Source: Sphingobacteriaceae bacterium DW12
GTDB taxonomy: Bacteria > Bacteroidota > Bacteroidia > Sphingobacteriales > Sphingobacteriaceae
Assembly (NCBI GenBank): GCA_000783305.1
Contig: JROE01000002.1
Location: 806,001-870,000, forward strand
Direction: 5' to 3'
DNA length: 64,000 bases
Translations under genes and position numbers: made by a program
The notes under the pieces: generated by a model
Database searches by the model: none
What the model was told of the DNA's origin: nothing
The model's input: only the letters and a program-made list of their open reading frames with translations
In this document: positions 1 through 64,000 of the stretch, piece after piece
How the letters are laid out: every line of letters starts with the position of its first letter
Position numbering within the stretch: the first letter of the stretch is position 1

Positions 1-2
1 AT

Positions 3-101
3 GGGGAACCTGCAGGATCTGGCATGTTTAGGGGGGCAGCGGGGGTCCTATGGAAGAGCGTCAAAATGTTTGAACAGCAAATCAAAGACGATAAAAAATA
101 A
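3..101 (+). CDS. 3' end of an unidentified gene (partial)
   Basis: An open frame runs in from the left edge and stops with TAA at 99-101, giving about 32 residues that end in MFEQQIKDDKK, a charged tail typical of a true C-terminus. A perfect 10-bp hairpin follows 28 bases later, which fits a gene end. The family is not recognisable from this fragment. A minus-strand frame covers 48-230 but has no convincing protein character. The call rests on composition and on the terminator-like hairpin, so it is tentative. Confidence 0.45.
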   Translation, partial: GEPAGSGMFRGAAGVLWKSVKMFEQQIKDDKK

Positions 102-129
102 AAGGCCACAATCCCTTGACATGTAAATG

Positions 130-165
130 GACAAGCAGCACAGATATACATCGACGCTGCTTGTC
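130..165 (+). terminator. hairpin, probable terminator of the left-edge gene
   Basis: GACAAGCAGC at 130-139 pairs perfectly with GCTGCTTGTC at 156-165 around a 16-base loop, followed by TTCAT. It lies just downstream of the stop at 101. The T-run is short, so factor-assisted termination is also possible. Confidence 0.4.
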
Positions 166-310
166 TTCATAAGACCAACATCTTCACCTCGTAACGAAAA
201 TCCCGCTCTTCCAAAGCATCGACTTGACAAGTTGCCAGTCCAAAAAACAAGGACAAATCATTGTAGGGAACAAAACGGGGGCTGCCCCTTCGCCTTTGAA
301 GTATAGGCAC

Positions 311-346
311 AAAAAAATAGAGACCGAATTTCTCCAGTCTCTATTT
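311..346 (-). terminator. intrinsic terminator of the susC-susD-LamG operon
   Basis: AAATAGAGAC at 315-324 and GTCTCTATTT at 337-346 form a perfect 10-bp stem with a 12-base loop. Read on the minus strand the stem is followed by a run of T (the A run at 311-317), the classical intrinsic-terminator layout. It lies 18 bases beyond the stop of the LamG lipoprotein gene. Confidence 0.75.
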
Positions 347-363
347 CAAATCAAAAGCACCAA

Positions 364-1320
364 TTACTTATCTTGCCAATTGATAGCAGTACCCTTTGCC
401 GTATATTTCCCAGTGCGGTCAAGAATGGAGTTTCCGAGATTCACGTCTAGAGGCCAATGGGCAACCAGGCCTTCACTCCCTAACTCAACCCCATTTTCGT
501 AATCTCCTTGAACTTGCATAGGCGACCTAACCACATTCCAAATACTAACATCAATAATATTGCCTAACATAAATCGGGAGGTATAACCGGGATTAACGCC
601 ACTCTGAACGAAAAAATTAGCGGCTACGGCCAAGGGTTTGCCATCACCCTTCAGATTCAGGACGATATCTCCATCCAAATAGGCTATCAAATCCTTGCCG
701 CTGTAGGTTAAGGACAAATGATACCACTTATCAAGCTGAAGAGGAGCACTATCTAATCCACCTCCCAACCAACCTCCGTTGTTTACATACGCCTCAATTT
801 TCCCGTCTTTGGTATATCGTAGGATAACCGCTTCAGCTCCATCCAAACCGACCACAAAGATATTACCCAAGGCGTCTGAACCAAAGCTACTAAAGCGCAC
901 GCTACAAGAAATACTAAACTGTCCCGTAATGTTAAAATCACCAAAGGTTCCATAACGAAAATAGGCTCCCTTACCGTATAACGGTACACCGCTTTTGACA
1001 ACATTGGTATGGAATGTCTCGATAGCCTTGGCCAATATCTCTTCTGCATTGACAATAGCCTCTTCACGAACAGCAGTGGTCAAGATCATCCGAGCCCAGT
1101 CAACTCTGTCTTTCAGAATCTGTTTTGCTCCTGGCGCAAAATCACCTTGCTCGACACCTTCTTCTGAAGTTGACAAGATCAACTCCGCATCAACAATACG
1201 CTCCTCCAAGCGTGTGCCATCTACTATGCCTTCTCTGTCTTTGGAACAAGATAATAGTATCAACATGAAAAACATCAACACATATCTAGACATCGTTCTA
1301 TTCAAAAAAATCGTTTTCAT
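364..1320 (-). CDS. LamG/concanavalin-like surface lipoprotein
   Basis: Last gene of the susC-susD-LamG operon, 25 bases after the susD stop. The N-terminus has a hydrophobic stretch ending in the lipobox LLSC, so the mature protein should be a lipid-anchored outer-membrane or surface protein. Residues about 30-110 are a helical segment rich in Glu, Ala and Ile, like the small helical repeats preceding carbohydrate-binding domains in such loci. Residues about 120-315 look like a LamG/concanavalin A-like jelly-roll (WYHLSLTYSG and LVAHWPLD are typical strand motifs). The position after susD suggests a surface glycan-binding protein for this locus. A later ATG at 1293 is an alternative start. 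The fold is fairly sure; the ligand is inferred. Confidence 0.75.
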   Translation of the reverse strand: MKTIFLNRTMSRYVLMFFMLILLSCSKDREGIVDGTRLEERIVDAELILSTSEEGVEQGDFAPGAKQILKDRVDWARMILTTAVREEAIVNAEEILAKAIETFHTNVVKSGVPLYGKGAYFRYGTFGDFNITGQFSISCSVRFSSFGSDALGNIFVVGLDGAEAVILRYTKDGKIEAYVNNGGWLGGGLDSAPLQLDKWYHLSLTYSGKDLIAYLDGDIVLNLKGDGKPLAVAANFFVQSGVNPGYTSRFMLGNIIDVSIWNVVRSPMQVQGDYENGVELGSEGLVAHWPLDVNLGNSILDRTGKYTAKGTAINWQDK

Positions 1321-1345
1321 ATATTAAGTTTGTAAAAATAAAAAA

Positions 1346-2980
1346 CTAATATCCAGGATTTTGACCCAACGTACTTGGATCGGGCATTCCATCAAACTGC
1401 TCTTGTGGAATAGGACGGTACTGGTGAAAATCCTTGATAAATGCCGACGCGTCTGGATTGGCCATTTTAACTCGCTCAAGCAATTTACCTGTACGACGGA
1501 GGTCAAACCAACGCTGAAACTCTCCCGTGAGCTCTCTACCACGTTCATCCAATAAAAAATCAAGATCTATATTTGCAGCTTGTACCTTCATTCTGTCTTC
1601 AAAACCTGGCTTTACTATTCGCCTACGTAAAAAATTGATATCATCCGCTGCTGCCTGGCGATCTGGAGCGGCCTTGCGCATATTTGCTTCGGCACGGATT
1701 AAGTAAAGCTCAGCAAGTCTGATAACGGGATAATTTCGACTGGAGAGTGTCGACATTGAACTTGGTCGAGTATGATCGTCAAACTTACTGACCCCCACAA
1801 AAGTAAACCGATCTTTAGGCACACCCCTTTCGTCATATTGATCCGAAATGTCAAATGCCGTATACCTCTTTTTGGTATATTCTCGTTGCTCTGGCGTAAA
1901 AACCCCATTATACAGGAACAAAGCTGTATCTCTATACATTGTTTTCATCATTGGAAATTCAGAAGTATTGTCATTGGGGTCATTATAGTACCAAACCCAC
2001 TGATGCCCTTGCTCCCACCTCAAATCAGCCTCCTTGTCAAAAAGATCAAGATAGAACCTGCTGGGTAACATCCGACATCCACCATAGCCCGTCCATCCCA
2101 ACTCAGTCTGTACTCCGGCGAATCTATCAATAAACATTTGACTGGCCTGCCACCAAACACCACTGCCACCACCAAAAGCTTCATCAGATGAAAATTCGGA
2201 AGTCCAGATAAACTCCGAATTGGTTTTGGAAGCATCCCAAAGATCTTTCCAATTCGGAGATAATACGTACCCCCCGTTCAAAATAACATCGGATGATGCA
2301 TCGATAGCTTTTTGCCAATCCTCGGCATAAAGGTACATTCGAGCTAGAAATGATTTAATCACCCAATAATCGACACGCCCTCGCTCCACGGCCTTGTCTA
2401 CCGATACCAATGTAAGGGCCGTTTCCAAATTGCCTATTATACGTTCATAAAATGCCAGTCTATCGGAACGTTTTGCTGCCAAACCCTCCTCTACCGCGGT
2501 AGTCTGCGGAAGATATGCTCCACCCCATGTCTCGGTAATAATCCACAAAAACATGGCTTGTAAGGTCAACACTTCGGCCTTGCGATATTTTTTTGTAGCC
2601 TCGTTCTCATACGGAACATTGTCTATTGTCTCTAAAAACAAATTGCTATTCCAAACCGCTTTATAGCAATGGTTCCATAACCAGGCTAAATTCCCTTCAT
2701 AGCCGTCCAGACCCTTATAGTCTGTTAATTCAATTGCTCCATTATTATTGCCCCGTAACCAAATATCTGTACCGCTCTCAGACAAAATACCGAAAGTAAA
2801 CCCGCCCCCATATAAATTGTTTATTTTTGAATACAATAGATGTACCAGGGCATCACTCCCTTCTTCAGTATCGAATACTCCTACCGTAGCTCCGTAGGAC
2901 TCTTCTTCCAAATAACTGCATCGAACCAATCCTATGACAAGAACTGCTATCAGACAGATTTTTATTAGTATGCTTTTCAT
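1346..2980 (-). CDS. SusD-family nutrient-binding lipoprotein (locus 1)
   Basis: 544 residues, usual SusD length. The signal peptide ends in the lipobox LVRC, so the protein is an outer-membrane lipoprotein facing outside that closes over the SusC channel. The SusD/RagB pattern is clear: an early TPR-like helical part (LTLQAMFLWIITETWG), a middle loop region, and the C-terminal motifs YPVIRLAELYLIRAEA and LLDERGRELTGEFQRWFDLR. It starts 10 bases after the susC stop and is presumably co-transcribed and translated with it. In this locus it should capture the glycan imported for the divergent GH92 mannosidase; that substrate link is an inference from position. Confidence 0.93.
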   Translation of the reverse strand: MKSILIKICLIAVLVIGLVRCSYLEEESYGATVGVFDTEEGSDALVHLLYSKINNLYGGGFTFGILSESGTDIWLRGNNNGAIELTDYKGLDGYEGNLAWLWNHCYKAVWNSNLFLETIDNVPYENEATKKYRKAEVLTLQAMFLWIITETWGGAYLPQTTAVEEGLAAKRSDRLAFYERIIGNLETALTLVSVDKAVERGRVDYWVIKSFLARMYLYAEDWQKAIDASSDVILNGGYVLSPNWKDLWDASKTNSEFIWTSEFSSDEAFGGGSGVWWQASQMFIDRFAGVQTELGWTGYGGCRMLPSRFYLDLFDKEADLRWEQGHQWVWYYNDPNDNTSEFPMMKTMYRDTALFLYNGVFTPEQREYTKKRYTAFDISDQYDERGVPKDRFTFVGVSKFDDHTRPSSMSTLSSRNYPVIRLAELYLIRAEANMRKAAPDRQAAADDINFLRRRIVKPGFEDRMKVQAANIDLDFLLDERGRELTGEFQRWFDLRRTGKLLERVKMANPDASAFIKDFHQYRPIPQEQFDGMPDPSTLGQNPGY

Positions 2981-2990
2981 AAAAAACTAT

Positions 2991-5900
2991 TTAAAATTGA
3001 ATATTTGCTCCGACCAAAAAGACGCGTTCGCCAAAAGAGATGCCACGCTGACGGCTAAATTGCATGTATCGATAGGGGTCATTAGACGTTAAATAAAATC
3101 GTGCACGTTTGACAAACTTACCCATAGCTTGAGTCCCAAGCGTATATCCTACGGTAACATTGCGCAGGGTCACAAAATCATTGTCCTTGTAACCAATCGC
3201 ATTTATATAGCGAGCACCTTGGCCCGCAATTGGACGAGGATGTAGATTTTCGGGATTCTCCGGTGTCCAATAGTCCACTTTCACCGTATTCCAACGCCCC
3301 ATCTGATTGGCCCAGGTCGACGTACTAAGGTTGTCAAAAACCATGGCTCCAAACTCTCCATATAAATCCATTGCGATATCGAACCCCTTCCAATGGCCAG
3401 TAAGTTGTACTGAACCGGACCATTCGGGACGATCCGTACCTAAAATAACTCGATCTTCGCCATCGATGACACCGTTGCCATCCCTATCTCGAACACGAAT
3501 CTCACCTGGACGTTGCCCATAAAGCTCCGCAATGCCAGCCTCATTCTCCTGCCAGATTCCTAAGTATTCTAAATCATAGTGTACACCATTGATCGGATAA
3601 TCAATCCACCACCTATTTTGAATATCCGCCACCAACTTAGGGTCGTAAAGCTCGACAAGCTTTTCTTTATTCCGATAAGCGGTAAAATTCAGTCCTAATT
3701 CATAGTCGTCCTTTTGAAGTGGCTTGGTATTCAGGGTCAACTCGAATCCCTGATTCTGTGTCTTGCCAATATTTTCCCATGCATAATTAAATCCACTCGT
3801 ATAAGGGAGTTTGCGTTGGTTCAATAGATTGTCCGTCTTGGACATATAATAATCGAATACCCCTGAAATACGTCCTTTTAGGAATGCATAATCCAAGCCT
3901 ATGTTCAACATTCGGTTCCTTTCCCATTTGAGACCAGGAGTGGGTCTAACACTGGCCTCCAATCCGACATAATGCACCTCGCCAGTAGGATTATAAAAGG
4001 TAGCGTAGCTGCTGTGTAGACTTCCCAAGGTGGCATAAGGCGCAATGGAGTGATTGCCCGTAGTTCCGTAACTGACCCGGAGCTTCAGGTTATCGACAAA
4101 AGAAAGCTCTTTGAATAATTCTTCGTCGGATATTCGCCATCCAAGAGCATAGGAATCGAACAGTTGCCACTTATTTTCGTCCGATAGTTGGGACGCCCCG
4201 TCCTGCCTAACAGATACTGTAGCAAGATAACGACCCAAGAAACTATATTGAGCTCGTCCTACATATGACAGCATCTGAGATCGACTAAACCCGGAAGAAA
4301 GTGTTTTACTATCCATAAGCCGCCCCATATTATGCCAAAGGTAAAGCGGAAGCTCTTGGTCTTTACCTGACATCAAAGCACTATTGCGCGTATTATTTTG
4401 CAATTCGAATACTGCGGTCAAGTCAAGTTCGTGCTTATCTGAAAAGCTTCGCTTATAGTTTAGGATATTATTCCAAACAAGCCCCATTTGCCTACGATTT
4501 TCATTCCCAGCTACATTCCGGACATCGTGATAACCCGTAGACCTATTATCATAGTAGTAGCCTCTAGCAGAAAATGCCGGATTATATGAAAAGTTGGTTT
4601 TAAAGGTCAACCCCTCTGCTATATTGACGTTTGCATAAAACCGGAGAAATGTTTTCCATTCCTCTGATTTGTCGAGATAGAAATCATCATTCTCATTTAG
4701 AAAGGGATTTTTAACAAAAGGATCTCCTGTTGGGGTAATATTTAACATACCATCCTCTCCATAAATAGGCACCAGAGGTGACATGTTTATCAGACCACCT
4801 AGGGGATCTGGCTTGTTATATCCCTTATAGTAGAATAACCTGGTAGAAAGACCAATTTTCAATTTATCAAAAACCTGGTGATCAACATCCGCTGTCAATG
4901 TAAAGTTGTCACGATTGGCACCTTTCAGTCTACCATTGTCATTTTTGTAATTAAATGAAATTTTGTGTTGCGTTTTTTCTTTACCAGCAGATAAAGTAAG
5001 GGTTTGACTGGTCCAGAACCTATTCTTTCCTAAATATCGACCGACCCAATCCTCGTCAACAGTTCCCATATTGGCTATCTCATTGCCTAAAAAAATCTTA
5101 CTGTCGTCAGCTTCAGTCTTCCACGTCCCAGCCGCACGGTAAGCTTCACGCAAGAAACGAGTATATTCATCGGCGTTCATGACCTCAAAATTTCTCCAAT
5201 CTGTAACAGCAAATCCAGCAAATGCATCATAATAAATATCTGTAGCTCCAACTTTCCCCTTTTTGGTATTAACAACTATGACACCATTAGCACCTTGAGA
5301 CCCATACAGTGCCGTAGAGGACGCATCTTTGAGAATCTCCATTGACTCGATATCATTAAGATCGATAGCCTGTATTCCCTCGTAATATGGTATCCCATCG
5401 AGGATAATCAAGGGTTCATTGGAAGCATGAACAGAACGGTTGCCTCGGATGCGTATCTGTCCATTACTCACCCTCACCCCCGGAACGAAAACTAAGGCCG
5501 ACCGAAGATCATTGGCAGGGATCCGAGTAATCTGCTCTTTTGAAAGCGACGACACCGCCCCTGTCATATCTTTCTTTTTCAAACTGACATAGCCAATGGC
5601 CGTTACCTCTTCCAAACCGACCACATCATCCTCAAGCAAAATTTGAATTTTGCCTTGCCCTTTCACCATGAGCTCTTTTGGCTTTTTTCCAGAAAAACTA
5701 ACCAATAGCACTGCATCATCAGTAATATCATTTAATAAGAATTCTCCATTTGCATCTGTCGCAACCCTAATTTGTGTCCCTTTGACGTGGACAGTAGCCC
5801 CCTGAAGGGGACGCTGCTGACTATCAACGACCTTACCGCTGACAGATACTCGGGGGAATAAGGAGAATTTCGAGGTGTGCGTTTCCGCACTTAACGTACG

Positions 5901-6029
5901 CATGTGGGCGTGGACTTCGCTACTTTGCAATATAGTCCCCACAATCGTCGTCATTAGCACCTGTCGACCGTAGTGACCATTCAATAGGGCACAAAGTTTT
6001 CGTTTCCATAGCTTTTTTTCCGTGTTCAT
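2991..6029 (-). CDS. SusC-family TonB-dependent transporter (locus 1, no STN domain)
   Basis: 1012-residue outer-membrane beta-barrel importer. After the leader, residues about 60-145 form a carboxypeptidase-regulatory-like domain (VSGKVVDSQQRPLQGATV), then the plug with the SusC signature around EPLIILDGIPY and ALYGSQGANGVIVVNTKKG, then the 22-strand barrel ending in VGANIQF. It lacks the N-terminal STN domain present in the other two SusC proteins here, and no sigma/FecR pair is next to it, so regulation is probably by another mechanism, perhaps through the palindrome in the divergent promoter region. The leader is long and arginine/lysine-rich; a later start is possible. Confidence 0.93.
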   Translation of the reverse strand: MNTEKKLWKRKLCALLNGHYGRQVLMTTIVGTILQSSEVHAHMRTLSAETHTSKFSLFPRVSVSGKVVDSQQRPLQGATVHVKGTQIRVATDANGEFLLNDITDDAVLLVSFSGKKPKELMVKGQGKIQILLEDDVVGLEEVTAIGYVSLKKKDMTGAVSSLSKEQITRIPANDLRSALVFVPGVRVSNGQIRIRGNRSVHASNEPLIILDGIPYYEGIQAIDLNDIESMEILKDASSTALYGSQGANGVIVVNTKKGKVGATDIYYDAFAGFAVTDWRNFEVMNADEYTRFLREAYRAAGTWKTEADDSKIFLGNEIANMGTVDEDWVGRYLGKNRFWTSQTLTLSAGKEKTQHKISFNYKNDNGRLKGANRDNFTLTADVDHQVFDKLKIGLSTRLFYYKGYNKPDPLGGLINMSPLVPIYGEDGMLNITPTGDPFVKNPFLNENDDFYLDKSEEWKTFLRFYANVNIAEGLTFKTNFSYNPAFSARGYYYDNRSTGYHDVRNVAGNENRRQMGLVWNNILNYKRSFSDKHELDLTAVFELQNNTRNSALMSGKDQELPLYLWHNMGRLMDSKTLSSGFSRSQMLSYVGRAQYSFLGRYLATVSVRQDGASQLSDENKWQLFDSYALGWRISDEELFKELSFVDNLKLRVSYGTTGNHSIAPYATLGSLHSSYATFYNPTGEVHYVGLEASVRPTPGLKWERNRMLNIGLDYAFLKGRISGVFDYYMSKTDNLLNQRKLPYTSGFNYAWENIGKTQNQGFELTLNTKPLQKDDYELGLNFTAYRNKEKLVELYDPKLVADIQNRWWIDYPINGVHYDLEYLGIWQENEAGIAELYGQRPGEIRVRDRDGNGVIDGEDRVILGTDRPEWSGSVQLTGHWKGFDIAMDLYGEFGAMVFDNLSTSTWANQMGRWNTVKVDYWTPENPENLHPRPIAGQGARYINAIGYKDNDFVTLRNVTVGYTLGTQAMGKFVKRARFYLTSNDPYRYMQFSRQRGISFGERVFLVGANIQF

Positions 6030-6094
6030 AATATCATTAGTTATTTAGATTTTATATATACATACAGAAGCATGTACACACATTAGTTATATTC

Positions 6095-6102
6095 CAAATA
6101 TA
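6095..6102 (-). promoter_or_regulatory. candidate -7 element for susC of locus 1
   Basis: The minus strand reads TATATTTG here, a full match to the Bacteroidota -7 consensus TAnnTTTG, 66 bases before the susC start codon. I see no good TTG at the expected -33 spacing; the region is instead occupied by the palindrome at 6121-6141, which would suit an activator-dependent promoter. Confidence 0.4.
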
Positions 6103-6120
6103 TAAAAAATGATTAAATAG

Positions 6121-6141
6121 TGTAATAATATTTTTATTACA
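6121..6141. promoter_or_regulatory. palindromic operator candidate in the divergent region
   Basis: TGTAATAA (6121-6128) and TTATTACA (6134-6141) are perfect inverted arms around a 5-base spacer. The site lies between susC and the GH92 gene and just upstream of the susC -7 element, where the -33 region should be. Local AT richness raises the chance of coincidence. The rest of 6030-6264 holds no gene. Confidence 0.45.
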
Positions 6142-6264
6142 TCAAAAAAGTCTAATAATCAAATAGAAATGAAATGAAAAAAATTTTTAAGCTGTTCTTA
6201 AATACTTAAACAATGTTCGTACATTTAGCAAAATTATTAAAGTTAAATACCTAAACTAAAACCA

Positions 6265-8565
6265 ATGCGTCGTTATTTAAACGTTCCTGTGCTATTCTTC
6301 ATGCTATTTTTTGTTGGACCGTCATTAGCACAAACCAAACCACCCACAGCGTATGTGGATTGCTTCATTGGCACTTCTAATTCGAGATGGATGTTAGGAC
6401 CATACGCGCAAGCTCCCTTTGGCATGGTACAAATTGGCCCTGACAATCAAGGGAATCGTTGGATGGGCGGATACGAATATGCGATCAACAGTGTATCAGG
6501 ATTCAGTCACATTCATGCATGGACCATGGGTGGCTTGATGATGATGCCTACAACTGCAGACTTAGCGCTTTCAAATCCTGGCCCAGATGCACCCTACAAA
6601 GGTGCAAATGCAGGATATCACTCCAGAATCCTAAAGGAGACCGAAAAAGCTTTCCCAGGTTATTATGAGGTTGAACTCTTTGACCATAAAGTGAAAGCGG
6701 CCATGACTGCGACAACGCGTTGTAGTTTTCAAAAATATACCTATCCAAAATCTACAGAGGCTAGAATACTCTTTGACCTTCATTTTCCCACTGAATGGGA
6801 TTATGGTTTTTCGGTCGAAGACGCAATAATCACGAGCGTAAACACCAGGAATATAGAGGGGTATATCAAGAGTAAATCAGGCTCCTGGAGTCAATGGAAT
6901 GATTGGACACTCTACTTTGTTATCAAGCTTAGCAAAGATTTTGAGCATTTCAATGGATGGCAAAACGAAAACACGTACTCCAATATAGATACGATAAAAG
7001 GCAAAGGTGATATCGGAGCCTATATCACCTTTTCGACTACAGCGGGTGAAAGCGTTTATATTCAGACTGGTCTATCGTTAGTCAGTATCGAAGGGGCTCG
7101 CAAAAATTTAAGCGAGGAAATTGAAAAACCCTTCGGCTGGGATTTCGACAAAACTGTAGCACACAATAAAAAGCAGTGGAATAATTTACTGGAAAAAATC
7201 CAAGTAGAAGGCGGGACAGAAGATGACAAAACCAAATTCTACACTAACTTATACCGTTCATTCACAGGAAAGCAAACTTGGAATGACGTCGATGGCAAGT
7301 ACAGAGATGCTTGTGAAAATATACAACAATTACCTCCAGAGAGTGATATATATGGTGGTGATGCACTCTGGAACACATATTGGAATCTGAATGGACTCTG
7401 GTCGTTAATAAGTCCTAAAACAGTAGACAATTGGGTAACCACCCAGTTGGAAATGTTCCATCATACCGGTTGGACATCTAAAGGGCCAGCAGGTATTGAA
7501 TATTCGGGTATCATGGAAGGTTCTCATGAAATTGCACTGATGGTCGCAGCTTTTCAGAAAGGAATCCGAAAAGATGGTGAAGAAATCTATCAAGCCATCA
7601 GAAAAATGGTGACCGAACCAGGTGGTGATCATCCTTGTGGAGGTTCATACGGTCAAACCAACTTACAGCAATATATTAAATTTGGTTATATGCCGAGTGA
7701 ATATGGTGTGGTTTCAAAAACCCTCGACTATGCATATGATGACTATTGCGTAGGTCAGATGGCAAAGGCTCTAAATAAAAAATCTGACGCTAAATTATTT
7801 GAAGAAAGATCAAAAAATTACAAAAACGTATTCAATCCGGACCACAAATTTGTAAGTAGTAGAGATTCTTCTGGAAATTGGGACCCTAATTTTGATGAGT
7901 TTTCCAATCGAGGATTCATCGAGGGGAACTCATGGCAATATTCTTGGTATGTGCCACATGACATAAACGGAATGTTGGGTATATTGGGGAAAGAATTGGC
8001 TACCGAAAGACTAACGCAGGGCTTCGAGCGTTCACGTCAGCATAATTTTGCTGCACATGCTTTTGACCGAACAATGGGGCAACGAGCTGAATTCTACATC
8101 AATCAAGGTAATGAAGTAAACATGAGTGCGGCCTTTTTGTTCAATTACCTAGAAAAGCCCTCACTTACACAGAAATATAGCCGAGAAGTAATGGATTACT
8201 ATTACGGAACGTCTCCCTACCACGGTTGGGAAGGAGATGAAGATGAAGGGCAAATGGGAGCATGGCTTGTAATGTCTGCCTTGGGACTTTTTGAAATGAA
8301 TGGCGGGACAAGTCAAAATCCAGAATTGGAATTATCATCTCCGCTATTCAACCGTATTACAATCCACTTAGACGATCGCTATTATCGCGGAAAAAGCTTT
8401 ACGATCGAAGCGAAGGGAAATAGTAAAGAAAACATCTATATTCAATCCGCAGAATTGAATGGTAAAAAATTAAAAAAGCCAAGAATCTCTTTTTCAGAAG
8501 TTGTGAATGGCGGCACCCTAGTACTAACAATGGGCAACACTCCCAATGATAGGGCCTTTAATTAA
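6265..8565 (+). CDS. GH92 family alpha-mannosidase
   Basis: 766 residues with a signal peptide ending near LAQTKP, so secreted to the periplasm or surface. Family 92 enzymes are calcium-dependent exo-alpha-mannosidases acting on N-glycans and fungal mannans. The family pattern is visible throughout: the N-terminal beta-sandwich opening (PYAQAPFGMVQIGPDN, GFSHIHAWTMGG), the toroid segment GGDALWNTYWNLNGLWSL, and the C-terminal catalytic block GDEDEGQMGAWLVMSALGLF near residues 657-676, whose acidic residues belong to the active site of the family. Divergent from the SusCD-LamG operon, so it probably serves the same locus. Linkage specificity cannot be read from sequence. Confidence 0.93.
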   Translation: MRRYLNVPVLFFMLFFVGPSLAQTKPPTAYVDCFIGTSNSRWMLGPYAQAPFGMVQIGPDNQGNRWMGGYEYAINSVSGFSHIHAWTMGGLMMMPTTADLALSNPGPDAPYKGANAGYHSRILKETEKAFPGYYEVELFDHKVKAAMTATTRCSFQKYTYPKSTEARILFDLHFPTEWDYGFSVEDAIITSVNTRNIEGYIKSKSGSWSQWNDWTLYFVIKLSKDFEHFNGWQNENTYSNIDTIKGKGDIGAYITFSTTAGESVYIQTGLSLVSIEGARKNLSEEIEKPFGWDFDKTVAHNKKQWNNLLEKIQVEGGTEDDKTKFYTNLYRSFTGKQTWNDVDGKYRDACENIQQLPPESDIYGGDALWNTYWNLNGLWSLISPKTVDNWVTTQLEMFHHTGWTSKGPAGIEYSGIMEGSHEIALMVAAFQKGIRKDGEEIYQAIRKMVTEPGGDHPCGGSYGQTNLQQYIKFGYMPSEYGVVSKTLDYAYDDYCVGQMAKALNKKSDAKLFEERSKNYKNVFNPDHKFVSSRDSSGNWDPNFDEFSNRGFIEGNSWQYSWYVPHDINGMLGILGKELATERLTQGFERSRQHNFAAHAFDRTMGQRAEFYINQGNEVNMSAAFLFNYLEKPSLTQKYSREVMDYYYGTSPYHGWEGDEDEGQMGAWLVMSALGLFEMNGGTSQNPELELSSPLFNRITIHLDDRYYRGKSFTIEAKGNSKENIYIQSAELNGKKLKKPRISFSEVVNGGTLVLTMGNTPNDRAFN

Positions 8566-8612
8566 ACGCTGATTACCTCATTACAAAAGTCTTTCGAGTC
8601 ATGCAAAAACAG

Positions 8613-8627
8613 AACGATGCGATCGTT
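8613..8627 (+). terminator. small hairpin after the GH92 gene
   Basis: AACGAT-GCG-ATCGTT forms a perfect 6-bp stem with a 3-base loop followed by TGTTATC, 48 bases after the mannosidase stop. It may be a weak terminator, or a leader element of the next gene, which starts at 8651. Confidence 0.3.
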
Positions 8628-8650
8628 TGTTATCATATAAATGAACGATT

Positions 8651-8962
8651 ATGGAAACTAAGCATCATTACGAAACAGCAGATGTGGCACTGGCGAAACT
8701 ACAGGAAATGGGATATACCATTGATTTCAACATAGCATTCGAAGAAATATTCGACCAAGCAGAGGATTATCAGATTGATTATCTCTACCGCTATGAGGGA
8801 CCTTCCAATCCGGACGATGAGTCGACCGTATACGGCATATCCAATGAAAGTAACGGAAAAAAGGGGGTATTCGTGGCAGGGAATCTATCTCTGATAGAAG
8901 GGAAGAAACGTGACATACTCCTAAACTTGGAAATGAAGCATAAGAACAAGGATAAAAGATAG
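8651..8962 (+). CDS. small conserved protein of the Bacteroidota 'PRPP synthetase-like' short family
   Basis: 103 residues, acidic, no signal peptide, presumably cytosolic. It resembles short Bacteroidota proteins that databases often label phosphoribosylpyrophosphate synthetase, with a conserved opening of the type HHYETADVALAKLQEMGY and a centre like DQIDYLYRYEG. At this length it cannot be a PRPP synthetase, which has over 300 residues, and no PRPP-binding loop is visible; the label should be treated as historical. Function unknown. It follows GH92 by 85 bases on the same strand but has no obvious link to glycan use. Confidence 0.7.
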   Translation: METKHHYETADVALAKLQEMGYTIDFNIAFEEIFDQAEDYQIDYLYRYEGPSNPDDESTVYGISNESNGKKGVFVAGNLSLIEGKKRDILLNLEMKHKNKDKR

Positions 8963-8995
8963 GGATTGAAGCATCTTGGTGAGATAGGACAAAAT

Positions 8996-9045
8996 AACAG
9001 GAGACTGATACATAGACCGCTAGGGTAATCGTCCAATCTCCTGTT
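8996..9045. terminator. hairpin between convergent genes
   Basis: AACAGGAGA at 8996-9004 pairs perfectly with TCTCCTGTT at 9037-9045 across a 32-base loop. It lies between the plus-strand gene ending at 8962 and the minus-strand gene ending at 9076. On the minus strand it is followed by ATTTTG. It probably serves as a two-way terminator, though the loop is long. Confidence 0.4.
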
Positions 9046-9075
9046 AAAGAGAGCACCAATAAGAATGCCTCCCGA

Positions 9076-9885
9076 CTAATAGTTATATACAACCATTACA
9101 GGTAAATGATCGGAAGCATAGCTACCGGTCAATGCTACAGCCGACATCAGTCCAAAGATATCACTTGCTTTTTTATTGGAAGCGACCAAGTCAATGGCCT
9201 TTGTAGGATTACGGACCGGGAACGAGTTAGGACAACCATTCTTACACGAAAACGAAAATACTTTCTGCATCTCTTGGAGCTCGGAAGTACTAACCTCGGC
9301 ATTGTAATCTGCCGCTATCATCATAGGCTTATTAGCCTCCATACCTAGCGCATTGAGGTGTATGGCCTGTGCAGTACGATTAGGTACATTGAGGTCTAGA
9401 TGCGTGGAGCCAAACTCCAACGAAACTCCTTCTCCCAGATTGACAGACACTAGTGCGACAGAGCGCTTCTCACCTGAAGTAGGCATCGGCAATTCAATCC
9501 TTCTCTTGTTTGAAATTGGGAATTTACTCAACACGGCAACGCCATACTCCCCTCCTTGATAATCTATTGATTTGGAGAAAAAATACTCCATCCCTAAGAG
9601 CTCTGCTAGCTTCTGCGCTTGATTCACCTTACCCGATCGAGGCACATTGACATCGACCTCTTGCAGGGCAATCAGATCGGGACTCTTGGCCTTAAGTGTA
9701 TTGGCTATATTTTCTAAATTCACAACTTCCGAACCCTCGGGAGCGCCGTGATGGATGTTGTAGGTCATCACGGTCAGTTTCTTTTTTTCAACCTGCAATG
9801 TAGGCACTTCTTTGCCCTTACCATCACAAGCAAATACCGTACTGCAGAGACAAAGGATGAGTAAGAGTATTTGATTTTTTTTCAT
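9076..9885 (-). CDS. endonuclease/exonuclease/phosphatase-fold lipoprotein, active-site intact
   Basis: A lipobox (TVFAC) makes this a lipid-anchored periplasmic or surface enzyme. The EEP fold covers DNase I-like nucleases, sphingomyelinases and inositol phosphate phosphatases, all hydrolysing phosphoester bonds with a divalent metal. Numbered from the ATG at 9894, the expected residues are all present: N46 (TYNIHHG), E79 (LQEVD), H165 and D167 (THLDL), D196 and N198 (ADYN), and the final D262-H263 (SDHLPV). A Cys pair, C217 and C221, sits in a CxxxC motif before the last strand. The ATG at 9885 gives a cleaner signal peptide than the one at 9894. It is the last gene after the paralogue at 10054. 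Substrate unknown: phospholipid, sugar phosphate or nucleic acid are all possible. Confidence 0.85.
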   Translation of the reverse strand: MKKNQILLLILCLCSTVFACDGKGKEVPTLQVEKKKLTVMTYNIHHGAPEGSEVVNLENIANTLKAKSPDLIALQEVDVNVPRSGKVNQAQKLAELLGMEYFFSKSIDYQGGEYGVAVLSKFPISNKRRIELPMPTSGEKRSVALVSVNLGEGVSLEFGSTHLDLNVPNRTAQAIHLNALGMEANKPMMIAADYNAEVSTSELQEMQKVFSFSCKNGCPNSFPVRNPTKAIDLVASNKKASDIFGLMSAVALTGSYASDHLPVMVVYNY

Positions 9886-10009
9886 TTGTAACATGGCTAT
9901 TTGTTTATTTTATATTTATCGTTAAGGCATTGATATTACCTTTGGCAATATTCGTATTCTTCGATATCACGAACTCGTAAGATTTGCTTCATCTTGATTA
10001 TTGGGAATA

Positions 10010-10047
10010 AATGGATCCTACTAGCTCATCACCAAGTAGGATCCATT
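10010..10047 (-). terminator. strong hairpin after the pseudo-EEP gene
   Basis: AATGGATCCTACT (10010-10022) and AGTAGGATCCATT (10035-10047) form a perfect 13-bp stem with a 12-base loop, 6 bases beyond the stop of the gene ending at 10054. On the minus strand it is followed by TATTCCC, not a long T-run. It separates the sigma-to-pseudo-EEP operon from the active EEP gene and may cause partial termination. Confidence 0.6.
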
Positions 10048-10053
10048 GTTCAG

Positions 10054-10890
10054 TTACTGCTTAAGCTTCAACCTCAGTTCGGCTACCATAGGCAGGAATG
10101 TGCTCTGGGATTTGGGGTAAGCCGCGTACTTGTCTAAAATAAACTCATCAACAGCCTTATACGTGATATAGTCGTATACCTTGCCACCACTATTGGTTGG
10201 ACAACCTGTCCCTAAGCATCCAAATGCAAACACGTCTTTGATATAGTTGATCACGACGCCCCCTTCTTGCTCATTGAAATTGCCCACCAATAGCTGGGGA
10301 ATTTGGAACTTGGCCGTTTCATTTAAAATATCGATGACCTGCAGATTACGGTTGTTGGCAGCGGGATCGAGCTCGGTACCCGTAAAATAGATTTCGTTCT
10401 TATCATCGATTTTCGCTCTTAAAGAGGCTAAACTACGAAGCTCAGCCGTATTTCCTTCTTCCCGACTTAGAATCTTGGCCTTTGTTTCCAATATTGGAAA
10501 CTTGGATAATACAGCATTGCCAAATCCGCCAGTCTGATAATCAAAGTTTTTGACAAAAAAGCTTTTCATACCTAATCGTTGGGCAATGACACCTGGTCTA
10601 TCAACTTTTTCAGCTCGTGTAGTAGCACTATCTACCTGACGAAGGAAGAGGAAATCAGGATTGTATTCTTCGATAATCTTTACCGTCTCTTCAAAACTCG
10701 TCAACCGATTCATATTGATCGACATGATCTTGAGCGACTTGGTAGGTCCTTTATATTCTTGATCGGGAGGGGTAGGTAGGTCGGGTTTAACATCCCAATC
10801 TCCTGGAGAATAGGACTTGCGGCATCCTCCGACCAGTACCAACATGAGTACTATCAGTGTTATTATAGGCAATAATTTCATGCTTTTCAT
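10054..10890 (-). CDS. EEP-fold lipoprotein with degenerate active site (probable binding protein)
   Basis: 278 residues from the ATG at 10890, which lies directly after the susD stop (10893-10895), so translation is probably coupled. The lipobox LVGGC anchors it. It aligns along its whole length with the neighbouring active EEP protein, including QRLGMKSFF, GFGNAVLSKFPI and the late GCP motif. Several catalytic positions are replaced, however: Glu to Gln85 (LRQVD), His to Glu173 (GTELDP), Asp to Asn204 (GNFN), and the final Asp-His to Thr264-Phe265 (STFLPM). Hydrolysis is therefore unlikely. Its slot right after susD is where surface-binding lipoproteins (SusE/F-like) usually lie, so a binding role for the phosphorylated substrate of its paralogue is my inference. 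Confidence 0.8.
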   Translation of the reverse strand: MKSMKLLPIITLIVLMLVLVGGCRKSYSPGDWDVKPDLPTPPDQEYKGPTKSLKIMSINMNRLTSFEETVKIIEEYNPDFLFLRQVDSATTRAEKVDRPGVIAQRLGMKSFFVKNFDYQTGGFGNAVLSKFPILETKAKILSREEGNTAELRSLASLRAKIDDKNEIYFTGTELDPAANNRNLQVIDILNETAKFQIPQLLVGNFNEQEGGVVINYIKDVFAFGCLGTGCPTNSGGKVYDYITYKAVDEFILDKYAAYPKSQSTFLPMVAELRLKLKQ

Positions 10891-10892
10891 TT

Positions 10893-12488
10893 CTAATAAT
10901 TTGGATTTTGTGTCATATTTGGATTGGCCAACAGCTCGGTTTCGGGAATAGGCCACCAGCCTTCTCTATCTTTGTTAAAACTACGCGTCTGAACCCTTAC
11001 CTTTTCGCCAGTAGTGGGATTGGTTGCCCCAAAAACCTCTCCATTCATCACTATCACGTCAATACCCCATCTACGGATATCATGGTAACGTCCGCCCTCA
11101 AAAGCTAGCTCAGCCTGACGCTCACGACGCAGCAAAGTCCGGACACGATCTTGAGAATTGTACTTATCAGCTGAGGCTGCTGGCATATTGGCGCGCGAAC
11201 GAAGTTGATTAATCGAAAGCAATACATCTGGATTATTCCAATCTCCAGATTCGATCAGTGCTTCAGCATAATTCAATAAAATCTCGGCATAGCGGATAAT
11301 CATAAAATCCAAGGTTCCGCTTTTCGATTGCCTGTCACGTGCATCGACGTATTTCTTTATCCAATAGCCAGTTGCTGTAGATTTGGTAAGCCCAATCTTG
11401 TCACTAGGATTGTAGAATGGATCTAGGGTATATTGTCCTTGAAACTTCTCATAGGGAATGAATACAGAAGCGGCCAATCGCGGATCTCTGTTATTATTAT
11501 AATTGGGATTTTTCTGATAAATCAAGGTAGAATCTGACCCCAATTCTTGCAATGTCTTTCCCTGACGGGTCTCAAAGTTATCAATGACAAGGTTGGTCGG
11601 TGACAAGTAGGTCTCTCCTCCAATACCGAATGGTGCAAATGTAGTCCAGGCATTGCTACAGCCATTTTCCTTGAAAAAGATACGTTCATCGTTCAATTCA
11701 CCCGCATAACTGAATAATTCGCTGTAGCTAGCTTCTTTGGTCTTGGTATTGACCCATAGCTTGTATACTCCGGAGTCTATTATTTTCTTGGAAGAGGATT
11801 TGACCAAATCAAAATCCTTTTTATATAACCCCAATCTAGATAGTAAGGCCTGACACACACCACTCGTCACCCGCCACCTATCGGCATTGACATAAGTAGC
11901 TGGCAGCCCCTCGGCGCAGGCTTTCAACTCATCGACGATAAAAGCATACACTTCGTCTTTATTTGTCCTAGGTTGGTTGTTCTCCAGGGGAGTCAAAGAT
12001 TTGGTCAACAAGGGTATATCCCCAAAAAGCATCATTAGTTCCATATGATAATAAGCGCGTAAGGCTCTTGCTTCCAACTTCATCCGTGCTTTCAGTTCGG
12101 CGTCTACGAAAGTCCGGTCTACATTTTCCAAGAAGCGATTGGATCGGCGAATACAGGTATAATCATCTTGCCATATCGAATTGGAGACTCCCCACCTACT
12201 AGTGGCGAGGCCCCTCGTAAAACCATCATAGTCACCTTTGAAATCACCACGATGTACAGATTCATCCGTAAGTCCGGAATAGTACATGATATTACGTCCA
12301 CTAGATCCTCCAGGGATACCTACATACACGGATGCCAACGCATTGTAGGCATCGGTCTCAGTCTTCCACCACTGCTCATCGGAAACTCCTGTGGGACTAT
12401 CAATGGTCAGAAATTTTTCACAAGATGTTTGCAACATAAGCGTTGCTGCCAACGCGTTGAGTATATAAAATTTGATATTTTTTATCAT
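10893..12488 (-). CDS. SusD-family lipoprotein (locus 2)
   Basis: About 531 residues from the ATG at 12488, with the lipobox LQTSC giving a lipid-anchored SusD/RagB protein. Typical SusD motifs are visible: ALRAYYHMELMMLFGDIPL in the helical N-terminal half, then RYAEILLNYAEALIESGDW and LLRRERQAELAFEGGRYHDI near the C-terminus, ending in NPNMTQNPNY. It follows susC closely (10 bases) and is followed at once by the pseudo-EEP gene. It should form the lid of the SusC of this locus. The cargo enzymes point to a phosphoester-containing nutrient, but this is not shown by the SusD sequence itself. Confidence 0.92.
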   Translation of the reverse strand: MIKNIKFYILNALAATLMLQTSCEKFLTIDSPTGVSDEQWWKTETDAYNALASVYVGIPGGSSGRNIMYYSGLTDESVHRGDFKGDYDGFTRGLATSRWGVSNSIWQDDYTCIRRSNRFLENVDRTFVDAELKARMKLEARALRAYYHMELMMLFGDIPLLTKSLTPLENNQPRTNKDEVYAFIVDELKACAEGLPATYVNADRWRVTSGVCQALLSRLGLYKKDFDLVKSSSKKIIDSGVYKLWVNTKTKEASYSELFSYAGELNDERIFFKENGCSNAWTTFAPFGIGGETYLSPTNLVIDNFETRQGKTLQELGSDSTLIYQKNPNYNNNRDPRLAASVFIPYEKFQGQYTLDPFYNPSDKIGLTKSTATGYWIKKYVDARDRQSKSGTLDFMIIRYAEILLNYAEALIESGDWNNPDVLLSINQLRSRANMPAASADKYNSQDRVRTLLRRERQAELAFEGGRYHDIRRWGIDVIVMNGEVFGATNPTTGEKVRVQTRSFNKDREGWWPIPETELLANPNMTQNPNY

Positions 12489-12498
12489 GGTAATAATA

Positions 12499-15400
12499 TT
12501 AAAAATTAGCCGTAAGACCAACAGAGAATGTTTTCATAATCGGATGTGTATAAGATCCTCCCTGCGATTCTGGATCTGCCATCTTCAACCCGGTAATGAG
12601 CAAAGGATTTTGGGCATTGAGATATATTCGGCTAGATTTAATCCCGTACTTATTCATAGCCTTTGAATTCAAGCGATAGCCTAACTGTATAAACTTGACA
12701 CGCATGTACTTGGCATTGAATAACCAAAAATCACTACGTAAAACATTGGCTGCCGGATTTGCCAAAAGACGCGGATAGATGGCATCTTGGTTATTCTCGT
12801 TCCACGTATTGGCCGCTCTGTAGGTCGTAGGTACACCTCCAGATGCACTCAGATTGAGCGGATGCCATAAGTAGCCTGCAGACTTTCCACCTAGATTACC
12901 TGAATAATCGTGATTGCCCGCTCCCTGTAATAGGAATTCAAGGTCCAGATTTTTATAAGTGAAGTTAAAATTTGCAAAATAATTAATCCGTGGAGTAGGA
13001 TCCCCCATCACACGTTGATCATTTTCATCAATGATACCATCCGCATTCAAATCCACATATTTGATATCACCAGGTCCCTGCTTGCCTGCTAAAGGAACCT
13101 TAGCAGTCAACCGATCCTCTTCAAAATCGCTGTACTGCAAGATACCATCGGAAAGGTAACCATAGTAGCTCTTTATTGCGGAGCCTTTCTCATTAACTTC
13201 TATCCCACTGATGTATGGTCCGCCTAGTATATCTGTTATTTTATTTTTATTGTAGGTTATACCGGGTTTCACAGAAAACAAGAAATCTTCTGAAAAATTA
13301 CCATTGTAATTGAATGAGAATTCATATCCTCTATTCATCACTTCACCAGCGTTGATGGGAGCAGAACCTACCGCACCTGACGGAGCAACGGCAGGCATGA
13401 GTAAGACGTCAGAGGTGCGCTTATCATAGTAATCAAAGGTCATACTCAGCTTACTATTGAACAAAGCGAGGTCGAATCCCAAATCAAGGATATTTACCTT
13501 CTCCCAACTCACATTCGGATTGCCCCAGACACTCTCTGTACCATTGGACGTATTAATCAGGTTCTGATATTTATATAGTCCAATATTCTCATTGCCCAAT
13601 TGTCCATACGAAGCCCGAATCTTGAAATTATTGATGGCATCAATCTGAAAAAACTTTTCATTGTGCAAATTCCAGCCAAGAGCTAGGGATGGGAAATATC
13701 CAAATTTATTTCCTGGACCAAACTTAGAAGATCCATCTGCACGGAAAGAGATTTCGGCCAGGTACCTATCATCAAAAGAGTAATTGACCTTGGTATAAGC
13801 AGAAACCAGTGCAGACATATTCCAGTATCCATTATTGAATTTTTCACTCGAGAAACCACCCATTGCAAATACACTATGTCGACCAAAATCCTTGTTATAA
13901 TCTAGGGCTCCGCTGAGGAAAAAATAAGTATCCCGCAGCTCAGAGTATGCATCACGCTGTACACCCCATGTCTGCACTAGCTGTTTGGTGTAATAATCGA
14001 AGAAATAGAAATTATCCCGTTTCTGTTTATAGACATCATTGTTAAGCCTGTAGCTAAACTGACCACGTAAACTCAGATTGTCGGTAATAGTCCATTTAGG
14101 CTGCATATTAATAGTGGCTTGATCATATTGATAGCCTATAGTACCTCCTACCTCTTTGTAAGCGATAGGGTTGACGATATCGGCATATCTTCCATAGATA
14201 GTTGGCCAACCTTCTTCTTGTGGATACTTAGGAAGGATGGTCGGCTCCAAGCGATACAAATCATCCAACATCCGGCTACCACCATTGCTAATGGGCCGAT
14301 TGGGATACATGGTATTCCTGCGAATCCCTAATACGTCCAAATTAATCAGGAATTTCTTGGATAAGGACACAGAAGTATTGGCCCTAATATTAAATCGATC
14401 TGTATTATTCAGAGGCAACATCCCCTTTTGGGACATATAGTTACCCGTTACGGCAAATCGCGCCACATCATTTCCACCACTCACGGCAAGGGAGTGTGAG
14501 GTAATGGGCGAATACTCGTCGATAAGTTCTTTAGTCCAATTGGTATTTGGATAATTGATAGGATCATCCCCAGCAATGGTCTTACTGATCTGCTCGTCAG
14601 TATAAAACTCTTGTCCTCCAGAGGCGACTACTGCATAATTATACATTTTCATGTAAGTTGGGGCGTCTACAAATTCGGGCAGTATAGTAGGCGTCTGCAT
14701 GCCGTAGTACCCATCATATAAGATATTAATCTGTCCGGCCTTACCTCTTTTGGTCGTGACCAAGATGACCCCATTGGCTGCACGAGCACCATATATAGCC
14801 GCTGCGGCAGCATCTTTTAGGATGGTGACACTTTCAACAGTCACGGGATCGATATGGTTCATATCCATAGGAACGCCATCGACCAATACCAAGGGTTCGG
14901 CATTATTGAGTGTAGAAATACCACGAATCTTGATACTAGCAGCATCTCCACCTGGTAATCCAGACCCCTGTTGTACCTGCAATCCGGTGACCCCGCCTTG
15001 CAATGATTGAGACAGATTGGTGATGGGTTTTCCTGCTATATTGGACTTAACGTCCAAGCTTGCAACCGAGCTCGCGATATGCTTACGCTGCATCTCCGTC
15101 ATCCCCACCACTACAACTTCCTCTAATTCAGAAACATCCATATCTAAGGAGACGGTTAGATTGGTCTCAGCCTTGGAGACCACAACCTGCTTTGAAGCAT
15201 ATCCTACCATCGTGAAGACTAGGGTCTGCCCTTTCTGGACTGCTATTTCATAATAACCAGCTTCGTCAGTCAAGACTCCTTTAGAAGTGCCCAATACCGC
15301 TACGGAAGCATGTGCTAACGCTTGGGGTGGTTCATTATTCGTAAAAACCCGTCCCCTAACTTTTATTTCCTCCTGTATGACAGGATTCCTAGCAGAGATA

Positions 15401-15786
15401 TTTTCAATAACCGGTGCTCCGTTACTGTCGTGGGGAACGATCGTTATTTGATTATTTTTTCGAGAATAGGATAATCCATGCTTTGGAAGTTCGGTCTTTA
15501 GTAAATCCTCTAACAACATTCCTTCCACTCTTAGGGATATTCGTTTGTCTTTAATAAGGTTGTCGTTATACATAAGCGCAACCTTTGTTTGCTTTTGAAG
15601 GACCGTCAAAAAAGCCCTAAAAGAGGCATTTTGAAGGTCGACTGAGATTTTTTGGGAGAATGCCTGCGAAGACAAGCTCAGCAGCATCAATGTCCACAAC
15701 ACGCCGGAAACTTTCATATAATAGGCCAGTTTAGCAGAAATAGGTATTAGCCCGGCCCTGAATTGCCGAGGTTGATTTTTTTTCAT
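12499..15786 (-). CDS. SusC-family TonB transporter with STN domain (locus 2)
   Basis: About 1095 residues from the ATG at 15786 (MKKNQPRQF). Order: signal peptide ending in QAFSQK, an STN secretin/TonB N-terminal domain at about 45-110 (FLTVLQKQTKVALMYND), a carboxypeptidase-like domain at about 135-225, then the plug (NNAEPLVLVDGVPMDMNHI, AAIYGARAANGVILVTTKRG) and barrel. The STN domain is the part that contacts FecR in transducing receptors, and fecR and the sigma gene are directly upstream, so ligand binding should switch on the locus. It is preceded by a hairpin in the fecR-susC gap. Confidence 0.93.
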   Translation of the reverse strand: MKKNQPRQFRAGLIPISAKLAYYMKVSGVLWTLMLLSLSSQAFSQKISVDLQNASFRAFLTVLQKQTKVALMYNDNLIKDKRISLRVEGMLLEDLLKTELPKHGLSYSRKNNQITIVPHDSNGAPVIENISARNPVIQEEIKVRGRVFTNNEPPQALAHASVAVLGTSKGVLTDEAGYYEIAVQKGQTLVFTMVGYASKQVVVSKAETNLTVSLDMDVSELEEVVVVGMTEMQRKHIASSVASLDVKSNIAGKPITNLSQSLQGGVTGLQVQQGSGLPGGDAASIKIRGISTLNNAEPLVLVDGVPMDMNHIDPVTVESVTILKDAAAAAIYGARAANGVILVTTKRGKAGQINILYDGYYGMQTPTILPEFVDAPTYMKMYNYAVVASGGQEFYTDEQISKTIAGDDPINYPNTNWTKELIDEYSPITSHSLAVSGGNDVARFAVTGNYMSQKGMLPLNNTDRFNIRANTSVSLSKKFLINLDVLGIRRNTMYPNRPISNGGSRMLDDLYRLEPTILPKYPQEEGWPTIYGRYADIVNPIAYKEVGGTIGYQYDQATINMQPKWTITDNLSLRGQFSYRLNNDVYKQKRDNFYFFDYYTKQLVQTWGVQRDAYSELRDTYFFLSGALDYNKDFGRHSVFAMGGFSSEKFNNGYWNMSALVSAYTKVNYSFDDRYLAEISFRADGSSKFGPGNKFGYFPSLALGWNLHNEKFFQIDAINNFKIRASYGQLGNENIGLYKYQNLINTSNGTESVWGNPNVSWEKVNILDLGFDLALFNSKLSMTFDYYDKRTSDVLLMPAVAPSGAVGSAPINAGEVMNRGYEFSFNYNGNFSEDFLFSVKPGITYNKNKITDILGGPYISGIEVNEKGSAIKSYYGYLSDGILQYSDFEEDRLTAKVPLAGKQGPGDIKYVDLNADGIIDENDQRVMGDPTPRINYFANFNFTYKNLDLEFLLQGAGNHDYSGNLGGKSAGYLWHPLNLSASGGVPTTYRAANTWNENNQDAIYPRLLANPAANVLRSDFWLFNAKYMRVKFIQLGYRLNSKAMNKYGIKSSRIYLNAQNPLLITGLKMADPESQGGSYTHPIMKTFSVGLTANF

Positions 15787-15829
15787 AAATTTAAAAGATT
15801 TTAAAAGTGTAATAAGATCAATAGTAAAT

Positions 15830-15859
15830 GACAAGAAGGAGTTGCCGCTCTTTCTTGTC
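15830..15859 (-). promoter_or_regulatory. hairpin in the fecR-susC gap (locus 2)
   Basis: GACAAGAAGGAG (15830-15841) faces CTCTTTCTTGTC (15848-15859), giving a 12-bp stem with one imperfect pair and a 6-base loop. It sits between the fecR stop and the susC start. It may end the sigma-fecR transcript or attenuate read-through into susC; no long T-run follows. Confidence 0.45.
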
Positions 15860-15875
15860 TATTCTTTCAATGGTT

Positions 15876-16919
15876 TCATTTTTTTCGAATAATAACCTCC
15901 TTTTCTTTAAGTTCTATTTGGTAGTCTCTCAATTCATAAATATCGTTAATGATGGATATCACATCGTCTCGCAAATCCAATCGTCCAGAATACGAAAGTT
16001 GAACGTGAGCAAGCTGTGGTGGAGCCTGTATCCGGATATTATAAAATCTTTCTAGTTTCTTGAATAATTCAGATAGTGGCAGACGATTTAAAACCAATTG
16101 CTTTTCGCGCCACAAGATATCTTGCCCTCCCCCCGATCTCTCCATCTTGACCTGTGCAGTAGCACGTTCTACGGTAACTCGCTGCCCCGGCTCCATTTTT
16201 ATCTTTTCAAATCGATCCGCATTGTCTTTCAAAAGAATAGAACCTGATATCAATTCCACGACAGTAGCGCGATTATCGTCGTAATTGTTGATATTGAAGG
16301 AAGTTCCCGTTACATGAACAGTATTCTCACGCATTTCAACGTAGAAGGGTGTCCCGGTGTGAGCAACGTCAAAATAGGCCTCTCCATTCAGAAAAACGCG
16401 CCTTTCACCCTCACCCAAATTATTAGCCATCGTCAAAAATGACCCTGCATTCAACCAAACTTTGGTACCATCTACCAACGTTACTTCTTGTCGCTTACCA
16501 TAGGGTACATAGATGGTGGTAAATTGGGATTTGTTATCACTATTCGCGATGTATATAACGCTATCTGAGGTATAGGATTTACCAGACTTTCTATGGAGCC
16601 CATCTCTTGATTTATTAGAATTCTCATTTTCGGACTGTATTAATTGGATGTGGTCCGAATGGTCCATTTGCCCGCGATGCATTTGGGCAATCTGTTGGAG
16701 ATCTACAGGTGAAGACATCGATTTAAAGAAATAAAAAGATAGTGTCAGAATCAGGGGTATAGCAGCGGCCACAGAAAGCTGTACTATACGTTTTCTAAAA
16801 TGAACGGTCCTACCGCTACGCAATATATCTGCGAGAAGAGTTTGCTTCTCCTCCTCAAGTAGTTGATCTTTCTCTCGAATGTCGAATAGCTGTCTAAGTT
16901 TTTCCTTATTCTTTTCCAA
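15876..16919 (-). CDS. FecR-family anti-sigma/sigma-regulator (locus 2)
   Basis: 347 residues. A cytoplasmic N-terminal part is followed by one membrane segment (about 48-66, VAAAIPLILTLSFYFF), the periplasmic FecR domain (VTLVDGTKVWLNAGSFLTM, GEAYFDVAH, VHVTGTSFNI) and a C-terminal DUF4974 region (LPLSELFKKLERFYNI). FecR proteins sit in the inner membrane, relay the signal from the STN domain of the receptor and control the partner ECF sigma factor. The only usable start is TTG at 16919: the frame has a stop 15 bases upstream and no ATG nearby, and AAGGG lies in front. It follows the sigma gene by 52 bases. Confidence 0.9.
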   Translation of the reverse strand: MEKNKEKLRQLFDIREKDQLLEEEKQTLLADILRSGRTVHFRKRIVQLSVAAAIPLILTLSFYFFKSMSSPVDLQQIAQMHRGQMDHSDHIQLIQSENENSNKSRDGLHRKSGKSYTSDSVIYIANSDNKSQFTTIYVPYGKRQEVTLVDGTKVWLNAGSFLTMANNLGEGERRVFLNGEAYFDVAHTGTPFYVEMRENTVHVTGTSFNINNYDDNRATVVELISGSILLKDNADRFEKIKMEPGQRVTVERATAQVKMERSGGGQDILWREKQLVLNRLPLSELFKKLERFYNIRIQAPPQLAHVQLSYSGRLDLRDDVISIINDIYELRDYQIELKEKEVIIRKK

Positions 16920-16971
16920 TTTTTTGCCCTTTTACATACATAGAGCAAAAAGCTATGGAAGCATAGACATA

Positions 16972-17529
16972 TTATTTGGAAAAAATTAGAATTAATATGG
17001 AAGTCAGTTCAAATGCTGGTATCTGTGTTTTTAAAGACTTTACCGCTCTGTAGGAAAGGGTGCGGCAAGATTCAACACTCACCCCCATGATTTCGGCAAT
17101 ATTTTCGTAACTAAAGTCCATGTAGTATTTGAGATACAGGATCTCTTGCTGGCGCTTGGGAAGTCGCTCTATCTCTTCTTTCACCCTGATACTCAACAGC
17201 CTTTGATCTTCTTGTAGAATAAAATTCAATTCATGTGAGCCGACGGCCAGCAAGTCTTCTTGGACCGTCTCCAATGATTCACCTGCTTGCTGCCTCCGAG
17301 TCTTAAGGATCCGTCTACGTAATGAAGAAAACAAATAGAATTTGACATTCACCTGTTGGGCTATACGTGTATTGCCGTATAAATCTACGAAGAGATCATG
17401 GATACAATCGACAACCAGAGCTTTGTCGGCATGAAATCGAATACCGTAGCGAACCAAATCATCGATATAGTTGTTATATAACAAAGCAAATGCATCCGAA
17501 TCACCCTTCAAAAATTTTGTCCAAGACAT
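16972..17529 (-). CDS. ECF RNA polymerase sigma factor (locus 2)
   Basis: 185 residues from the ATG at 17529 (MSWTKFLKGDSDAFALLYNN), with an alternative ATG at 17562. Region 2 (DCIHDLFVDLYGN, helical) and region 4 (LPKRQQEILYLKYYMDFSYENIAEIMGVS, a helix-turn-helix) are both clear, as in Bacteroidota sigma-70 family ECF factors. Region 4 should recognise the promoter of the susC downstream. It heads the sigma-fecR-susC-susD-EEP series and is expected to be held in check or activated by the FecR protein beside it. Confidence 0.92.
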   Translation of the reverse strand: MSWTKFLKGDSDAFALLYNNYIDDLVRYGIRFHADKALVVDCIHDLFVDLYGNTRIAQQVNVKFYLFSSLRRRILKTRRQQAGESLETVQEDLLAVGSHELNFILQEDQRLLSIRVKEEIERLPKRQQEILYLKYYMDFSYENIAEIMGVSVESCRTLSYRAVKSLKTQIPAFELTSILILIFSK

Positions 17530-17775
17530 GGTTTTAGTTAGTAAATGCTGTTCTGTCGGCATTCTGCTAATATGAACAAAGCATATTAACAAATTACCTA
17601 ATCTACTTTAATTCGATGTTAATAAAAATCGAATGGCGGTATACTAGATTTATACATGGATGTATAAAGATAGAATTCTGAAAACATTTAGCAAAAGATA
17701 ATACAAATTATCCAAACCAGTTATGGCAATAAGATGCCGTCCAAGCATTTGGTCATATATAGCAAGTAACATTTT

Positions 17776-18234
17776 TCATCGTCCCCTATAGTCCACCGGA
17801 GATAACTTTCCGTCTTCTTCTCGAATATGTGTTTCAGCACCGATGACGATATCTGTATTCTGAGCAGATACACATAACCAATGATTATCATATCTACGCA
17901 GCACAAAAATAAATAGATTTTGCCGGAGCCCTGCAGTCACATCATGTGCCGTCTGCCCGCTCAATCGCATTCGAGCATGGACAATAGCGTAATCACTCCC
18001 TAATAGCTTGACCTTTACTGTTCCCAATTTTAAAGTAGAGTCATTGAAAATGACCGACAGGCCATAATCATGTGCCTTGAAAATTGCATCACGGCTGCGC
18101 CACCAGATTCCAACAACATTTACAAAATCGGCATCTTCTTCAAAGAGACTCGCTAGGTCATCTGCTCGGCGGTCATTCCAAGCCTCGATGAATAGCCGTG
18201 GGATATCTGCAGGTATCAGTGCTTTGGTTTCCAT
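17776..18234 (-). CDS. SgcJ/EcaC-like SnoaL-fold protein
   Basis: 152 residues, no signal peptide, cytosolic. The small alpha+beta barrel pattern of the NTF2/SnoaL-like superfamily is visible: an opening helix with FIEAWNDRRADDLASLFEEDADFVNVVG, then WWRSRDAIFKAH, and a strand-rich second half with VKLLGSDYAIVHARM. Members of the SgcJ/EcaC group are often named oxidoreductases, but no redox motif is known for them; a small-molecule binding or isomerase role is as likely. It stands alone, 183 bases from the sigma gene start region, and has no evident functional neighbour. Confidence 0.75.
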   Translation of the reverse strand: METKALIPADIPRLFIEAWNDRRADDLASLFEEDADFVNVVGIWWRSRDAIFKAHDYGLSVIFNDSTLKLGTVKVKLLGSDYAIVHARMRLSGQTAHDVTAGLRQNLFIFVLRRYDNHWLCVSAQNTDIVIGAETHIREEDGKLSPVDYRGR

Positions 18235-18410
18235 TACATAACTTCGTCTTAAAATTAATAATTTACTTGGTATGTCGCCAAATATAACCTTATCATTCTC
18301 TTATGCTATCGCGGTAACCATAGCTCAAGAGCCATTGCTGGGTTATGATCAGCAATGACATGTAAACATCGCCTAATAAGCTAAGCCATTCCGTAAATTT
18401 TTGCTAAATT

Positions 18411-18430
18411 TAGACTAGCAAACTAGTCTA
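18411..18430. promoter_or_regulatory. tight palindrome upstream of the DUF2200 gene
   Basis: TAGACTAG (18411-18418) and CTAGTCTA (18423-18430) are perfect inverted arms around CAAA, 63 bases before the start codon at 18493. A -7-like TAAATTTA (18405-18412) touches the left arm. The layout fits a repressor operator or an early hairpin in the transcript. Confidence 0.35.
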
Positions 18431-18492
18431 GCTGCCTACCGATAGATGTATAGCACGGGAATAGTAAAAGTTAAGGATTAAAATCAAATAAA

Positions 18493-18843
18493 ATGGACAA
18501 TACAAGAGTGTACAAGATGTCGTTTGCGAGTGTATACCCGCACTATATCACCAAAGCGGAGAAGAAAGGACGTAGTAAAGAAGAGGTACATGAGATTATC
18601 TATTGGTTGACAGGCTATGACGAACAAGCGTTGCAACAGCATATTGAACACAAGACGGACTTTGAACATTTTTTTGCCCAGGCCCCTCAACTCAATCCCA
18701 ATGTCTCTAAGATCACTGGAGTCATTTGCGGGTATCGCATCGAGGAGATTGAAGATCAATTGATGCAAAAAGTTAGGTATTTGGACAAATTGATAGACGA
18801 ATTGGCCAAGGGCAGAGCCATGGAAAAGATTTTGAGGAAGTAG
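18493..18843 (+). CDS. DUF2200 family protein
   Basis: 116 residues, cytosolic, without signal peptide or membrane segments. It matches the DUF2200 family in length and in conserved blocks: [20 protein letters not shown] at the start, [14 protein letters not shown] in the middle, [20 protein letters not shown], and the closing [19 protein letters not shown]. The family is widespread in bacteria and its function is not established. The gene is single, between two minus-strand genes. A palindrome lies in its promoter region and a second inverted repeat spans its stop codon. Confidence 0.85.
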
Positions 18844-18861
18844 ACCCTTGTCCATGGCTCT
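18814..18861 (+). terminator. inverted repeat across the DUF2200 stop codon
   Basis: AGAGCCATGG (18814-18823) and CCATGGCTCT (18852-18861) are perfect 10-base arms around a 28-base loop that contains the stop codon; TATT follows. It may act as a terminator, but the large loop and coding overlap make this uncertain. Confidence 0.3.
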
Positions 18862-19016
18862 TATTAGCTCTCCTTATACATCCATAATCAATCAAAGTAA
18901 CTAAGCCACCACACCTCCAATCCCTAAAGATTGTAGGCTTTCCTATAATTACCTCTTTTTACCCTGAATAAAATAATAGATTTTCGATATATGGGATTTG
19001 AATAAAAAGAGATGAT

Positions 19017-20852
19017 TTACAATCGTTCAACATAATGCCCCTGATGATCTATTGGTTGTGCAAAGGGGTTTAGAAACTTCATCAGCAACTTGGTCAGCTC
19101 GCGCTTCGAAATTGGAATATCTGCATATTCCATAGGGTTGGGAATTTCTTTAACTTCGCAGATTCTAGCAATTAAAGTCACTGCCTCACGACTAGTCAAC
19201 ATCTGCGTATCTGTCAGAATAGGTATGCTACTATCGAAATCATGCAAACCCTTTGAAAACTCTGCTACAGTCAGCATGCTATCGGGATAAAACCACGTGC
19301 GATTTGCCCATTGCCAGGGCTCCCCATATGTCCTAAGAATACCTGTCGCGGCTATTTTTTGGATATTATTAAAATCAGGATCTGCCGCTGGCACATCATA
19401 TAGCGGCATGATATAAGCTTTTGCTTGTAACAGCAACTCCTGTACCTCCCGAATGGATACGGCTCGCGGAGCCCTACCCTGCTTCACCGACAAGGCCGCC
19501 AATATCCCAGCCGCCTGTCCAGTCAGAAGCACCACTGGTTGTAACCGTGTCGATCCGTTCATCAAATTAGAAACCGAAATTGCTTTGTCGGCTACAATCA
19601 ACCCATTAACAGATTCAGGGATAAGTGACCCTAGGGGAATGCTAAACGATGGTACCGGATCAAAACCGATCTTCGGTGCATCGGCATGTTTAGCATGATG
19701 GTGATCTACCGGATAATCACCGACAGAGATACCCGTTCTATAAAGATGTGTAGCCTGCTCATAGGGTTTCTCCACATCATTATATGTCAAGAAAGAGATT
19801 CCTTTTACCCGTCTGCCTTCTCGATGATAAGGCTTATAAGCCAATAAGTCGCTCGTCTCGAATTCATCATCCGCCAAACCTAAATGTTTAAAGCCCAATT
19901 CATGCTGTAGATAGTACACAAATCTAAGCGTTTGCTCCTTTGCTTTTTTCAGTTCTTTGTCCCGTTTATCGCGTGACATTTCAACCACGTTCAGATAAAT
20001 ATCGTTCCCGTATTTTGGCCAATTGATCATGTATTTATTATGAGGCATTCGCCCATACTGAATCATATACGCACAATCAATTTTCACCTGATCCACCGTC
20101 TCAGCACAGCATCCTTTAAATTCTTCAGGGTCGTAGCCGTTCGGCCGTGCTATGGTTTTATCCGCATGCACGCCATAGTCTTTCAAGATCGCGACCCAAG
20201 TCAGGTCCTGCACAATGTCATTTGCTTTCTCGGGAGCTCCCGCCTCATGAGTTTCCTCTTGTGCATCCATCCCCAATCGGTAAGCCGCCCCAGCCATCTT
20301 AAGACTCTCTCCGATGTCGGTTGCGTCAATAGTGACCGCTGCATGCACAACAAGCTTTTCGTCATTGGCATTCCGAAAAACGCCCCCTTTTATGACGTTT
20401 CCCTTTTTTATTAACTTATCCAAATAGTACCCATAAATGATACGTAGGTCCTTCTCTTTGTGCGCCATCGCTTTGAACACGCTATCCGCCACATGGGGCT
20501 CAAATAGGGTATTGCTCACCCACCCCGTATGGACCGCACCAGCACCACCATAGTGCTTCCGTATCTCTTCTCTAAATTCATTCCAGATGCCCGAAGGTAA
20601 ATGATGGTTACCGTCTACTGCACCAACCCCTTGAGCAGAAAACATCCCGCCTATCCATGGCGTCTCCTCCACCACTAATGTCTTCACACCTGCCCTAGCC
20701 GATGATAGACCAGCAGATATGCCACTAGTCGTTCCTCCGACCACCAATACTTCTACAGACAGCCGTTGCTGGGCCAAAGTCAATTCGGGGCAACAATACG
20801 ACAGCAAAAAAGTTATAATAACAGCTTTTAAAGTTATAAATTGTATTTTCAT
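19017..20852 (-). CDS. secreted FAD-dependent oxidoreductase (FAD_oxidored type)
   Basis: About 611 residues from the ATG at 20852, with a signal peptide ending at LTLAQQ, so exported. The dinucleotide-binding motif is VLVVGGTTSGISAGLSSARAG (a GGxxxG variant), followed by WIGGMFSAQGVGAVDGNHH and later SVNGLIVADKAISVS and the closing FAD contact region GQAAGILAALSVKQGRAP. This family occurs in many polysaccharide loci and is often called xanthan lyase-like by mistake; the real reactions are mostly unknown. It is the last gene of the locus 3 series, 41 bases after the phosphoesterase. An oxidation acting on the imported glycan or a product of it is my inference. Confidence 0.85.
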   Translation of the reverse strand: MKIQFITLKAVIITFLLSYCCPELTLAQQRLSVEVLVVGGTTSGISAGLSSARAGVKTLVVEETPWIGGMFSAQGVGAVDGNHHLPSGIWNEFREEIRKHYGGAGAVHTGWVSNTLFEPHVADSVFKAMAHKEKDLRIIYGYYLDKLIKKGNVIKGGVFRNANDEKLVVHAAVTIDATDIGESLKMAGAAYRLGMDAQEETHEAGAPEKANDIVQDLTWVAILKDYGVHADKTIARPNGYDPEEFKGCCAETVDQVKIDCAYMIQYGRMPHNKYMINWPKYGNDIYLNVVEMSRDKRDKELKKAKEQTLRFVYYLQHELGFKHLGLADDEFETSDLLAYKPYHREGRRVKGISFLTYNDVEKPYEQATHLYRTGISVGDYPVDHHHAKHADAPKIGFDPVPSFSIPLGSLIPESVNGLIVADKAISVSNLMNGSTRLQPVVLLTGQAAGILAALSVKQGRAPRAVSIREVQELLLQAKAYIMPLYDVPAADPDFNNIQKIAATGILRTYGEPWQWANRTWFYPDSMLTVAEFSKGLHDFDSSIPILTDTQMLTSREAVTLIARICEVKEIPNPMEYADIPISKRELTKLLMKFLNPFAQPIDHQGHYVERL

Positions 20853-20893
20853 TGGTTTCAATCTTCATTATTGATGTTGGTTTATTTTATGTT

Positions 20894-22375
20894 TTATAGA
20901 TGAGCAGCACGTGGCTCAGCGGTATATACCCTACCAAAACGATCGATTACCTCAATCTTAAATTGTGCATTCTTATTGGTCGGTACTGCATAAAACATAT
21001 GTTCTGTTGGTCCCGCACCAACATATGTATAGCGAAACTGTTGCTGGTGGGCGGTCACATATTTTACAATATCAGGATCCCATCCCTGAGCCTGCTTCAT
21101 CTCTCCCACTTTGACTCCATCTTCGTACCAGTATACCTTCCATGCGGGGTCGTAATTCCAGACGTTGGCAATCAGCGCATCTGGATGCTGTCGATCTGTT
21201 CCCGGTAAATAAGCGGAAAACTGTATGTCCTTAGGAAGGCCAGCTGCTTTAAAATACCAAGAAACCTCATCTCCAACTATTTCATAAACCGTATACCCCA
21301 GTGGGGTACCATCACTATTATAGGGTGCTTGCCAAAAGATTCCACAGAGTGCACCATGCACGTGTTCAAGAAGATTGGGGGCCACCACATAGTTCTCTTG
21401 ATAATGCTCATGTCCCGAAAGTATGTGAGCCTTATAAGGATCCAATAGCTTGTACAATGCTCGACGATTCTGCAGCACCTTCTTGATTTCCTCTTTTCCA
21501 AATTCGCCTTTTCGAGCGGCTACCGAATATGTTGGGATATGCATACTCACCATTACCGTACTACCCTCGGGCACCTGAGCCAAGTCCTGTTCCAACCAAT
21601 GCAATTGCTTTTCCTCCAAATATCCGATATAGCCATATGCCCGTCCGGTGCTGAATACGTCATCCAATACTACATAGTGGATCTTTCCCCGATTGAACGA
21701 ATAGTAGGACGGACCAAAAACAGCTTCATACCGCGACTTCGAACGATGGTTGGATCGCCTATCGAGATCCATATCATGATTCCCTGCTACATAAAAAAAC
21801 GGGATTCCTGTAGCCGTAAAACGCCGTCGGATATCCTGAAAGGTAGGCGACACCTGATCTATATTTTCGACAATGTCACCACACATGATGCCATAGACCG
21901 CTTGATCAGCAAAATAGTCGCGAACATGTCCCTTCATATCTGTTAAAACAGCTTCCAATTTGGGGACATCTTCGTCAAATCCAACCTGCGGGTCTGCACA
22001 GACTACCAGAGTATGCCGATATTCGTCTTTATCATTCCTTTCCAATTCGAAATCAAATCGTTGTTTGACCGTGGTCCGATTGCTCACGCGTCTAAAAAAA
22101 TCAGGAACCCCATTTGTGATAGATGTCGTAAAACCAGCCGGCGTACTGATGAATACAAAATTCACATCCTCCGTACTAGACAGCTTATAGTTTCCCTTTT
22201 TATCTGTGTAGGTTATTTGGACACCATCGCTGACGGCCACCGCTGGAATTCCTTTACCTTGAACCGATACTTTCCCGAAGAATGTCCTGTTCAATGCATG
22301 CTGCTGAGCAAAAAGCTGTCCCAATGCACAGAACATCAATAAGAACAAGCAAATAGCTAGTCTGTCATTTTTCAT
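20894..22375 (-). CDS. calcineurin-like phosphoesterase with MetallophosN and C-terminal domains
   Basis: About 493 residues from the ATG at 22375, which gives a clean signal peptide (MKNDRLAICLFLLMFC, cleavage near LFAQQ); an ATG at 22402 is an alternative. Residues about 20-95 form the N-terminal beta domain (VSVQGKGIPAVAVSDGVQIT). The metallophosphoesterase core shows DPQ in place of the classical DxH, as is usual in this subgroup, then GDIVEN, GNHD, MVSMHIP and the final GHEH, so both metal sites look complete. The C-terminal 150 residues are a second beta domain. The enzyme should remove phosphate from an extracellular or periplasmic substrate, which is unusual cargo for a SusCD locus. 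Confidence 0.88.
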   Translation of the reverse strand: MKNDRLAICLFLLMFCALGQLFAQQHALNRTFFGKVSVQGKGIPAVAVSDGVQITYTDKKGNYKLSSTEDVNFVFISTPAGFTTSITNGVPDFFRRVSNRTTVKQRFDFELERNDKDEYRHTLVVCADPQVGFDEDVPKLEAVLTDMKGHVRDYFADQAVYGIMCGDIVENIDQVSPTFQDIRRRFTATGIPFFYVAGNHDMDLDRRSNHRSKSRYEAVFGPSYYSFNRGKIHYVVLDDVFSTGRAYGYIGYLEEKQLHWLEQDLAQVPEGSTVMVSMHIPTYSVAARKGEFGKEEIKKVLQNRRALYKLLDPYKAHILSGHEHYQENYVVAPNLLEHVHGALCGIFWQAPYNSDGTPLGYTVYEIVGDEVSWYFKAAGLPKDIQFSAYLPGTDRQHPDALIANVWNYDPAWKVYWYEDGVKVGEMKQAQGWDPDIVKYVTAHQQQFRYTYVGAGPTEHMFYAVPTNKNAQFKIEVIDRFGRVYTAEPRAAHL

Positions 22376-22530
22376 CACAATATTCCATATTAGATACTTC
22401 ATCTTCACTTTTTACAGATATACATTATCTATCGATAAGAAAACGAGGGATTCCGCTATTTGCGGCCATGCTTACCCATAAAGGTAAAACATAGCCTTGT
22501 TAATGCAAATAACGTACTTCTGAAGGTTGA

Positions 22531-23835
22531 TTATTTCTTATAAACGCGATCGATTCCGGCTTTGATGGCGCTCCATTGATTGTTATTGATGACATGCGAG
22601 ATTTCAAACGTCATCAGTCCCTCTGTATTTTTCAGGCACAGGTATACCGCATCCGATACCTTGGATGCATTTGTGCCGTAGGCATATGATGCAAACGAAC
22701 CGTAGACTTTACAATCCTTTTGGATAAATTTATCGTATGTCGTGACAAAGTTTTCGACCGACCACACCGAACCTGGATTCTCCGAGATATAGATATTTTC
22801 GGTATAGGCACCTAATGAAAATACATCAATCTGATCAGCAAAACCGGTCTTACTATAGGTATCCGTATAGATGGAACTAGGCGTAGGCTTGTAGTCTTTG
22901 CTTGCCCAATTCTGTCCAACTCCGTAGCGCGAAGCCCAATCAGCCGAAGCCCAAAGGTGCAACTCCAATTTCGGATTAATAGCCTTTACTTTTGTCCGTA
23001 TATTGGTAATGAGATTGGTCACTGACATGGAGCGAAATTCAATCCAATCTTTATAAATCGGACCAATACCCCCAGTGCTGGTGATAATGTCATTATTACT
23101 GTTCACCGACTTGCCACTATACGTCTTGAAGGCAGAAATGGTCGCATCGCCAAATCCGTAGTCAGCGCTCCACCAACGGCAGTAGTCCAGCGCGATACCT
23201 TTCAGCTTCGGATATTTGGTCGCTACCTCTGCAATGACCGACGTTACAAACTCCTGTACCTCCGGAAGCGCTGGATTCAGCATTGCTCCATCGGCTTCCC
23301 TATCGTTGCGGATGTCCGTCAACACAGTAGGCTTCGAAGCATCCAACATCCCCAACTGGGTTTTCCCATCCCACTTGTTAGTATCATATACCAATCCTTC
23401 TTTAGTTTTAGTGTACCCGTAGCCCATCACCGAAAGACTAGCGATTACCGACATGTCTAGCCGTTCGGCTTCTTCCAACCAGAAAGCCAGGTAATCCCAG
23501 TCTCTATTAATCGTAATATTATCCCATTTGGTCAGCTGTGGGAGTATATCGCTGTCATACATCGCATAGCCTATACCAGGCTTCACATCTACGTACACTT
23601 CTGTAAAACCTGTAGCTTTCATCTTTTCCATATAGGTCGTGATATTGGCCTTATCCGCAAAAAGGCTTAAGTTAGCATGCGCGTCTATCCACATTTGGAT
23701 AGGTTTGGCCGCTACATTGTCCCGCTCGATATCTAAGGGGATCTCCTGTTCTATATATTCGGGATCGTTCTTTGTTTTGCTGCAAGCAAGCAAAACGATA
23801 AGGACACTTATCAGTAAAAAAGAATATTTTTTCAT
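22531..23835 (-). CDS. putative TIM-barrel glycosidase lipoprotein (GHL10-like), copy 1
   Basis: 434 residues with lipobox VLLACS, hence a lipid-anchored periplasmic or surface protein. The domain looks like the family-10-like glycosylhydrolases (alpha-amylase superfamily type): a barrel opening MKATGFTEVYVDVKPGIGY, a strand with GIALDYCRWWSADYGF whose Asp is a likely active-site residue, then LWASADWASRYGVGQNWASK and FADQIDVFSLGAYTEN. No member close to this type is characterised to my knowledge. It is a paralogue of the next gene upstream (23977), sharing these motifs but clearly diverged, which suggests two different cuts in the same substrate. Confidence 0.75.
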   Translation of the reverse strand: MKKYSFLLISVLIVLLACSKTKNDPEYIEQEIPLDIERDNVAAKPIQMWIDAHANLSLFADKANITTYMEKMKATGFTEVYVDVKPGIGYAMYDSDILPQLTKWDNITINRDWDYLAFWLEEAERLDMSVIASLSVMGYGYTKTKEGLVYDTNKWDGKTQLGMLDASKPTVLTDIRNDREADGAMLNPALPEVQEFVTSVIAEVATKYPKLKGIALDYCRWWSADYGFGDATISAFKTYSGKSVNSNNDIITSTGGIGPIYKDWIEFRSMSVTNLITNIRTKVKAINPKLELHLWASADWASRYGVGQNWASKDYKPTPSSIYTDTYSKTGFADQIDVFSLGAYTENIYISENPGSVWSVENFVTTYDKFIQKDCKVYGSFASYAYGTNASKVSDAVYLCLKNTEGLMTFEISHVINNNQWSAIKAGIDRVYKK

Positions 23836-23976
23836 GTGTATAATCTGTTTTTAAATTGTCATCCGCCAGCTGGCAGATTCAAATTATGTTCATTCGTGTT
23901 TGTGTAACCTGAGCGACATGGATATTGCACATATAATCACTTTGTGAGCACATGAGCTTCGCTTATCTCTAAAAGG

Positions 23977-25251
23977 CTATTGTTCTATTTTCCCATCTGC
24001 CTCGGCGCGGTCTATTCCCTTCTTGATGTCGGCCCACAAATCAAAGTCAATGACTTGCACAATATCGAACACCATCAGTCCAGCGCTCTTTTGCATCGTC
24101 AGATATACTGCTTCCTCCATGGTATCCTTATTGCTAAGACCATATAGCGATCCGTACACTTTCGTACTCTTTCCAATCAGTTTATTTGCCCGATCTAATG
24201 CATATTCGATAGATTCGTTATTATCCAGACCATACAGATCGGTGAGGTATGCACCTACGATGAAGGCGTCCAATTCATCCGCAAAACCAGCATTCTTATA
24301 GTTGTCCGTTGCCCATTCAGGATAGGATTTAGCCGCATCAAAAGATCCTTTACTGGCCCAATTCTGTCCATTGACATAGGTCGCATTAATCCAAGAAGCC
24401 GCCCAATAGGTAAGGTTCACGTTAGGCTTTCTCGCTTTTACGGTCTGCCGCAGCTCGTGCACGATATCCCGAACAGTCATCGCTCGAAATTCCCACCATT
24501 CTTTGTAATACTTTCCGGGTACACGTTCCTTCTTACTGTTGTAACTAAAGATATCGTCCGGGAATTTTTCGACACTTTTGCCAATATATTTTTCAAAGGC
24601 CACCCGTGAAGAGTCCGAAAAATCAAAGCGTACATCTGCAAAACGACAGTAGTCCAACGCGAAACTGTCAAACTCGTAGTTCGAAACGATCTCATCTACA
24701 TATGACTTAACCAAGCCCCTGACCGAAGCCAGATTAGGATTGAGGAATACGCCCATGTAGTCTGTTTCTTTCATATTCTTCAAACCTTCGGGCGTATTGC
24801 CGATAGCAATCTTATCATCCCAGAATGAGCTCCTATATGCAGGACCACTTTTAGTATGCAGGATTCCCACAGGCATGATACTCGCCGAAACCGTAATTTT
24901 TAAGGATCTCTTACGCGCTTCGTCAATAAAAAATTGGAGGTAATCCCAATCCCGCTTATACGTGTATCCATCTCCAAAACTGGTCAACGGTTCCAAAATC
25001 TTACTCTTATAGAGTACGTCCCCCTGCACGGGGCGCACGTCGACTACAATTTCATTGAACCCGGTGGCCTTGGCCTTATCCAGATAATATCGGATGCTGT
25101 CCTTCGAAGAAAATCGTTTAAAATTGGCTTCCGAATCAAACCAAAGCATCTTAGGTTTCTCGGTAGCCCCCGTTTCCATTTTTTTCACACTTGAGCAAGC
25201 CGTAAAAAGTAAAGGAACTAGGATATATATCAAAGTTGTTAAAAATCTCAT
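23977..25251 (-). CDS. putative TIM-barrel glycosidase lipoprotein (GHL10-like), copy 2
   Basis: 424 residues with lipobox LFTACS. Same architecture as the copy at 22531: KATGFNEIVVDVRPVQGD, then FALDYCRFADVRFDF with the conserved Asp-Tyr-Cys-Arg, the strand YWAASWINATYVNGQNWASK, and FADELDAFIVGAYLTD. The shared ALDYCR, GQNWASK and FAD(E/Q)(L/I)D motifs mark a local duplication followed by divergence. It lies 9 bases after the DUF5018 gene stop, so the two are probably translated together. Glycosidase activity is inferred from the fold; catalytic residues are not assigned with certainty. Confidence 0.75.
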   Translation of the reverse strand: MRFLTTLIYILVPLLFTACSSVKKMETGATEKPKMLWFDSEANFKRFSSKDSIRYYLDKAKATGFNEIVVDVRPVQGDVLYKSKILEPLTSFGDGYTYKRDWDYLQFFIDEARKRSLKITVSASIMPVGILHTKSGPAYRSSFWDDKIAIGNTPEGLKNMKETDYMGVFLNPNLASVRGLVKSYVDEIVSNYEFDSFALDYCRFADVRFDFSDSSRVAFEKYIGKSVEKFPDDIFSYNSKKERVPGKYYKEWWEFRAMTVRDIVHELRQTVKARKPNVNLTYWAASWINATYVNGQNWASKGSFDAAKSYPEWATDNYKNAGFADELDAFIVGAYLTDLYGLDNNESIEYALDRANKLIGKSTKVYGSLYGLSNKDTMEEAVYLTMQKSAGLMVFDIVQVIDFDLWADIKKGIDRAEADGKIEQ

Positions 25252-25260
25252 GAGGGTTGA

Positions 25261-26718
25261 TTATTCAAAACAGGTTAATTTATACGTCTTCAATCCGTCA
25301 CGACCAAACCACACAGCCAGGTGTGCTTCCTTCGCTACTTCGTCATAGTACCAATCAGCCCAAGCCCCGTAGCTCCAGCCACGATTTATACTGCTTGCAA
25401 TATTCAGGTTGGGATGGGCCAAGGTCTGCAGATCGGCATTGAGCACAGCTGCAGCATGCCACCATGACGTACCACTTGTCACCAGTACATAGCTCTTCCC
25501 ATTGATTACCAGTGCCGATACAAAAGGAGATTTGCCCCCTATCCGTGCGGTGGAGAATCCTGTTCCTACCCACCAAGCCTGCAGGATATTCTGCCACAAT
25601 CCTGGCATCACGGTAGTGGTCGATCCGGCAAATGTATTCAGGTATACCTTGTTGCTATTTGCCGTATTTGGTGTCCCCTGTGTGTCGCCGACCACATAAC
25701 TCGGGCTGTCCGAATCATTCATAGGCGCTATCATTTGAAAACCGGTGCAATCGGTGCTCGAATATCCGGTCTCTAACGTCGAATAAGTCGAGGCCAGCTG
25801 CCCATTAGATACCTTCACCCGATAATGAGGCCCCTTCGCACCGCGCGGCGCCATTGCCGTTATCCAAGCATTGCCTGAAATATCTCCTGCTACCTGAAAA
25901 TTACTCGAACCATCCGTAGTTGATGCCATATCTGCACCAATTTTACCGATAGATTTCGGGGCATCCGTTGGCGTGGTCCAATAAAAGAATTCGGTTTCTC
26001 CGTTCCTGACCACTGCCCCTACACATTTACCCTTATAGTCCGAAGAAATCATTTTTAGATCTTCAAGGGCTATTGATCCTAGGTTAAAAGCAACAGAAGG
26101 ATTTAAAGTCGTTTTATCCACCACTTTGATACCATATGGAGAATTGGCATCGCTGGCCACATATTGACGCGATAAAAGCACGATATGTGCTCCACAGTAT
26201 GCATGGTACATACTCAGGTCGCCATACAGCTTCGAATCCGGTAGATTAAAGTTATTGTGCTCGCCAGGGTAGCCAAGCTGCACAAAGTTCTTTGCCGTCT
26301 TCACTTCTGCATAGCTAAATCCTGCTCCATCTGGCAAATGATCGGACACGCCCCAGACGACGGTGTAGTCCCGCTTGGTCACCTTGTCTTCGGCTGTAAC
26401 CGTGTACTTCACGCCACCTTCCTTTGCAAAATTTTGAGGTATAGCTGGGTCTGGAGATACCGTCGCACCCTTCGCTAGGTAAAATGTAGGCACCGCAGCT
26501 GCCAGTACTTCCTCTGCATCCAGATAAGGTGATACCTTGATGGTAATGGTATTGTCCTCATTTATCTTTCCTTTATAAAAAGCATCGTCTTTCCCGACCA
26601 CCGAAAAGGAGGTTACGATAGCAGGTTCGCTATTGAGGTCTTCTTCCTTACACCCGCCCAAACTCAACAGGAATGAAAAGAAAAGAATAGCGTACAATTT
26701 CATATTTAAAGTCTTCAT
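25261..26718 (-). CDS. DUF5018-containing surface lipoprotein
   Basis: 485 residues, lipobox SLGGC. Residues about 30-120 are an Ig-like DUF5018 domain (ITSFSVVGKDDAFYKGKINE; VKYTVTAEDKVTKRDYTVVW), followed by a region that looks like a beta-propeller or other repeat-rich beta structure, with repeated short strands ending in Gly/Asp turns. It takes the place after susD and a small lipoprotein where surface glycan-binding proteins are found, so binding of the locus 3 substrate outside the cell is the likely role. An ATG at 26703 is an alternative start giving a shorter leader. Confidence 0.75.
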   Translation of the reverse strand: MKTLNMKLYAILFFSFLLSLGGCKEEDLNSEPAIVTSFSVVGKDDAFYKGKINEDNTITIKVSPYLDAEEVLAAAVPTFYLAKGATVSPDPAIPQNFAKEGGVKYTVTAEDKVTKRDYTVVWGVSDHLPDGAGFSYAEVKTAKNFVQLGYPGEHNNFNLPDSKLYGDLSMYHAYCGAHIVLLSRQYVASDANSPYGIKVVDKTTLNPSVAFNLGSIALEDLKMISSDYKGKCVGAVVRNGETEFFYWTTPTDAPKSIGKIGADMASTTDGSSNFQVAGDISGNAWITAMAPRGAKGPHYRVKVSNGQLASTYSTLETGYSSTDCTGFQMIAPMNDSDSPSYVVGDTQGTPNTANSNKVYLNTFAGSTTTVMPGLWQNILQAWWVGTGFSTARIGGKSPFVSALVINGKSYVLVTSGTSWWHAAAVLNADLQTLAHPNLNIASSINRGWSYGAWADWYYDEVAKEAHLAVWFGRDGLKTYKLTCFE

Positions 26719-26746
26719 AATCTATATATCAATAACTTAAGACATT

Positions 26747-27193
26747 CTATTCAAAATAACCCCTGACTCGATATTGGCGCTTCGTCCGCTCGCCCGATGT
26801 CACGGTAATAATCATTCCGTCTCCGGAGATATCATGCCTTCCTGACAAGGATGGTGTGATGATTTCGTCATAGGTCACGGTAGCTCGCAGGTATATCTTG
26901 CTCAGGTCGACATCATCTTGCAAAGTTGCCGAAATTGGGAAGAGAATCAATCCATAGCCACCCTCGACATCTTCTTGCTTAAATCCTGCCTCCATCATCT
27001 CACCTGCTTTGTTGAATTCATAAATCTCTCCCCTGAATTCGCCTCCCGAGTGGGATGCCTTGCCAATCATCTGGGTAATCAAGTTGGAGTCATGCACGAA
27101 AATAAATTCCTCGTTCTCCTTTGCACAGCTGCCAAATACAAAAGCTATTAGCAGGCCGAGCAGCCATGGGTTCATTATATGTACTAATTTCAT
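26747..27193 (-). CDS. small Ig-like lipoprotein
   Basis: About 148 residues from the ATG at 27193, with lipobox FGSC. The mature part is short and strand-rich and ends in MIITVTSGERTKRQYRVRGYF, which resembles the closing strands of the DUF5018-type Ig domain in the next gene. Directly after susD (gap of 22 bases) and before the DUF5018 gene, it is probably a second surface binding or scaffold protein of the same complex. No enzyme motif is seen. I cannot assign a family with confidence. Confidence 0.65.
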   Translation of the reverse strand: MKLVHIMNPWLLGLLIAFVFGSCAKENEEFIFVHDSNLITQMIGKASHSGGEFRGEIYEFNKAGEMMEAGFKQEDVEGGYGLILFPISATLQDDVDLSKIYLRATVTYDEIITPSLSGRHDISGDGMIITVTSGERTKRQYRVRGYFE

Positions 27194-27215
27194 GTTCAAA
27201 ATCTAAAATTTACAA

Positions 27216-28916
27216 TTACCAATTCGGATTATTATCCGCTAAATTGTTGTTGGCTGTTTCGGCAGTTGGCAAGGAAAAATAATAGTACTTCGTCAAGAAT
27301 ATCCGTGGACTGCCCCCATCTACAGCTACCGTCTCATAGGAGAGACTGCCATTAGCGGCCTTTGTAATCTTGGTACCATGTGCATTTTTCCCATTGATTA
27401 CCGCTTCGGCCCGCTTCCAACGGCGTAAATCCCAATAGCGAAGTCCCTCACCGGCCAATTCAACCGCTCGCTCCTTACGTAGGTATTCCATAAAGACTTC
27501 CTTCGTGGGGGTGTCTGCAGGGGTACGTGAAGGAAGCCCCACTCGATTGCGCACTTCATTAAGCGCATCCAAAGCTTGACTTCTGTAACCTCCGAAGTCC
27601 AATTCGGCATACGCTTCGGCTTTGTTCAACAAGACTTCGGCATAACGCAATACCGCATCATATTGCGAACTGCCTTGAGTCACAAAATCAGCATTTCCTT
27701 CTTGTAGATACTTGCGGAGATAGTACCCTGTACAGGTATGACCTGCCGTCGCACCCGCTTGCGTAAAGGCCTGAAAACCGTCCGCACCACCCACAAAAGT
27801 TTCTATCGTACGATTCTCCCATTTGGCACCGTTGTATAGAATTGTTGCGTGAAATCTTGGCTCTCTATCGGTATATGGGTCGGCATGGGTATTACCATAA
27901 GTGGTCCATGAGAAATTCGTTCCATCTTTAAATTCATACAAATCAGCCAGCTCAGCGGTAGGCACATGCTCGGCATATACATCTGTCGAATGCACATCTT
28001 TATCCCCGAATGGACGGTTGTACTTATCGTAGTTGTGCATCACACTCCCACTTAAGAAATTGAGTTTAAACAATATTTCTCCTGTATTGTCTTGCCCACC
28101 ATCTACTTGAAAGACTTTACTATAGTCGGCCGCCAAGCGTCCCCCTAGTTGTTTGACCTTTTCTGCCGCATCAACCGCTATTTGCCATTCCTTGGCATGT
28201 AAAGCCATACGAGTGAGCAAGCCATAGGCTGTTTTTTTGGTGGCTCTTCCCTCCCACGCACTGGGCCATGATTCAGGAAGATGTTCGGCACTCCATTGCA
28301 ACTCCTTCAATACATAGTCCCAACTTTCTGCCTCCGTAGCGCGAGCACGGTGTACATCTGATGTGTTGGCACCGTCATCTACTCCCCCTGAAGCTCCAGA
28401 CACATCTGTACGGAGCACCACACCTCCATATACCCGAATCAATCGGTAATATGAAAATGCCCGACAGAGCCTCGCCTCAGCACGCCGGATATCACACCAT
28501 TCTTCGCCAAACTTTGAGACACCGTAGCGCTTGATATCATCCAACAGCACATTTGCTCGCCTAATGCGGTCACTATATACCGAAGACCAAGCATCCAGAG
28601 GGCCTGCACTACCTACTACAAAAGCACTTGATTGCAACAGCGCCTTATTATATCCATGGCTATATTGGTCCCAAGAAGTAGATTTCATCAGATCCGAGTA
28701 ACTGTCAAAATATTGGTTACGGCTGTTGGCTACTTGTGATACATCGGTGAATGTCTTGTAGACCGCTGTTATATACATCTCCGCAGCACTCTCGGTACTC
28801 CATACCGCTAGATCAGACAGGTTTTGCGTATTTTCTATCTCCAAAGCATCGTTGCATGCTTGCATCCCACATCCCATGAGGGCGATTGAAAATAGGGTTA
28901 AAATTCTCTTTTTCAT
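27216..28916 (-). CDS. SusD-family lipoprotein (locus 3)
   Basis: 566 residues, lipobox MQAC. SusD/RagB features: the opening LSDLAVWSTESAAEMYITAV, the helical pair LCRAFSYYRLIRVYGGVVL, RYAEVLLNKAEAYAELDFGG and the C-terminal YLRKERAVELAGEGLRYWDLR, ending NNNLADNNPNW. It lies 12 bases after susC and should form the surface lid of that transporter. The binding face cannot be predicted from sequence. Its neighbours (phosphoesterase, oxidoreductase, two putative glycosidases) suggest a decorated, perhaps phosphorylated, carbohydrate. Confidence 0.92.
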   Translation of the reverse strand: MKKRILTLFSIALMGCGMQACNDALEIENTQNLSDLAVWSTESAAEMYITAVYKTFTDVSQVANSRNQYFDSYSDLMKSTSWDQYSHGYNKALLQSSAFVVGSAGPLDAWSSVYSDRIRRANVLLDDIKRYGVSKFGEEWCDIRRAEARLCRAFSYYRLIRVYGGVVLRTDVSGASGGVDDGANTSDVHRARATEAESWDYVLKELQWSAEHLPESWPSAWEGRATKKTAYGLLTRMALHAKEWQIAVDAAEKVKQLGGRLAADYSKVFQVDGGQDNTGEILFKLNFLSGSVMHNYDKYNRPFGDKDVHSTDVYAEHVPTAELADLYEFKDGTNFSWTTYGNTHADPYTDREPRFHATILYNGAKWENRTIETFVGGADGFQAFTQAGATAGHTCTGYYLRKYLQEGNADFVTQGSSQYDAVLRYAEVLLNKAEAYAELDFGGYRSQALDALNEVRNRVGLPSRTPADTPTKEVFMEYLRKERAVELAGEGLRYWDLRRWKRAEAVINGKNAHGTKITKAANGSLSYETVAVDGGSPRIFLTKYYYFSLPTAETANNNLADNNPNW

Positions 28917-28928
28917 TTGAGTGTCTCC

Positions 28929-31900
28929 TTAGAATGTTACGTTAAGACCGAAACTGTATGTTTTCTGCTGTGGATAATAGCCATTACTCACCGAAGGGCT
29001 TTCGGGATCCACATATTTAAAATGACTAAAGGTCAATAGATTGGTACCTGCAATAAAGACATTCACTTTGCTGAACGGTGTCTTCCTTAAAAGGTTTGCC
29101 GGTACATCATATCCAATATTGAGATTCTTCAGGCGCAAATACTCACCATTCACGACCCACCATGATGATTGCCAAGCATTATTTCCATTAGCCACCGTGG
29201 ATAATCTAGGATAGCGCGCATCTGTATTATCTGGTGTCCATGCCTGCTCCACCAAATAGGTCGGAGCATTGCCATTTCCACTAAATGGGGCAGTATACAT
29301 CGTAGAAGCCATTACACCAGAATCGTATACCCCCGATAGTTCATAATCTACTCGGGAGGCACCTTGCCACAACATCGATAGGAAGAAGTTCTTGTAGGAA
29401 ACATCCATATTTAGCGCAAAGTTGATTTCGGGAACCTGTCCATAACCTGTCTTCACAAAATCAAACTCTGAGCTGATTAAGCCATCGCCATTCACATCCT
29501 CGTATTTCAGATCTCCCACCCGCAAAAAACCTGACGGCGCAGCGGGGTAATTGTCAATTTCGGCTGCTGATTGGAACAATCCCACAGCACGCAGACCATA
29601 TCTTGCTCCCATAGATTCGCCAATAGCTGCCCGATAATTAGGTCTATTGTCTGCAATAATTCGGGACAATACCCGATTCTGTGCAAAGGCAAAAGATCCT
29701 TTCAAAGCATAGTTCCAGTCCTTATTGAGTTGGTTAAAGTGCTTCAATACAACTTCGAATCCCTTGTTCTCCACCTTGCCCGAGTTTTTGTATGCGGGAT
29801 AGTAGCCCCCCAAGGAAGGAGGGTAATTACCGCCCTGCGATTCCAGGATATCTTTTGTTAGCTTATAGAATACATCCACTTCGATGCCCAGTTTACGTCC
29901 CCAGAGGTCCACATCCAATCCCATATTGTAATTGTCTGTGGTAGCCCATCTCAGGTTACGGTATAGATAGGGACTTATTGAATAGAATTGCGATATAGCC
30001 TCTCCTCCAAAGACCATGCTATTGCTGGCAAGCGCAAATAAAGAGTTGTGCTGGAAAGGGCTCACCGCATCATTCCCAGATCGACCATAGCTAGCACGCA
30101 ATTTCAGGAGTTCGACCTGCGGTAGAGCCTTCGCAAAAAAGTCTTCCTTAGAAATCACCCATCCTACGGAGGTCGACGGGAAGAATCCCCATTGATTGCC
30201 TGGTGCGAAAATATAGGAGCCGTCGTATCGAAATGCCGCTTCGGCCAAATACTTACCGTCATAGCCATAGTTCATACGGCCTACATAAGAAGCTTGTCCT
30301 CCAGAATATACATGAGAGCCGGATACAGGTGTAGTTCCAAATGTCGAGCCTAGAGATAGGTCCACCGGATTGTCGGTCACATATCCGCGCTTTGTACCGG
30401 TCATCGTATCGGAATAGCCTTTTTTGGTTTCAAACAAGAACATTGCCCCTACATAGTGCTTATTAAACTCACGAAAGTAATCAATCTGCGGGCGCCACAA
30501 GTAAGTATCGCCCCAGGATGCCGACTTGGAGAAGGTATTATCCGGTGTAAAGCCGCTCGCGCCCACAAGCCCTTCGTCGAGGCTGCTATTTAGGCTATAC
30601 AACTCATAATATTTGCTGTAGGCCGCATCTGTCGTATTGCTATAATTGTAGGAGCCAAACATGGATATTCTCAAATTCTTCAACGCGTCAGACAGCTCCG
30701 AAAAATCATATTCCAGCTTGAAGTTGGTATCCATCACCCATCGGGTCTGCTTGATAAAGCCCGACTCGGTCAATGCGGCATAGCCATTGGAATTATAGAG
30801 CGATCCATTCCAAGCAGTCGGAAATCCATTGTATTCACTCTTGATAATAGGTATGGCCGTCATCGCCTGGCGAATGGGACTAAATTCTGTCTGATTACCG
30901 ATAGCTGTTCCTGGCCAGTTTCTATCCGATCGCATGCCGGCCAAATTGGCCGTGAATTTTAGATTTTTAGCAACTTGTAGGTCCAAATTTGTGCGCACAT
31001 TGTAACGCGTGAAATCCGTGTTGATTAAGGTTCCTTCTTGATCCATAATACCCAAACTGGCAAAGTATTTCGATTTCTCGGTACCTCCCGAAGCGGAGAC
31101 ATTGTGTTGCTGCATGGTACCCGTCCGGAACACTTTGTCCAACCAATCCGTTTGACCATAGATGCTATTAGGATCATTGCTGAGCACCTTGTTTTGTATG
31201 GCAGCATCCCACATTGGGGTAAGGCCATCCATTTCTTTCGCCTTGTTGTTCCAGTACATATACTCCGAAGCATTCAAGAAATCGGGCATTGCGGTATTTT
31301 GGGTGATGACCCGAGCGCCATCGTAAAATATTTTCGTGGCACCAGCGGAGCCTTTCTTTGTCGTGATCAAGATGACCCCATTCGCGCCCTGCACACCGTA
31401 TATAGCCGCTGCTGCATCTTTCAACACAGATATGGACTCCACATCATTGGGATTGATATAGTCTATTGGACGTGGCACCCCATCGACCAAGATCATGGGA
31501 CCATTGCTGCCCGCGAAAGAATTAAGCCCACGTACATATAGTGCGGTACCGTCTTCTCCTGGTTTACCTGAGCTTTGGATACTTGTCAAGCCAGGCAACT
31601 TGCCTGTCAACATATTCGAAACGTTTTGCATGGGTGCCCGTGTCAACTCCTTTGCAGTGACTTGCGACACAGCGCCTGTCATGTGCACACGCTTCTGTGT
31701 ACCGTAGCCCACGACGATGACCTCATCCAAATCGCTGACATCATTTTGCAAACGGACATTTATTACTGTCGATTGTCCAATGCTGATTTCCTGCTTTTGA
31801 AACCCCAACATGGAAAATATTAAAGTCTGCTCCGCAGTGGCGTCTAATTGAAAATGTCCCTCCGCATCGGTAGTGGTGACGATGTTGGTCCCGCGGATTG

Positions 31901-32363
31901 CGACTGTTGCTCCGAGCAAGGGCTTGTTTTCTACATCCGTTACTTTTCCCGAGACCTGCCGCTGCCGCACATCTTCATCCGGAACTGTCATTGTAGTCGA
32001 GGGTCGTTTTTCTTTGATGAGCACTGTATTTTTATCGACTTCAAAGTACAGGTTATTGGGGGTCAATACTTGTCCCAGTACCGTTTTGAAGTCGCTGTCT
32101 TGCACGTTCAACGTAAAAAGCTGACCTCGATTGATCGTGCGGCTGTTGTAGAGAAAGTCGTAGCCCGTCTGGCGCCGAATCTCGTCTAGCACTTTTCGTA
32201 AGGGTGCCTTTTTGACATTGAGGCTTACCTTTTGGGCGAAGGTGCTCGCTTGCACATTCACCAGCGAAATCACCAACAGGAACATCATAATTTTCATTCT
32301 AAATACGAATCTAGAGAGGACACACCGCAGTGGACTGCGGGTTTCGCCGTAAAATTTATACAT
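28929..32363 (-). CDS. SusC-family TonB transporter with STN domain (locus 3)
   Basis: 1144 residues. The leader (hydrophobic MKIMMFLLVISLVNVQAST) is followed by an STN domain at about 50-110 (VLDEIRRQTGYDFLYNSRTI), a carboxypeptidase-regulatory-like domain at about 135-215, then the plug with PMILVDGVPRPIDYINPND and AAIYGVQGANGVILITTKKG, and the barrel ending in YSFGLNVTF. The STN domain and the upstream fecR and sigma genes mark it as a transducing receptor controlling its own locus. The start at 32363 gives a 22-residue extension common in these receptors; 32297 is an alternative. Confidence 0.93.
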   Translation of the reverse strand: MYKFYGETRSPLRCVLSRFVFRMKIMMFLLVISLVNVQASTFAQKVSLNVKKAPLRKVLDEIRRQTGYDFLYNSRTINRGQLFTLNVQDSDFKTVLGQVLTPNNLYFEVDKNTVLIKEKRPSTTMTVPDEDVRQRQVSGKVTDVENKPLLGATVAIRGTNIVTTTDAEGHFQLDATAEQTLIFSMLGFQKQEISIGQSTVINVRLQNDVSDLDEVIVVGYGTQKRVHMTGAVSQVTAKELTRAPMQNVSNMLTGKLPGLTSIQSSGKPGEDGTALYVRGLNSFAGSNGPMILVDGVPRPIDYINPNDVESISVLKDAAAAIYGVQGANGVILITTKKGSAGATKIFYDGARVITQNTAMPDFLNASEYMYWNNKAKEMDGLTPMWDAAIQNKVLSNDPNSIYGQTDWLDKVFRTGTMQQHNVSASGGTEKSKYFASLGIMDQEGTLINTDFTRYNVRTNLDLQVAKNLKFTANLAGMRSDRNWPGTAIGNQTEFSPIRQAMTAIPIIKSEYNGFPTAWNGSLYNSNGYAALTESGFIKQTRWVMDTNFKLEYDFSELSDALKNLRISMFGSYNYSNTTDAAYSKYYELYSLNSSLDEGLVGASGFTPDNTFSKSASWGDTYLWRPQIDYFREFNKHYVGAMFLFETKKGYSDTMTGTKRGYVTDNPVDLSLGSTFGTTPVSGSHVYSGGQASYVGRMNYGYDGKYLAEAAFRYDGSYIFAPGNQWGFFPSTSVGWVISKEDFFAKALPQVELLKLRASYGRSGNDAVSPFQHNSLFALASNSMVFGGEAISQFYSISPYLYRNLRWATTDNYNMGLDVDLWGRKLGIEVDVFYKLTKDILESQGGNYPPSLGGYYPAYKNSGKVENKGFEVVLKHFNQLNKDWNYALKGSFAFAQNRVLSRIIADNRPNYRAAIGESMGARYGLRAVGLFQSAAEIDNYPAAPSGFLRVGDLKYEDVNGDGLISSEFDFVKTGYGQVPEINFALNMDVSYKNFFLSMLWQGASRVDYELSGVYDSGVMASTMYTAPFSGNGNAPTYLVEQAWTPDNTDARYPRLSTVANGNNAWQSSWWVVNGEYLRLKNLNIGYDVPANLLRKTPFSKVNVFIAGTNLLTFSHFKYVDPESPSVSNGYYPQQKTYSFGLNVTF

Positions 32364-32427
32364 TTGTTAAATGTTTGGTAAATAATGGATTATTTGGATT
32401 AGTTTATTTTTTTTCCGAACATGCTTT

Positions 32428-32454
32428 GTCGGGAGTGTTGGTCGCACTTCCGAC
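32428..32454 (-). promoter_or_regulatory. hairpin in the fecR-susC gap (locus 3)
   Basis: GTCGGGAGTG (32428-32437) and CACTTCCGAC (32445-32454) pair over 10 bases with one G-T wobble and a 7-base loop. The position, between fecR and susC, matches the hairpin of locus 2 although the sequences differ. It probably limits transcription from fecR into susC. Confidence 0.45.
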
Positions 32455-32475
32455 TCTTTGTCCTTTTATACTCTT

Positions 32476-33651
32476 TTATTTCATAACCAGGACCTCCCCA
32501 TCCTTTATTTTAAATTTATAATTGGATATTTTTTCCAGCTGACCGAGTAGGTCCGAGAGCTTTTTGGTCCTTTGGAGCGCCCCCGTAAATAAATCGGGTG
32601 TTACTTCTTCCACTTGATACCCCTTTATGTCGTACCAAGATGCAATCTGTTCCATTACACTGTGGATATCATCATCATCGAAGCGAAAATAGCCCGCCTT
32701 CCAGGCCAACTCATCTTCCAAATTGACCGACCGACTATCGATTGTCCCGTTCTCCTTCGCAATGGCCTGTTGGCCGGGGACAAGAATAAGTTTCTTCAGA
32801 TGGCTTGCCACTTGGACCGACCCATTGAAGAGTGTGGTATACACCGCTTTTGCCCCTTCCATAGCCTTTACATTAAAATGTGTACCCAGCACCTTTATCT
32901 CTGAAGAAGCTGCTTTGACGACAAATGGTCGCGTTCTTTCATGCGTGACTTCAAAGTACGCTTCTCCTGTTACCGTTATTTTTCGAAGATTAGTGTCAAA
33001 TCGAGAAGGATATTGTACTGTTGAACCGGAGTTGAGCCACACCCGTGTACCATCGGCCAATATCAGTTGGGCGGTCCCGCCTTTGGGATTGATAAAAGTT
33101 TTCATCTCGACAGGGCCCTCGCCTTCCAATACAGCAAAGATAATCTGATTCGCAGCATCTTTTTTAATAGTCACCCCTTGGCTATGCAGGATGTTGTCAT
33201 CGACCTTCAGCAGATCGTAAGTGGTGCCATCTGCCAAGCTAATTCGAGCATTATTTTCATCCGACAAGAGGATGTCCTGCTGCTTTACAACAACTGTTCG
33301 CTCCTCCCAATCAGCATACTGGACTGCCCAAAACAAGCCAAAACCCAGTATTAGCAGGGCAGCTACTGCAGGAGTAAACCATTTGCGCCATGGAAGGACA
33401 GCAGATGGGGGTATATCCACCAGATCTGCCGTAAAGATTTCAGCTTTTAGCCTTGCGAGTCCTTTTTCCACTTCGAAATTCGGCACATCCTCCTCCAAGA
33501 TGCCGCATGTATCGATAAGTCGATCAATTTCACGATCGACATGGGCTGGATCATCGGATGACAAAATATCCAAAAGCTCTTTCAATTCATCTTGCGCGAT
33601 ACTCCGGTTGGCATATCGCCACAATAAATACTTCAATCTATAATTAGCCAT
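32476..33651 (-). CDS. FecR-family anti-sigma/sigma-regulator (locus 3)
   Basis: 391 residues. The N-terminal cytoplasmic part (about 1-85) is followed by one membrane segment (AVAALLILGFGLFWAVQYA), then the periplasmic FecR domain (ISLADGTTYDLL, LILADGTRVWLNSGSTVQYP, GEAYFEVTH, IKVLGTHFNV) and the C-terminal DUF4974 part (DDIHSVMEQIASWYDIKGYQ). It should link the STN domain of the SusC at 28929 to the ECF sigma factor at 33890. Compared with the locus 2 FecR it has a longer segment between the membrane helix and the FecR domain. Confidence 0.92.
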   Translation of the reverse strand: MANYRLKYLLWRYANRSIAQDELKELLDILSSDDPAHVDREIDRLIDTCGILEEDVPNFEVEKGLARLKAEIFTADLVDIPPSAVLPWRKWFTPAVAALLILGFGLFWAVQYADWEERTVVVKQQDILLSDENNARISLADGTTYDLLKVDDNILHSQGVTIKKDAANQIIFAVLEGEGPVEMKTFINPKGGTAQLILADGTRVWLNSGSTVQYPSRFDTNLRKITVTGEAYFEVTHERTRPFVVKAASSEIKVLGTHFNVKAMEGAKAVYTTLFNGSVQVASHLKKLILVPGQQAIAKENGTIDSRSVNLEDELAWKAGYFRFDDDDIHSVMEQIASWYDIKGYQVEEVTPDLFTGALQRTKKLSDLLGQLEKISNYKFKIKDGEVLVMK

Positions 33652-33889
33652 GTCTGGTTACATTCAAGTGTTGACACAAGATTTTTCGACTTGTTGACTA
33701 TAGAACACCACAAACCGATACATGAACTAGTCCATTACTATATTTTTTTAGTATCCACGCAGATACACCATTAAAACACTACCGATCGACACGGCACAAA
33801 TATGTACTAATCAATGAAATATCCATCAATTGGATGATAAATATTAAATATACAGATTAGCAAAGATTAGAAGTAGCGATTTGATATCC

Positions 33890-34525
33890 CTAGAAGTGGA
33901 CAGCTGGAGAGAGTGGGAGCGCAGAAGAATATATGGAATACGCCTCCCACACTGTTGGAAGAATCATATACAGGATTAGATCGTTGGAAGAGGTATACTG
34001 TCTAAAGCTTTTCAGTACTTGTACAATATGATTTCTAACTGTATTGGGTGAAATACCCAATTGTTCGGCGATTTCTTGATGGGAGAAACCTCCAATACGG
34101 CTCAAGGTAAATATTTTCTGCTGCTGTGGTGGTAATTGTGCGACAAATCGGTCTATTTGATCGGCTAATTCCTTCGCTAAAATATGATCTTCAACGTCAT
34201 TGTTGACATCCGAGATATTGGACCATAGCTGTTGAAAGCACGTATTCGATCGTTTGATACTTCTCAACTTATTGAGGGAAGCTCTTTTGGTGAGCACATA
34301 TAGATAAGACCATAGATTTTGTTCACGTTGCAATTTCATCCTATTCTCCCACAGTTTGATGAAGACCTCCTGTACTACATCATCACTCCAACCGTTATCT
34401 TGTAGCAGGAAGTAGGCTACCTTATATACCTTCGGTGCAAAGCTTTTGTAGATGTGATCCAATGCGCTTTCACTACCATCTATAAAATCGACCAGCATCA
34501 GGTTAGTAAAAACATCATCTTCCAT
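33890..34525 (-). CDS. ECF RNA polymerase sigma factor (locus 3)
   Basis: 211 residues from the ATG at 34525 (MEDDVFTNLM); an upstream ATG at 34564 would add 13 residues. Region 2 is seen in DDVVQEVFIKLWENRMKLQ and LWSYLYVLTKRASLNKLR, region 4 in LPPQQQKIFTLSRIGGFSHQ followed by EIAEQLGISPNTVRNH. It is followed after 238 bases by fecR, a wider gap than in locus 2; that gap holds no gene. The protein should direct transcription of the locus 3 susC-susD series when FecR relays the signal. Confidence 0.92.
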   Translation of the reverse strand: MEDDVFTNLMLVDFIDGSESALDHIYKSFAPKVYKVAYFLLQDNGWSDDVVQEVFIKLWENRMKLQREQNLWSYLYVLTKRASLNKLRSIKRSNTCFQQLWSNISDVNNDVEDHILAKELADQIDRFVAQLPPQQQKIFTLSRIGGFSHQEIAEQLGISPNTVRNHIVQVLKSFRQYTSSNDLILYMILPTVWEAYSIYSSALPLSPAVHF

Positions 34526-34565
34526 ATACGATTTAGGTTTAATGCGTGCTCCAAATATAAACATT

Positions 34566-34976
34566 TTATGCTAATCTGTGTCTTACCGCTCAGATGCGCT
34601 CTGCTAAAGTCTAGTCAAGTGTAGCACTCCGTAGATAGTCTTTCCGTAGCGGGTAGAAAAGAGCATCTTGGTCTCGCACTGATTTCGAACCTATATCGCA
34701 TACAGCCATCACGGATTCTTCAAATACGAACTTCGATTAAAAAGCATTTGTAAACAAATACAAATTTGCCTAAGTTTAAGAGCCGGTTTAAATTGATATG
34801 ACAAAAATTTTATACGCTATTTTTGAGAGAGGCGAGTTGTGATCTTTAAGATAGCAGCGCTTCTACCTTAAAACAACATAACGAAGTCGCAGCCAAAAAG
34901 AGACCTAGAGAACTTATTAGATGAATTTTAAACAGGCGCTAACTAGTTTCAAACATTTTATAGAAAGGAGCGCTTA
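34566..34976. other. intergenic region with AT-rich symmetric elements
   Basis: No gene seen. The region lies between the divergent sigma gene and the DUF1801 gene. ATTTGT-AA-ACAAAT at 34746-34759 is a perfect inverted repeat, followed by the palindrome CAAATTTG at 34761-34768; either could be a regulator site. AAAGGAG at 34965-34971, just before the start at 34977, is an unusually strong Shine-Dalgarno sequence for this group. Confidence 0.4.
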
Positions 34977-35405
34977 ATGCCAACAAATAAAACAACCTTT
35001 ACGGACGAGTCTGTCATTACCTTTATCAATCAAGTAGATAATGAGCAGAAAAGAGCAGACAGCCTACGCTTAATCGACCTTATGCAACATGTGTCGGGCG
35101 AGGAGGCTAAAATGTATGGTCCCTCCATTATTGGCTTTGGCCATTATCACTATAAATACGCTTCAGGGCACGAGGGAGATGCTCCTTTGATCGGTTTTTC
35201 ACCCCGCAAGGCTACGATATCCTTATATGTCCATACGGGATGTGCCGAGCAGGAGCATCTGTTGGAGGGTCTAGGCAAGTTCAGGATTGCCAAAGCTTGC
35301 ATTTACATCAAGAAGCTGGCCGATATCGACGAAAACGTACTCATAGCCCTTATGCAGGGCACCATAGATTTCATCAGTCAAAAATATACCCGTATCAAAT
35401 CCTAG
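34977..35405 (+). CDS. DUF1801 family protein
   Basis: 142 residues, cytosolic. It matches the DUF1801/YdhG-like fold by length and blocks: ADSLRLIDLMQHVSGEEAKM, then MYGPSIIGFGHYHYKYASGH and GFSPRKATISLYVH, with a closing YIKKLADIDENVLIALM. These small proteins are related to the iron-chaperone-like and CyaY-analogue family; a defined reaction is not known for this branch. It is single, preceded by a clear AAAGGAG ribosome-binding site. Function remains unassigned. Confidence 0.82.
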   Translation: MPTNKTTFTDESVITFINQVDNEQKRADSLRLIDLMQHVSGEEAKMYGPSIIGFGHYHYKYASGHEGDAPLIGFSPRKATISLYVHTGCAEQEHLLEGLGKFRIAKACIYIKKLADIDENVLIALMQGTIDFISQKYTRIKS

Positions 35406-35637
35406 AATTGTGGGTACAAAGGCGGGCCAATAGATAGAAGGGGCCATCGACGGCATATCTTGATGAAATTGTCTGTCGGACTTCACAGATAGCCATTCAA
35501 TAAACTTGTGGACTACCCAAGTGTCAATATCCGTTACATAATATAACGGCGTAGATAATCGAAAAATCTCAACAAATAGTATGCGATTCTCAGTTCAATA
35601 CTTTTTTAAAGGTCTTTGCACTTACTATCAAATATGA

Positions 35638-36417
35638 TTACTCCATTATATTCACTTTGTAATATTCATATGCATTGCCCTCTTCTTTATATTGGGTCAC
35701 CAACCCAAAGAAAAGGGTGAGGTCGTCCCTCCAAAATTCCTTTTCTATCGTACAAAGCCATTTATTGGTGTTCTTTTCAAATATTTCATTTAATTCGACT
35801 ACTTTTTGAAATTTCTGGCCCTTCTTCTCCTGAATGAAATGGTAAAAACACGACTGACCTTCAAAAACTTTGTTCAACCTATATTTCCCACTGGGCGAGG
35901 TCGTCGTAAGCGCTGGATTACCTATATCATAGGTCCCCTTGGCGGTCCCCAAGTCAAAGCTTACATCTATCGTATGGCCTCCTTCACACAAAAGAATATC
36001 CTCCTTAGGAAAATAGGCGACGAATGCGTATTCTTCAAAGTCTTTCTGCTCTTCCGAAGAGGTCCCGTTCCTGAAGTTTATTCTTTTGACACCTAGGTAC
36101 CCCTCCATTTCGTTGAAATCAACAATTCCGGACAATCGCTCTTGTACGATTTTAAAATCTGTTATCTTCTCCACCGGCGTACTTACTTTTTCGGCTTGTT
36201 TGGCTGCGTAAAACTGTGCCTTATCTATTTTTTCAATTTCTATCTCAATAGTGCGCACACTTGATGTATTGCTAGATTCAGATTCTATCGACTTTCGTGC
36301 TATACGTTCGTCGGATTGTTGATTAACCTCAGCGGGCTTTATCTTTTGTCCACAGGAAATCAAAACGACAAATAGCAAAGCAACTGCCGGTGTATTTCTA
36401 AGCGATTTTCTTTTCAT
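35638..36417 (-). CDS. lipoprotein of unknown function
   Basis: 259 residues with a lysine/arginine-rich start and lipobox LISC. After a low-complexity Ser/Glu-rich linker (about residues 28-60) there is a mixed alpha/beta domain with no motif I recognise. Aromatic strands near the end (WLCTIEKEFWRDDLTLFFGL) suggest a compact beta structure. It lies 91 bases beyond the erythromycin-esterase-like gene on the same strand, perhaps in the same transcript. The region 35406-35637 before it holds nothing recognisable. Confidence 0.55.
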   Translation of the reverse strand: MKRKSLRNTPAVALLFVVLISCGQKIKPAEVNQQSDERIARKSIESESSNTSSVRTIEIEIEKIDKAQFYAAKQAEKVSTPVEKITDFKIVQERLSGIVDFNEMEGYLGVKRINFRNGTSSEEQKDFEEYAFVAYFPKEDILLCEGGHTIDVSFDLGTAKGTYDIGNPALTTTSPSGKYRLNKVFEGQSCFYHFIQEKKGQKFQKVVELNEIFEKNTNKWLCTIEKEFWRDDLTLFFGLVTQYKEEGNAYEYYKVNIME

Positions 36418-36508
36418 CTATTTGTTGCTCTTGTTGCGTGTATAAATTTAACGGTACAAAATTTAGCACATTCCTTTTTAGTCCTCGACGAGCATCCGAA
36501 TTGATTGG

Positions 36509-37771
36509 CTATTGGGCTATGTTTGTTTTTACCATTTCCGTATTAAAGATGATACCGTCAAAAATATTAGGCCATACCTTAGCTTCTTCTACATATCCAA
36601 AGGGTCGCGCCACTTGTTCGGTCAGTAACCACGAACCTCTATTTAAATTTCGTATGTTTAGGAATACATCATGTTTGCCAGTCTCAAAAAATAGATTTTC
36701 CAATGTATGCTCTTTTGCTGGAGGTATATCCCTACTGTTTTTCATTCCAATGGTACCCCAAGTGCCTTGATTAGCCATGAATACGATGGAATACATCTTA
36801 TCCTTATATTTTTGATACAAGTAATCACCAACAGATTTTTCGGGGGAAGGTTGATAATTTCGTGCAATGTGCCGACTTGCCGCCCAAACAATTATCTTTT
36901 TCCCTGGATATCGCTTTTCTTTTAACCAGATAATATTCTCGGCCATAATGGAATCCCTGGTATTCGTAGAAAAGTCTTTATCCGTGAATTTTCGAGATAC
37001 CAATACTGGAGCGACCGTCGCTTTGTTCCGCAATGCCTGCTTCAACAATTCGAGATCTGCTGTATTATGGTTGGCCAATTGGCTTATAAATCGTTGTGAA
37101 GTGCTGACAAACTTATCAGAGAGAGCATTCAACTCATTTTCTTGGATATTTTCCGGCAAATTGTCAAAGTAATTGGCCAAATACGAGTAAAATGTAAAAT
37201 AATCATTTTGTTCATCTTGATTGATAAATGTAATGTTTAGCTTTTTTAATGCCATAAACAAATCAATGGGAAAACCCTCTCTATCGATTTTGGAAATCTC
37301 CTGATAATCCATCCCAGAAACAAACAGGGGGTCACTAGACTTTGTGGATTTGCTTATATATTCCAATAAGGGTTGTACTTCCTTGGTCCAAGACCAATGC
37401 GGATACGTGGCGCCTCTAAGTTCTCTGATTGGATTGTCGGATACCTTGCTATTTTGGAAAGATTTTTCGGCTAAATAAAGACTGCTTTCAAAGACGAGAA
37501 CTTCAAAACCCAATTGTTCATGCAAAAACTTGATAAACTGTCCCTTTGTTTTAAACGCCGTTCCGTCTCCATGCGTCTGTTCGCCCAACAGGACAATCTG
37601 GGCTTCACCAATATACTCCCTTAAGGCTTGTGGGTTACTTGTGAGCGTCCCATTTGTATCGATATGGAGATCGATTACTTCTTTTTTCAACCAACTTACT
37701 TCCTTTTTCTGTGCCAGAAGAACAGTGCCGAACAGTAATATAAATAGAATAACAATAAAATATTTCATCAT
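36509..37771 (-). CDS. erythromycin-esterase-like protein
   Basis: 420 residues with a signal peptide ending in VLLAQKK, so exported. The family includes EreA/EreB macrolide esterases, but also many proteins with unknown targets. Visible family blocks are IVLLGEQTHGDGTAFKTKGQ with the conserved Glu and His, VLVFESSLYLAEKSF with the second Glu, and IIVWAASRHIARN near residue 300 in place of the usual WAHN-x-H. Because export and the altered last motif differ from the resistance enzymes, macrolide resistance should not be assumed. It is followed by the unknown lipoprotein gene at 35638. Confidence 0.8.
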   Translation of the reverse strand: MMKYFIVILFILLFGTVLLAQKKEVSWLKKEVIDLHIDTNGTLTSNPQALREYIGEAQIVLLGEQTHGDGTAFKTKGQFIKFLHEQLGFEVLVFESSLYLAEKSFQNSKVSDNPIRELRGATYPHWSWTKEVQPLLEYISKSTKSSDPLFVSGMDYQEISKIDREGFPIDLFMALKKLNITFINQDEQNDYFTFYSYLANYFDNLPENIQENELNALSDKFVSTSQRFISQLANHNTADLELLKQALRNKATVAPVLVSRKFTDKDFSTNTRDSIMAENIIWLKEKRYPGKKIIVWAASRHIARNYQPSPEKSVGDYLYQKYKDKMYSIVFMANQGTWGTIGMKNSRDIPPAKEHTLENLFFETGKHDVFLNIRNLNRGSWLLTEQVARPFGYVEEAKVWPNIFDGIIFNTEMVKTNIAQ

Positions 37772-37802
37772 AACGAGATAATTGATTAGGATAATCTAAG
37801 GA

Positions 37803-37994
37803 TTATTCTACCAGATCCACTTTCCCCCCTTCGTCTACCTTACATTTAAAAGTATAATAATTTTGGCTGACCACACGTCCATTTTACGATTTCCCTTCAC
37901 CTTCATTTTGCGGATACACAGTGTCATTGCTACAGGAAGCCATCAATAGCAGACCTGCTGTCATCGCTAAGAATGTGACTTGGGTTCTTTTCAT
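37803..37994 (-). pseudogene. short lipoprotein gene interrupted by an in-frame TAA
   Basis: ATG at 37994 begins a lysine-led signal sequence with the lipobox LMASC, then 15 more residues to TAA at 37884-37886. The same frame continues for 26 sense codons (NGRVVSQNYYTFKCKVDEGG and onward) to TAA at 37803-37805. Either this is a 63-residue lipoprotein gene broken by one nonsense change, or the real product is a 36-residue lipopeptide and the continuation is chance. The protein-like continuation in the same frame favours the first. It precedes the erythromycin-esterase-like gene by 31 bases. Confidence 0.5.
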
Positions 37995-38254
37995 TTTTCA
38001 AGTAATTTATGTCGTGCTATAATTTAAGCAAAGACGTGTTGTATTAATACGTCTTGAGGTCCGTCTCACATACACAATAATTCTGCCACAAATTATTCGA
38101 AAATCGTTCCTGCCACCTAAACAATTTACCTTCTATTAACAGAGACATTTTGAAAGGATATTGCCGGATACTTTTCGAAAAAATAATGTCAGAATAACTT
38201 CCCAATACCGTCGGTAAGGAACGTTGATGTCTAAAAAAGAACCAAAACCATAAA

Positions 38255-39148
38255 TTACAGAATAAAAAAAGTCTTGGGTTTTAATGGTTCGGGAATATCT
38301 TCCTCTCCCAACAACTGCTTGATATTGATTTCGATATTTCGGGCTATGGCCGTCACCGGAGTATCACTTGGCCGATTCCGAAAAGGATCTTGAAGATTAT
38401 AAGCCGTCTTATCGGCAAGGAAAAATAAGGCCGCGATCAGGACCAACAACGGAATCTCGAAAATGGCATGTACATCCTGTATCGCGATCGATAGGGTGAT
38501 GAGAAAGAGATAAATCGCACCGTGCAGGAAGAGACGGTAGGTAACTGGGAATACAGTCGTATTGATACGCTCGGCCCGGCCCATAGAATCTACCAGACGT
38601 ACCAAAGTCTGATCGACCTGAACACGAAAAAAATCCGGGATAGCCCCCTTCTCAGACAGCTCCTTGACCGCAAGCGCTTGCAACTGGGTAATCGCCAGCG
38701 GTACATTTTTGTGATGTCGGAGCAAATCCAGTTCCTCCGCTTCCAAATCTAAAGGCCTAGCAAGAGGATTCAACCCACGCAGCGCATCACCCAATGCATA
38801 GCACCAAGCGATCTGCTTATAGGCAATGCCTTTGATGGCGCTCGCATACCCAACATCCAGGTAGCTTTGCAACTGGACAACAAGTGAACGAGAATCATTG
38901 ACAATAGATCCCCAAATTTTTCGGGCCTCCCACCAGCGCTCATATGACTGGCTCATCTTAAAAGATAATAGCACCGATATCGCTGTACCCAAAAAAGCGG
39001 GGACACCCAAAGGCATATCGGGAAGCCTATCGTCCAGAAAATAGGTAAAAGCATTAAAAATCAGGCCGACTACCGCAACCAAAAGCACCTCCCGTCTTAC
39101 TTTGTTGAACATGTAACGTACGGGAATCCAAGATGAGTTTAATATCAT
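38255..39148 (-). CDS. bestrophin-like/UPF0187 membrane channel protein
   Basis: About 297 residues from the ATG at 39148 (MILNSSWIPVRYMFNKV). Bacterial bestrophins form inner-membrane pentameric ion channels. The family hallmark is RWWEARKIWGSIVNDSR after the second hydrophobic segment, preceded by FLGTAISVLLSFKMSQSYE. Hydrophobic segments are seen at about 22-40, 45-65, 210-230 and 235-260, with the conserved DPFRNRPSDTP beyond the last. The preceding 24 residues in the longer frame have no bestrophin character. Ion selectivity cannot be told from sequence. Confidence 0.88.
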   Translation of the reverse strand: MILNSSWIPVRYMFNKVRREVLLVAVVGLIFNAFTYFLDDRLPDMPLGVPAFLGTAISVLLSFKMSQSYERWWEARKIWGSIVNDSRSLVVQLQSYLDVGYASAIKGIAYKQIAWCYALGDALRGLNPLARPLDLEAEELDLLRHHKNVPLAITQLQALAVKELSEKGAIPDFFRVQVDQTLVRLVDSMGRAERINTTVFPVTYRLFLHGAIYLFLITLSIAIQDVHAIFEIPLLVLIAALFFLADKTAYNLQDPFRNRPSDTPVTAIARNIEINIKQLLGEEDIPEPLKPKTFFIL

Positions 39149-39237
39149 AGTATTACAAACAAAGATTTTTTGGATGTGTTTGTCTCTTCTCGATTTTTTA
39201 TACGCTCCAATAAAAATCAAGCTATCTTTTTTTATAA

Positions 39238-39551
39238 GTTCATAAGTTCGAGCCTATCCAGGAGAGGGAAACCATCGAAAATAGAGACAGTACGCATTTG
39301 CTGAACTCCTATTGTTGGTACCTAAAGAAATGGAATTTGACAAAGTCTTTCCGAGCGATGACAAGAAGGCATGGTTAATAGGTATGATGAAAGATATGGC
39401 AAGGTTTCCGCACCATCAGAGCACTTTTTTGACAGAGGGACATACCCTGCAAACGTGCAGCGATATCGCAGAACCTTATGACCACACAACCAATTTCACC
39501 AGTTGCATTAGGGACAACCATGTGCAATTAATTGACTTCTCACGAACCTAA
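39238..39551 (+). pseudogene. remnant of a suppressor-of-fused (SUFU) domain gene
   Basis: The frame from about 39285 to the TAA at 39549 reads YAFAELLLLVPKEM, then AWLIGMMKDMARFPHHQSTF followed by LTEGHTLQ and EPYDHTTNFTS. This follows the bacterial SUFU-domain pattern in which an AELxxxLP block is followed by a LARFPHxxxTxLxxGHT block and an EPxxxxTxF block. A TAG at 39282-39284 blocks the frame upstream, but the neighbouring frame from 39238 reads FEPIQERETIENR, which fits the segment just before, so a frameshift near 39285 is likely. The N-terminal and C-terminal parts of the domain (together over 100 residues) are missing. It overlaps the end of the convergent radical SAM gene by 4 bases. 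Confidence 0.55.
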
Positions 39552-40441
39552 ACACACATCAAGGTATTTGGAAGCTCATACTTCAAATGTAATTCTGTCA
39601 TTTTTTTGGCGAAAGCCTGTCGATAATACAGCGGCATCTGTGTACCATTGGCAAAAAAACGCTGATATTTTTCCAATAAATGAGGATAGTGCTTAGCGAC
39701 CGCGTCCAGAGTTAAGGATTTACTATCGTAAGGGGCAGCCCCGAACAAAGTAAGTGTTGCTGGAAATATGTAAGATGCCCCAGCAGCCTTGAACGCTCCA
39801 AACATTTGATCCAAATGGGTCGATGTATCGGTAATAAAGGGCAACAAGGGCATCATGCTAACACCACTGTGCAGCCCGTATTGAGAGGCAAGTGTCAAGG
39901 TCGCTAATCGTATGGACGGTGGCGTGGCGCCTGGCTCAAAAACACTTGCAATACCATCTGTAATCGTTGAGAAGGAAAATGTCAGAAAGGCCCCATGCGA
40001 AAGTTGCCCCTGAAGGTCATATGGAAGTATAGCCGCCTTATCGATTGCCTGTATCAAATCGAAATCCCTACGAACCAACTCCGATTTGGTGATAATATGC
40101 ACCGGAAACCGATACCGAAGGATGACTTCCAATAATTGACGGGTAAGAAGTTGCCTCCTTTCTATGTGCAGATAAGGATCTGTAGCGGAAGACAATACAA
40201 TGATACCATATTGTTTTTTACGAGCTCTTAGGGACAATTGTCTATCCAACAGGTCTACTGCATTGTTTTTCAGACTGAGTTTGTCCGTCATGTTTACCCC
40301 ATACTTACTCCCTCTGATGTAACAATACAAGCAATTAAAGGAGCAGCCGCTGTAGGGGTTGATCGTATAGTCATCTAGGAACCAAGGATCACGCCGCTTG
40401 GTCTTGTTCAATATGGATTTGACTTCAACGCTCCGTGCCAT
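39548..40441 (-). CDS. SPL-family radical SAM protein
   Basis: About 297 residues from the ATG at 40441, which overlaps the end of the AlkD-like gene by 17 bases; the longer frame upstream merely shadows that gene. The cluster motif is C33-x3-C37-x2-C40 in YSGCSFNCLYCYIRG, binding a [4Fe-4S] cluster that cleaves S-adenosylmethionine. Later VLSSATDPYLHIERR and HIITKSELVRRDFDLI are typical of the spore photoproduct lyase-like group (Rv2578c/PA0069 type). Coupling to a DNA alkylation repair-like gene hints at a DNA lesion as substrate, but the group as a whole is not well characterised. Confidence 0.82.
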   Translation of the reverse strand: MARSVEVKSILNKTKRRDPWFLDDYTINPYSGCSFNCLYCYIRGSKYGVNMTDKLSLKNNAVDLLDRQLSLRARKKQYGIIVLSSATDPYLHIERRQLLTRQLLEVILRYRFPVHIITKSELVRRDFDLIQAIDKAAILPYDLQGQLSHGAFLTFSFSTITDGIASVFEPGATPPSIRLATLTLASQYGLHSGVSMMPLLPFITDTSTHLDQMFGAFKAAGASYIFPATLTLFGAAPYDSKSLTLDAVAKHYPHLLEKYQRFFANGTQMPLYYRQAFAKKMTELHLKYELPNTLMCV

Positions 40442-41147
40442 TGCCTCTACTGCGATTAAGTCCGATATTGATTTTGGTTCGAAACCATTGCTTGGTCTCG
40501 ATTGACACAATCTGGTCCTGATAACAATCGATAAGTGCAGGATGAAATCGGGCGACGGTCTTGGCTCCCCACCCAATCCCCTTTTTACTATGGAAGTCTG
40601 TAGCAGTCGAAAGTTGCAGTAATATTCTAAATACCTGCTCCACAAAAGGTGGTGGGAGTTTCTTTTTGACGGCATAGTGCGTTGCTACTCCCACCGTCCG
40701 GACCAACCATTTGTCAGGATGTCCTGCTAATCGGTCCAGGATTGGAATCGTCATTTCGGGCATGGTCAATAACGCGTAACCCAATACCCGCTCGCCAATG
40801 ATATCACATACATACCATTCGTTACCAAAGCTGATGTAGTCACAAGCCTTGTTGATCGTTCGTTCATAATCCATGTCCAACCGAAGTCGTAGCATGATGC
40901 CTACCAATACCTGTCCGCCCATTGCACGCAAGTCGACAATACGATCCGCCAAATCAAGCTGTATGTCCTCCGGAATGGCGACCATTAATTCCTTGGCAGC
41001 ATACTCCAATAGCGGAAACTTCACCTTCTTATTGAGCAAGCCCTCTTGGAGTGAAATGATAAAAGCATCTGCACCCCTATGCTGCAGCTGGCGCAAAGCC
41101 TCCTCCACTCTGTCTTTTATAACCGCCTTACTGCTTATACTTTCCAT
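40425..41147 (-). CDS. AlkD-like DNA alkylation repair (HEAT-repeat) protein
   Basis: 240 residues from the ATG at 41147 (MESISSKAV). All-helical, with repeating HEAT-like pairs. Blocks typical of the AlkD-like family are NEWYVCDIIGERVLGYAL, HPDKWLVRTVGVATHYAVKK and SKKGIGWGAKTVARFHP. AlkD proteins are DNA glycosylases that remove bulky or alkylated purines without flipping the base. The first of these blocks contains the Trp and Asp near the usual active-site area, but I cannot confirm each catalytic residue. It is translated with the following radical SAM gene (17-base overlap), suggesting a two-gene repair unit. Confidence 0.8.
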   Translation of the reverse strand: MESISSKAVIKDRVEEALRQLQHRGADAFIISLQEGLLNKKVKFPLLEYAAKELMVAIPEDIQLDLADRIVDLRAMGGQVLVGIMLRLRLDMDYERTINKACDYISFGNEWYVCDIIGERVLGYALLTMPEMTIPILDRLAGHPDKWLVRTVGVATHYAVKKKLPPPFVEQVFRILLQLSTATDFHSKKGIGWGAKTVARFHPALIDCYQDQIVSIETKQWFRTKINIGLNRSRGNGTER

Positions 41148-41306
41148 TTTTGGATTATTAATCAAGGGATAAAGATAGAAATTCCGTTAAATTTTTATCT
41201 TTACAGGAATGGAAATATTTTGGGCAATGTAGCGGCATGTCCCACGGACAATCCATCTACTAGCTGTAGTGTGAGCATCGGAATGCTATACTAAATTTAA
41301 CCGGAT

Positions 41307-41861
41307 ATGAACGAAAACAAAGAGCTCACGATACAATATCCACTTCACAAAGAAGACTTTCTTCAATACCAGCTTTTTTACATCGACCAGTCAGGTATGG
41401 CAAAACGAAGCGCCAATATAGGGCGGTTTTTATTACTAGCCATCTTTACAATATTGGGGTTGATTTTTTATAAGTTCGAAAAACTCATCGCTATTTATTT
41501 TGTCATATCCGCTATTATCTGCTTCCTTCTCTATCCGCTCTTTCAAAAATGGTATTATAAGCGTTTTTTTAGCAAGTTTGTAGAAAAGCAGATGAGCAAA
41601 CGGTTTGGACAACCCATTACCCTTACATTCACTGCTACAGACTTCCACCTACAAGATATTACTGGGGAAGCCCGTATCCTATTCACCAATATCGAAGAAA
41701 TCACAGAGACAACCAGCTATATCTTTCCAAAGCTAAAAACCGGTGGGCATATCATCATTTCAAAATCTAAGTTGCCACAAGAAGAGGAAGTCCGCACGTG
41801 GCTAGCCAAGTGCTGTGAAAATCTTGGGATTGCTTACCACCGATTAGATTGGAAAGGGTAA
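41307..41861 (+). CDS. YcxB-like membrane protein
   Basis: 184 residues, with two adjacent membrane segments at about 40-56 and 60-76 (FLLLAIFTILGLIFYKF, LIAIYFVISAIICFLLYPLF). The C-terminal part ends in a cytosolic beta domain of the YcxB type (ITLTFTATDFHLQDITGEAR; TTSYIFPKLKTGGHIIISKS). Inner membrane. The family has no known function. It stands alone, divergent from the AlkD-like gene. Confidence 0.75.
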   Translation: MNENKELTIQYPLHKEDFLQYQLFYIDQSGMAKRSANIGRFLLLAIFTILGLIFYKFEKLIAIYFVISAIICFLLYPLFQKWYYKRFFSKFVEKQMSKRFGQPITLTFTATDFHLQDITGEARILFTNIEEITETTSYIFPKLKTGGHIIISKSKLPQEEEVRTWLAKCCENLGIAYHRLDWKG

Positions 41862-42363
41862 TGAAAAACATTCAAAAAGCTAAGTATCTTAGCATACATA
41901 AGCAATATGTAGCGAATTGGCTTCAATATTCTGTTAGTGAATAACCACATCCCATGTAGCAAATGGTAACTTTAACCAGCACCTTCAGCCTCACTACATT
42001 TACAGTTTGTTTCGATACCTTTTCAGCAATCTTTAGCTAATACCTCCTACGGCGGTTGATTATTCCCTTCCGTGGAAGGAGCCATTCATTTTGCTATCAA
42101 TTCTGGGCTTTACAAGAAATGTGTTCCCTACAAAAAAGCGGTGGAGCAAGGCCTCTCTTGTCCTTCAAACGGCCCTCAGCGTATTGTAACCAATACTTTA
42201 CATTTTTTTGAGAGACAATCCGTCGTCCCAACCGATAACCTATCTAAAAATGTGTATTTTTAGTACCACCTATAGCAAAGTGATGGCTTTGCGTAACCGA
42301 TATAAACTCAAGCTAATGACCTATAAGAAAGTATGTCTTACCCTTAAACCAATTGCATATACC
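41862..42363. other. long leader/intergenic region before the TonB receptor gene
   Basis: I see no convincing gene in these 500 bases. Small inverted repeats are present: GCTAAG-TAT-CTTAGC at 41879-41893, CCTTCC-GT-GGAAGG at 42066-42079, and CTAAAAAT-GTGT-ATTTTTAG at 42244-42263. No cobalamin or TPP riboswitch consensus box was found by eye. A frame at 42072-42263 is open but resembles nothing I know. Confidence 0.35.
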
Positions 42364-44730
42364 ATGTATAGATCCCTAATTTTTCTATTTATTTTTCTCA
42401 TTCATCATTTTTCACTTTTGGCCCAGCAGAAAGGCCATATTGACGGCCGTGTAACCGACAGTGGATCTAAGGCCATTCCACACGCTACCGTGTACATCTT
42501 AAACAGCAACCGCAGCACAATGAGCAACGTAAATGGTGATTTTCACTTCGACCTGCTAAACCCCGGTATATACAGTATCCGGGTATCTGCCGTAGGATAT
42601 GCTACTCAAATCAAAGAAATCAATACAAATGAAGTCGGTACCTTGCACATAACGTTGCCAATTTCGGACACACAGTTGGAAGATGTCATCGTATCGGCCC
42701 AAAAGCGTGACGAATCGCTACAAAAGCTACCGTTCAGCATTTCGGCCTTCTCGGCCAAGGATGTGCAAGCGTACCGTTTATGGAATATTCGGGACCTAAC
42801 AGCCCTAGTCCCCAACCTATATAGTGCAAACCCTGGCGATGACCGCAACGTCACGGCGATACGGGGAATCACCTCAACATCGTACGACCCGGCGGTGGCA
42901 ACTTACATCGATGGGGTCAACCAGTTCAATCTGGACACCTATATTCCTCAGCTATTCGACATCGAGCGGATAGAGGTACTCCGTGGACCTCAGGGCACAT
43001 TATATGGTCGAAATGCGATGGGTGGAGCCATCAACATCATCACCAAAGCACCAAGTAACGAGGCGAGTGGAACAATGGAGGTGAATGTGGGCAACTATGG
43101 TCAACAGCGGTACAACATAGCGTGGAGACAGCCTTTGGTCAAGGATAAATTGTTCTTGGGCGTGGCGGGTATGTACAGTCGCCAGGCCGGATTTTTCATC
43201 AACGACTTTACCGGTGATCGTCACGATAAGCAAAATAGTATTGCAGGCAATTATTACCTAAAATATATCGTATCACCTCAATGGACCATTACCGCCAATG
43301 TCAAGCATCGTAATGGCCGCAACCATGGCCCATTCACCCTCTTGGGTAGCTTAGCGGATTTTGCCACTGACCCCTACCGCCTCAACCAGAATGCGACCAC
43401 AAAGATGTTGGACAATAGCTTTAACAGCTCACTGTCCATAAATTATGCAGGACAGCACATCAACTTCAGTTCGCAGACGGCATGGCAATCCAACCATCGC
43501 TACTACGACCAGCCGATAGATGGTGATTTTTCACCAATTGATGGCGTGACAATCAAGAACAATTATGGACGGGATTGGAACAATGTAAAGGTATGGACAC
43601 AGGAATTTAAATTTAGCTCACCTGCGCATGTCCAATCTGCTTTGAACTGGACAGCGGGGGCCTACCTCTTCCATCAGGACGTGCCAAACAAACAGGCCAC
43701 TCATTTTGGAGAACAGGCCGATCTAATGGGGTCACCTGAAAAGAATTTTTCAATCATTACCACAGCTAATGGCAAGGCGCTGGGTGCTGCACTCTTCGGA
43801 CAACTGAGCTATGCGCTCACCGACCGACTGGCTTTGACGGCAGGCTTACGCTACGATTATGAACATAAAGAACAACGCGTGCTAGGTGAATACCAGCTAG
43901 ACAGTGATTCGGAACCTGTATTCGAAACCCAACCCGACACCAGTGCATCGGCCAGTTTTAAGGCCTTCTCACCCAAAGTAAGTATCCATTACGAACTTTC
44001 GGATGTGCATATGCTATACGGGAGCTACAGCCGAGGTTACCGCTCGGGAGGATTTACATCCTTATCGTCGGATCCTTCACAACCGCCGCTACATAAGTTC
44101 AAGCCGGAATATAGCAATAACTATGAAATCGGCATCAAAAACCAATTTATGGACAATCGCTTGCGGTTGAATATGGCAATCTTCTATACCACCGTGACGG
44201 ATGTACAAGTACCTACGCTAGTATTGCCCGATGCTATGACGATAACTCGCAATACGGGCAATTTACACAGCCGAGGGGTGGAATTGGAACTAGCCTTTAA
44301 CCCTATCAAGGACTTAACTTTCAGCAATAATCTAGGCTATACAGATGCCAAATACAAAGCACTCAAAATAGCACAGCAAGGGGCAGAAGTTGACCTAAAT
44401 GGCAATCGGCAACTGTATACTCCTCAAATGACGAACACCTTCACCGGGCAGTACAGCTATACGTTGGTGAAGCAAAAAAACATAAAACTAACGGGCCGAG
44501 GTGAATGGTTGGCCCTGGGCAAACAATACTTTGACCTATCCAATACCATCAGCCAATCGGGCTACAGCTTGTTCAATGCCCAGCTAGGGGTAAGCTGTCC
44601 ACATATAGGAATATCGGTCTGGGGAAGAAATCTGGGTGGTAAAAAGTATATCGCCTACGCGTATGATTTCGGCGCCGTGCGGACGGGTGACCCGAAAACC
44701 TATGGTGTGACGTTAACGGGTAGATTTTAA
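42364..44730 (+). CDS. TonB-dependent receptor, non-SusC type
   Basis: About 788 residues from the ATG at 42364 (MYRSLIFLFIFLIHHFSLLA), which gives a clean signal peptide; an earlier ATG at 42316 is possible. Residues about 20-100 are a carboxypeptidase-like domain (GHIDGRVTDSGSKAIPHATV), followed by the plug (RDESLQKLPFSISAFSAKDV; IERIEVLRGPQGTLYGRNAM) and a barrel ending in YGVTLTGRF. The plug signature is that of siderophore/vitamin-type receptors rather than SusC, and no SusD gene accompanies it, so the ligand is probably small. It heads the plus-strand series to 52899, 10 bases before the next gene. Confidence 0.9.
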   Translation: MYRSLIFLFIFLIHHFSLLAQQKGHIDGRVTDSGSKAIPHATVYILNSNRSTMSNVNGDFHFDLLNPGIYSIRVSAVGYATQIKEINTNEVGTLHITLPISDTQLEDVIVSAQKRDESLQKLPFSISAFSAKDVQAYRLWNIRDLTALVPNLYSANPGDDRNVTAIRGITSTSYDPAVATYIDGVNQFNLDTYIPQLFDIERIEVLRGPQGTLYGRNAMGGAINIITKAPSNEASGTMEVNVGNYGQQRYNIAWRQPLVKDKLFLGVAGMYSRQAGFFINDFTGDRHDKQNSIAGNYYLKYIVSPQWTITANVKHRNGRNHGPFTLLGSLADFATDPYRLNQNATTKMLDNSFNSSLSINYAGQHINFSSQTAWQSNHRYYDQPIDGDFSPIDGVTIKNNYGRDWNNVKVWTQEFKFSSPAHVQSALNWTAGAYLFHQDVPNKQATHFGEQADLMGSPEKNFSIITTANGKALGAALFGQLSYALTDRLALTAGLRYDYEHKEQRVLGEYQLDSDSEPVFETQPDTSASASFKAFSPKVSIHYELSDVHMLYGSYSRGYRSGGFTSLSSDPSQPPLHKFKPEYSNNYEIGIKNQFMDNRLRLNMAIFYTTVTDVQVPTLVLPDAMTITRNTGNLHSRGVELELAFNPIKDLTFSNNLGYTDAKYKALKIAQQGAEVDLNGNRQLYTPQMTNTFTGQYSYTLVKQKNIKLTGRGEWLALGKQYFDLSNTISQSGYSLFNAQLGVSCPHIGISVWGRNLGGKKYIAYAYDFGAVRTGDPKTYGVTLTGRF

Positions 44731-44740
44731 ATAATATCAG

Positions 44741-45127
44741 ATGAAAATTTTCAATAGTATATGGGGTCTTCTTTTTGTGGTATGTGCTTGGCTGCAATAC
44801 AACGACCCGGATCCTTTGCTATGGATACTTCTTTATCTATGGGTGGCTTTACTCTGCTTTGGTGCAGCTGCAAACCGCTTTAACAATGGACTCGCCCTGT
44901 TGACGATCGTGGTATATTCGGGCTATGCGATATTCAAGATGGTACATCAAGATGGGGTACTGGATTGGATTTATGATCATCAGGCCGAAAATATAGCGGG
45001 GCAAATGAAGGCCGAAAAACCGTGGATAGAAGAGACACGTGAATTCTTTGGGCTGCTGATTGCTATCGTGGCCTTAGCGATAAACTTAATCTATTATCGA
45101 AAACCAAAACAACCAGAAAAAAATTAG
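44741..45127 (+). CDS. TMEM220-family small membrane protein
   Basis: 128 residues with four hydrophobic segments: about 3-18, 24-42, 48-66 and 104-120. WLQYNDPDPLLWILLYLWVA is the hallmark of the transmembrane 220 family, together with the later EETREFFGLLIAIVALAINL. Inner membrane, unknown function. It follows the TonB receptor by 10 bases and precedes the cytochrome fusion gene by 70, so a role as a small partner in the same pathway is likely, but it cannot be specified. Confidence 0.78.
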   Translation: MKIFNSIWGLLFVVCAWLQYNDPDPLLWILLYLWVALLCFGAAANRFNNGLALLTIVVYSGYAIFKMVHQDGVLDWIYDHQAENIAGQMKAEKPWIEETREFFGLLIAIVALAINLIYYRKPKQPEKN

Positions 45128-45197
45128 CATCTCGACGGTAGTACATAGCAAACTTCTACCCGAGTATCCTATTATAAACATAGATAAAAATTAAATT

Positions 45198-48100
45198 ATG
45201 ACAAAACGATCACCCGATATCAACCGTTGGGTTCCTATCCTTCGGAGCCGATTTTGGGGTTTTGACGGAATCAAACTGCAATTCGTATTACTGATGGGTA
45301 TAATCGCTACCTGCATAACAAGTTGTTCATTTTTTGAATCCGACAAACTCGAGCTTCACAAAGGGGCGCATATCATCTTGATTGGCAACAACCTAGGATC
45401 ACGGATGTTGAACTATGGGCATTTGGAAACAGAGCTTCAACTCCGATATCCAGACAGTACCCTCTACATTCGTAATTTGAGCGATGGCGGCAATACTCCC
45501 GGATTCAGACCCAATGCTGGCGTACCTTCTCCATGGGCCTTCCCCGGTGCCGAAAAATTTTACGAGGGGACGGAACTGGCGAATGATGCCAACGCAAAAG
45601 GTTTTTTCGAAACACCCGATCAATGGATCACGCGTCATAAAGCAGATATCATCATTGCCTTCTTTGGCTTCGACGAATCCTATAGGGGGAAGGCAGGTTT
45701 GGAAAATTACAAAGCCGAGTTGGATGCTTTTATCAAACATACCTTAGCTCAAAAGTATAACGGTACTGCTGCTCCCCAACTGGCGCTGGTCTCTCCTATC
45801 GCGTTTGAGGACCTCTCAAAAGAACGGGACCTGCCCAGCGGGAAGGTCGAGAATGAAAATATAGCCCTATATGCCGATGCCATGGAGGAGGTCGCTAAAG
45901 CAAATAAGGTAGTTTTTGTAGATGTATTCTCCAAGACCAAGAAATGGTTCAACGGTGCAGATGAACCCTTGACTATAGACGGGGTACAGCTTTCAGAGGC
46001 AGGTTATGCCAAATTGGCCCCAACGCTGGCAGACGGACTCTTTGGAAAGGCTCCTGCCATCGCTGAAGCGCATCGTACATTGGTACACGCTGCTGTACAG
46101 GAAAAAAACTGGATGTGGCACAACGACTATAAGATGCCGAATGGAGTCCATGTCTTTGGACAACGATATGAGCCATTTGGTCCTGATAACTTTCCATCGG
46201 AAATTATCAAACTACGTGAGCTGACGGCTATTCGCGATACTGCGATCTGGAAGGCGACAAAGGGGGAAAAGATGGATTTGACGGCGGCCGATAAAAACAC
46301 AACGCAGCTGCCCGAAATCAAAACAAACTATACCAACAACGGTAAAAATGGCTCTCCGAAATATCTGTATGGCGAAGAAGCGCTTGATAAGTTCAAAATA
46401 GCTCCAGGTTATAAAATAGAGCTATTTGCTTCGGAGCAAGAGTTTCCAGATCTGGAAAAACCGGTGCAAATGACCTTCGATAACAAAGGGCGGCTATGGG
46501 TGGCGGTGATGCCCACCTACCCCCAATGGAAGCCAGGAGACCCCAAACCAAACGATAAGCTGATTATCTTGGAGGATACCGATCAGGATGGCAAGGCAGA
46601 CAAGCAGACTATTTTTGCCGATGGCCTACAGCTACCGCTGGGATTTGAATTATCGGCCGAAGGGGTATATCTTTCACAAGGTACGGATATGATCCTGCTC
46701 ACTGATACAGACGGTGACGACAAAGCCGATAAACGGGAAATCCTATTGAGCGGCTTTGACGATCATGACACACACCATGCTCACCACGCCTACACCTATG
46801 ACCCTACGGGCGGCATATATATGGGGCAAGGTGTCTTCCTATTGACAGATGTAGAGACCGCCTATGGTACAGTACGTGCTACGGGAGGGGGGTTCTATCG
46901 ATACGACCCTAAAAGACGTAAACTGGACTTTATTGCACAGTTGAATGTACCCAATCCCTGGGGTATTACCTTTGACGGGTGGGGACAGGATTTCTATGCC
47001 GAGACCTCAGGTCCTGCCGTGAGCTGGATGTTGCCAGGATCGGTCAAACCAACATATGCCAAATTTATACAAAGACCTAAAGACCTGATCGAAGATGCGC
47101 ATAAAGTGCGACCTACCTCAGGGCTTGAGATTGTCTCCAGCCGGCACTTCCCTGATGAAGTACAGGGTGATATTTTGATCAATAACACAATTGGATTCTT
47201 GGGTACAAAACAACATGTATTGGAAGATGATGGCTCGGGGTACAAAAGTCGCCATCGACAGGACCTGCTGCAATCATCGGATATGAACTTCCGACCAGTA
47301 GATCTGGAATTTGCACCGGATGGATCACTTTTTGTCATTGACTGGCATAATGTACTGATCGGCCATATGCAGCACAACCAACGGGATCCGATGCGGGATC
47401 ACACGCATGGACGTATCTACCGTGTGACCTACCCTAGCCGTCCGTTGGTACAACCTTCCAAAATTGCGGGAGAGCCTATAGCTGTGTTGTTGGAAAACCT
47501 CAAACTACCGGAATACCGTACCCGCTACCGCACACGTCGTGAACTACGGGACAGAAAGACCGAAGAAGTGCTGGCGCATGTCAAGACCTGGGTAGCCAAA
47601 CTCGATAAGCAGGATCCTAAGCTGGAACACCATCAATTGGAAGCCCTTTGGGTGACAGCAGGGACGGGCAAAGTGGATCAACAGTTATTACAGCAATTGC
47701 TAAAAGCCAAGGATTATCATGTACGATCGGCAGCTGTACGCATACTCCGAAATGAGGGGAGCCATATCGCCAACCAGGCCGAGTTGCTTCGCCAAATGGC
47801 AGGAGATACCCACCCGCGAGTACGCCTGGAGGCTATCGTAGCAGCCTCTTGGCTTCCGAAAGAAGGGGGGCTACCCGTGATTACCGAAGCAGGTAAAAGT
47901 CCGCTAGATGATTGGATGAAGCCACCGTATGAATGGACCTTAGCCCGTTTCAAAGGCAAAGAGGACGTGAAAGTGGACGAAAAAGAAGTCGCCATCCCCA
48001 AAGGCATCAACAAAGCGACCTTCTTGGCTGGAAAGGCAGTGTATTTGCGTGAGGGGCTATGCGTCACCTGCCATCAAGAAAATGGAAAAGGACTTGAAGT

Positions 48101-48422
48101 ATCCGGTTTCCCACCATTAACACCGAATGAATGGATTGCCGGAGATGAAGACCGACTAATCAAACTGGTACTAAAAGGTCTGCAAGGCCCCATGGAAGTA
48201 AATGGTAAAAAATATCCCGGCCAAGTACCGATGATGTCTTTTGGACGGATGTTGAAAGATGACGAAATAGCGGCCGTATTGACTTATGTCCGTAATTCCT
48301 TTGGCAATACATCGTCGGCGATTTCAGTAGAAAAAGTCAAGGCTATACGACAGGCCACAAACAATAAAGAGGGATTTTATACCGTTGATGAACTACTGAA
48401 GGAACATCCGCTCAAGAAATAA
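45198..48422 (+). CDS. SGNH-like / PVC-type heme-binding cytochrome fusion protein
   Basis: 1074 residues. After a membrane/lipoprotein-like leader (IIATCITSCSFF), residues about 55-285 form an SGNH-hydrolase-like domain. From about 395 to 760 there is a PVC-type membrane-bound dehydrogenase propeller (YKIELFASEQEFPDLEKPVQ; Ca-binding-like DTDQDGKADK; YDPTGGIYMGQG), then helical HEAT-like repeats and a C-terminal cytochrome c domain with CVTCH (heme attachment and His ligand) and a likely Met ligand in GQVPMMSFG. Such proteins oxidise sugars or alcohols in the periplasm. In the SGNH part the block I region reads GNNLGSRM in place of GDS, and block V reads DGVQL in place of DxxH, so hydrolysis is doubtful. 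Confidence 0.85.
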   Translation: MTKRSPDINRWVPILRSRFWGFDGIKLQFVLLMGIIATCITSCSFFESDKLELHKGAHIILIGNNLGSRMLNYGHLETELQLRYPDSTLYIRNLSDGGNTPGFRPNAGVPSPWAFPGAEKFYEGTELANDANAKGFFETPDQWITRHKADIIIAFFGFDESYRGKAGLENYKAELDAFIKHTLAQKYNGTAAPQLALVSPIAFEDLSKERDLPSGKVENENIALYADAMEEVAKANKVVFVDVFSKTKKWFNGADEPLTIDGVQLSEAGYAKLAPTLADGLFGKAPAIAEAHRTLVHAAVQEKNWMWHNDYKMPNGVHVFGQRYEPFGPDNFPSEIIKLRELTAIRDTAIWKATKGEKMDLTAADKNTTQLPEIKTNYTNNGKNGSPKYLYGEEALDKFKIAPGYKIELFASEQEFPDLEKPVQMTFDNKGRLWVAVMPTYPQWKPGDPKPNDKLIILEDTDQDGKADKQTIFADGLQLPLGFELSAEGVYLSQGTDMILLTDTDGDDKADKREILLSGFDDHDTHHAHHAYTYDPTGGIYMGQGVFLLTDVETAYGTVRATGGGFYRYDPKRRKLDFIAQLNVPNPWGITFDGWGQDFYAETSGPAVSWMLPGSVKPTYAKFIQRPKDLIEDAHKVRPTSGLEIVSSRHFPDEVQGDILINNTIGFLGTKQHVLEDDGSGYKSRHRQDLLQSSDMNFRPVDLEFAPDGSLFVIDWHNVLIGHMQHNQRDPMRDHTHGRIYRVTYPSRPLVQPSKIAGEPIAVLLENLKLPEYRTRYRTRRELRDRKTEEVLAHVKTWVAKLDKQDPKLEHHQLEALWVTAGTGKVDQQLLQQLLKAKDYHVRSAAVRILRNEGSHIANQAELLRQMAGDTHPRVRLEAIVAASWLPKEGGLPVITEAGKSPLDDWMKPPYEWTLARFKGKEDVKVDEKEVAIPKGINKATFLAGKAVYLREGLCVTCHQENGKGLEVSGFPPLTPNEWIAGDEDRLIKLVLKGLQGPMEVNGKKYPGQVPMMSFGRMLKDDEIAAVLTYVRNSFGNTSSAISVEKVKAIRQATNNKEGFYTVDELLKEHPLKK

Positions 48423-48450
48423 CCAATATAACACCCATATACAAAAAGAC

Positions 48451-49326
48451 ATGCAAATATTACATCTCAAGAGAATCATTGGCCTAATGCTTATCGGGAC
48501 TATGTTTTCCTGCGGGGCCAGCCCGAAACAACAGAGCACGACCGATGTGGACAAAAAACCATTGGTCGTATTCGTCACGGGCGACCACGAGTATAGTAGC
48601 GAGGCTACAATGCCTATCCTTGCAGCGGAATTAGAGAAGAACTACAATATGCGGGCCGTGGTGCTAAAATCGGCCCCTGACCACAATTCCGAAGAGAACA
48701 TCCCTGGGCTGGAGATACTGAAAGATGCGGACCTAGTGGTGTTCTATCTGCGCTGGAGAAGGCTACCGAAAGACCAGTTGAAGCCTATTGACGATTATCT
48801 CAAATCGGGTAAACCTGTCATAGGCTTCAGGACGACCACGCACGGCTTCAACTTTCCGGCTGGGCATCCATCCGAAAGCTGGAATGCGTTTGGTGAATTT
48901 GCATTTGGAACTCCTCCGGGCTGGGGTAAATCGGGACATACACATTACGGCCATAATTCCAGTACGGATGTATCGGTAATCGAGGCCCAAAAATCAAATC
49001 CTATCTTAACGGGCGTACCAACGGCTTTCCATGTGCGATCATGGCTGTACCATATGGTACCGGACTTTCCTCCAAAAGGAGCTACAGCTTTGTTGATGGG
49101 TAAAGCAGTGGATCCGGACAAAGCGGCGGTGGACAACCCTGTTGCTTGGACCTGGAAGACAAATTGGGGCGGCAAGAGCTTCTTCACTACACTTGGACAT
49201 CCCGATGATTTTAAAGAAGAAGGTCTACAAAGATTGGTCATCAATGCCATTCACTGGACATTGGACAAGGATGTGCCAAAACAATGGGCCGGAAAGATGA
49301 GCATCAACGTACCTTACCGTCAATAG
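48451..49326 (+). CDS. ThuA-domain lipoprotein
   Basis: 291 residues, lipobox MFSCG, so periplasmic and lipid-anchored. The ThuA/trehalose-utilisation fold is a class I glutamine-amidotransferase-like Rossmann domain: VVFVTGDHEYSSEATMPILA, LEILKDADLVVFYLRWRRLP, KPVIGFRTTTHGFNFP, and the His-rich GHTHYGHNSS. Such proteins often occur beside PVC-type cytochromes and oxidoreductases in sugar-oxidation loci; the exact reaction is not established. It begins 28 bases after the cytochrome gene, in the same operon. Confidence 0.85.
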   Translation: MQILHLKRIIGLMLIGTMFSCGASPKQQSTTDVDKKPLVVFVTGDHEYSSEATMPILAAELEKNYNMRAVVLKSAPDHNSEENIPGLEILKDADLVVFYLRWRRLPKDQLKPIDDYLKSGKPVIGFRTTTHGFNFPAGHPSESWNAFGEFAFGTPPGWGKSGHTHYGHNSSTDVSVIEAQKSNPILTGVPTAFHVRSWLYHMVPDFPPKGATALLMGKAVDPDKAAVDNPVAWTWKTNWGGKSFFTTLGHPDDFKEEGLQRLVINAIHWTLDKDVPKQWAGKMSINVPYRQ

Positions 49327-49357
49327 TCATTAGAAAACCCGATAAATAACATAATAT

Positions 49358-50242
49358 ATGGAATTATCAATTCACAATTGGATGCGCGCAGAAACATTGG
49401 AGACGACCATCCGAAGGATAGCTGGACTCGGTTATACCAAATTAGAGATTGCGGGAACCCCCGAACAATACGATACAAAACAGGTACGGCAACTGCTTCG
49501 ACAATACAACATATCGTGCTGGGGATCGGTGACATTGATGCTCGGCGAGCGCAACCTACTGGCCAAAGATGAAGCCCAACGGGCTCGATCGGTGCAATAT
49601 GTTAAAGACGTAGTGCGCATGGTCAAAGAACTGGAGGGCACCATGGTATCGATAGTACCTGGCACAGTGGGCAAGATTGTTGCTGAAGCACGTCCGGAGG
49701 AAGAGTGGCAATGGGCGGTAGATTCTCTAAAAGAGATTTATGACTATGCTGAAGAATCGGATATCTTACTAGGGATAGAACCTATTAATCGCTTCGAGAC
49801 CTATTTCATCAATCGAGGTGACCAAGCTTTGGTATTGGCAGAAGCTGTAGGCCCCAAATGTGGCGTGTGCTTAGACTCCTTCCATATGAACATGGAAGAG
49901 TCGGATATCTACGAAGCTATTCGAAGAACAAAGGGCCGACTGGTGGGATTCCATGTGGCCGACAATAATCGTATGGCACCGGGAATGGGTCATCTGGATT
50001 GGGCGCGGATAGTGAATACGCTTCGCGAAGTCGGTTATGATGAGGTGCTATCGGTAGAATTTTGCTCACCATTGGACCGCACACCGGCAAATCCCTATCC
50101 TAATTCATTGGATGAAAATCCCCAAAACTTGTCACCCGAGCAACGCAAGTTTTTGGAAGACCATGGTAGTACAGCGGTCACGGAAGAATTCTATACGATG
50201 CTGACTCGTAAGTCCTATGAAACCTTATCAACCTTATTGTAG
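49358..50242 (+). CDS. sugar isomerase/epimerase, D-tagatose 3-epimerase-like
   Basis: 294 residues, TIM-barrel, no signal peptide, cytosolic. The four metal ligands of the ketose 3-epimerase group can be placed: Glu in GIEPINRFE, Asp in VCLDSFHMNMEE, His in GFHVADNNR and Glu in LSVEFCS. The block HVADNNRMAPGMGHLDW is characteristic. These enzymes move the stereochemistry at C3 of keto sugars through an enediolate on a Mn or Co ion. The natural substrate here is not known. It follows ThuA by 31 bases and precedes the enolase-superfamily gene by 37. Confidence 0.85.
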   Translation: MELSIHNWMRAETLETTIRRIAGLGYTKLEIAGTPEQYDTKQVRQLLRQYNISCWGSVTLMLGERNLLAKDEAQRARSVQYVKDVVRMVKELEGTMVSIVPGTVGKIVAEARPEEEWQWAVDSLKEIYDYAEESDILLGIEPINRFETYFINRGDQALVLAEAVGPKCGVCLDSFHMNMEESDIYEAIRRTKGRLVGFHVADNNRMAPGMGHLDWARIVNTLREVGYDEVLSVEFCSPLDRTPANPYPNSLDENPQNLSPEQRKFLEDHGSTAVTEEFYTMLTRKSYETLSTLL

Positions 50243-50279
50243 TACAGATATATAGGACAGACTAAATAATTATATAGAG

Positions 50280-51449
50280 ATGAAAATAACAAATGTAGAA
50301 GCATATTGGTTACAGTGTCCCATTGCCGAAGCCAAACAACATATCTCGGACTACGGATTACTGACCCACTTTGACATGACCCTAGTGGTCATCACAACCG
50401 ACAGTGGCCTGCAGGGCTATGGCGAGGCAAAAGCGGCCGTAGGGTCCTCAGGTGGTTGCGCCGCTATTGTAAGCTGCATCGAGAACGACCTAAAACCATT
50501 ACTGATTGGAAAAGATGCGCGCTACATCACCCGTATCTGGGAAGAGTTGTACAATGGCACACGTGATCACTATGCGCTGTCTCGAGGTCGCAAGTTTCCG
50601 ATTTTGGGTCGCCGAGGATTGACTATATCCGCCCTAAGTGGTGTAGACACCGCTTTATGGGATTTAAAGGGCAAAGCCTTACAGATACCGGTGGTCGAAC
50701 TACTGGGTGGCGCCTGTCGTGATCGCATGGAGGCCTATGCTAGTGGCGGTTGGGCGGATGTGGACCATATTGGTGAGCAATTGAATGGATATGTAGCTAA
50801 AGGCTTCAAGGGTGTAAAAATGCGGGTAGGTGTCATGGACAAAACCGTTGAACAAAGTATCGCACGGGTAAAGGCGGCAAGGAAGGCCTTGGGGCCCGAT
50901 ATCAAATTGATGGCAGATGCACATGGAACATTCAGCGTACCAGAAGCTAAGTATTTCTGTCGTGGTGTAGAAGACTGTCACCTCTACTGGTTTGAGGAAC
51001 CCATTAATCCGGACAACAAACAGGGTACTGCCGAGGTGAGGGCCATGACCACGATTCCGATTGCGGCAGGAGAAAGTGAATTTACCGCATTTGATATTCG
51101 CGATCTGATGGACGTACGTGCCCTGGACGTCGTACAGCCTGATTCGGCCATTATTGGAGGAATCTCGGAGGCGGTGCGGGTAGCCCATCTGGCGAATACA
51201 CAGCAGATTGAATTGGCACCACATTGCTGGGGATCAGCATTTTCATTCATGGCAGGCGTGAATGTAGCCTTCGCTTCTCCTTCGGCGACGGTCATCGAAT
51301 TTTCATTGGGCGGCAACCCGATGATGTATGACCTAGTAAAAGAGCAGATAAGTGTTACTGATGGCTATTTGGATGCCCCTACCGCACCCGGACTTGGCCT
51401 CACCCCCAACTGGGATTTCATACAGGAATTCAAACAAAAAATCAACTAA
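50280..51449 (+). CDS. mandelate racemase/muconate lactonizing enzyme-like protein (enolase superfamily)
   Basis: 389 residues. N-terminal capping domain, then the barrel with the Lys motif GVKMRVG at the end of the second strand, three metal ligands in LMADAHG, YWFEEPI and AAGESE, and an Asp-His dyad in VVQPDSAIIGG and LAPHCWGS. This is the mandelate racemase subgroup arrangement, in which most members dehydrate sugar acids (aldonates, uronates). Cytosolic. Its position between a ketose epimerase and a D-2-hydroxyacid dehydrogenase supports sugar-acid dehydration, though epimerisation or lactonisation are also possible. It ends one base before the VOC gene starts. Confidence 0.88.
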   Translation: MKITNVEAYWLQCPIAEAKQHISDYGLLTHFDMTLVVITTDSGLQGYGEAKAAVGSSGGCAAIVSCIENDLKPLLIGKDARYITRIWEELYNGTRDHYALSRGRKFPILGRRGLTISALSGVDTALWDLKGKALQIPVVELLGGACRDRMEAYASGGWADVDHIGEQLNGYVAKGFKGVKMRVGVMDKTVEQSIARVKAARKALGPDIKLMADAHGTFSVPEAKYFCRGVEDCHLYWFEEPINPDNKQGTAEVRAMTTIPIAAGESEFTAFDIRDLMDVRALDVVQPDSAIIGGISEAVRVAHLANTQQIELAPHCWGSAFSFMAGVNVAFASPSATVIEFSLGGNPMMYDLVKEQISVTDGYLDAPTAPGLGLTPNWDFIQEFKQKIN

Positions 51450-51450
51450 T

Positions 51451-51936
51451 ATGGCACGTGTACTCCGTATCAATCACGTCACCGTGATTGTCGACAATCT
51501 CGAAAAAGCAACCCAATTCTACGAACAGGAATTGGGCTTGGAGCCTCTCTCGGCTTTCCGATTCGACTATCCCGTTATGTTCTTCCGTGTCAATGCCGAA
51601 CAGCAATTGCATATCTCCGAATGGGAAGATACTCCTTCTTTCCGGGGTCATATCTGCTTTGTGGCGGATGACTTCAACGCTATATTTTTTCGGATGAAAG
51701 AGCTGAATGCTATTGACATCAAGCCTTGGGGCAAGGTAAGGCAGCTGCCCGATGGGGCCATGCAAATGTTTTTGCGTGACCCTAGCGGCAATCTATTGGA
51801 AATATCTTCTAGCCCAGATGCCGAAATAGACCCACAAATCTTCAAAGACGAGCTGTACGGAGAAGGACTGTATGTATCCAATCGGAATGACTTTAGGGGC
51901 AACAAATCGGATGATGCCACGCTATATCATAAATAG
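51451..51936 (+). CDS. VOC family protein (glyoxalase/dioxygenase fold)
   Basis: 161 residues from the ATG at 51451, one base after the preceding stop; a longer upstream frame merely shadows that gene. Two beta-alpha-beta-beta-beta modules of the vicinal oxygen chelate fold are visible: INHVTVIVDNLEKATQFYEQ and GHICFVADDFNAIFFRM. Likely metal ligands are His in INHV, His in QLHISE or GHICF, and the Glu in NLLEISS. The fold covers glyoxalases, extradiol dioxygenases and epimerases; which of these applies is unknown. Tightly coupled to its neighbours, so it should act on an intermediate of the same pathway. Confidence 0.82.
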   Translation: MARVLRINHVTVIVDNLEKATQFYEQELGLEPLSAFRFDYPVMFFRVNAEQQLHISEWEDTPSFRGHICFVADDFNAIFFRMKELNAIDIKPWGKVRQLPDGAMQMFLRDPSGNLLEISSSPDAEIDPQIFKDELYGEGLYVSNRNDFRGNKSDDATLYHK

Positions 51937-51939
51937 CAT

Positions 51940-52899
51940 ATGAAGAAGACTGTTTTATTGTTGGAAACCATTGCCGACGAAGCCATGGCTCTACTGATGG
52001 ATCGGACAAACGTAGTTGTTGGATATGATCAGAGACGCCTTCAAGATACCGCAGCATATGAACATGTACACGCGATCATCACAAGAGGCAAGGGTCAAGT
52101 AGACCAGACCTTGATACGGGCTTGTCCTAATTTGGAAGTCATCGCCCGATGTGGCGTGGGTTTGGACAATGTCGATGTGGCGACAGCGACAGCTCGAGGG
52201 ATTAAAGTAGTGAACACTCCTGGTGCAAATGCAGGGACCGTGGCCGAGCATACCCTGTCTTTGATGTTGATGTCTATCCGCGACCTATACCGCACAATAG
52301 AGCAAGTCAAGCAGGGCAATTGGGCTTGGCGAAACGTGTATAATGGTGACGAGCTGACGGGCAAGACATTAGGAATTCTGGGCATGGGCAATATCGGTAA
52401 GCGAGTGGCCCGTCTAGCCGAAGCATTTGAGATGCGGGTAATCTATTGGAACCGTAGTAAACAGGATGTGTCCTACCCCTATTTGCCCTTGGAGGAGGTA
52501 TTGAGCCAAGCAGATATCGTAAGCCTACACCTCCCCTATACCCCAGGTGATGCTCCCTTAATCGGTGTGGACGAGCTGACCTTAATGAAACCTGCGGCAC
52601 GTTTGATCAATACCGCCCGCGGAGCACTAATCGACCATGAGGCGCTTTTGAATGCATTACATACCCAGCAATTGTCTGGATTTGCAGCTGACGTATTGCC
52701 CGACTTGACTCCAGCTATCAGGAATGCCTTAGTATCCAATTCACAGGTATTGGTAACCCCACATGCGAGCAGCCTGACTGCAACAACTTATCGTCAAATG
52801 TGCTTACTTGCTGTAGGCAATGTATTGGAAATTCTTCTGGAAGGAAAACCTGATATAAGGAGTATTTTTAATTACGAAAAACTTAGCTCTTCACCCTAA
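51940..52899 (+). CDS. D-2-hydroxyacid dehydrogenase family protein
   Basis: 319 residues, cytosolic. The NAD-binding domain has LGILGMGNIGKRVARLAEAF, and the substrate-side residues include R in LINTARGALID and His in TPHASSLTA. In the classical active site a Glu follows in a DVFE-type motif; here the sequence reads AADVLPDLTP, so that Glu position is Pro, with an Asp next to it. Either the Asp substitutes or the enzyme has a different chemistry. It starts 3 bases after the VOC gene. It would oxidise a 2-hydroxyacid or reduce a 2-ketoacid produced by the dehydratase-like enzyme. Confidence 0.85.
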   Translation: MKKTVLLLETIADEAMALLMDRTNVVVGYDQRRLQDTAAYEHVHAIITRGKGQVDQTLIRACPNLEVIARCGVGLDNVDVATATARGIKVVNTPGANAGTVAEHTLSLMLMSIRDLYRTIEQVKQGNWAWRNVYNGDELTGKTLGILGMGNIGKRVARLAEAFEMRVIYWNRSKQDVSYPYLPLEEVLSQADIVSLHLPYTPGDAPLIGVDELTLMKPAARLINTARGALIDHEALLNALHTQQLSGFAADVLPDLTPAIRNALVSNSQVLVTPHASSLTATTYRQMCLLAVGNVLEILLEGKPDIRSIFNYEKLSSSP

Positions 52900-53038
52900 G
52901 TGAAGATTATAAGTATTGGTAAATAATCCTATCTTTATATGTTCGCGTAACCTGCAGATACTATTTTATAACAAAGGGCAATCATATATTGCCGACAGTT
53001 GTAGCCAATCACATCCTAAAATTCATAATCAAAAATAA

Positions 53039-54055
53039 ATGACAGCTCATAAAAACAGAAAACTTGCCGTATTCGTCCTAATGCTCCTATTATCTCCATC
53101 AGTGATATTTGGAAAGATTTCCCCAAAAATATTTGAGGGTGCTACAATCCAAGTGATGCATCCCGATTTCAAAAAAATAATAGCGCCCACTGCTAAAGTC
53201 GAGCTGTTAGCAGACGGTATGCAATGGACAGAGGGTCCGGTATGGGTCAAGCAAGGAAACTATTTATTATTCAGCGATCCTAGACTCAACACGGTGTATA
53301 AATGGTCCTTGAACAATGGCTTAGAAAAGTTCCTCACGCCAGCAGGCTACCAAGGGACTGATTTCTATAGTGAGGAACCTGGAACAAATGGGCTACTGAT
53401 TAATAAAGATGGGCATTTAGTAGCTTGTGACCACGGAAATAGACGGATAGTAGAGATTGATTTGGTTACCAAAGAGATGAATCCATTAAGTACACATTGG
53501 CAACAAAAACGGTTTAACTCGCCTAATGATATCTGTCAACATCAACGTGGTGACTATTTTTTTACGGATCCACCTTATGGTCTCCCAAATAGAGAGCGAG
53601 ATACGATAAATAGAGAAATTCAAGCCAATGGAGTCTATCGATTAGACCGATCGGGAAAAACGACACAACTCATTTCGAATCTAACGAGACCTAATGGTAT
53701 AGCCCTATCCACCCGACAAGACAAATTGTATGTAGCCATCAGTGATGGTAAAAATCCTTATATCATGGAGTATCCACTAAAGGATAATTTGGAGGTTGGA
53801 GAGGGAAGAATTTTTGTTGATTTCAAATCAAAATTTCCTACTGAACATGTAGCAGCTGATGGCATAAAGGTACATCCGGAGGGGTATGTATTTGCTGCTG
53901 CGGGCAACGGAATTATCGTCATGAATAGCAAAGGTGAATTATTAGGTCGGATCAAGCTTGGCGCCGCTACCGCCAACTGCAATTTTGGTGGAGACGGCCA
54001 TCTATATATCACGGCATCGGATAAACTATTGCGTGTCCCACTCTTAAACTTGTAA
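53039..54055 (+). CDS. SMP-30/gluconolactonase-family protein
   Basis: 338 residues with a signal peptide (LAVFVLMLLLSPSVIFGK), so exported. The six-bladed propeller of this family is shown by WTEGPVWVKQGNYLLFSDPR with the metal Glu, FNSPNDICQHQRGDYFFTDP with the Asn, TRPNGIALS and HVAADGIKVHPEG with the Asp. Family members hydrolyse sugar lactones, which are exactly what a periplasmic sugar dehydrogenase such as the cytochrome fusion at 45198 would make. It lies 139 bases after the dehydrogenase gene and may have its own promoter. Confidence 0.85.
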   Translation: MTAHKNRKLAVFVLMLLLSPSVIFGKISPKIFEGATIQVMHPDFKKIIAPTAKVELLADGMQWTEGPVWVKQGNYLLFSDPRLNTVYKWSLNNGLEKFLTPAGYQGTDFYSEEPGTNGLLINKDGHLVACDHGNRRIVEIDLVTKEMNPLSTHWQQKRFNSPNDICQHQRGDYFFTDPPYGLPNRERDTINREIQANGVYRLDRSGKTTQLISNLTRPNGIALSTRQDKLYVAISDGKNPYIMEYPLKDNLEVGEGRIFVDFKSKFPTEHVAADGIKVHPEGYVFAAAGNGIIVMNSKGELLGRIKLGAATANCNFGGDGHLYITASDKLLRVPLLNL

Positions 54056-54090
54056 GAAAAGGAACCCGCACTTATTTTAGGCGATAACAA

Positions 54091-55620
54091 TTAAGACGAT
54101 CCGGCTTTTCGTAACCGATGATAGTCAATCTTAGAGTGGTGACGGGAATCGCGAGGCAAGTTGCAAAATTTCACTTTTGTGATTGTCAAGGGCAATGAAA
54201 GGACTCGAGCCCTGATCCGTTCGAAGTCGGTGGCACCTGTGCTACATTCAATAAAAGCTACTAACGCGCCATCAATATGAAGGATGGTACCTATTTCTAC
54301 ACCTTGAATGCTGAGGACATAATTCTCAAATACAAATGGAGAAATCCACGCTCCTTGTTGTGGAATCAGGGTCTGGCAGCGTCCTGTCAAAAACAAATGC
54401 CCGTCCTGTAGATAACCACTATCACCAGTGCGGTGCCAATATACACCATCGATAAAGATTTTATTGGCCTTCATAGCTGCCTCATTTTTATAATAATGGG
54501 CCAATACATGGGGGCCAGAAACGACAATCTCTCCCCACTGCCCTTCTGAACATGTAATCTGATCAAAATACTGCCCCGAAATATCGAATAGCTTATCCTC
54601 GGTGATATGTATAATACGTACAGCGGTCTTGTGATAAGGAATACCCACGGCCAGTCCTTGATGGGGTTGGTAGATAATGTGCTCGGCGGCCAAAGCTGTA
54701 GCTTCTATGGAACTAATGGGCTCGGCCTCGGTAGAACCGTAAACGACCTGTACCTGTTGGTGCGGAAATGCTTGTGTAAATAAGAGCGCTTCACGCTGAA
54801 AAACAGGAGCTCCTCCGGTGAAGATAGTGTCGAGATGCGGTATTTGGATATTTTGGGAAAGTATATGCTGGGCCAACCGCTTGATAAAATAAGGAGATGC
54901 CACAATCCGGGTGACTTGATGATCCAGCAACTGCCGAACAATCAAACGGGCATCCATTTGAGTGGGTTTACTGGGCTTGAAAGCTGCGATTACCGAAGTG
55001 GAGCCTACGGCAAGGTTGATCAGCAACACAATGGGCAACACCGACATGTCTACATCTGTAGGATGGGCACTTATCTTCTCTTCTAAAGCTCGAAATTGCT
55101 CAAGCAAGAAACCATGGGTGCGGACTGCAGCTTTGGGAGCTGCGGTACTTCCCGTGGTAAGGGTGATGAGGGCTGCATCCTGCATGTGGGTAGCGACGTG
55201 GGGAGCCATGCGCTCTTTACTGTACCCTAAGCTGAGTTTAATGGGTATGCGTCGGATTCCGGCGGAGAGTAGACGAAGCAAATGTGCTTTCCAATGACCG
55301 ATAAAGGCTTTACAATCGGCAACCTTACAGCAAGTATCCAAGCGCTTGCGATCAGACCATTCGTCTAAAAACACAGCGGTGGCTCCCATATAGAACAAAG
55401 CAAGTACGATTCTATACAAGGGTATCCCCATAGGAACAAAAACAAGCACACGGTCGCCTCGTACAATGCCTCTTTTCTCGAAGTAAGCCGCTGTATATCG
55501 AACATCTGCTTCCAATTGTCGATACGAAATAACCCTATCCTGCTCAATAATAGCCAACTTATCGGGATATTGGGCCGCTGCGGCCAAAAACAACTCGGTA
55601 ATATTAAAGGACTTTTCCAT
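54091..55620 (-). CDS. OleC-like adenylate-forming enzyme (AMP-binding family)
   Basis: 509 residues from the ATG at 55620, overlapping the preceding gene by 17 bases; last gene of the seven-gene operon. ATP-binding motif LTTGSTAAPKAAVRTHG, the YGSTEAEPIS block, HRTGDSGYLQDG, and a C-terminal Lys in HSKIDYHR. The middle part (VLPIVLLINLAVGSTSVI, PSKPTQMDARLI, TIFTGGAPV) resembles OleC-type enzymes, which form beta-lactones from beta-hydroxy acids, more than plain acyl-CoA ligases. No OleA, OleB or OleD gene is adjacent. A substrate acid is probably activated as its adenylate; what follows is unknown. Confidence 0.78.
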   Translation of the reverse strand: MEKSFNITELFLAAAAQYPDKLAIIEQDRVISYRQLEADVRYTAAYFEKRGIVRGDRVLVFVPMGIPLYRIVLALFYMGATAVFLDEWSDRKRLDTCCKVADCKAFIGHWKAHLLRLLSAGIRRIPIKLSLGYSKERMAPHVATHMQDAALITLTTGSTAAPKAAVRTHGFLLEQFRALEEKISAHPTDVDMSVLPIVLLINLAVGSTSVIAAFKPSKPTQMDARLIVRQLLDHQVTRIVASPYFIKRLAQHILSQNIQIPHLDTIFTGGAPVFQREALLFTQAFPHQQVQVVYGSTEAEPISSIEATALAAEHIIYQPHQGLAVGIPYHKTAVRIIHITEDKLFDISGQYFDQITCSEGQWGEIVVSGPHVLAHYYKNEAAMKANKIFIDGVYWHRTGDSGYLQDGHLFLTGRCQTLIPQQGAWISPFVFENYVLSIQGVEIGTILHIDGALVAFIECSTGATDFERIRARVLSLPLTITKVKFCNLPRDSRHHSKIDYHRLRKAGSS

Positions 55621-56572
55621 ATAACGAGTAGGTTTGGAAGGGAACACCGTGAAAATGTTGGGAAATAGGCGTAGAAGTCCCCTCTTCCTTTAAAAAGGCG
55701 TGTACGATGCGGTTAAACTGCTGTTGATGTGCTTGTTTATACACCTGTGCGGCCATGACATGCCCCAGTCCTCTATACAAAGATGCTGAATCCCGAGCAA
55801 TAGTCTTAATAATCAAGGTCCTATTTTTGGCATCCAATGCATCGGCTATGCACAAAAACACCCCTACGACCTTGTCGCCATGCTCAGCAATCAACACAAA
55901 GTCTGCTTGTAAATAGTGCTTTAATGGAAGGTATTTTTCGATAAAAATAGATTCAGCGATTGGGGAATATAACAAATTGTTAGAAAAGGCTTGTGTCAGA
56001 AAAGGATAAATATGCCTTAATTCGGATTCATAGTCCTCCAAATCTAACGGTCGGATACGGACGCCTTCATCTTGGAGACGGAGGGCGTTCGCTGCGATGG
56101 TGGGATCGGCTACCTGAAGCTGATAGGATTCAGAAGAGTAATATCGAGCAATCGTTTCAAAACCACAGCGCTCCCACTGCTCGGAATAGTATGGGGGGTG
56201 TACCTTTTCCATCAGGAATGGTGCTCGATCTGAATAATCGGCAAACCGATAGTCTTCCCATGTAGAACCATTCATAGGTCCCAAAAGCATGTCCAATCCC
56301 AAACTGCTAGCGATGTCCGATAATGTACCAAACAACAGTTGGCATGCACCAATATGCTCCATGGCAGCATAGGCACCTACCAAACCAACCTTATAGTGTT
56401 GATACACAAGCTGAGGATTGATGTACAATACGGCCTTAGCCAAGGCCTGCCCATCTTCTCGGACAACTATACCGGTATGGAAATGTTCGACGGGAACGGA
56501 TCCGGAAGATATAATGGTCTGGAATAAATCAAGGTCTGCCTCTTGAGGATCGAAATATTGAATCTCCATCAT
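55604..56572 (-). CDS. GNAT-like acyltransferase protein
   Basis: 322 residues, no signal peptide. Two related halves with GNAT-fold character can be seen: the first from FHTGIVVREDGQALAKAVLY through GLVGAYAAMEHIGACQLLFG to LLGPMNGSTWEDYRF, the second from VLIAEHGDKVVGVFLCIA to YRGLGHVMAAQVYKQAHQQ. The GxGH-type turn in the latter resembles a coenzyme A-binding loop. N-acylation of an amine is the usual reaction of this fold. Its start overlaps the phytol-kinase-like gene by 4 bases. If a BtaA-like enzyme provides an amino-acid group, this one could acylate the amine; that is inference. Confidence 0.65.
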   Translation of the reverse strand: MMEIQYFDPQEADLDLFQTIISSGSVPVEHFHTGIVVREDGQALAKAVLYINPQLVYQHYKVGLVGAYAAMEHIGACQLLFGTLSDIASSLGLDMLLGPMNGSTWEDYRFADYSDRAPFLMEKVHPPYYSEQWERCGFETIARYYSSESYQLQVADPTIAANALRLQDEGVRIRPLDLEDYESELRHIYPFLTQAFSNNLLYSPIAESIFIEKYLPLKHYLQADFVLIAEHGDKVVGVFLCIADALDAKNRTLIIKTIARDSASLYRGLGHVMAAQVYKQAHQQQFNRIVHAFLKEEGTSTPISQHFHGVPFQTYSLYGKVL

Positions 56573-57249
56573 GCTAGTAAGGATTGGGTAAGCAAGAGTC
56601 CTAGGATAACCGAAAAGGGAATGCTAACATTGTCATAGCCATCCCTACTCACTGCTTCGGCTAATGTAGCTAGGACAGCAATAATCAAAATGGAGGCTAT
56701 AGCTGGTACTGTCAACGGATGTCCCGCAAAAAAAATATAACTGCCGACTAATAGAAGGGCGCTCAACAGAAACATAGCTGAGCCCATCAGTGTCTTATGT
56801 GCTCCAGCAATAGCATATGGGCCGATAGGCCACTTGCGCCCGGCTAGGCCCGCCACTGGATCGCATACAGCCAAGACCAAGATAGGGAGATAATAATAAT
56901 GATATTGATGTCCGTTGAATAAGAAGGCTAAATAACAGCCATATACAGCTACTGGATAAGCCAAGCTGCCAATGGATTTGCGCTCAACAGCATTGATAGA
57001 GGGTAGAAAACCGAAACGCAGGCTAACGACGAGTATGATAGCGAATGCAGCACACAAGATCAAAACAAGCCAATGGTTGTCCAGTAAAAGAGGAAAAAGT
57101 AAGGCCAATAATCCCGTGCCGATGTGTACCACTTTGCGGCTAATCTCGACCTTGACTTTGCACTTGTGATACAAGACCTCACCAACGGCAAATAGGACCA
57201 GATAGGCTGCGGCCAACAAAAATGTATTCAACAGACTGGTATGGCTCAT
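56569..57249 (-). CDS. phytol/dolichol kinase-like membrane protein
   Basis: 226 residues with about seven hydrophobic segments, inner membrane. Key blocks of the CTP-dependent polyprenol/phytol/diacylglycerol kinase family are KVEISRKVVHIGTGLLAL, VCDPVAGLAGRKWP, AGAHKTLMGSAMFLL and AEAVSRDGYDNVSIPF. Members phosphorylate isoprenoid or lipid alcohols with CTP. Its start overlaps the BtaA-like gene by 4 bases and its end overlaps the GNAT-like gene by 4. Beside HMG-CoA reductase and a UbiA protein, a prenol or prenyl-lipid alcohol is a reasonable substrate. CDP-lipid synthesis, as in the related cytidylyltransferases, is an alternative. Confidence 0.78.
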   Translation of the reverse strand: MSHTSLLNTFLLAAAYLVLFAVGEVLYHKCKVKVEISRKVVHIGTGLLALLFPLLLDNHWLVLILCAAFAIILVVSLRFGFLPSINAVERKSIGSLAYPVAVYGCYLAFLFNGHQYHYYYLPILVLAVCDPVAGLAGRKWPIGPYAIAGAHKTLMGSAMFLLSALLLVGSYIFFAGHPLTVPAIASILIIAVLATLAEAVSRDGYDNVSIPFSVILGLLLTQSLLA

Positions 57250-58352
57250 CTTTGATCGACAATAAATTGGTTATAAAAAAAGCCACTATCCACAGCACTT
57301 AGCTCGTTGGACAAGGCACTCAGGTACTCTGCTTCAGCGGGAAAGATGCCGGAGACGCGACGTGGCACCATCAGATTCCAATAGGCCATGCGCCCCTCAG
57401 GATGAAGACTACGCAATAGCGCGCTAGCTGTCTGGGCAAATACTGGCTTGCTCATATACTCAAATATATTGGAAAGATTCATGGCATCAAAATTTCCAAA
57501 CATGGTGGCGACCTGCTCTGCATAGCCATGTTGAATCTCCAGCCTATCAATATTGGACTTGATGGTATTAAAATGGGATTCTTGTAGATAATGGGGACGT
57601 AAATCGCCGAAAGTACCGGTAAGATTGTACCTTAAAAAAGGATTGCACTGAGCTTGCTGTTTTTGGAGATGTCGCCCGGCCTTTTTAAAGATATAATCAC
57701 CCACATGCACATCTACTTCCTTGAGAAACTGTGGATCACGCCCCAAACGTCCCATGACGACTTTGCTAAAGAAAATCTTAAAGAAAAGACGCCACCGCCA
57801 AGTATTCCAATGACGCTGGTAGTGCTGCTGCTGTGCCAACTCCTCCTTGGGGGACAATAGTGCTTCGATTGCCCTATGGCTATGTATGAAGGGGAGCACG
57901 CGCTTAGCAAAGATTTGAAAATATTTTTCGAATTTCCCTTGATGGATGATGCCTTTGTCCAACAAAGAGGTGTGCGATGCCCAATAATGTCTTGCTTCGG
58001 TGCTCAACTGTTGTTTTATAGACTGGAACATATGAATTCGCTTTGCAGTGCTGGTATACCCTAAAAACGCCAAAAGATCGGGATACTCCATATATTTGAT
58101 AGCGACCTTCTTGAGCTCGACGAGATAGAGTTGCACAACATTGACGTCAACAGCAACAACGAGAGCGGGATCGGCAGTCAGAAGCGAAAAACTATTATCA
58201 CCGGCGGAGGCAATGGATAAAATCCTTACTTGCGGTCGAGGGGATAGACCTGCTAGTAGAATGACAGGGTCTTCCCAACAATTGGCATATCGAATAAAGT
58301 TAAAGTCTACTTCTTTTTGGATATCTGTCATAACGGGTTTAGGCTTCTTCAC
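57246..58352 (-). CDS. BtaA/DUF3419-like SAM-dependent aminocarboxypropyl transferase
   Basis: 368 residues. The opening FNFIRYANCWEDPVILLAGL and the SAM site VRILSIASAGDNSFSLL followed by VVAVDVNVVQLYLVELK are the signature of BtaA, which transfers the 3-amino-3-carboxypropyl group of S-adenosylmethionine to the hydroxyl of diacylglycerol to start betaine lipid synthesis. The acidic residue in NCWEDP and the later FGNFDAMNLSNIFEYMS agree with the family. No BtaB N-methyltransferase gene is adjacent, so the product is probably not ordinary DGTS. Its first bases overlap the end of the dikinase gene by 14. Confidence 0.85.
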   Translation of the reverse strand: MKKPKPVMTDIQKEVDFNFIRYANCWEDPVILLAGLSPRPQVRILSIASAGDNSFSLLTADPALVVAVDVNVVQLYLVELKKVAIKYMEYPDLLAFLGYTSTAKRIHMFQSIKQQLSTEARHYWASHTSLLDKGIIHQGKFEKYFQIFAKRVLPFIHSHRAIEALLSPKEELAQQQHYQRHWNTWRWRLFFKIFFSKVVMGRLGRDPQFLKEVDVHVGDYIFKKAGRHLQKQQAQCNPFLRYNLTGTFGDLRPHYLQESHFNTIKSNIDRLEIQHGYAEQVATMFGNFDAMNLSNIFEYMSKPVFAQTASALLRSLHPEGRMAYWNLMVPRRVSGIFPAEAEYLSALSNELSAVDSGFFYNQFIVDQR

Positions 58353-60951
58353 ATATTTTTATTTCACCTGTACTGCCATCCATTTCAATGACATCACCCG
58401 ACTTCAAAGTTTTCAATAACCCCGTGACACCTACAATACAGGGGATACCCATTTCTCGGGACACAATAGCGGAGTGACTCAATAGGCTCCCGCGTTCTAC
58501 AATAATACCTGCGGCGCTAGGGAATAGCGTTACCCAGCCTGGATCGGTACTCGAAGTCACGAGGATATCGCCGTCCATGGTCTTGACCTCACCGGGATGT
58601 ACGACAATACGCACCCTGGCTTTGATCCTTCCAGGACAGCAGCCTACGCCCTTCAACTCGCCTTCCAAAGGCTCCAGCTTACTTTTACTATAAAAATCAT
58701 TGCTTTGATATACGACGCCATAGGTGGCTATGCGCTCAGAAGGTGCCTCCATATGTTCAAAATGTTCGAATTCCTCTTTGCGCACCGCAACTAGGGACTT
58801 GAGATCACGCGTGACGCTTCGTCCTTCAATATAGGCAAAAATTTCATCCTTGGTGAGAAAGAAAATATCACGTTCAAACTCGAGTATCCCCTCTTCGTAA
58901 AAACGGATACCAATATAGGTGAACAATTGGCGTACGATGCCAAATGCACGGGTACGTTCGTACCGCAGATTTTCGCGTGCACTGACCAGTTCTCGAGCCC
59001 GATTGACGGTCTTTTTGAAAAGCCATTTCTTAATAGGTTTGCGGCGCAGGGCTTTCTTCATGGTCTGCTCTGCTTGCGAACGGACCTCATCTTCCATACG
59101 ATTGGAAGTTCGAGCCGAGGTGATACCCGCTTCGACATAGGACTTTAATACCTGGATGAACTTGGTAGGATCTTGTGAATAGGAAATGGTCTCCAATTTG
59201 AGCTCTCCAACACAGCGCTCACCAAAATCATCCAAGTAGGCCCGAATCTGCGACACCAATTGCTGACTTTCAGGCCTTTCATCCTGATGGAGTATGCTCC
59301 ATATAGCTATCGGCTCTTCGCCTACAAAGAGATGTTTGAGGAAGGGAATCTCGCTGATGGTGGTGGCAAGAACAATACTGCGGTGTATAGGCTGCGTAGA
59401 AATGATATCAGCACTACCGCATAAAAGGTCATTGTGGATATTGGGATGCTCACCTTTGGTGTATTCGTCGCACTTCTTCTGCAATAAACCGAACCAAACC
59501 ATCGCAAAAAAATCATTGAGTAAAGGAGCCTTCCATTGATTCAAAAGGGTACGCTCAAAATGCAGATAGAGCTTCATCAGCTCATTGGCATTCTTCTGTT
59601 GAAAATCCATTTGCTTATAGGTCGCAATAGTGCGGTCGAGCAGATTTTTGAACACCTTGCGTTGGTTGGGTAAGGCCCGGAAGCGCTGATACATCTTGAC
59701 AGCCATGCGTAATATACTGCGCCAGGCTTGGCCAGTAGAGAGTTGGTAGCTCTTGGGGACGTCAAAGGTCTCCTTGACTCCCATCATATTCTCCATAAAA
59801 CGAGCATTGAGACTATATCCAGGCAGCATGGCCAACATGTGGTACCAGGTTTTGAGATTGTAGTATACACGGCCATTGATTAACCCTAAGGTATTGGCAA
59901 ATACGCGTTCATGTCTACGGATAGTAGCATCATCTACTCCCAAGAAGGAGCAGAACATTTTGTAGGCGCCTTCGTAAGACTGGCTGATAAAAGAGAAAGT
60001 CAAGGGAGTGGTAACACCGGGATAAGATTCTACAATATTGCTATTGTCCCAGACTACATAGTCTCCTGAGCTATCAGGTGTGTGCGCGAGTGTCGTGATG
60101 GGCCGTGTCTGTAGGATATAAAGCTGATCGTCCTTGACGGCAAACTCTACATCTTGAAAGGTGACAAAGTGCGCACGCAGATCGTCCAAAAGGGCATCTA
60201 GCTTTAATATAATGTCATCGGAAATGGCTTGATCATGCTGATGTATTCGGGGTATCTCCACCTTGATGGTTCCCCTCTTTGTGTCAGGTGCAATAACATA
60301 TTTTTCCTTTTTTCGGACCACCTCTCGATCGATTTTATGCTTCTGTACGATATAGTTATCTGCATCCAATGCACCTGATACCAGCCCCTCACCTACACCA
60401 AAAACACCTGCGATCAACTTCTCTTTGCGGTTGCCTGAAACTGGGTTGACGCCAAAAGCTACACCAGAGGAGTCGGCATCAACCATCTGTTGGACTATGA
60501 CGCCTATTCCAAATATGGGCCCGAGATTATTGGCCGATCGATAAGCCAGCACACGCTCGGCATAAAGGGATCGCCAGACATCTTTGATGCGAGCTAAGAT
60601 ATCTTCCTTACACACGTATAAGTATGATTCAAACTGTCCTGCAAAGGAATGCTTTGTCCCGTCTTCATCCAAGGCTGATGATCTCACAGCAAAGTAGGCG
60701 GTATCTCCAAAATATGTTTCAATCTCTTTAAGAAAATAGGTGGGGAATCGATAGGTATCAATGGCATACAACATATCCTGTGTATGCTCTATGGAAGAAA
60801 GATCTTTAAATACCTCCGCAAGATAATCTGCTGGCAATACCATCCATTTGGGAACGGGAAGACCTAATTGAGTCAGCTTAAATAGATTTTTGGCTTTCCC
60901 GCCAATGGCAGGATTTTTTATATATTGGTGTTGATAGTCTCTAATAAACAT
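58339..60951 (-). CDS. rifampin-phosphotransferase-like dikinase (PEP/pyruvate-binding plus phospho-His domain)
   Basis: 870 residues. The N-terminal ATP-binding domain shows GGKAKNLFKLTQLGLPVP, VRSSALDEDGTKHSFAGQFE and ADSSGVAFGVNPVSGN; a helical middle domain of about 350 residues follows; the phospho-histidine domain is at the very C-terminus with H826 in GSLLSHSAIVSREMGIP. In PEP synthase the His domain is central and a PEP barrel ends the protein; that barrel is absent here. The order seen is that of rifampin phosphotransferase, which transfers the beta-phosphate of ATP to a hydroxyl group. In this operon the target should be a pathway intermediate, not rifampin. The gap to the UbiA gene is 108 bases. 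Confidence 0.85.
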   Translation of the reverse strand: MFIRDYQHQYIKNPAIGGKAKNLFKLTQLGLPVPKWMVLPADYLAEVFKDLSSIEHTQDMLYAIDTYRFPTYFLKEIETYFGDTAYFAVRSSALDEDGTKHSFAGQFESYLYVCKEDILARIKDVWRSLYAERVLAYRSANNLGPIFGIGVIVQQMVDADSSGVAFGVNPVSGNRKEKLIAGVFGVGEGLVSGALDADNYIVQKHKIDREVVRKKEKYVIAPDTKRGTIKVEIPRIHQHDQAISDDIILKLDALLDDLRAHFVTFQDVEFAVKDDQLYILQTRPITTLAHTPDSSGDYVVWDNSNIVESYPGVTTPLTFSFISQSYEGAYKMFCSFLGVDDATIRRHERVFANTLGLINGRVYYNLKTWYHMLAMLPGYSLNARFMENMMGVKETFDVPKSYQLSTGQAWRSILRMAVKMYQRFRALPNQRKVFKNLLDRTIATYKQMDFQQKNANELMKLYLHFERTLLNQWKAPLLNDFFAMVWFGLLQKKCDEYTKGEHPNIHNDLLCGSADIISTQPIHRSIVLATTISEIPFLKHLFVGEEPIAIWSILHQDERPESQQLVSQIRAYLDDFGERCVGELKLETISYSQDPTKFIQVLKSYVEAGITSARTSNRMEDEVRSQAEQTMKKALRRKPIKKWLFKKTVNRARELVSARENLRYERTRAFGIVRQLFTYIGIRFYEEGILEFERDIFFLTKDEIFAYIEGRSVTRDLKSLVAVRKEEFEHFEHMEAPSERIATYGVVYQSNDFYSKSKLEPLEGELKGVGCCPGRIKARVRIVVHPGEVKTMDGDILVTSSTDPGWVTLFPSAAGIIVERGSLLSHSAIVSREMGIPCIVGVTGLLKTLKSGDVIEMDGSTGEIKICEEA

Positions 60952-60970
60952 CTTTAATAATAAAGCTTTT

Positions 60971-60978
60971 CAAATGTA
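60971..60978 (-). promoter_or_regulatory. candidate internal -7 element before the dikinase gene
   Basis: The minus strand reads TACATTTG, a full TAnnTTTG match, 19 bases before the start codon and inside the only long gap (108 bases) of the operon. No TTG is seen at the -33 spacing. A second promoter inside the operon is possible. Confidence 0.3.
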
Positions 60979-61059
60979 ATGACAACTTCATAAATAGGAG
61001 CTCCCTAATTCAGATAGTATATAAACGCATATACTGGTCCAAACGCGTCAAAGTACATG

Positions 61060-62040
61060 TCAAATTTCCGTCCACAATTGTTCTAACATGGGTACTCCTC
61101 CCAAAATGAGGTACATTGCGATGGTCCAAATGGCGGATGCTACTTCAATGGCTTTGGCTGCCCCCCTAGTCTGGGACTTTAGGAAAAGTGCTGCAGGAAT
61201 ACAACAGACCATGAAAATGATGCCCAAACTCAAATAGGCTAACCCGCCGTGACCAGCATAATAGGAAGCGGCTATGGTCAGGGATAGGGTAATGGCGAGC
61301 ACAAGTACCCAACTGTATACGGACCGGTGAGGCCCTAACATCGCAGAATAGGTCAATACGCCTTCTTTTTCATCGTGTGGAGCACGTATCTTACGTCCGA
61401 TTTCCAATACAATGCCATTCATATAGGACACCGCAAAGAAGTAAAGCAACCCTAGGGGTGCAGCAACATCAGCGAGCAACCAATCGAGCCCACTGGCATA
61501 GATATCAATGAGTGGAATGATGAACATATGAGAAGTAACATACCAAAATTGATGCTTTTTCAACCATTCGGGTATGAAAAATTCCTTTCCCATCAAACAC
61601 AGGTAGATAATGACCGCTGCATACAACAGCAGCATCTTAGGAAAGAACAGCAGATTGAGTACAAGCTGCAGCATTACGATACCAATACCTACCTTCTTTA
61701 GCTCGGATAAGGACACGAGCCCTCTAGGGACGGGCAGCTCCCGTCTGTATCGGGCATCGTCCTCGGCATCCTTAAATTCGTCAAAAATGCGAACCAACAA
61801 AAACAAGGAAACGGTCGTGAAGATACCGACGAGAAAAGTCTTGGTATCGACGAACCCTTCAGCCCCTCTGCATATACGGCTGTATGCTATTGCAGAAAAA
61901 CTGAATGCTGCAACGAGAAAACCATGCCCAAGCAGTGGAAAACGTTCCTTTTGATAGATCCAGAGACGTTTCCAAAACGAAGCATTGTTTTCTACTGGGT
62001 TACTAAATTCATTCATATGCTTGCTATAATCGCCATCCAT
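61060..62040 (-). CDS. UbiA-family prenyltransferase
   Basis: 326 residues from the ATG at 62040, which follows the HMG-CoA reductase stop by 7 bases. Eight or nine hydrophobic segments, inner membrane. The first Asp-rich motif is RIFDEFKDAEDD (D87-E-F-K-D91), the second lies in EIGRKIRAPHDEKEGVLTYS, between membrane segments. UbiA-family enzymes move a prenyl group from its diphosphate to an aromatic ring, a glycerol phosphate or another acceptor. The second motif, with IRAP before the Asp-Glu pair, differs from that of the quinone-pathway members, so a quinone role is not assumed. The acceptor is unknown. Confidence 0.82.
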   Translation of the reverse strand: MDGDYSKHMNEFSNPVENNASFWKRLWIYQKERFPLLGHGFLVAAFSFSAIAYSRICRGAEGFVDTKTFLVGIFTTVSLFLLVRIFDEFKDAEDDARYRRELPVPRGLVSLSELKKVGIGIVMLQLVLNLLFFPKMLLLYAAVIIYLCLMGKEFFIPEWLKKHQFWYVTSHMFIIPLIDIYASGLDWLLADVAAPLGLLYFFAVSYMNGIVLEIGRKIRAPHDEKEGVLTYSAMLGPHRSVYSWVLVLAITLSLTIAASYYAGHGGLAYLSLGIIFMVCCIPAALFLKSQTRGAAKAIEVASAIWTIAMYLILGGVPMLEQLWTEI

Positions 62041-62047
62041 GAATCTT

Positions 62048-63328
62048 CTATTTTTTACGTCCGAATTTCTGATGGGCTTGTGTAAAGTGACCAGCCGATA
62101 AAGCTGCTGCAATGGATAATTCGCCTGCTAATACTAACGCACCACATATTTCCGCATATTTGCGCGCTTTACCTTGACCATAACAATCCATCAATTCTAG
62201 ACATTCGCGCTGTGTAGGAAGATGGGTGCCCCCTCCTACGGTGCCAACAATCAGATTGGGCAGGGTGACACTGGCATACAAAGATCCATCTTTATTCATT
62301 TCCATACGGGTGATACCAGTTGCAGCTTCGGCCACGCAAGCTACATCTTGACCAGTAGCCAAAAATAATGCGGCAAGTCCATTGGCATAATGACCATGGG
62401 CGCCAATTGCGCCACTCTGTATGACCCCTACTGTGGAAGAACGCCAATATTCGGCCATCAATTCGGGTGTGGTCTTCAATACTTTATGGACAATCTCCTC
62501 GGATATGACAATTTCAGCAGTTACCTTCTTGCCGCGGACATTGGTAAAAGAAAGTGCCGTTGCCTTCTTGTCACCAGAGTAGTTGCCTTCAATAAACCAA
62601 AGCTTAGGTTTGGTGGGACACTCCTGTACCACATACTGGCAGACAGCATCTGTACAGATAGTCACCATATTCTGACCAGCAGCATCACCTGTATGGTACT
62701 CCATGGTGACGATAAGATGATTGCCTTCAATCTGTATCTTGATATCCATCAACTTGGCAAAGCGACTTGTCTGACTAACGATATCTTTTAACTTGTCCAC
62801 TTGTGGAAGCAACCAAGCGACAAAGAGGCCGAGATCGGCCACATTCTCGAACTTGAATACAGGGCTTCGTTGAACACCTTCCATCAGACAGATAGAAGTG
62901 GCCCCGCCTGCTAAATAACAAGCCTTGGCTCCCCGGTGATAGGACGCAACAAGAGCTCCTTCACTGGTGGCCAAAGGCACATAAAAGTCCCCTTGAGCCG
63001 ATGAGCCGATGACGCGAAGAGGTCCAATGATGCCGGTAGGGATTTGGCTCATGCCGATAAAATTCTCTATGTTACCATCCAACATACCCCACTCCTCAAT
63101 AGCGATACCCTCCGTCAATTGCGGTAAGGTATTCCCGGTCTTTCGGAGCAAGAACTCTTTTCGTTTCTGGATGCCTTCGGCAGTGACTTGAGGTTCGAAT
63201 GGCAACACTTCTTCATCGGCGAGAAATACCAATTGTTTTGCACGTATGCTCTCAATAATCTTTTCCATCTGCCTTACCGTATTGATAATATACAGTGCTG
63301 TACTTGCCTTCTCTAGTGATGATGCCAT
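62048..63328 (-). CDS. HMG-CoA reductase, class I-like
   Basis: 426 residues; first gene of the operon. It reduces HMG-CoA to mevalonate with NAD(P)H. Class I motifs are seen rather than the class II (Pseudomonas) ones: ENFIGMSQIPTGIIGPL, ATSEGALVASYHRGAKA with E123, GDAAGQNMV, GDKKATALSF with K254/K255, GQDVACVAEAATG with D328, TVGGGTHLPTQRE, and AAALSAGHFTQAHQ with the catalytic H419. All four catalytic residues are kept. The N-terminus has no membrane anchor. An ATG at 63268 is an alternative start. Whether this is the sole reductase of the cell or one for a special pathway cannot be judged from this window. Confidence 0.9.
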   Translation of the reverse strand: MASSLEKASTALYIINTVRQMEKIIESIRAKQLVFLADEEVLPFEPQVTAEGIQKRKEFLLRKTGNTLPQLTEGIAIEEWGMLDGNIENFIGMSQIPTGIIGPLRVIGSSAQGDFYVPLATSEGALVASYHRGAKACYLAGGATSICLMEGVQRSPVFKFENVADLGLFVAWLLPQVDKLKDIVSQTSRFAKLMDIKIQIEGNHLIVTMEYHTGDAAGQNMVTICTDAVCQYVVQECPTKPKLWFIEGNYSGDKKATALSFTNVRGKKVTAEIVISEEIVHKVLKTTPELMAEYWRSSTVGVIQSGAIGAHGHYANGLAALFLATGQDVACVAEAATGITRMEMNKDGSLYASVTLPNLIVGTVGGGTHLPTQRECLELMDCYGQGKARKYAEICGALVLAGELSIAAALSAGHFTQAHQKFGRKK

Positions 63329-63348
63329 TTAAATAAATTAGATATGTC

Positions 63349-63379
63349 TAAAACTAGATAAATTTGCCTTTATGTGCAA
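63349..63379 (-). promoter_or_regulatory. candidate promoter of the seven-gene operon
   Basis: On the minus strand a TTG (63377-63379) is followed after 20 bases by TAGTTTTA (63349-63356), one base off the -7 consensus TAnnTTTG. The HMG-CoA reductase start lies 20 bases further on, leaving a short leader. The remainder of 63380-63550 shows no gene. Confidence 0.4.
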
Positions 63380-63550
63380 TACAAAAGACAACTATTAGTC
63401 ACCTTTGATTATAGAAGGATGGGAGAAAAGCAATTTTTGGCTGTTGCGGAAACCTGATTTTTTGAAATACATCTCCCAATGGAGGAATATGAGTATCACG
63501 GGCTTAAAAAATGAAAACGAGAGTGGAATCTTGGATTGCGTCAACTCTCT

Positions 63551-63796
63551 CTATTGGGTAGCATTCTCCATCTCTTTCTCTTCCTTCCACATCGTATGAG
63601 GATTGTGCTTAAAACTCTTGATGAGATAGTAGGTGGACCCTATGAATGGAAAGACAAGCATGACAAGAAAATACAGTAGGCGCTCATTTTTGCCTAATTG
63701 CTCGCGAAAGGTCAATCTATAGAGTGCTATAAATTGTAGAACAAAATTAGTGATAATCAACAATTGCCAAATGGAAAATAAGCCTGATAACTCCAT
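63551..63796 (-). CDS. small PLDc_N-type membrane protein
   Basis: About 81 residues from the ATG at 63796 (MELSGLFSIWQLLIITNFVL). Two hydrophobic segments at about 5-24 and 40-58, with FPFIGSTYYLIKSFK, resemble the short N-terminal domain of cardiolipin synthases (PLDc_N) found as stand-alone proteins in Bacteroidota. Inner membrane, unknown function. It lies 222 bases upstream of the HMG-CoA reductase gene on the same strand but is probably a separate unit. Confidence 0.6.
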   Translation of the reverse strand: MELSGLFSIWQLLIITNFVLQFIALYRLTFREQLGKNERLLYFLVMLVFPFIGSTYYLIKSFKHNPHTMWKEEKEMENATQ

Positions 63797-63922
63797 ATCA
63801 ATCGATTTAATGAAACAAAAATACAAAATAAATCACTATATGGTGACATTATGGAAATATTTTTATTTCTATGACATTTATCATACTAAAGTTGAGCACA
63901 AATCTTGCTAACGGCATTTACT

Positions 63923-63930
63923 TATCTTTG
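63923..63930 (+). promoter_or_regulatory. candidate -7 element for the right-edge gene
   Basis: TATCTTTG matches TAnnTTTG exactly and lies 21 bases before the start codon at 63952. TTG triplets at 63892 and 63905 are not at the best spacing for a -33 element. Confidence 0.35.
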
Positions 63931-63951
63931 GAAATTGGAGATATTGACAAG

Positions 63952-64000
63952 ATGAAAATTATTTTGACCATCGGCTACGAGTCGGAGCTAGATAAGCTAT
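63952..64000 (+). CDS. 5' end of an unidentified gene (partial)
   Basis: An ATG at 63952 opens a frame that stays open to the window edge, reading MKIILTIGYESELDKL. A -7-like element lies just upstream. Sixteen codons are too few to name a family. Confidence 0.4.
   Translation, partial: MKIILTIGYESELDKL

Follow-up and report, generated by a model that had tools for sequence, protein, structure and literature searches.

Seven adjacent genes on the minus strand of Sphingobacteriaceae bacterium DW12 are a real pathway set, and we consider it an even call that this pathway is dedicated to an uncharacterised, membrane-associated aminolipid, or to a metabolite closely resembling a lipid, with a 3-amino-3-carboxypropyl (homoserine-type) group derived from SAM at its centre. 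The product, the acceptors and any use of prenyl chains are what we infer from the genes and their relatives.

The locus and its conservation

The window is the whole 64,000-nucleotide stretch that was analysed, and the genes occupy positions 54091-63328 in the order HMG-CoA reductase (HMGR; G), UbiA-superfamily transferase (F), dikinase (E), BtaA-like protein (D), predicted membrane kinase (C), GNAT (B) and adenylating enzyme (A). An ORF check confirmed this layout, which had been given in a preliminary description of the locus, with gaps of 7 b between HMGR and F and 108 b between F and E, followed by overlaps of 14 (E-D), 4 (D-C), 4 (C-B) and 17 b (B-A). All seven ORFs are intact and stop-terminated, and all start with ATG except D, which starts with GTG. 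The domain calls made earlier for the HMGR, UbiA, dikinase, BtaA and adenylating enzyme genes are backed by Pfam.

In Bacteroidota and Clostridia the genes F, E, D, C, B and A have stayed side by side; Planctomycetota have most of this six-gene core and Spirochaetota have the D-C pair. The gene set spans at least four bacterial phyla. Core identity falls to 27-40% in Clostridia, Planctomycetota and several Bacteroidota families, and the gene order there is altered. The conservation check proposed in the preliminary description found the set far beyond close strains: its carriers include Bacteroidota that can be cultured and, in other phyla, bacteria of rumen, oral and environmental origin. The notion that the neighbours are unrelated lipid genes adjacent by chance is refuted by conservation across phyla in rearranged orders, and gene fusions also speak against it; no point in its support was found, and we give it practically no credence. 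HMGR is the first gene in most complete Bacteroidota copies. Of the nine Bacteroidota genomes in the sample that encode operon-type HMGR, eight also encode operon-type D; among the others the count is 4 of ~287. This linkage exceeds chance (Fisher p 3e-12, uncorrected for phylogeny and drawn from two samples that overlap without being identical).

The aminocarboxypropyl transferase and its partners

D (57246..58352; 368 aa) carries a full-length DUF3419 domain (PF11899, 224 bits against a cut-off of 28.2) and has in common with canonical BtaA a series of residues on the SAM side, among them Y22, W26-E27-D28, S49-A50-G51, N53, D69 and Q74. The second half of the protein is altered (R205-D206, N292, E298, Y299, W325, N326) when compared with nine canonical-type proteins, two of which lie on a long, unsure branch. 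In Bacteroidota, canonical BtaA had a methyltransferase neighbour in all four genes tested, whereas the genes recognised at D-type loci included no BtaB-type methyltransferase. D belongs to a separate clade and, with this missing neighbour and the changed second-half residues, is not a canonical BtaA. The membership of DUF3419 and the retained SAM-side residues would accord with ordinary betaine-lipid (DGTS-type) synthesis accompanied by extra neighbours, but no methyltransferase recurs in D-type clusters and residues ~292-299 and 325-326 are unlike those of canonical BtaA. We regard such synthesis as very unlikely, and the classic betaine lipid was ruled out on the same neighbours and residues. 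Diacylglycerol as the acceptor, as for BtaA, is uncertain; under the aminolipid reading D would transfer the aminocarboxypropyl group from SAM to an acceptor other than the usual diacylglycerol.

B (55604..56572; 322 aa) gave a marginal Pfam GNAT match (20.3 against a cut-off of 20.7), and its AlphaFold model (pLDDT 93) matches tandem GNATs with E values down to 2e-13. On this predicted fold B is a tandem GNAT N-acyltransferase. A likeness to bacterial ceramide synthase was considered and dropped when no such structure appeared among the best PDB matches of B. The adjoining gene, A (54091..55620; 509 aa, ATG at 55620), encodes an ANL-superfamily adenylating enzyme on the PRK09274/OleC side (PF00501, 144 bits) in which the C-terminal Lys of PRDxRHxxK is near-invariant across 25 sequences. 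It falls below the OleC beta-lactone synthetase equivalogs (172 vs 900 and 166 vs 850 bits), and its standing as an OleC-type enzyme is uncertain. B may acylate the new amine with an acyl or hydroxyacyl unit that A would activate as the donor. Fusion of D with B is observed in two MAGs (L014, L020), the fusion proteins being 65% alike. Elsewhere D is joined by a PSD paralogue, which is a second PSD gene in G411 and G195, or by a PLP-type decarboxylase of the Orn/DAP type (L127). These decarboxylases are mutually unrelated and join where the product of D would be an amino acid. An amino-acid group, possibly acylated, as had been proposed earlier, fits both the D-B fusions and the recruited decarboxylases.

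C (56569..57249; 226 aa) is an integral membrane protein that itself matched no Pfam model; two of 16 family members show weak matches to PF01148 (best E 6e-4). The best match to its predicted structure (pLDDT 94) is the CDP-DAG synthetase 4q2g (Z 9.4, rmsd 3.9, 157 residues), a match that just modestly exceeds those to unrelated helical proteins, and Foldseek returned nothing at E < 0.001. Invariant residues comprise R-K and H near the N-terminus and D, K and G further on. With this weak support C is probably a CTP_transf/CdsA-superfamily protein (the superfamily of CdsA, VTE5, SEC59 and Dgk1) and a CTP-dependent lipid-alcohol kinase, which would use CTP to phosphorylate a lipid alcohol. Its slot is taken by DAGK_cat in L126 and L127 and by APH/EcKL domains fused to HMGR in L014, L020, L146 and L147. 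Fusions of HMGR with an APH/EcKL kinase are found in Chitinophaga and in Bacillota, and in Bacillota the fusion adjoins D. The three kinase types (C, DAGK_cat and APH) need not share one substrate. Genes for CdsA and a CDP-alcohol phosphatidyltransferase lie inside six congeneric operons, and such a pair also adjoins the second HMGR of the host genome; in the sister operons these dedicated enzymes would turn the phosphate into a phosphodiester head group. The lipid setting of the earlier proposal agrees with the swapping-in of lipid kinases and with the addition of CdsA and CDP-alcohol phosphatidyltransferase genes.

The cluster might instead make not a bulk membrane lipid but a diffusible specialised metabolite acting as a signal, antibiotic or chelator; such a metabolite would contain an aminocarboxypropyl unit that is acylated and a part derived from mevalonate. 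In agreement with this, the operon occurs patchily in its genus (in 7 of the 36 congeners), genes for a P450, an MFS protein and a sulfotransferase lie near the Planctomycetota cluster L023, MMPL or ABC transporters occur in L125 and L127, an A-PCP didomain is present in two clostridial loci (L025, L026) and a TipAS-type regulator in L146. However, two of the core proteins are membrane enzymes whose relatives act on lipids, and these loci have recruited lipid kinases along with CdsA, a CDP-alcohol transferase and PSD. We regard a metabolite of this kind as possible, if somewhat unlikely.

The E-F module and the role of HMGR

F (61060..62040; 326 aa, ATG at 62040) matches PF01040 with 52 bits against a cut-off of 34.2, and its nearest solved relative, the best PDB match, is the DGGGP synthase 6m31 (E 2.7e-8). 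A first motif of the RxxDExKDxxxD type is present in 17 of 17 aligned sequences, one of which has D in place of E. The second DxxxD is absent, its place being taken by ExxRKIRxxxE, and RKIR, RKIK or RKVR with acidic flanks is found in all 17. Assignment of F as a standard prenyltransferase is uncertain. E (58339..60951; 870 aa) is a dikinase resembling PEP synthase, rifampin phosphotransferase and PigC, with PPDK_N and PEP-utilizers domains (201/88 bits); the PEP-binding C domain was not found with Pfam. It scores below every equivalog cut-off, including those for PEP synthase (at best 771 vs 883 bits), rifampin phosphotransferase (313/999, score/cut-off) and PigC (348/1300). The nearest PDB entries are 5hv2/5fbs, and His826 and the ATP-site residues are near-invariant in 31 sequences. 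E and F are often adjacent and may constitute a second module, in which E would probably phosphorylate an alcohol and F would probably join to it a diphosphate-activated chain, perhaps prenyl.

G (62048..63328; 426 aa) is an HMGR of the class I type (PF00368, 395 bits) that falls below the TIGR00533 cut-off (356 vs 442 bits). In alignment it keeps the expected catalytic Glu, DKK Lys, Asp and C-terminal His, whose roles we take to be those generally known for the family. The sequence DAAGQN, considered as a signature of the operon, was discarded as such when it proved common to all Bacteroidota HMGRs compared. In L125 and L126 the HMGR slot is filled by a Male-sterility-type reductase.

The preliminary description had noted that HMGR makes mevalonate and had inferred an isoprenoid or glycerolipid product; a place for HMGR in a mevalonate and isoprenoid route was not supported. 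Because the host genome encodes DXR, and neither HMG-CoA synthase (searched for solely with the Pfam model HMG_CoA_synt_C) nor mevalonate-PP decarboxylase (MDD) was found in it, HMGR probably does not feed the mevalonate pathway. HMG-CoA lyase, considered as a possible supplier of HMG-CoA, stays under its cut-off of 246 at 159-196 bits in genomes of the Sphingobacterium type, whether or not they contain the operon. An operon in which F attaches isoprenoid diphosphates made from the mevalonate of HMGR would be consistent with the adjacency of HMGR and F in most complete Bacteroidota operons, with the downstream presence, in L126, of genes for an IDI-2-like protein and a polyprenyl synthase and with an MDD-like protein in some relatives (for example f27, Saprospiraceae; genes in G119, G213, G449, G450, G452 and G453). 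Besides the gene content of the host, it is opposed by the failure to find HMG-CoA synthase in 27 of 29 cluster genomes, by the Clostridia and Planctomycetota clusters in which F is kept and HMGR is absent, and by HMGR standing without F beside CdsA and C or a CDP-alcohol transferase in L042 and L043. We consider this arrangement improbable. Since HMG-CoA synthase and MDD are apparently absent, HMGR in the proposed aminolipid pathway probably supplies a unit that is built into the product and is not an isoprenoid precursor; this unit would be mevalonate or, with another acyl-CoA as substrate, a related alcohol. A more specific scheme, which we hold to be doubtful, is a new class of bacterial phospho-aminolipids with mevalonate as a structural lipid unit. 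In it D would act by alkylation, moving the aminocarboxypropyl group from SAM to a lipid phosphate or to an alcohol derived from mevalonate, and PSD-type decarboxylation would follow in some lineages.

Significance and relation to known systems

The overall reading offered in the preliminary description thus stands in part: the amino-acid group, its possible acylation and the lipid setting are supported, and HMGR as part of an isoprenoid route is not. That description knew of no characterised pathway with this combination of enzymes, and a search of a paper library likewise found none described. Through this cluster a new BtaA-like clade would gain a defined product, and HMGR would gain a non-isoprenoid role in bacteria that apparently have no mevalonate pathway. 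The cluster would also add a class of lipids (or metabolites) whose mass signature, four carbons from the backbone of methionine, can be predicted.

Several known systems resemble parts of the operon. With BtaA/BtaB betaine-lipid synthesis it shares a DUF3419 protein with the SAM-side residues of BtaA, but D is of a separate clade with an altered second half, has no BtaB beside it and lies among a kinase, a GNAT and other genes. E has the domain layout and conserved phospho-His of rifampin phosphotransferase and the PigC ligases while remaining under all equivalog cut-offs. The plant tocopherol route, VTE5-VTE6-HPT, likewise pairs a prenol-kinase-like protein with a UbiA-fold transferase, although C is only weakly tied to the superfamily and the operon contains BtaA-like, GNAT and HMGR genes and no aromatic acceptor genes. 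In fungal siderophores mevalonyl units are introduced by SidI/SidF, and an adenylating enzyme together with a GNAT could similarly hand a mevalonyl group to an amine; the operon differs in having membrane lipid enzymes and no hydroxamate or NRPS genes. Finally, archaeal-type ether lipid genes occur in FCB bacteria (PMC7852524). The closest solved relative of F is a DGGGP synthase, and C and CdsA are partners of the CTP-transferase type; in contrast to those systems, no GGGP synthase was noticed at the locus, the second Asp motif of F is altered, and the operon adds an aminocarboxypropyl transferase and a GNAT.

Layout and spread of the gene set

All seven genes of the minus-strand operon at 54091-63328 were found as the preliminary description had claimed, and its spacing was reproduced as 7, 108, -14, -4, -4 and -17 bases between successive genes, computed with ATG starts at 62040 (UbiA) and 55620 (adenylating enzyme). 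The host genome is 5.3 Mb. On the plus strand, window 42208-54055 encodes a TonB receptor, a DUF7133/cytochrome c/GDSL protein, ThuA, a TIM-barrel isomerase, a mandelate-racemase-type enzyme, a glyoxalase, a 2-hydroxyacid dehydrogenase and an SMP-30 protein; this set looks like a sugar-acid utilisation locus.

Conservation was searched with D, the BtaA-like (DUF3419) protein, as bait. D is carried by 7 of 36 congeners, and in a wide genome collection its relatives occur in Sphingobacterium, Parapedobacter, Chitinophaga, Saprospiraceae and other Bacteroidota as well as in a Rubripirellula (Planctomycetota), a Spirochaetes bacterium and Clostridia. These relatives adjoin the same genes, and the neighbourhood conservation that had been proposed as a check is thereby shown by sequence comparison. 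Two Clostridia MAGs hold all six genes other than HMG-CoA reductase (HMGR) in one place at 27-40% identity. The Planctomycetota locus retains D, E (dikinase), F (UbiA-like), A (ANL-superfamily adenylating enzyme) and B (by prediction a tandem GNAT), and the Spirochaetes contig reads D, then C (probable lipid-alcohol kinase), then ends. Among sampled Bacteroidota genomes the operon is present in families f1, f24, f27, f32 and f57, with altered gene order in f57. D co-occurs with operon-type HMGR in 8 of 9 genomes, a count that ignores phylogeny.

D and its partners

D retains the SAM-side residues of BtaA yet forms a separate group. Among the D proteins, residues 292-299 and 325-326 of the second half do not vary, and the canonical-type proteins have other residues there (nine rows, two of them on an unsure long branch). 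A methyltransferase, presumably BtaB, adjoins all four canonical BtaA genes tested. D and B are fused into a single protein in Chitinophaga (L014) and in a Bacteroidia locus (L020). A phosphatidylserine decarboxylase paralogue is added in L125 and L126, whose genomes each carry a further such gene elsewhere, and in L127 an Orn/DAP/Arg-type PLP decarboxylase takes its place. This gene content, in which an N-acyltransferase and decarboxylases of two unrelated families surround D, fits a D product bearing an alpha-amino acid group. We infer that D transfers an aminocarboxypropyl group, and likewise the acceptor, the step order and what is acylated.

Two genes of the phosphatidylserine decarboxylase family are present in the window genome itself (G000:C3:202151 and G000:C21:5063). 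Catonella morbi (L028:3903-14169) has D and E with an APH kinase, a GNAT, two AMP-binding proteins and a weak NAD-synthase/QueC-like protein, without UbiA or C. At L128:8237-10658 a D relative (27%) overlaps a gene that weakly resembles Shikimate_DH, and the other operon members are absent.

The C slot and HMG-CoA reductase

The best assignment for C, from weak sequence matches and a fold match only modestly above background, is a membrane protein of the CTP-transferase superfamily. C is absent from L014 and L020, where HMGR carries a fused APH/choline-kinase-like domain; D directly adjoins an HMGR-EcKL/APH fusion in two Bacillota genomes, and these four fused HMGRs cluster together in a quick tree. 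A DAGK_cat lipid kinase occupies the C position in L126 and L127, C being retained in L125. That DAG kinase or APH proteins take the place of C speaks for a step that phosphorylates an alcohol. Directly downstream of the Chitinophaga operon lies a toxin-antitoxin-like DUF2281 and PIN-domain pair (L014:13516-14300).

In six congeners a CDP-alcohol phosphatidyltransferase and a phosphatidate cytidylyltransferase (CdsA-like) lie between HMGR and F, and the same pair follows a second HMGR on another contig of the window genome, C37 (L042:10161-12752). In G033, a congener without D, a single run holds HMGR, a 92-aa ORF, a CdsA-like protein extended by 100 aa at its N-terminus, and C (L043:7364-10651). 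Several congeners encode, divergent from HMGR, a conserved protein of ~330-350 aa with at most a weak BetR match (L042:9115-10152, L149:2200-3234, L150:17945-18931), a candidate regulator that was not seen beside the window operon.

The expected catalytic residues of HMGR are intact. The window genome has DXR. HMG-CoA synthase gave no match in 27 of the 29 cluster genomes, and mevalonate-PP decarboxylase gave none in the window genome or in most of its close relatives. On this evidence mevalonate, if that is what HMGR makes, is probably not channelled to IPP in this host. L125 and L126 lack HMGR and encode a Male-sterility-type acyl reductase.

The remaining enzymes and the product

F has a UbiA domain, its nearest solved protein being DGGGP synthase, but RKIR stands in place of the second Asp motif, so a prenyl diphosphate cannot be taken for granted as its substrate. 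E shows the domain arrangement of a dikinase; a histidine is conserved in it and the PEP domain is missing. A retains the lysine region known from the C-terminus of ANL enzymes. In several Bacteroidota a Polyketide_cyc2 (SRPBCC) gene separates B from A. The main rival reading is that the operon makes a secreted specialised metabolite; in our reading, a membrane aminolipid, the chain may be prenyl and the product would be retained in the membrane. This gene combination was not found described in the literature, as far as thin coverage of subscription journals allows. Among published ideas the archaeal-lipid gene pair of FCB bacteria (PMC7852524) comes closest, and the window operon differs from it.
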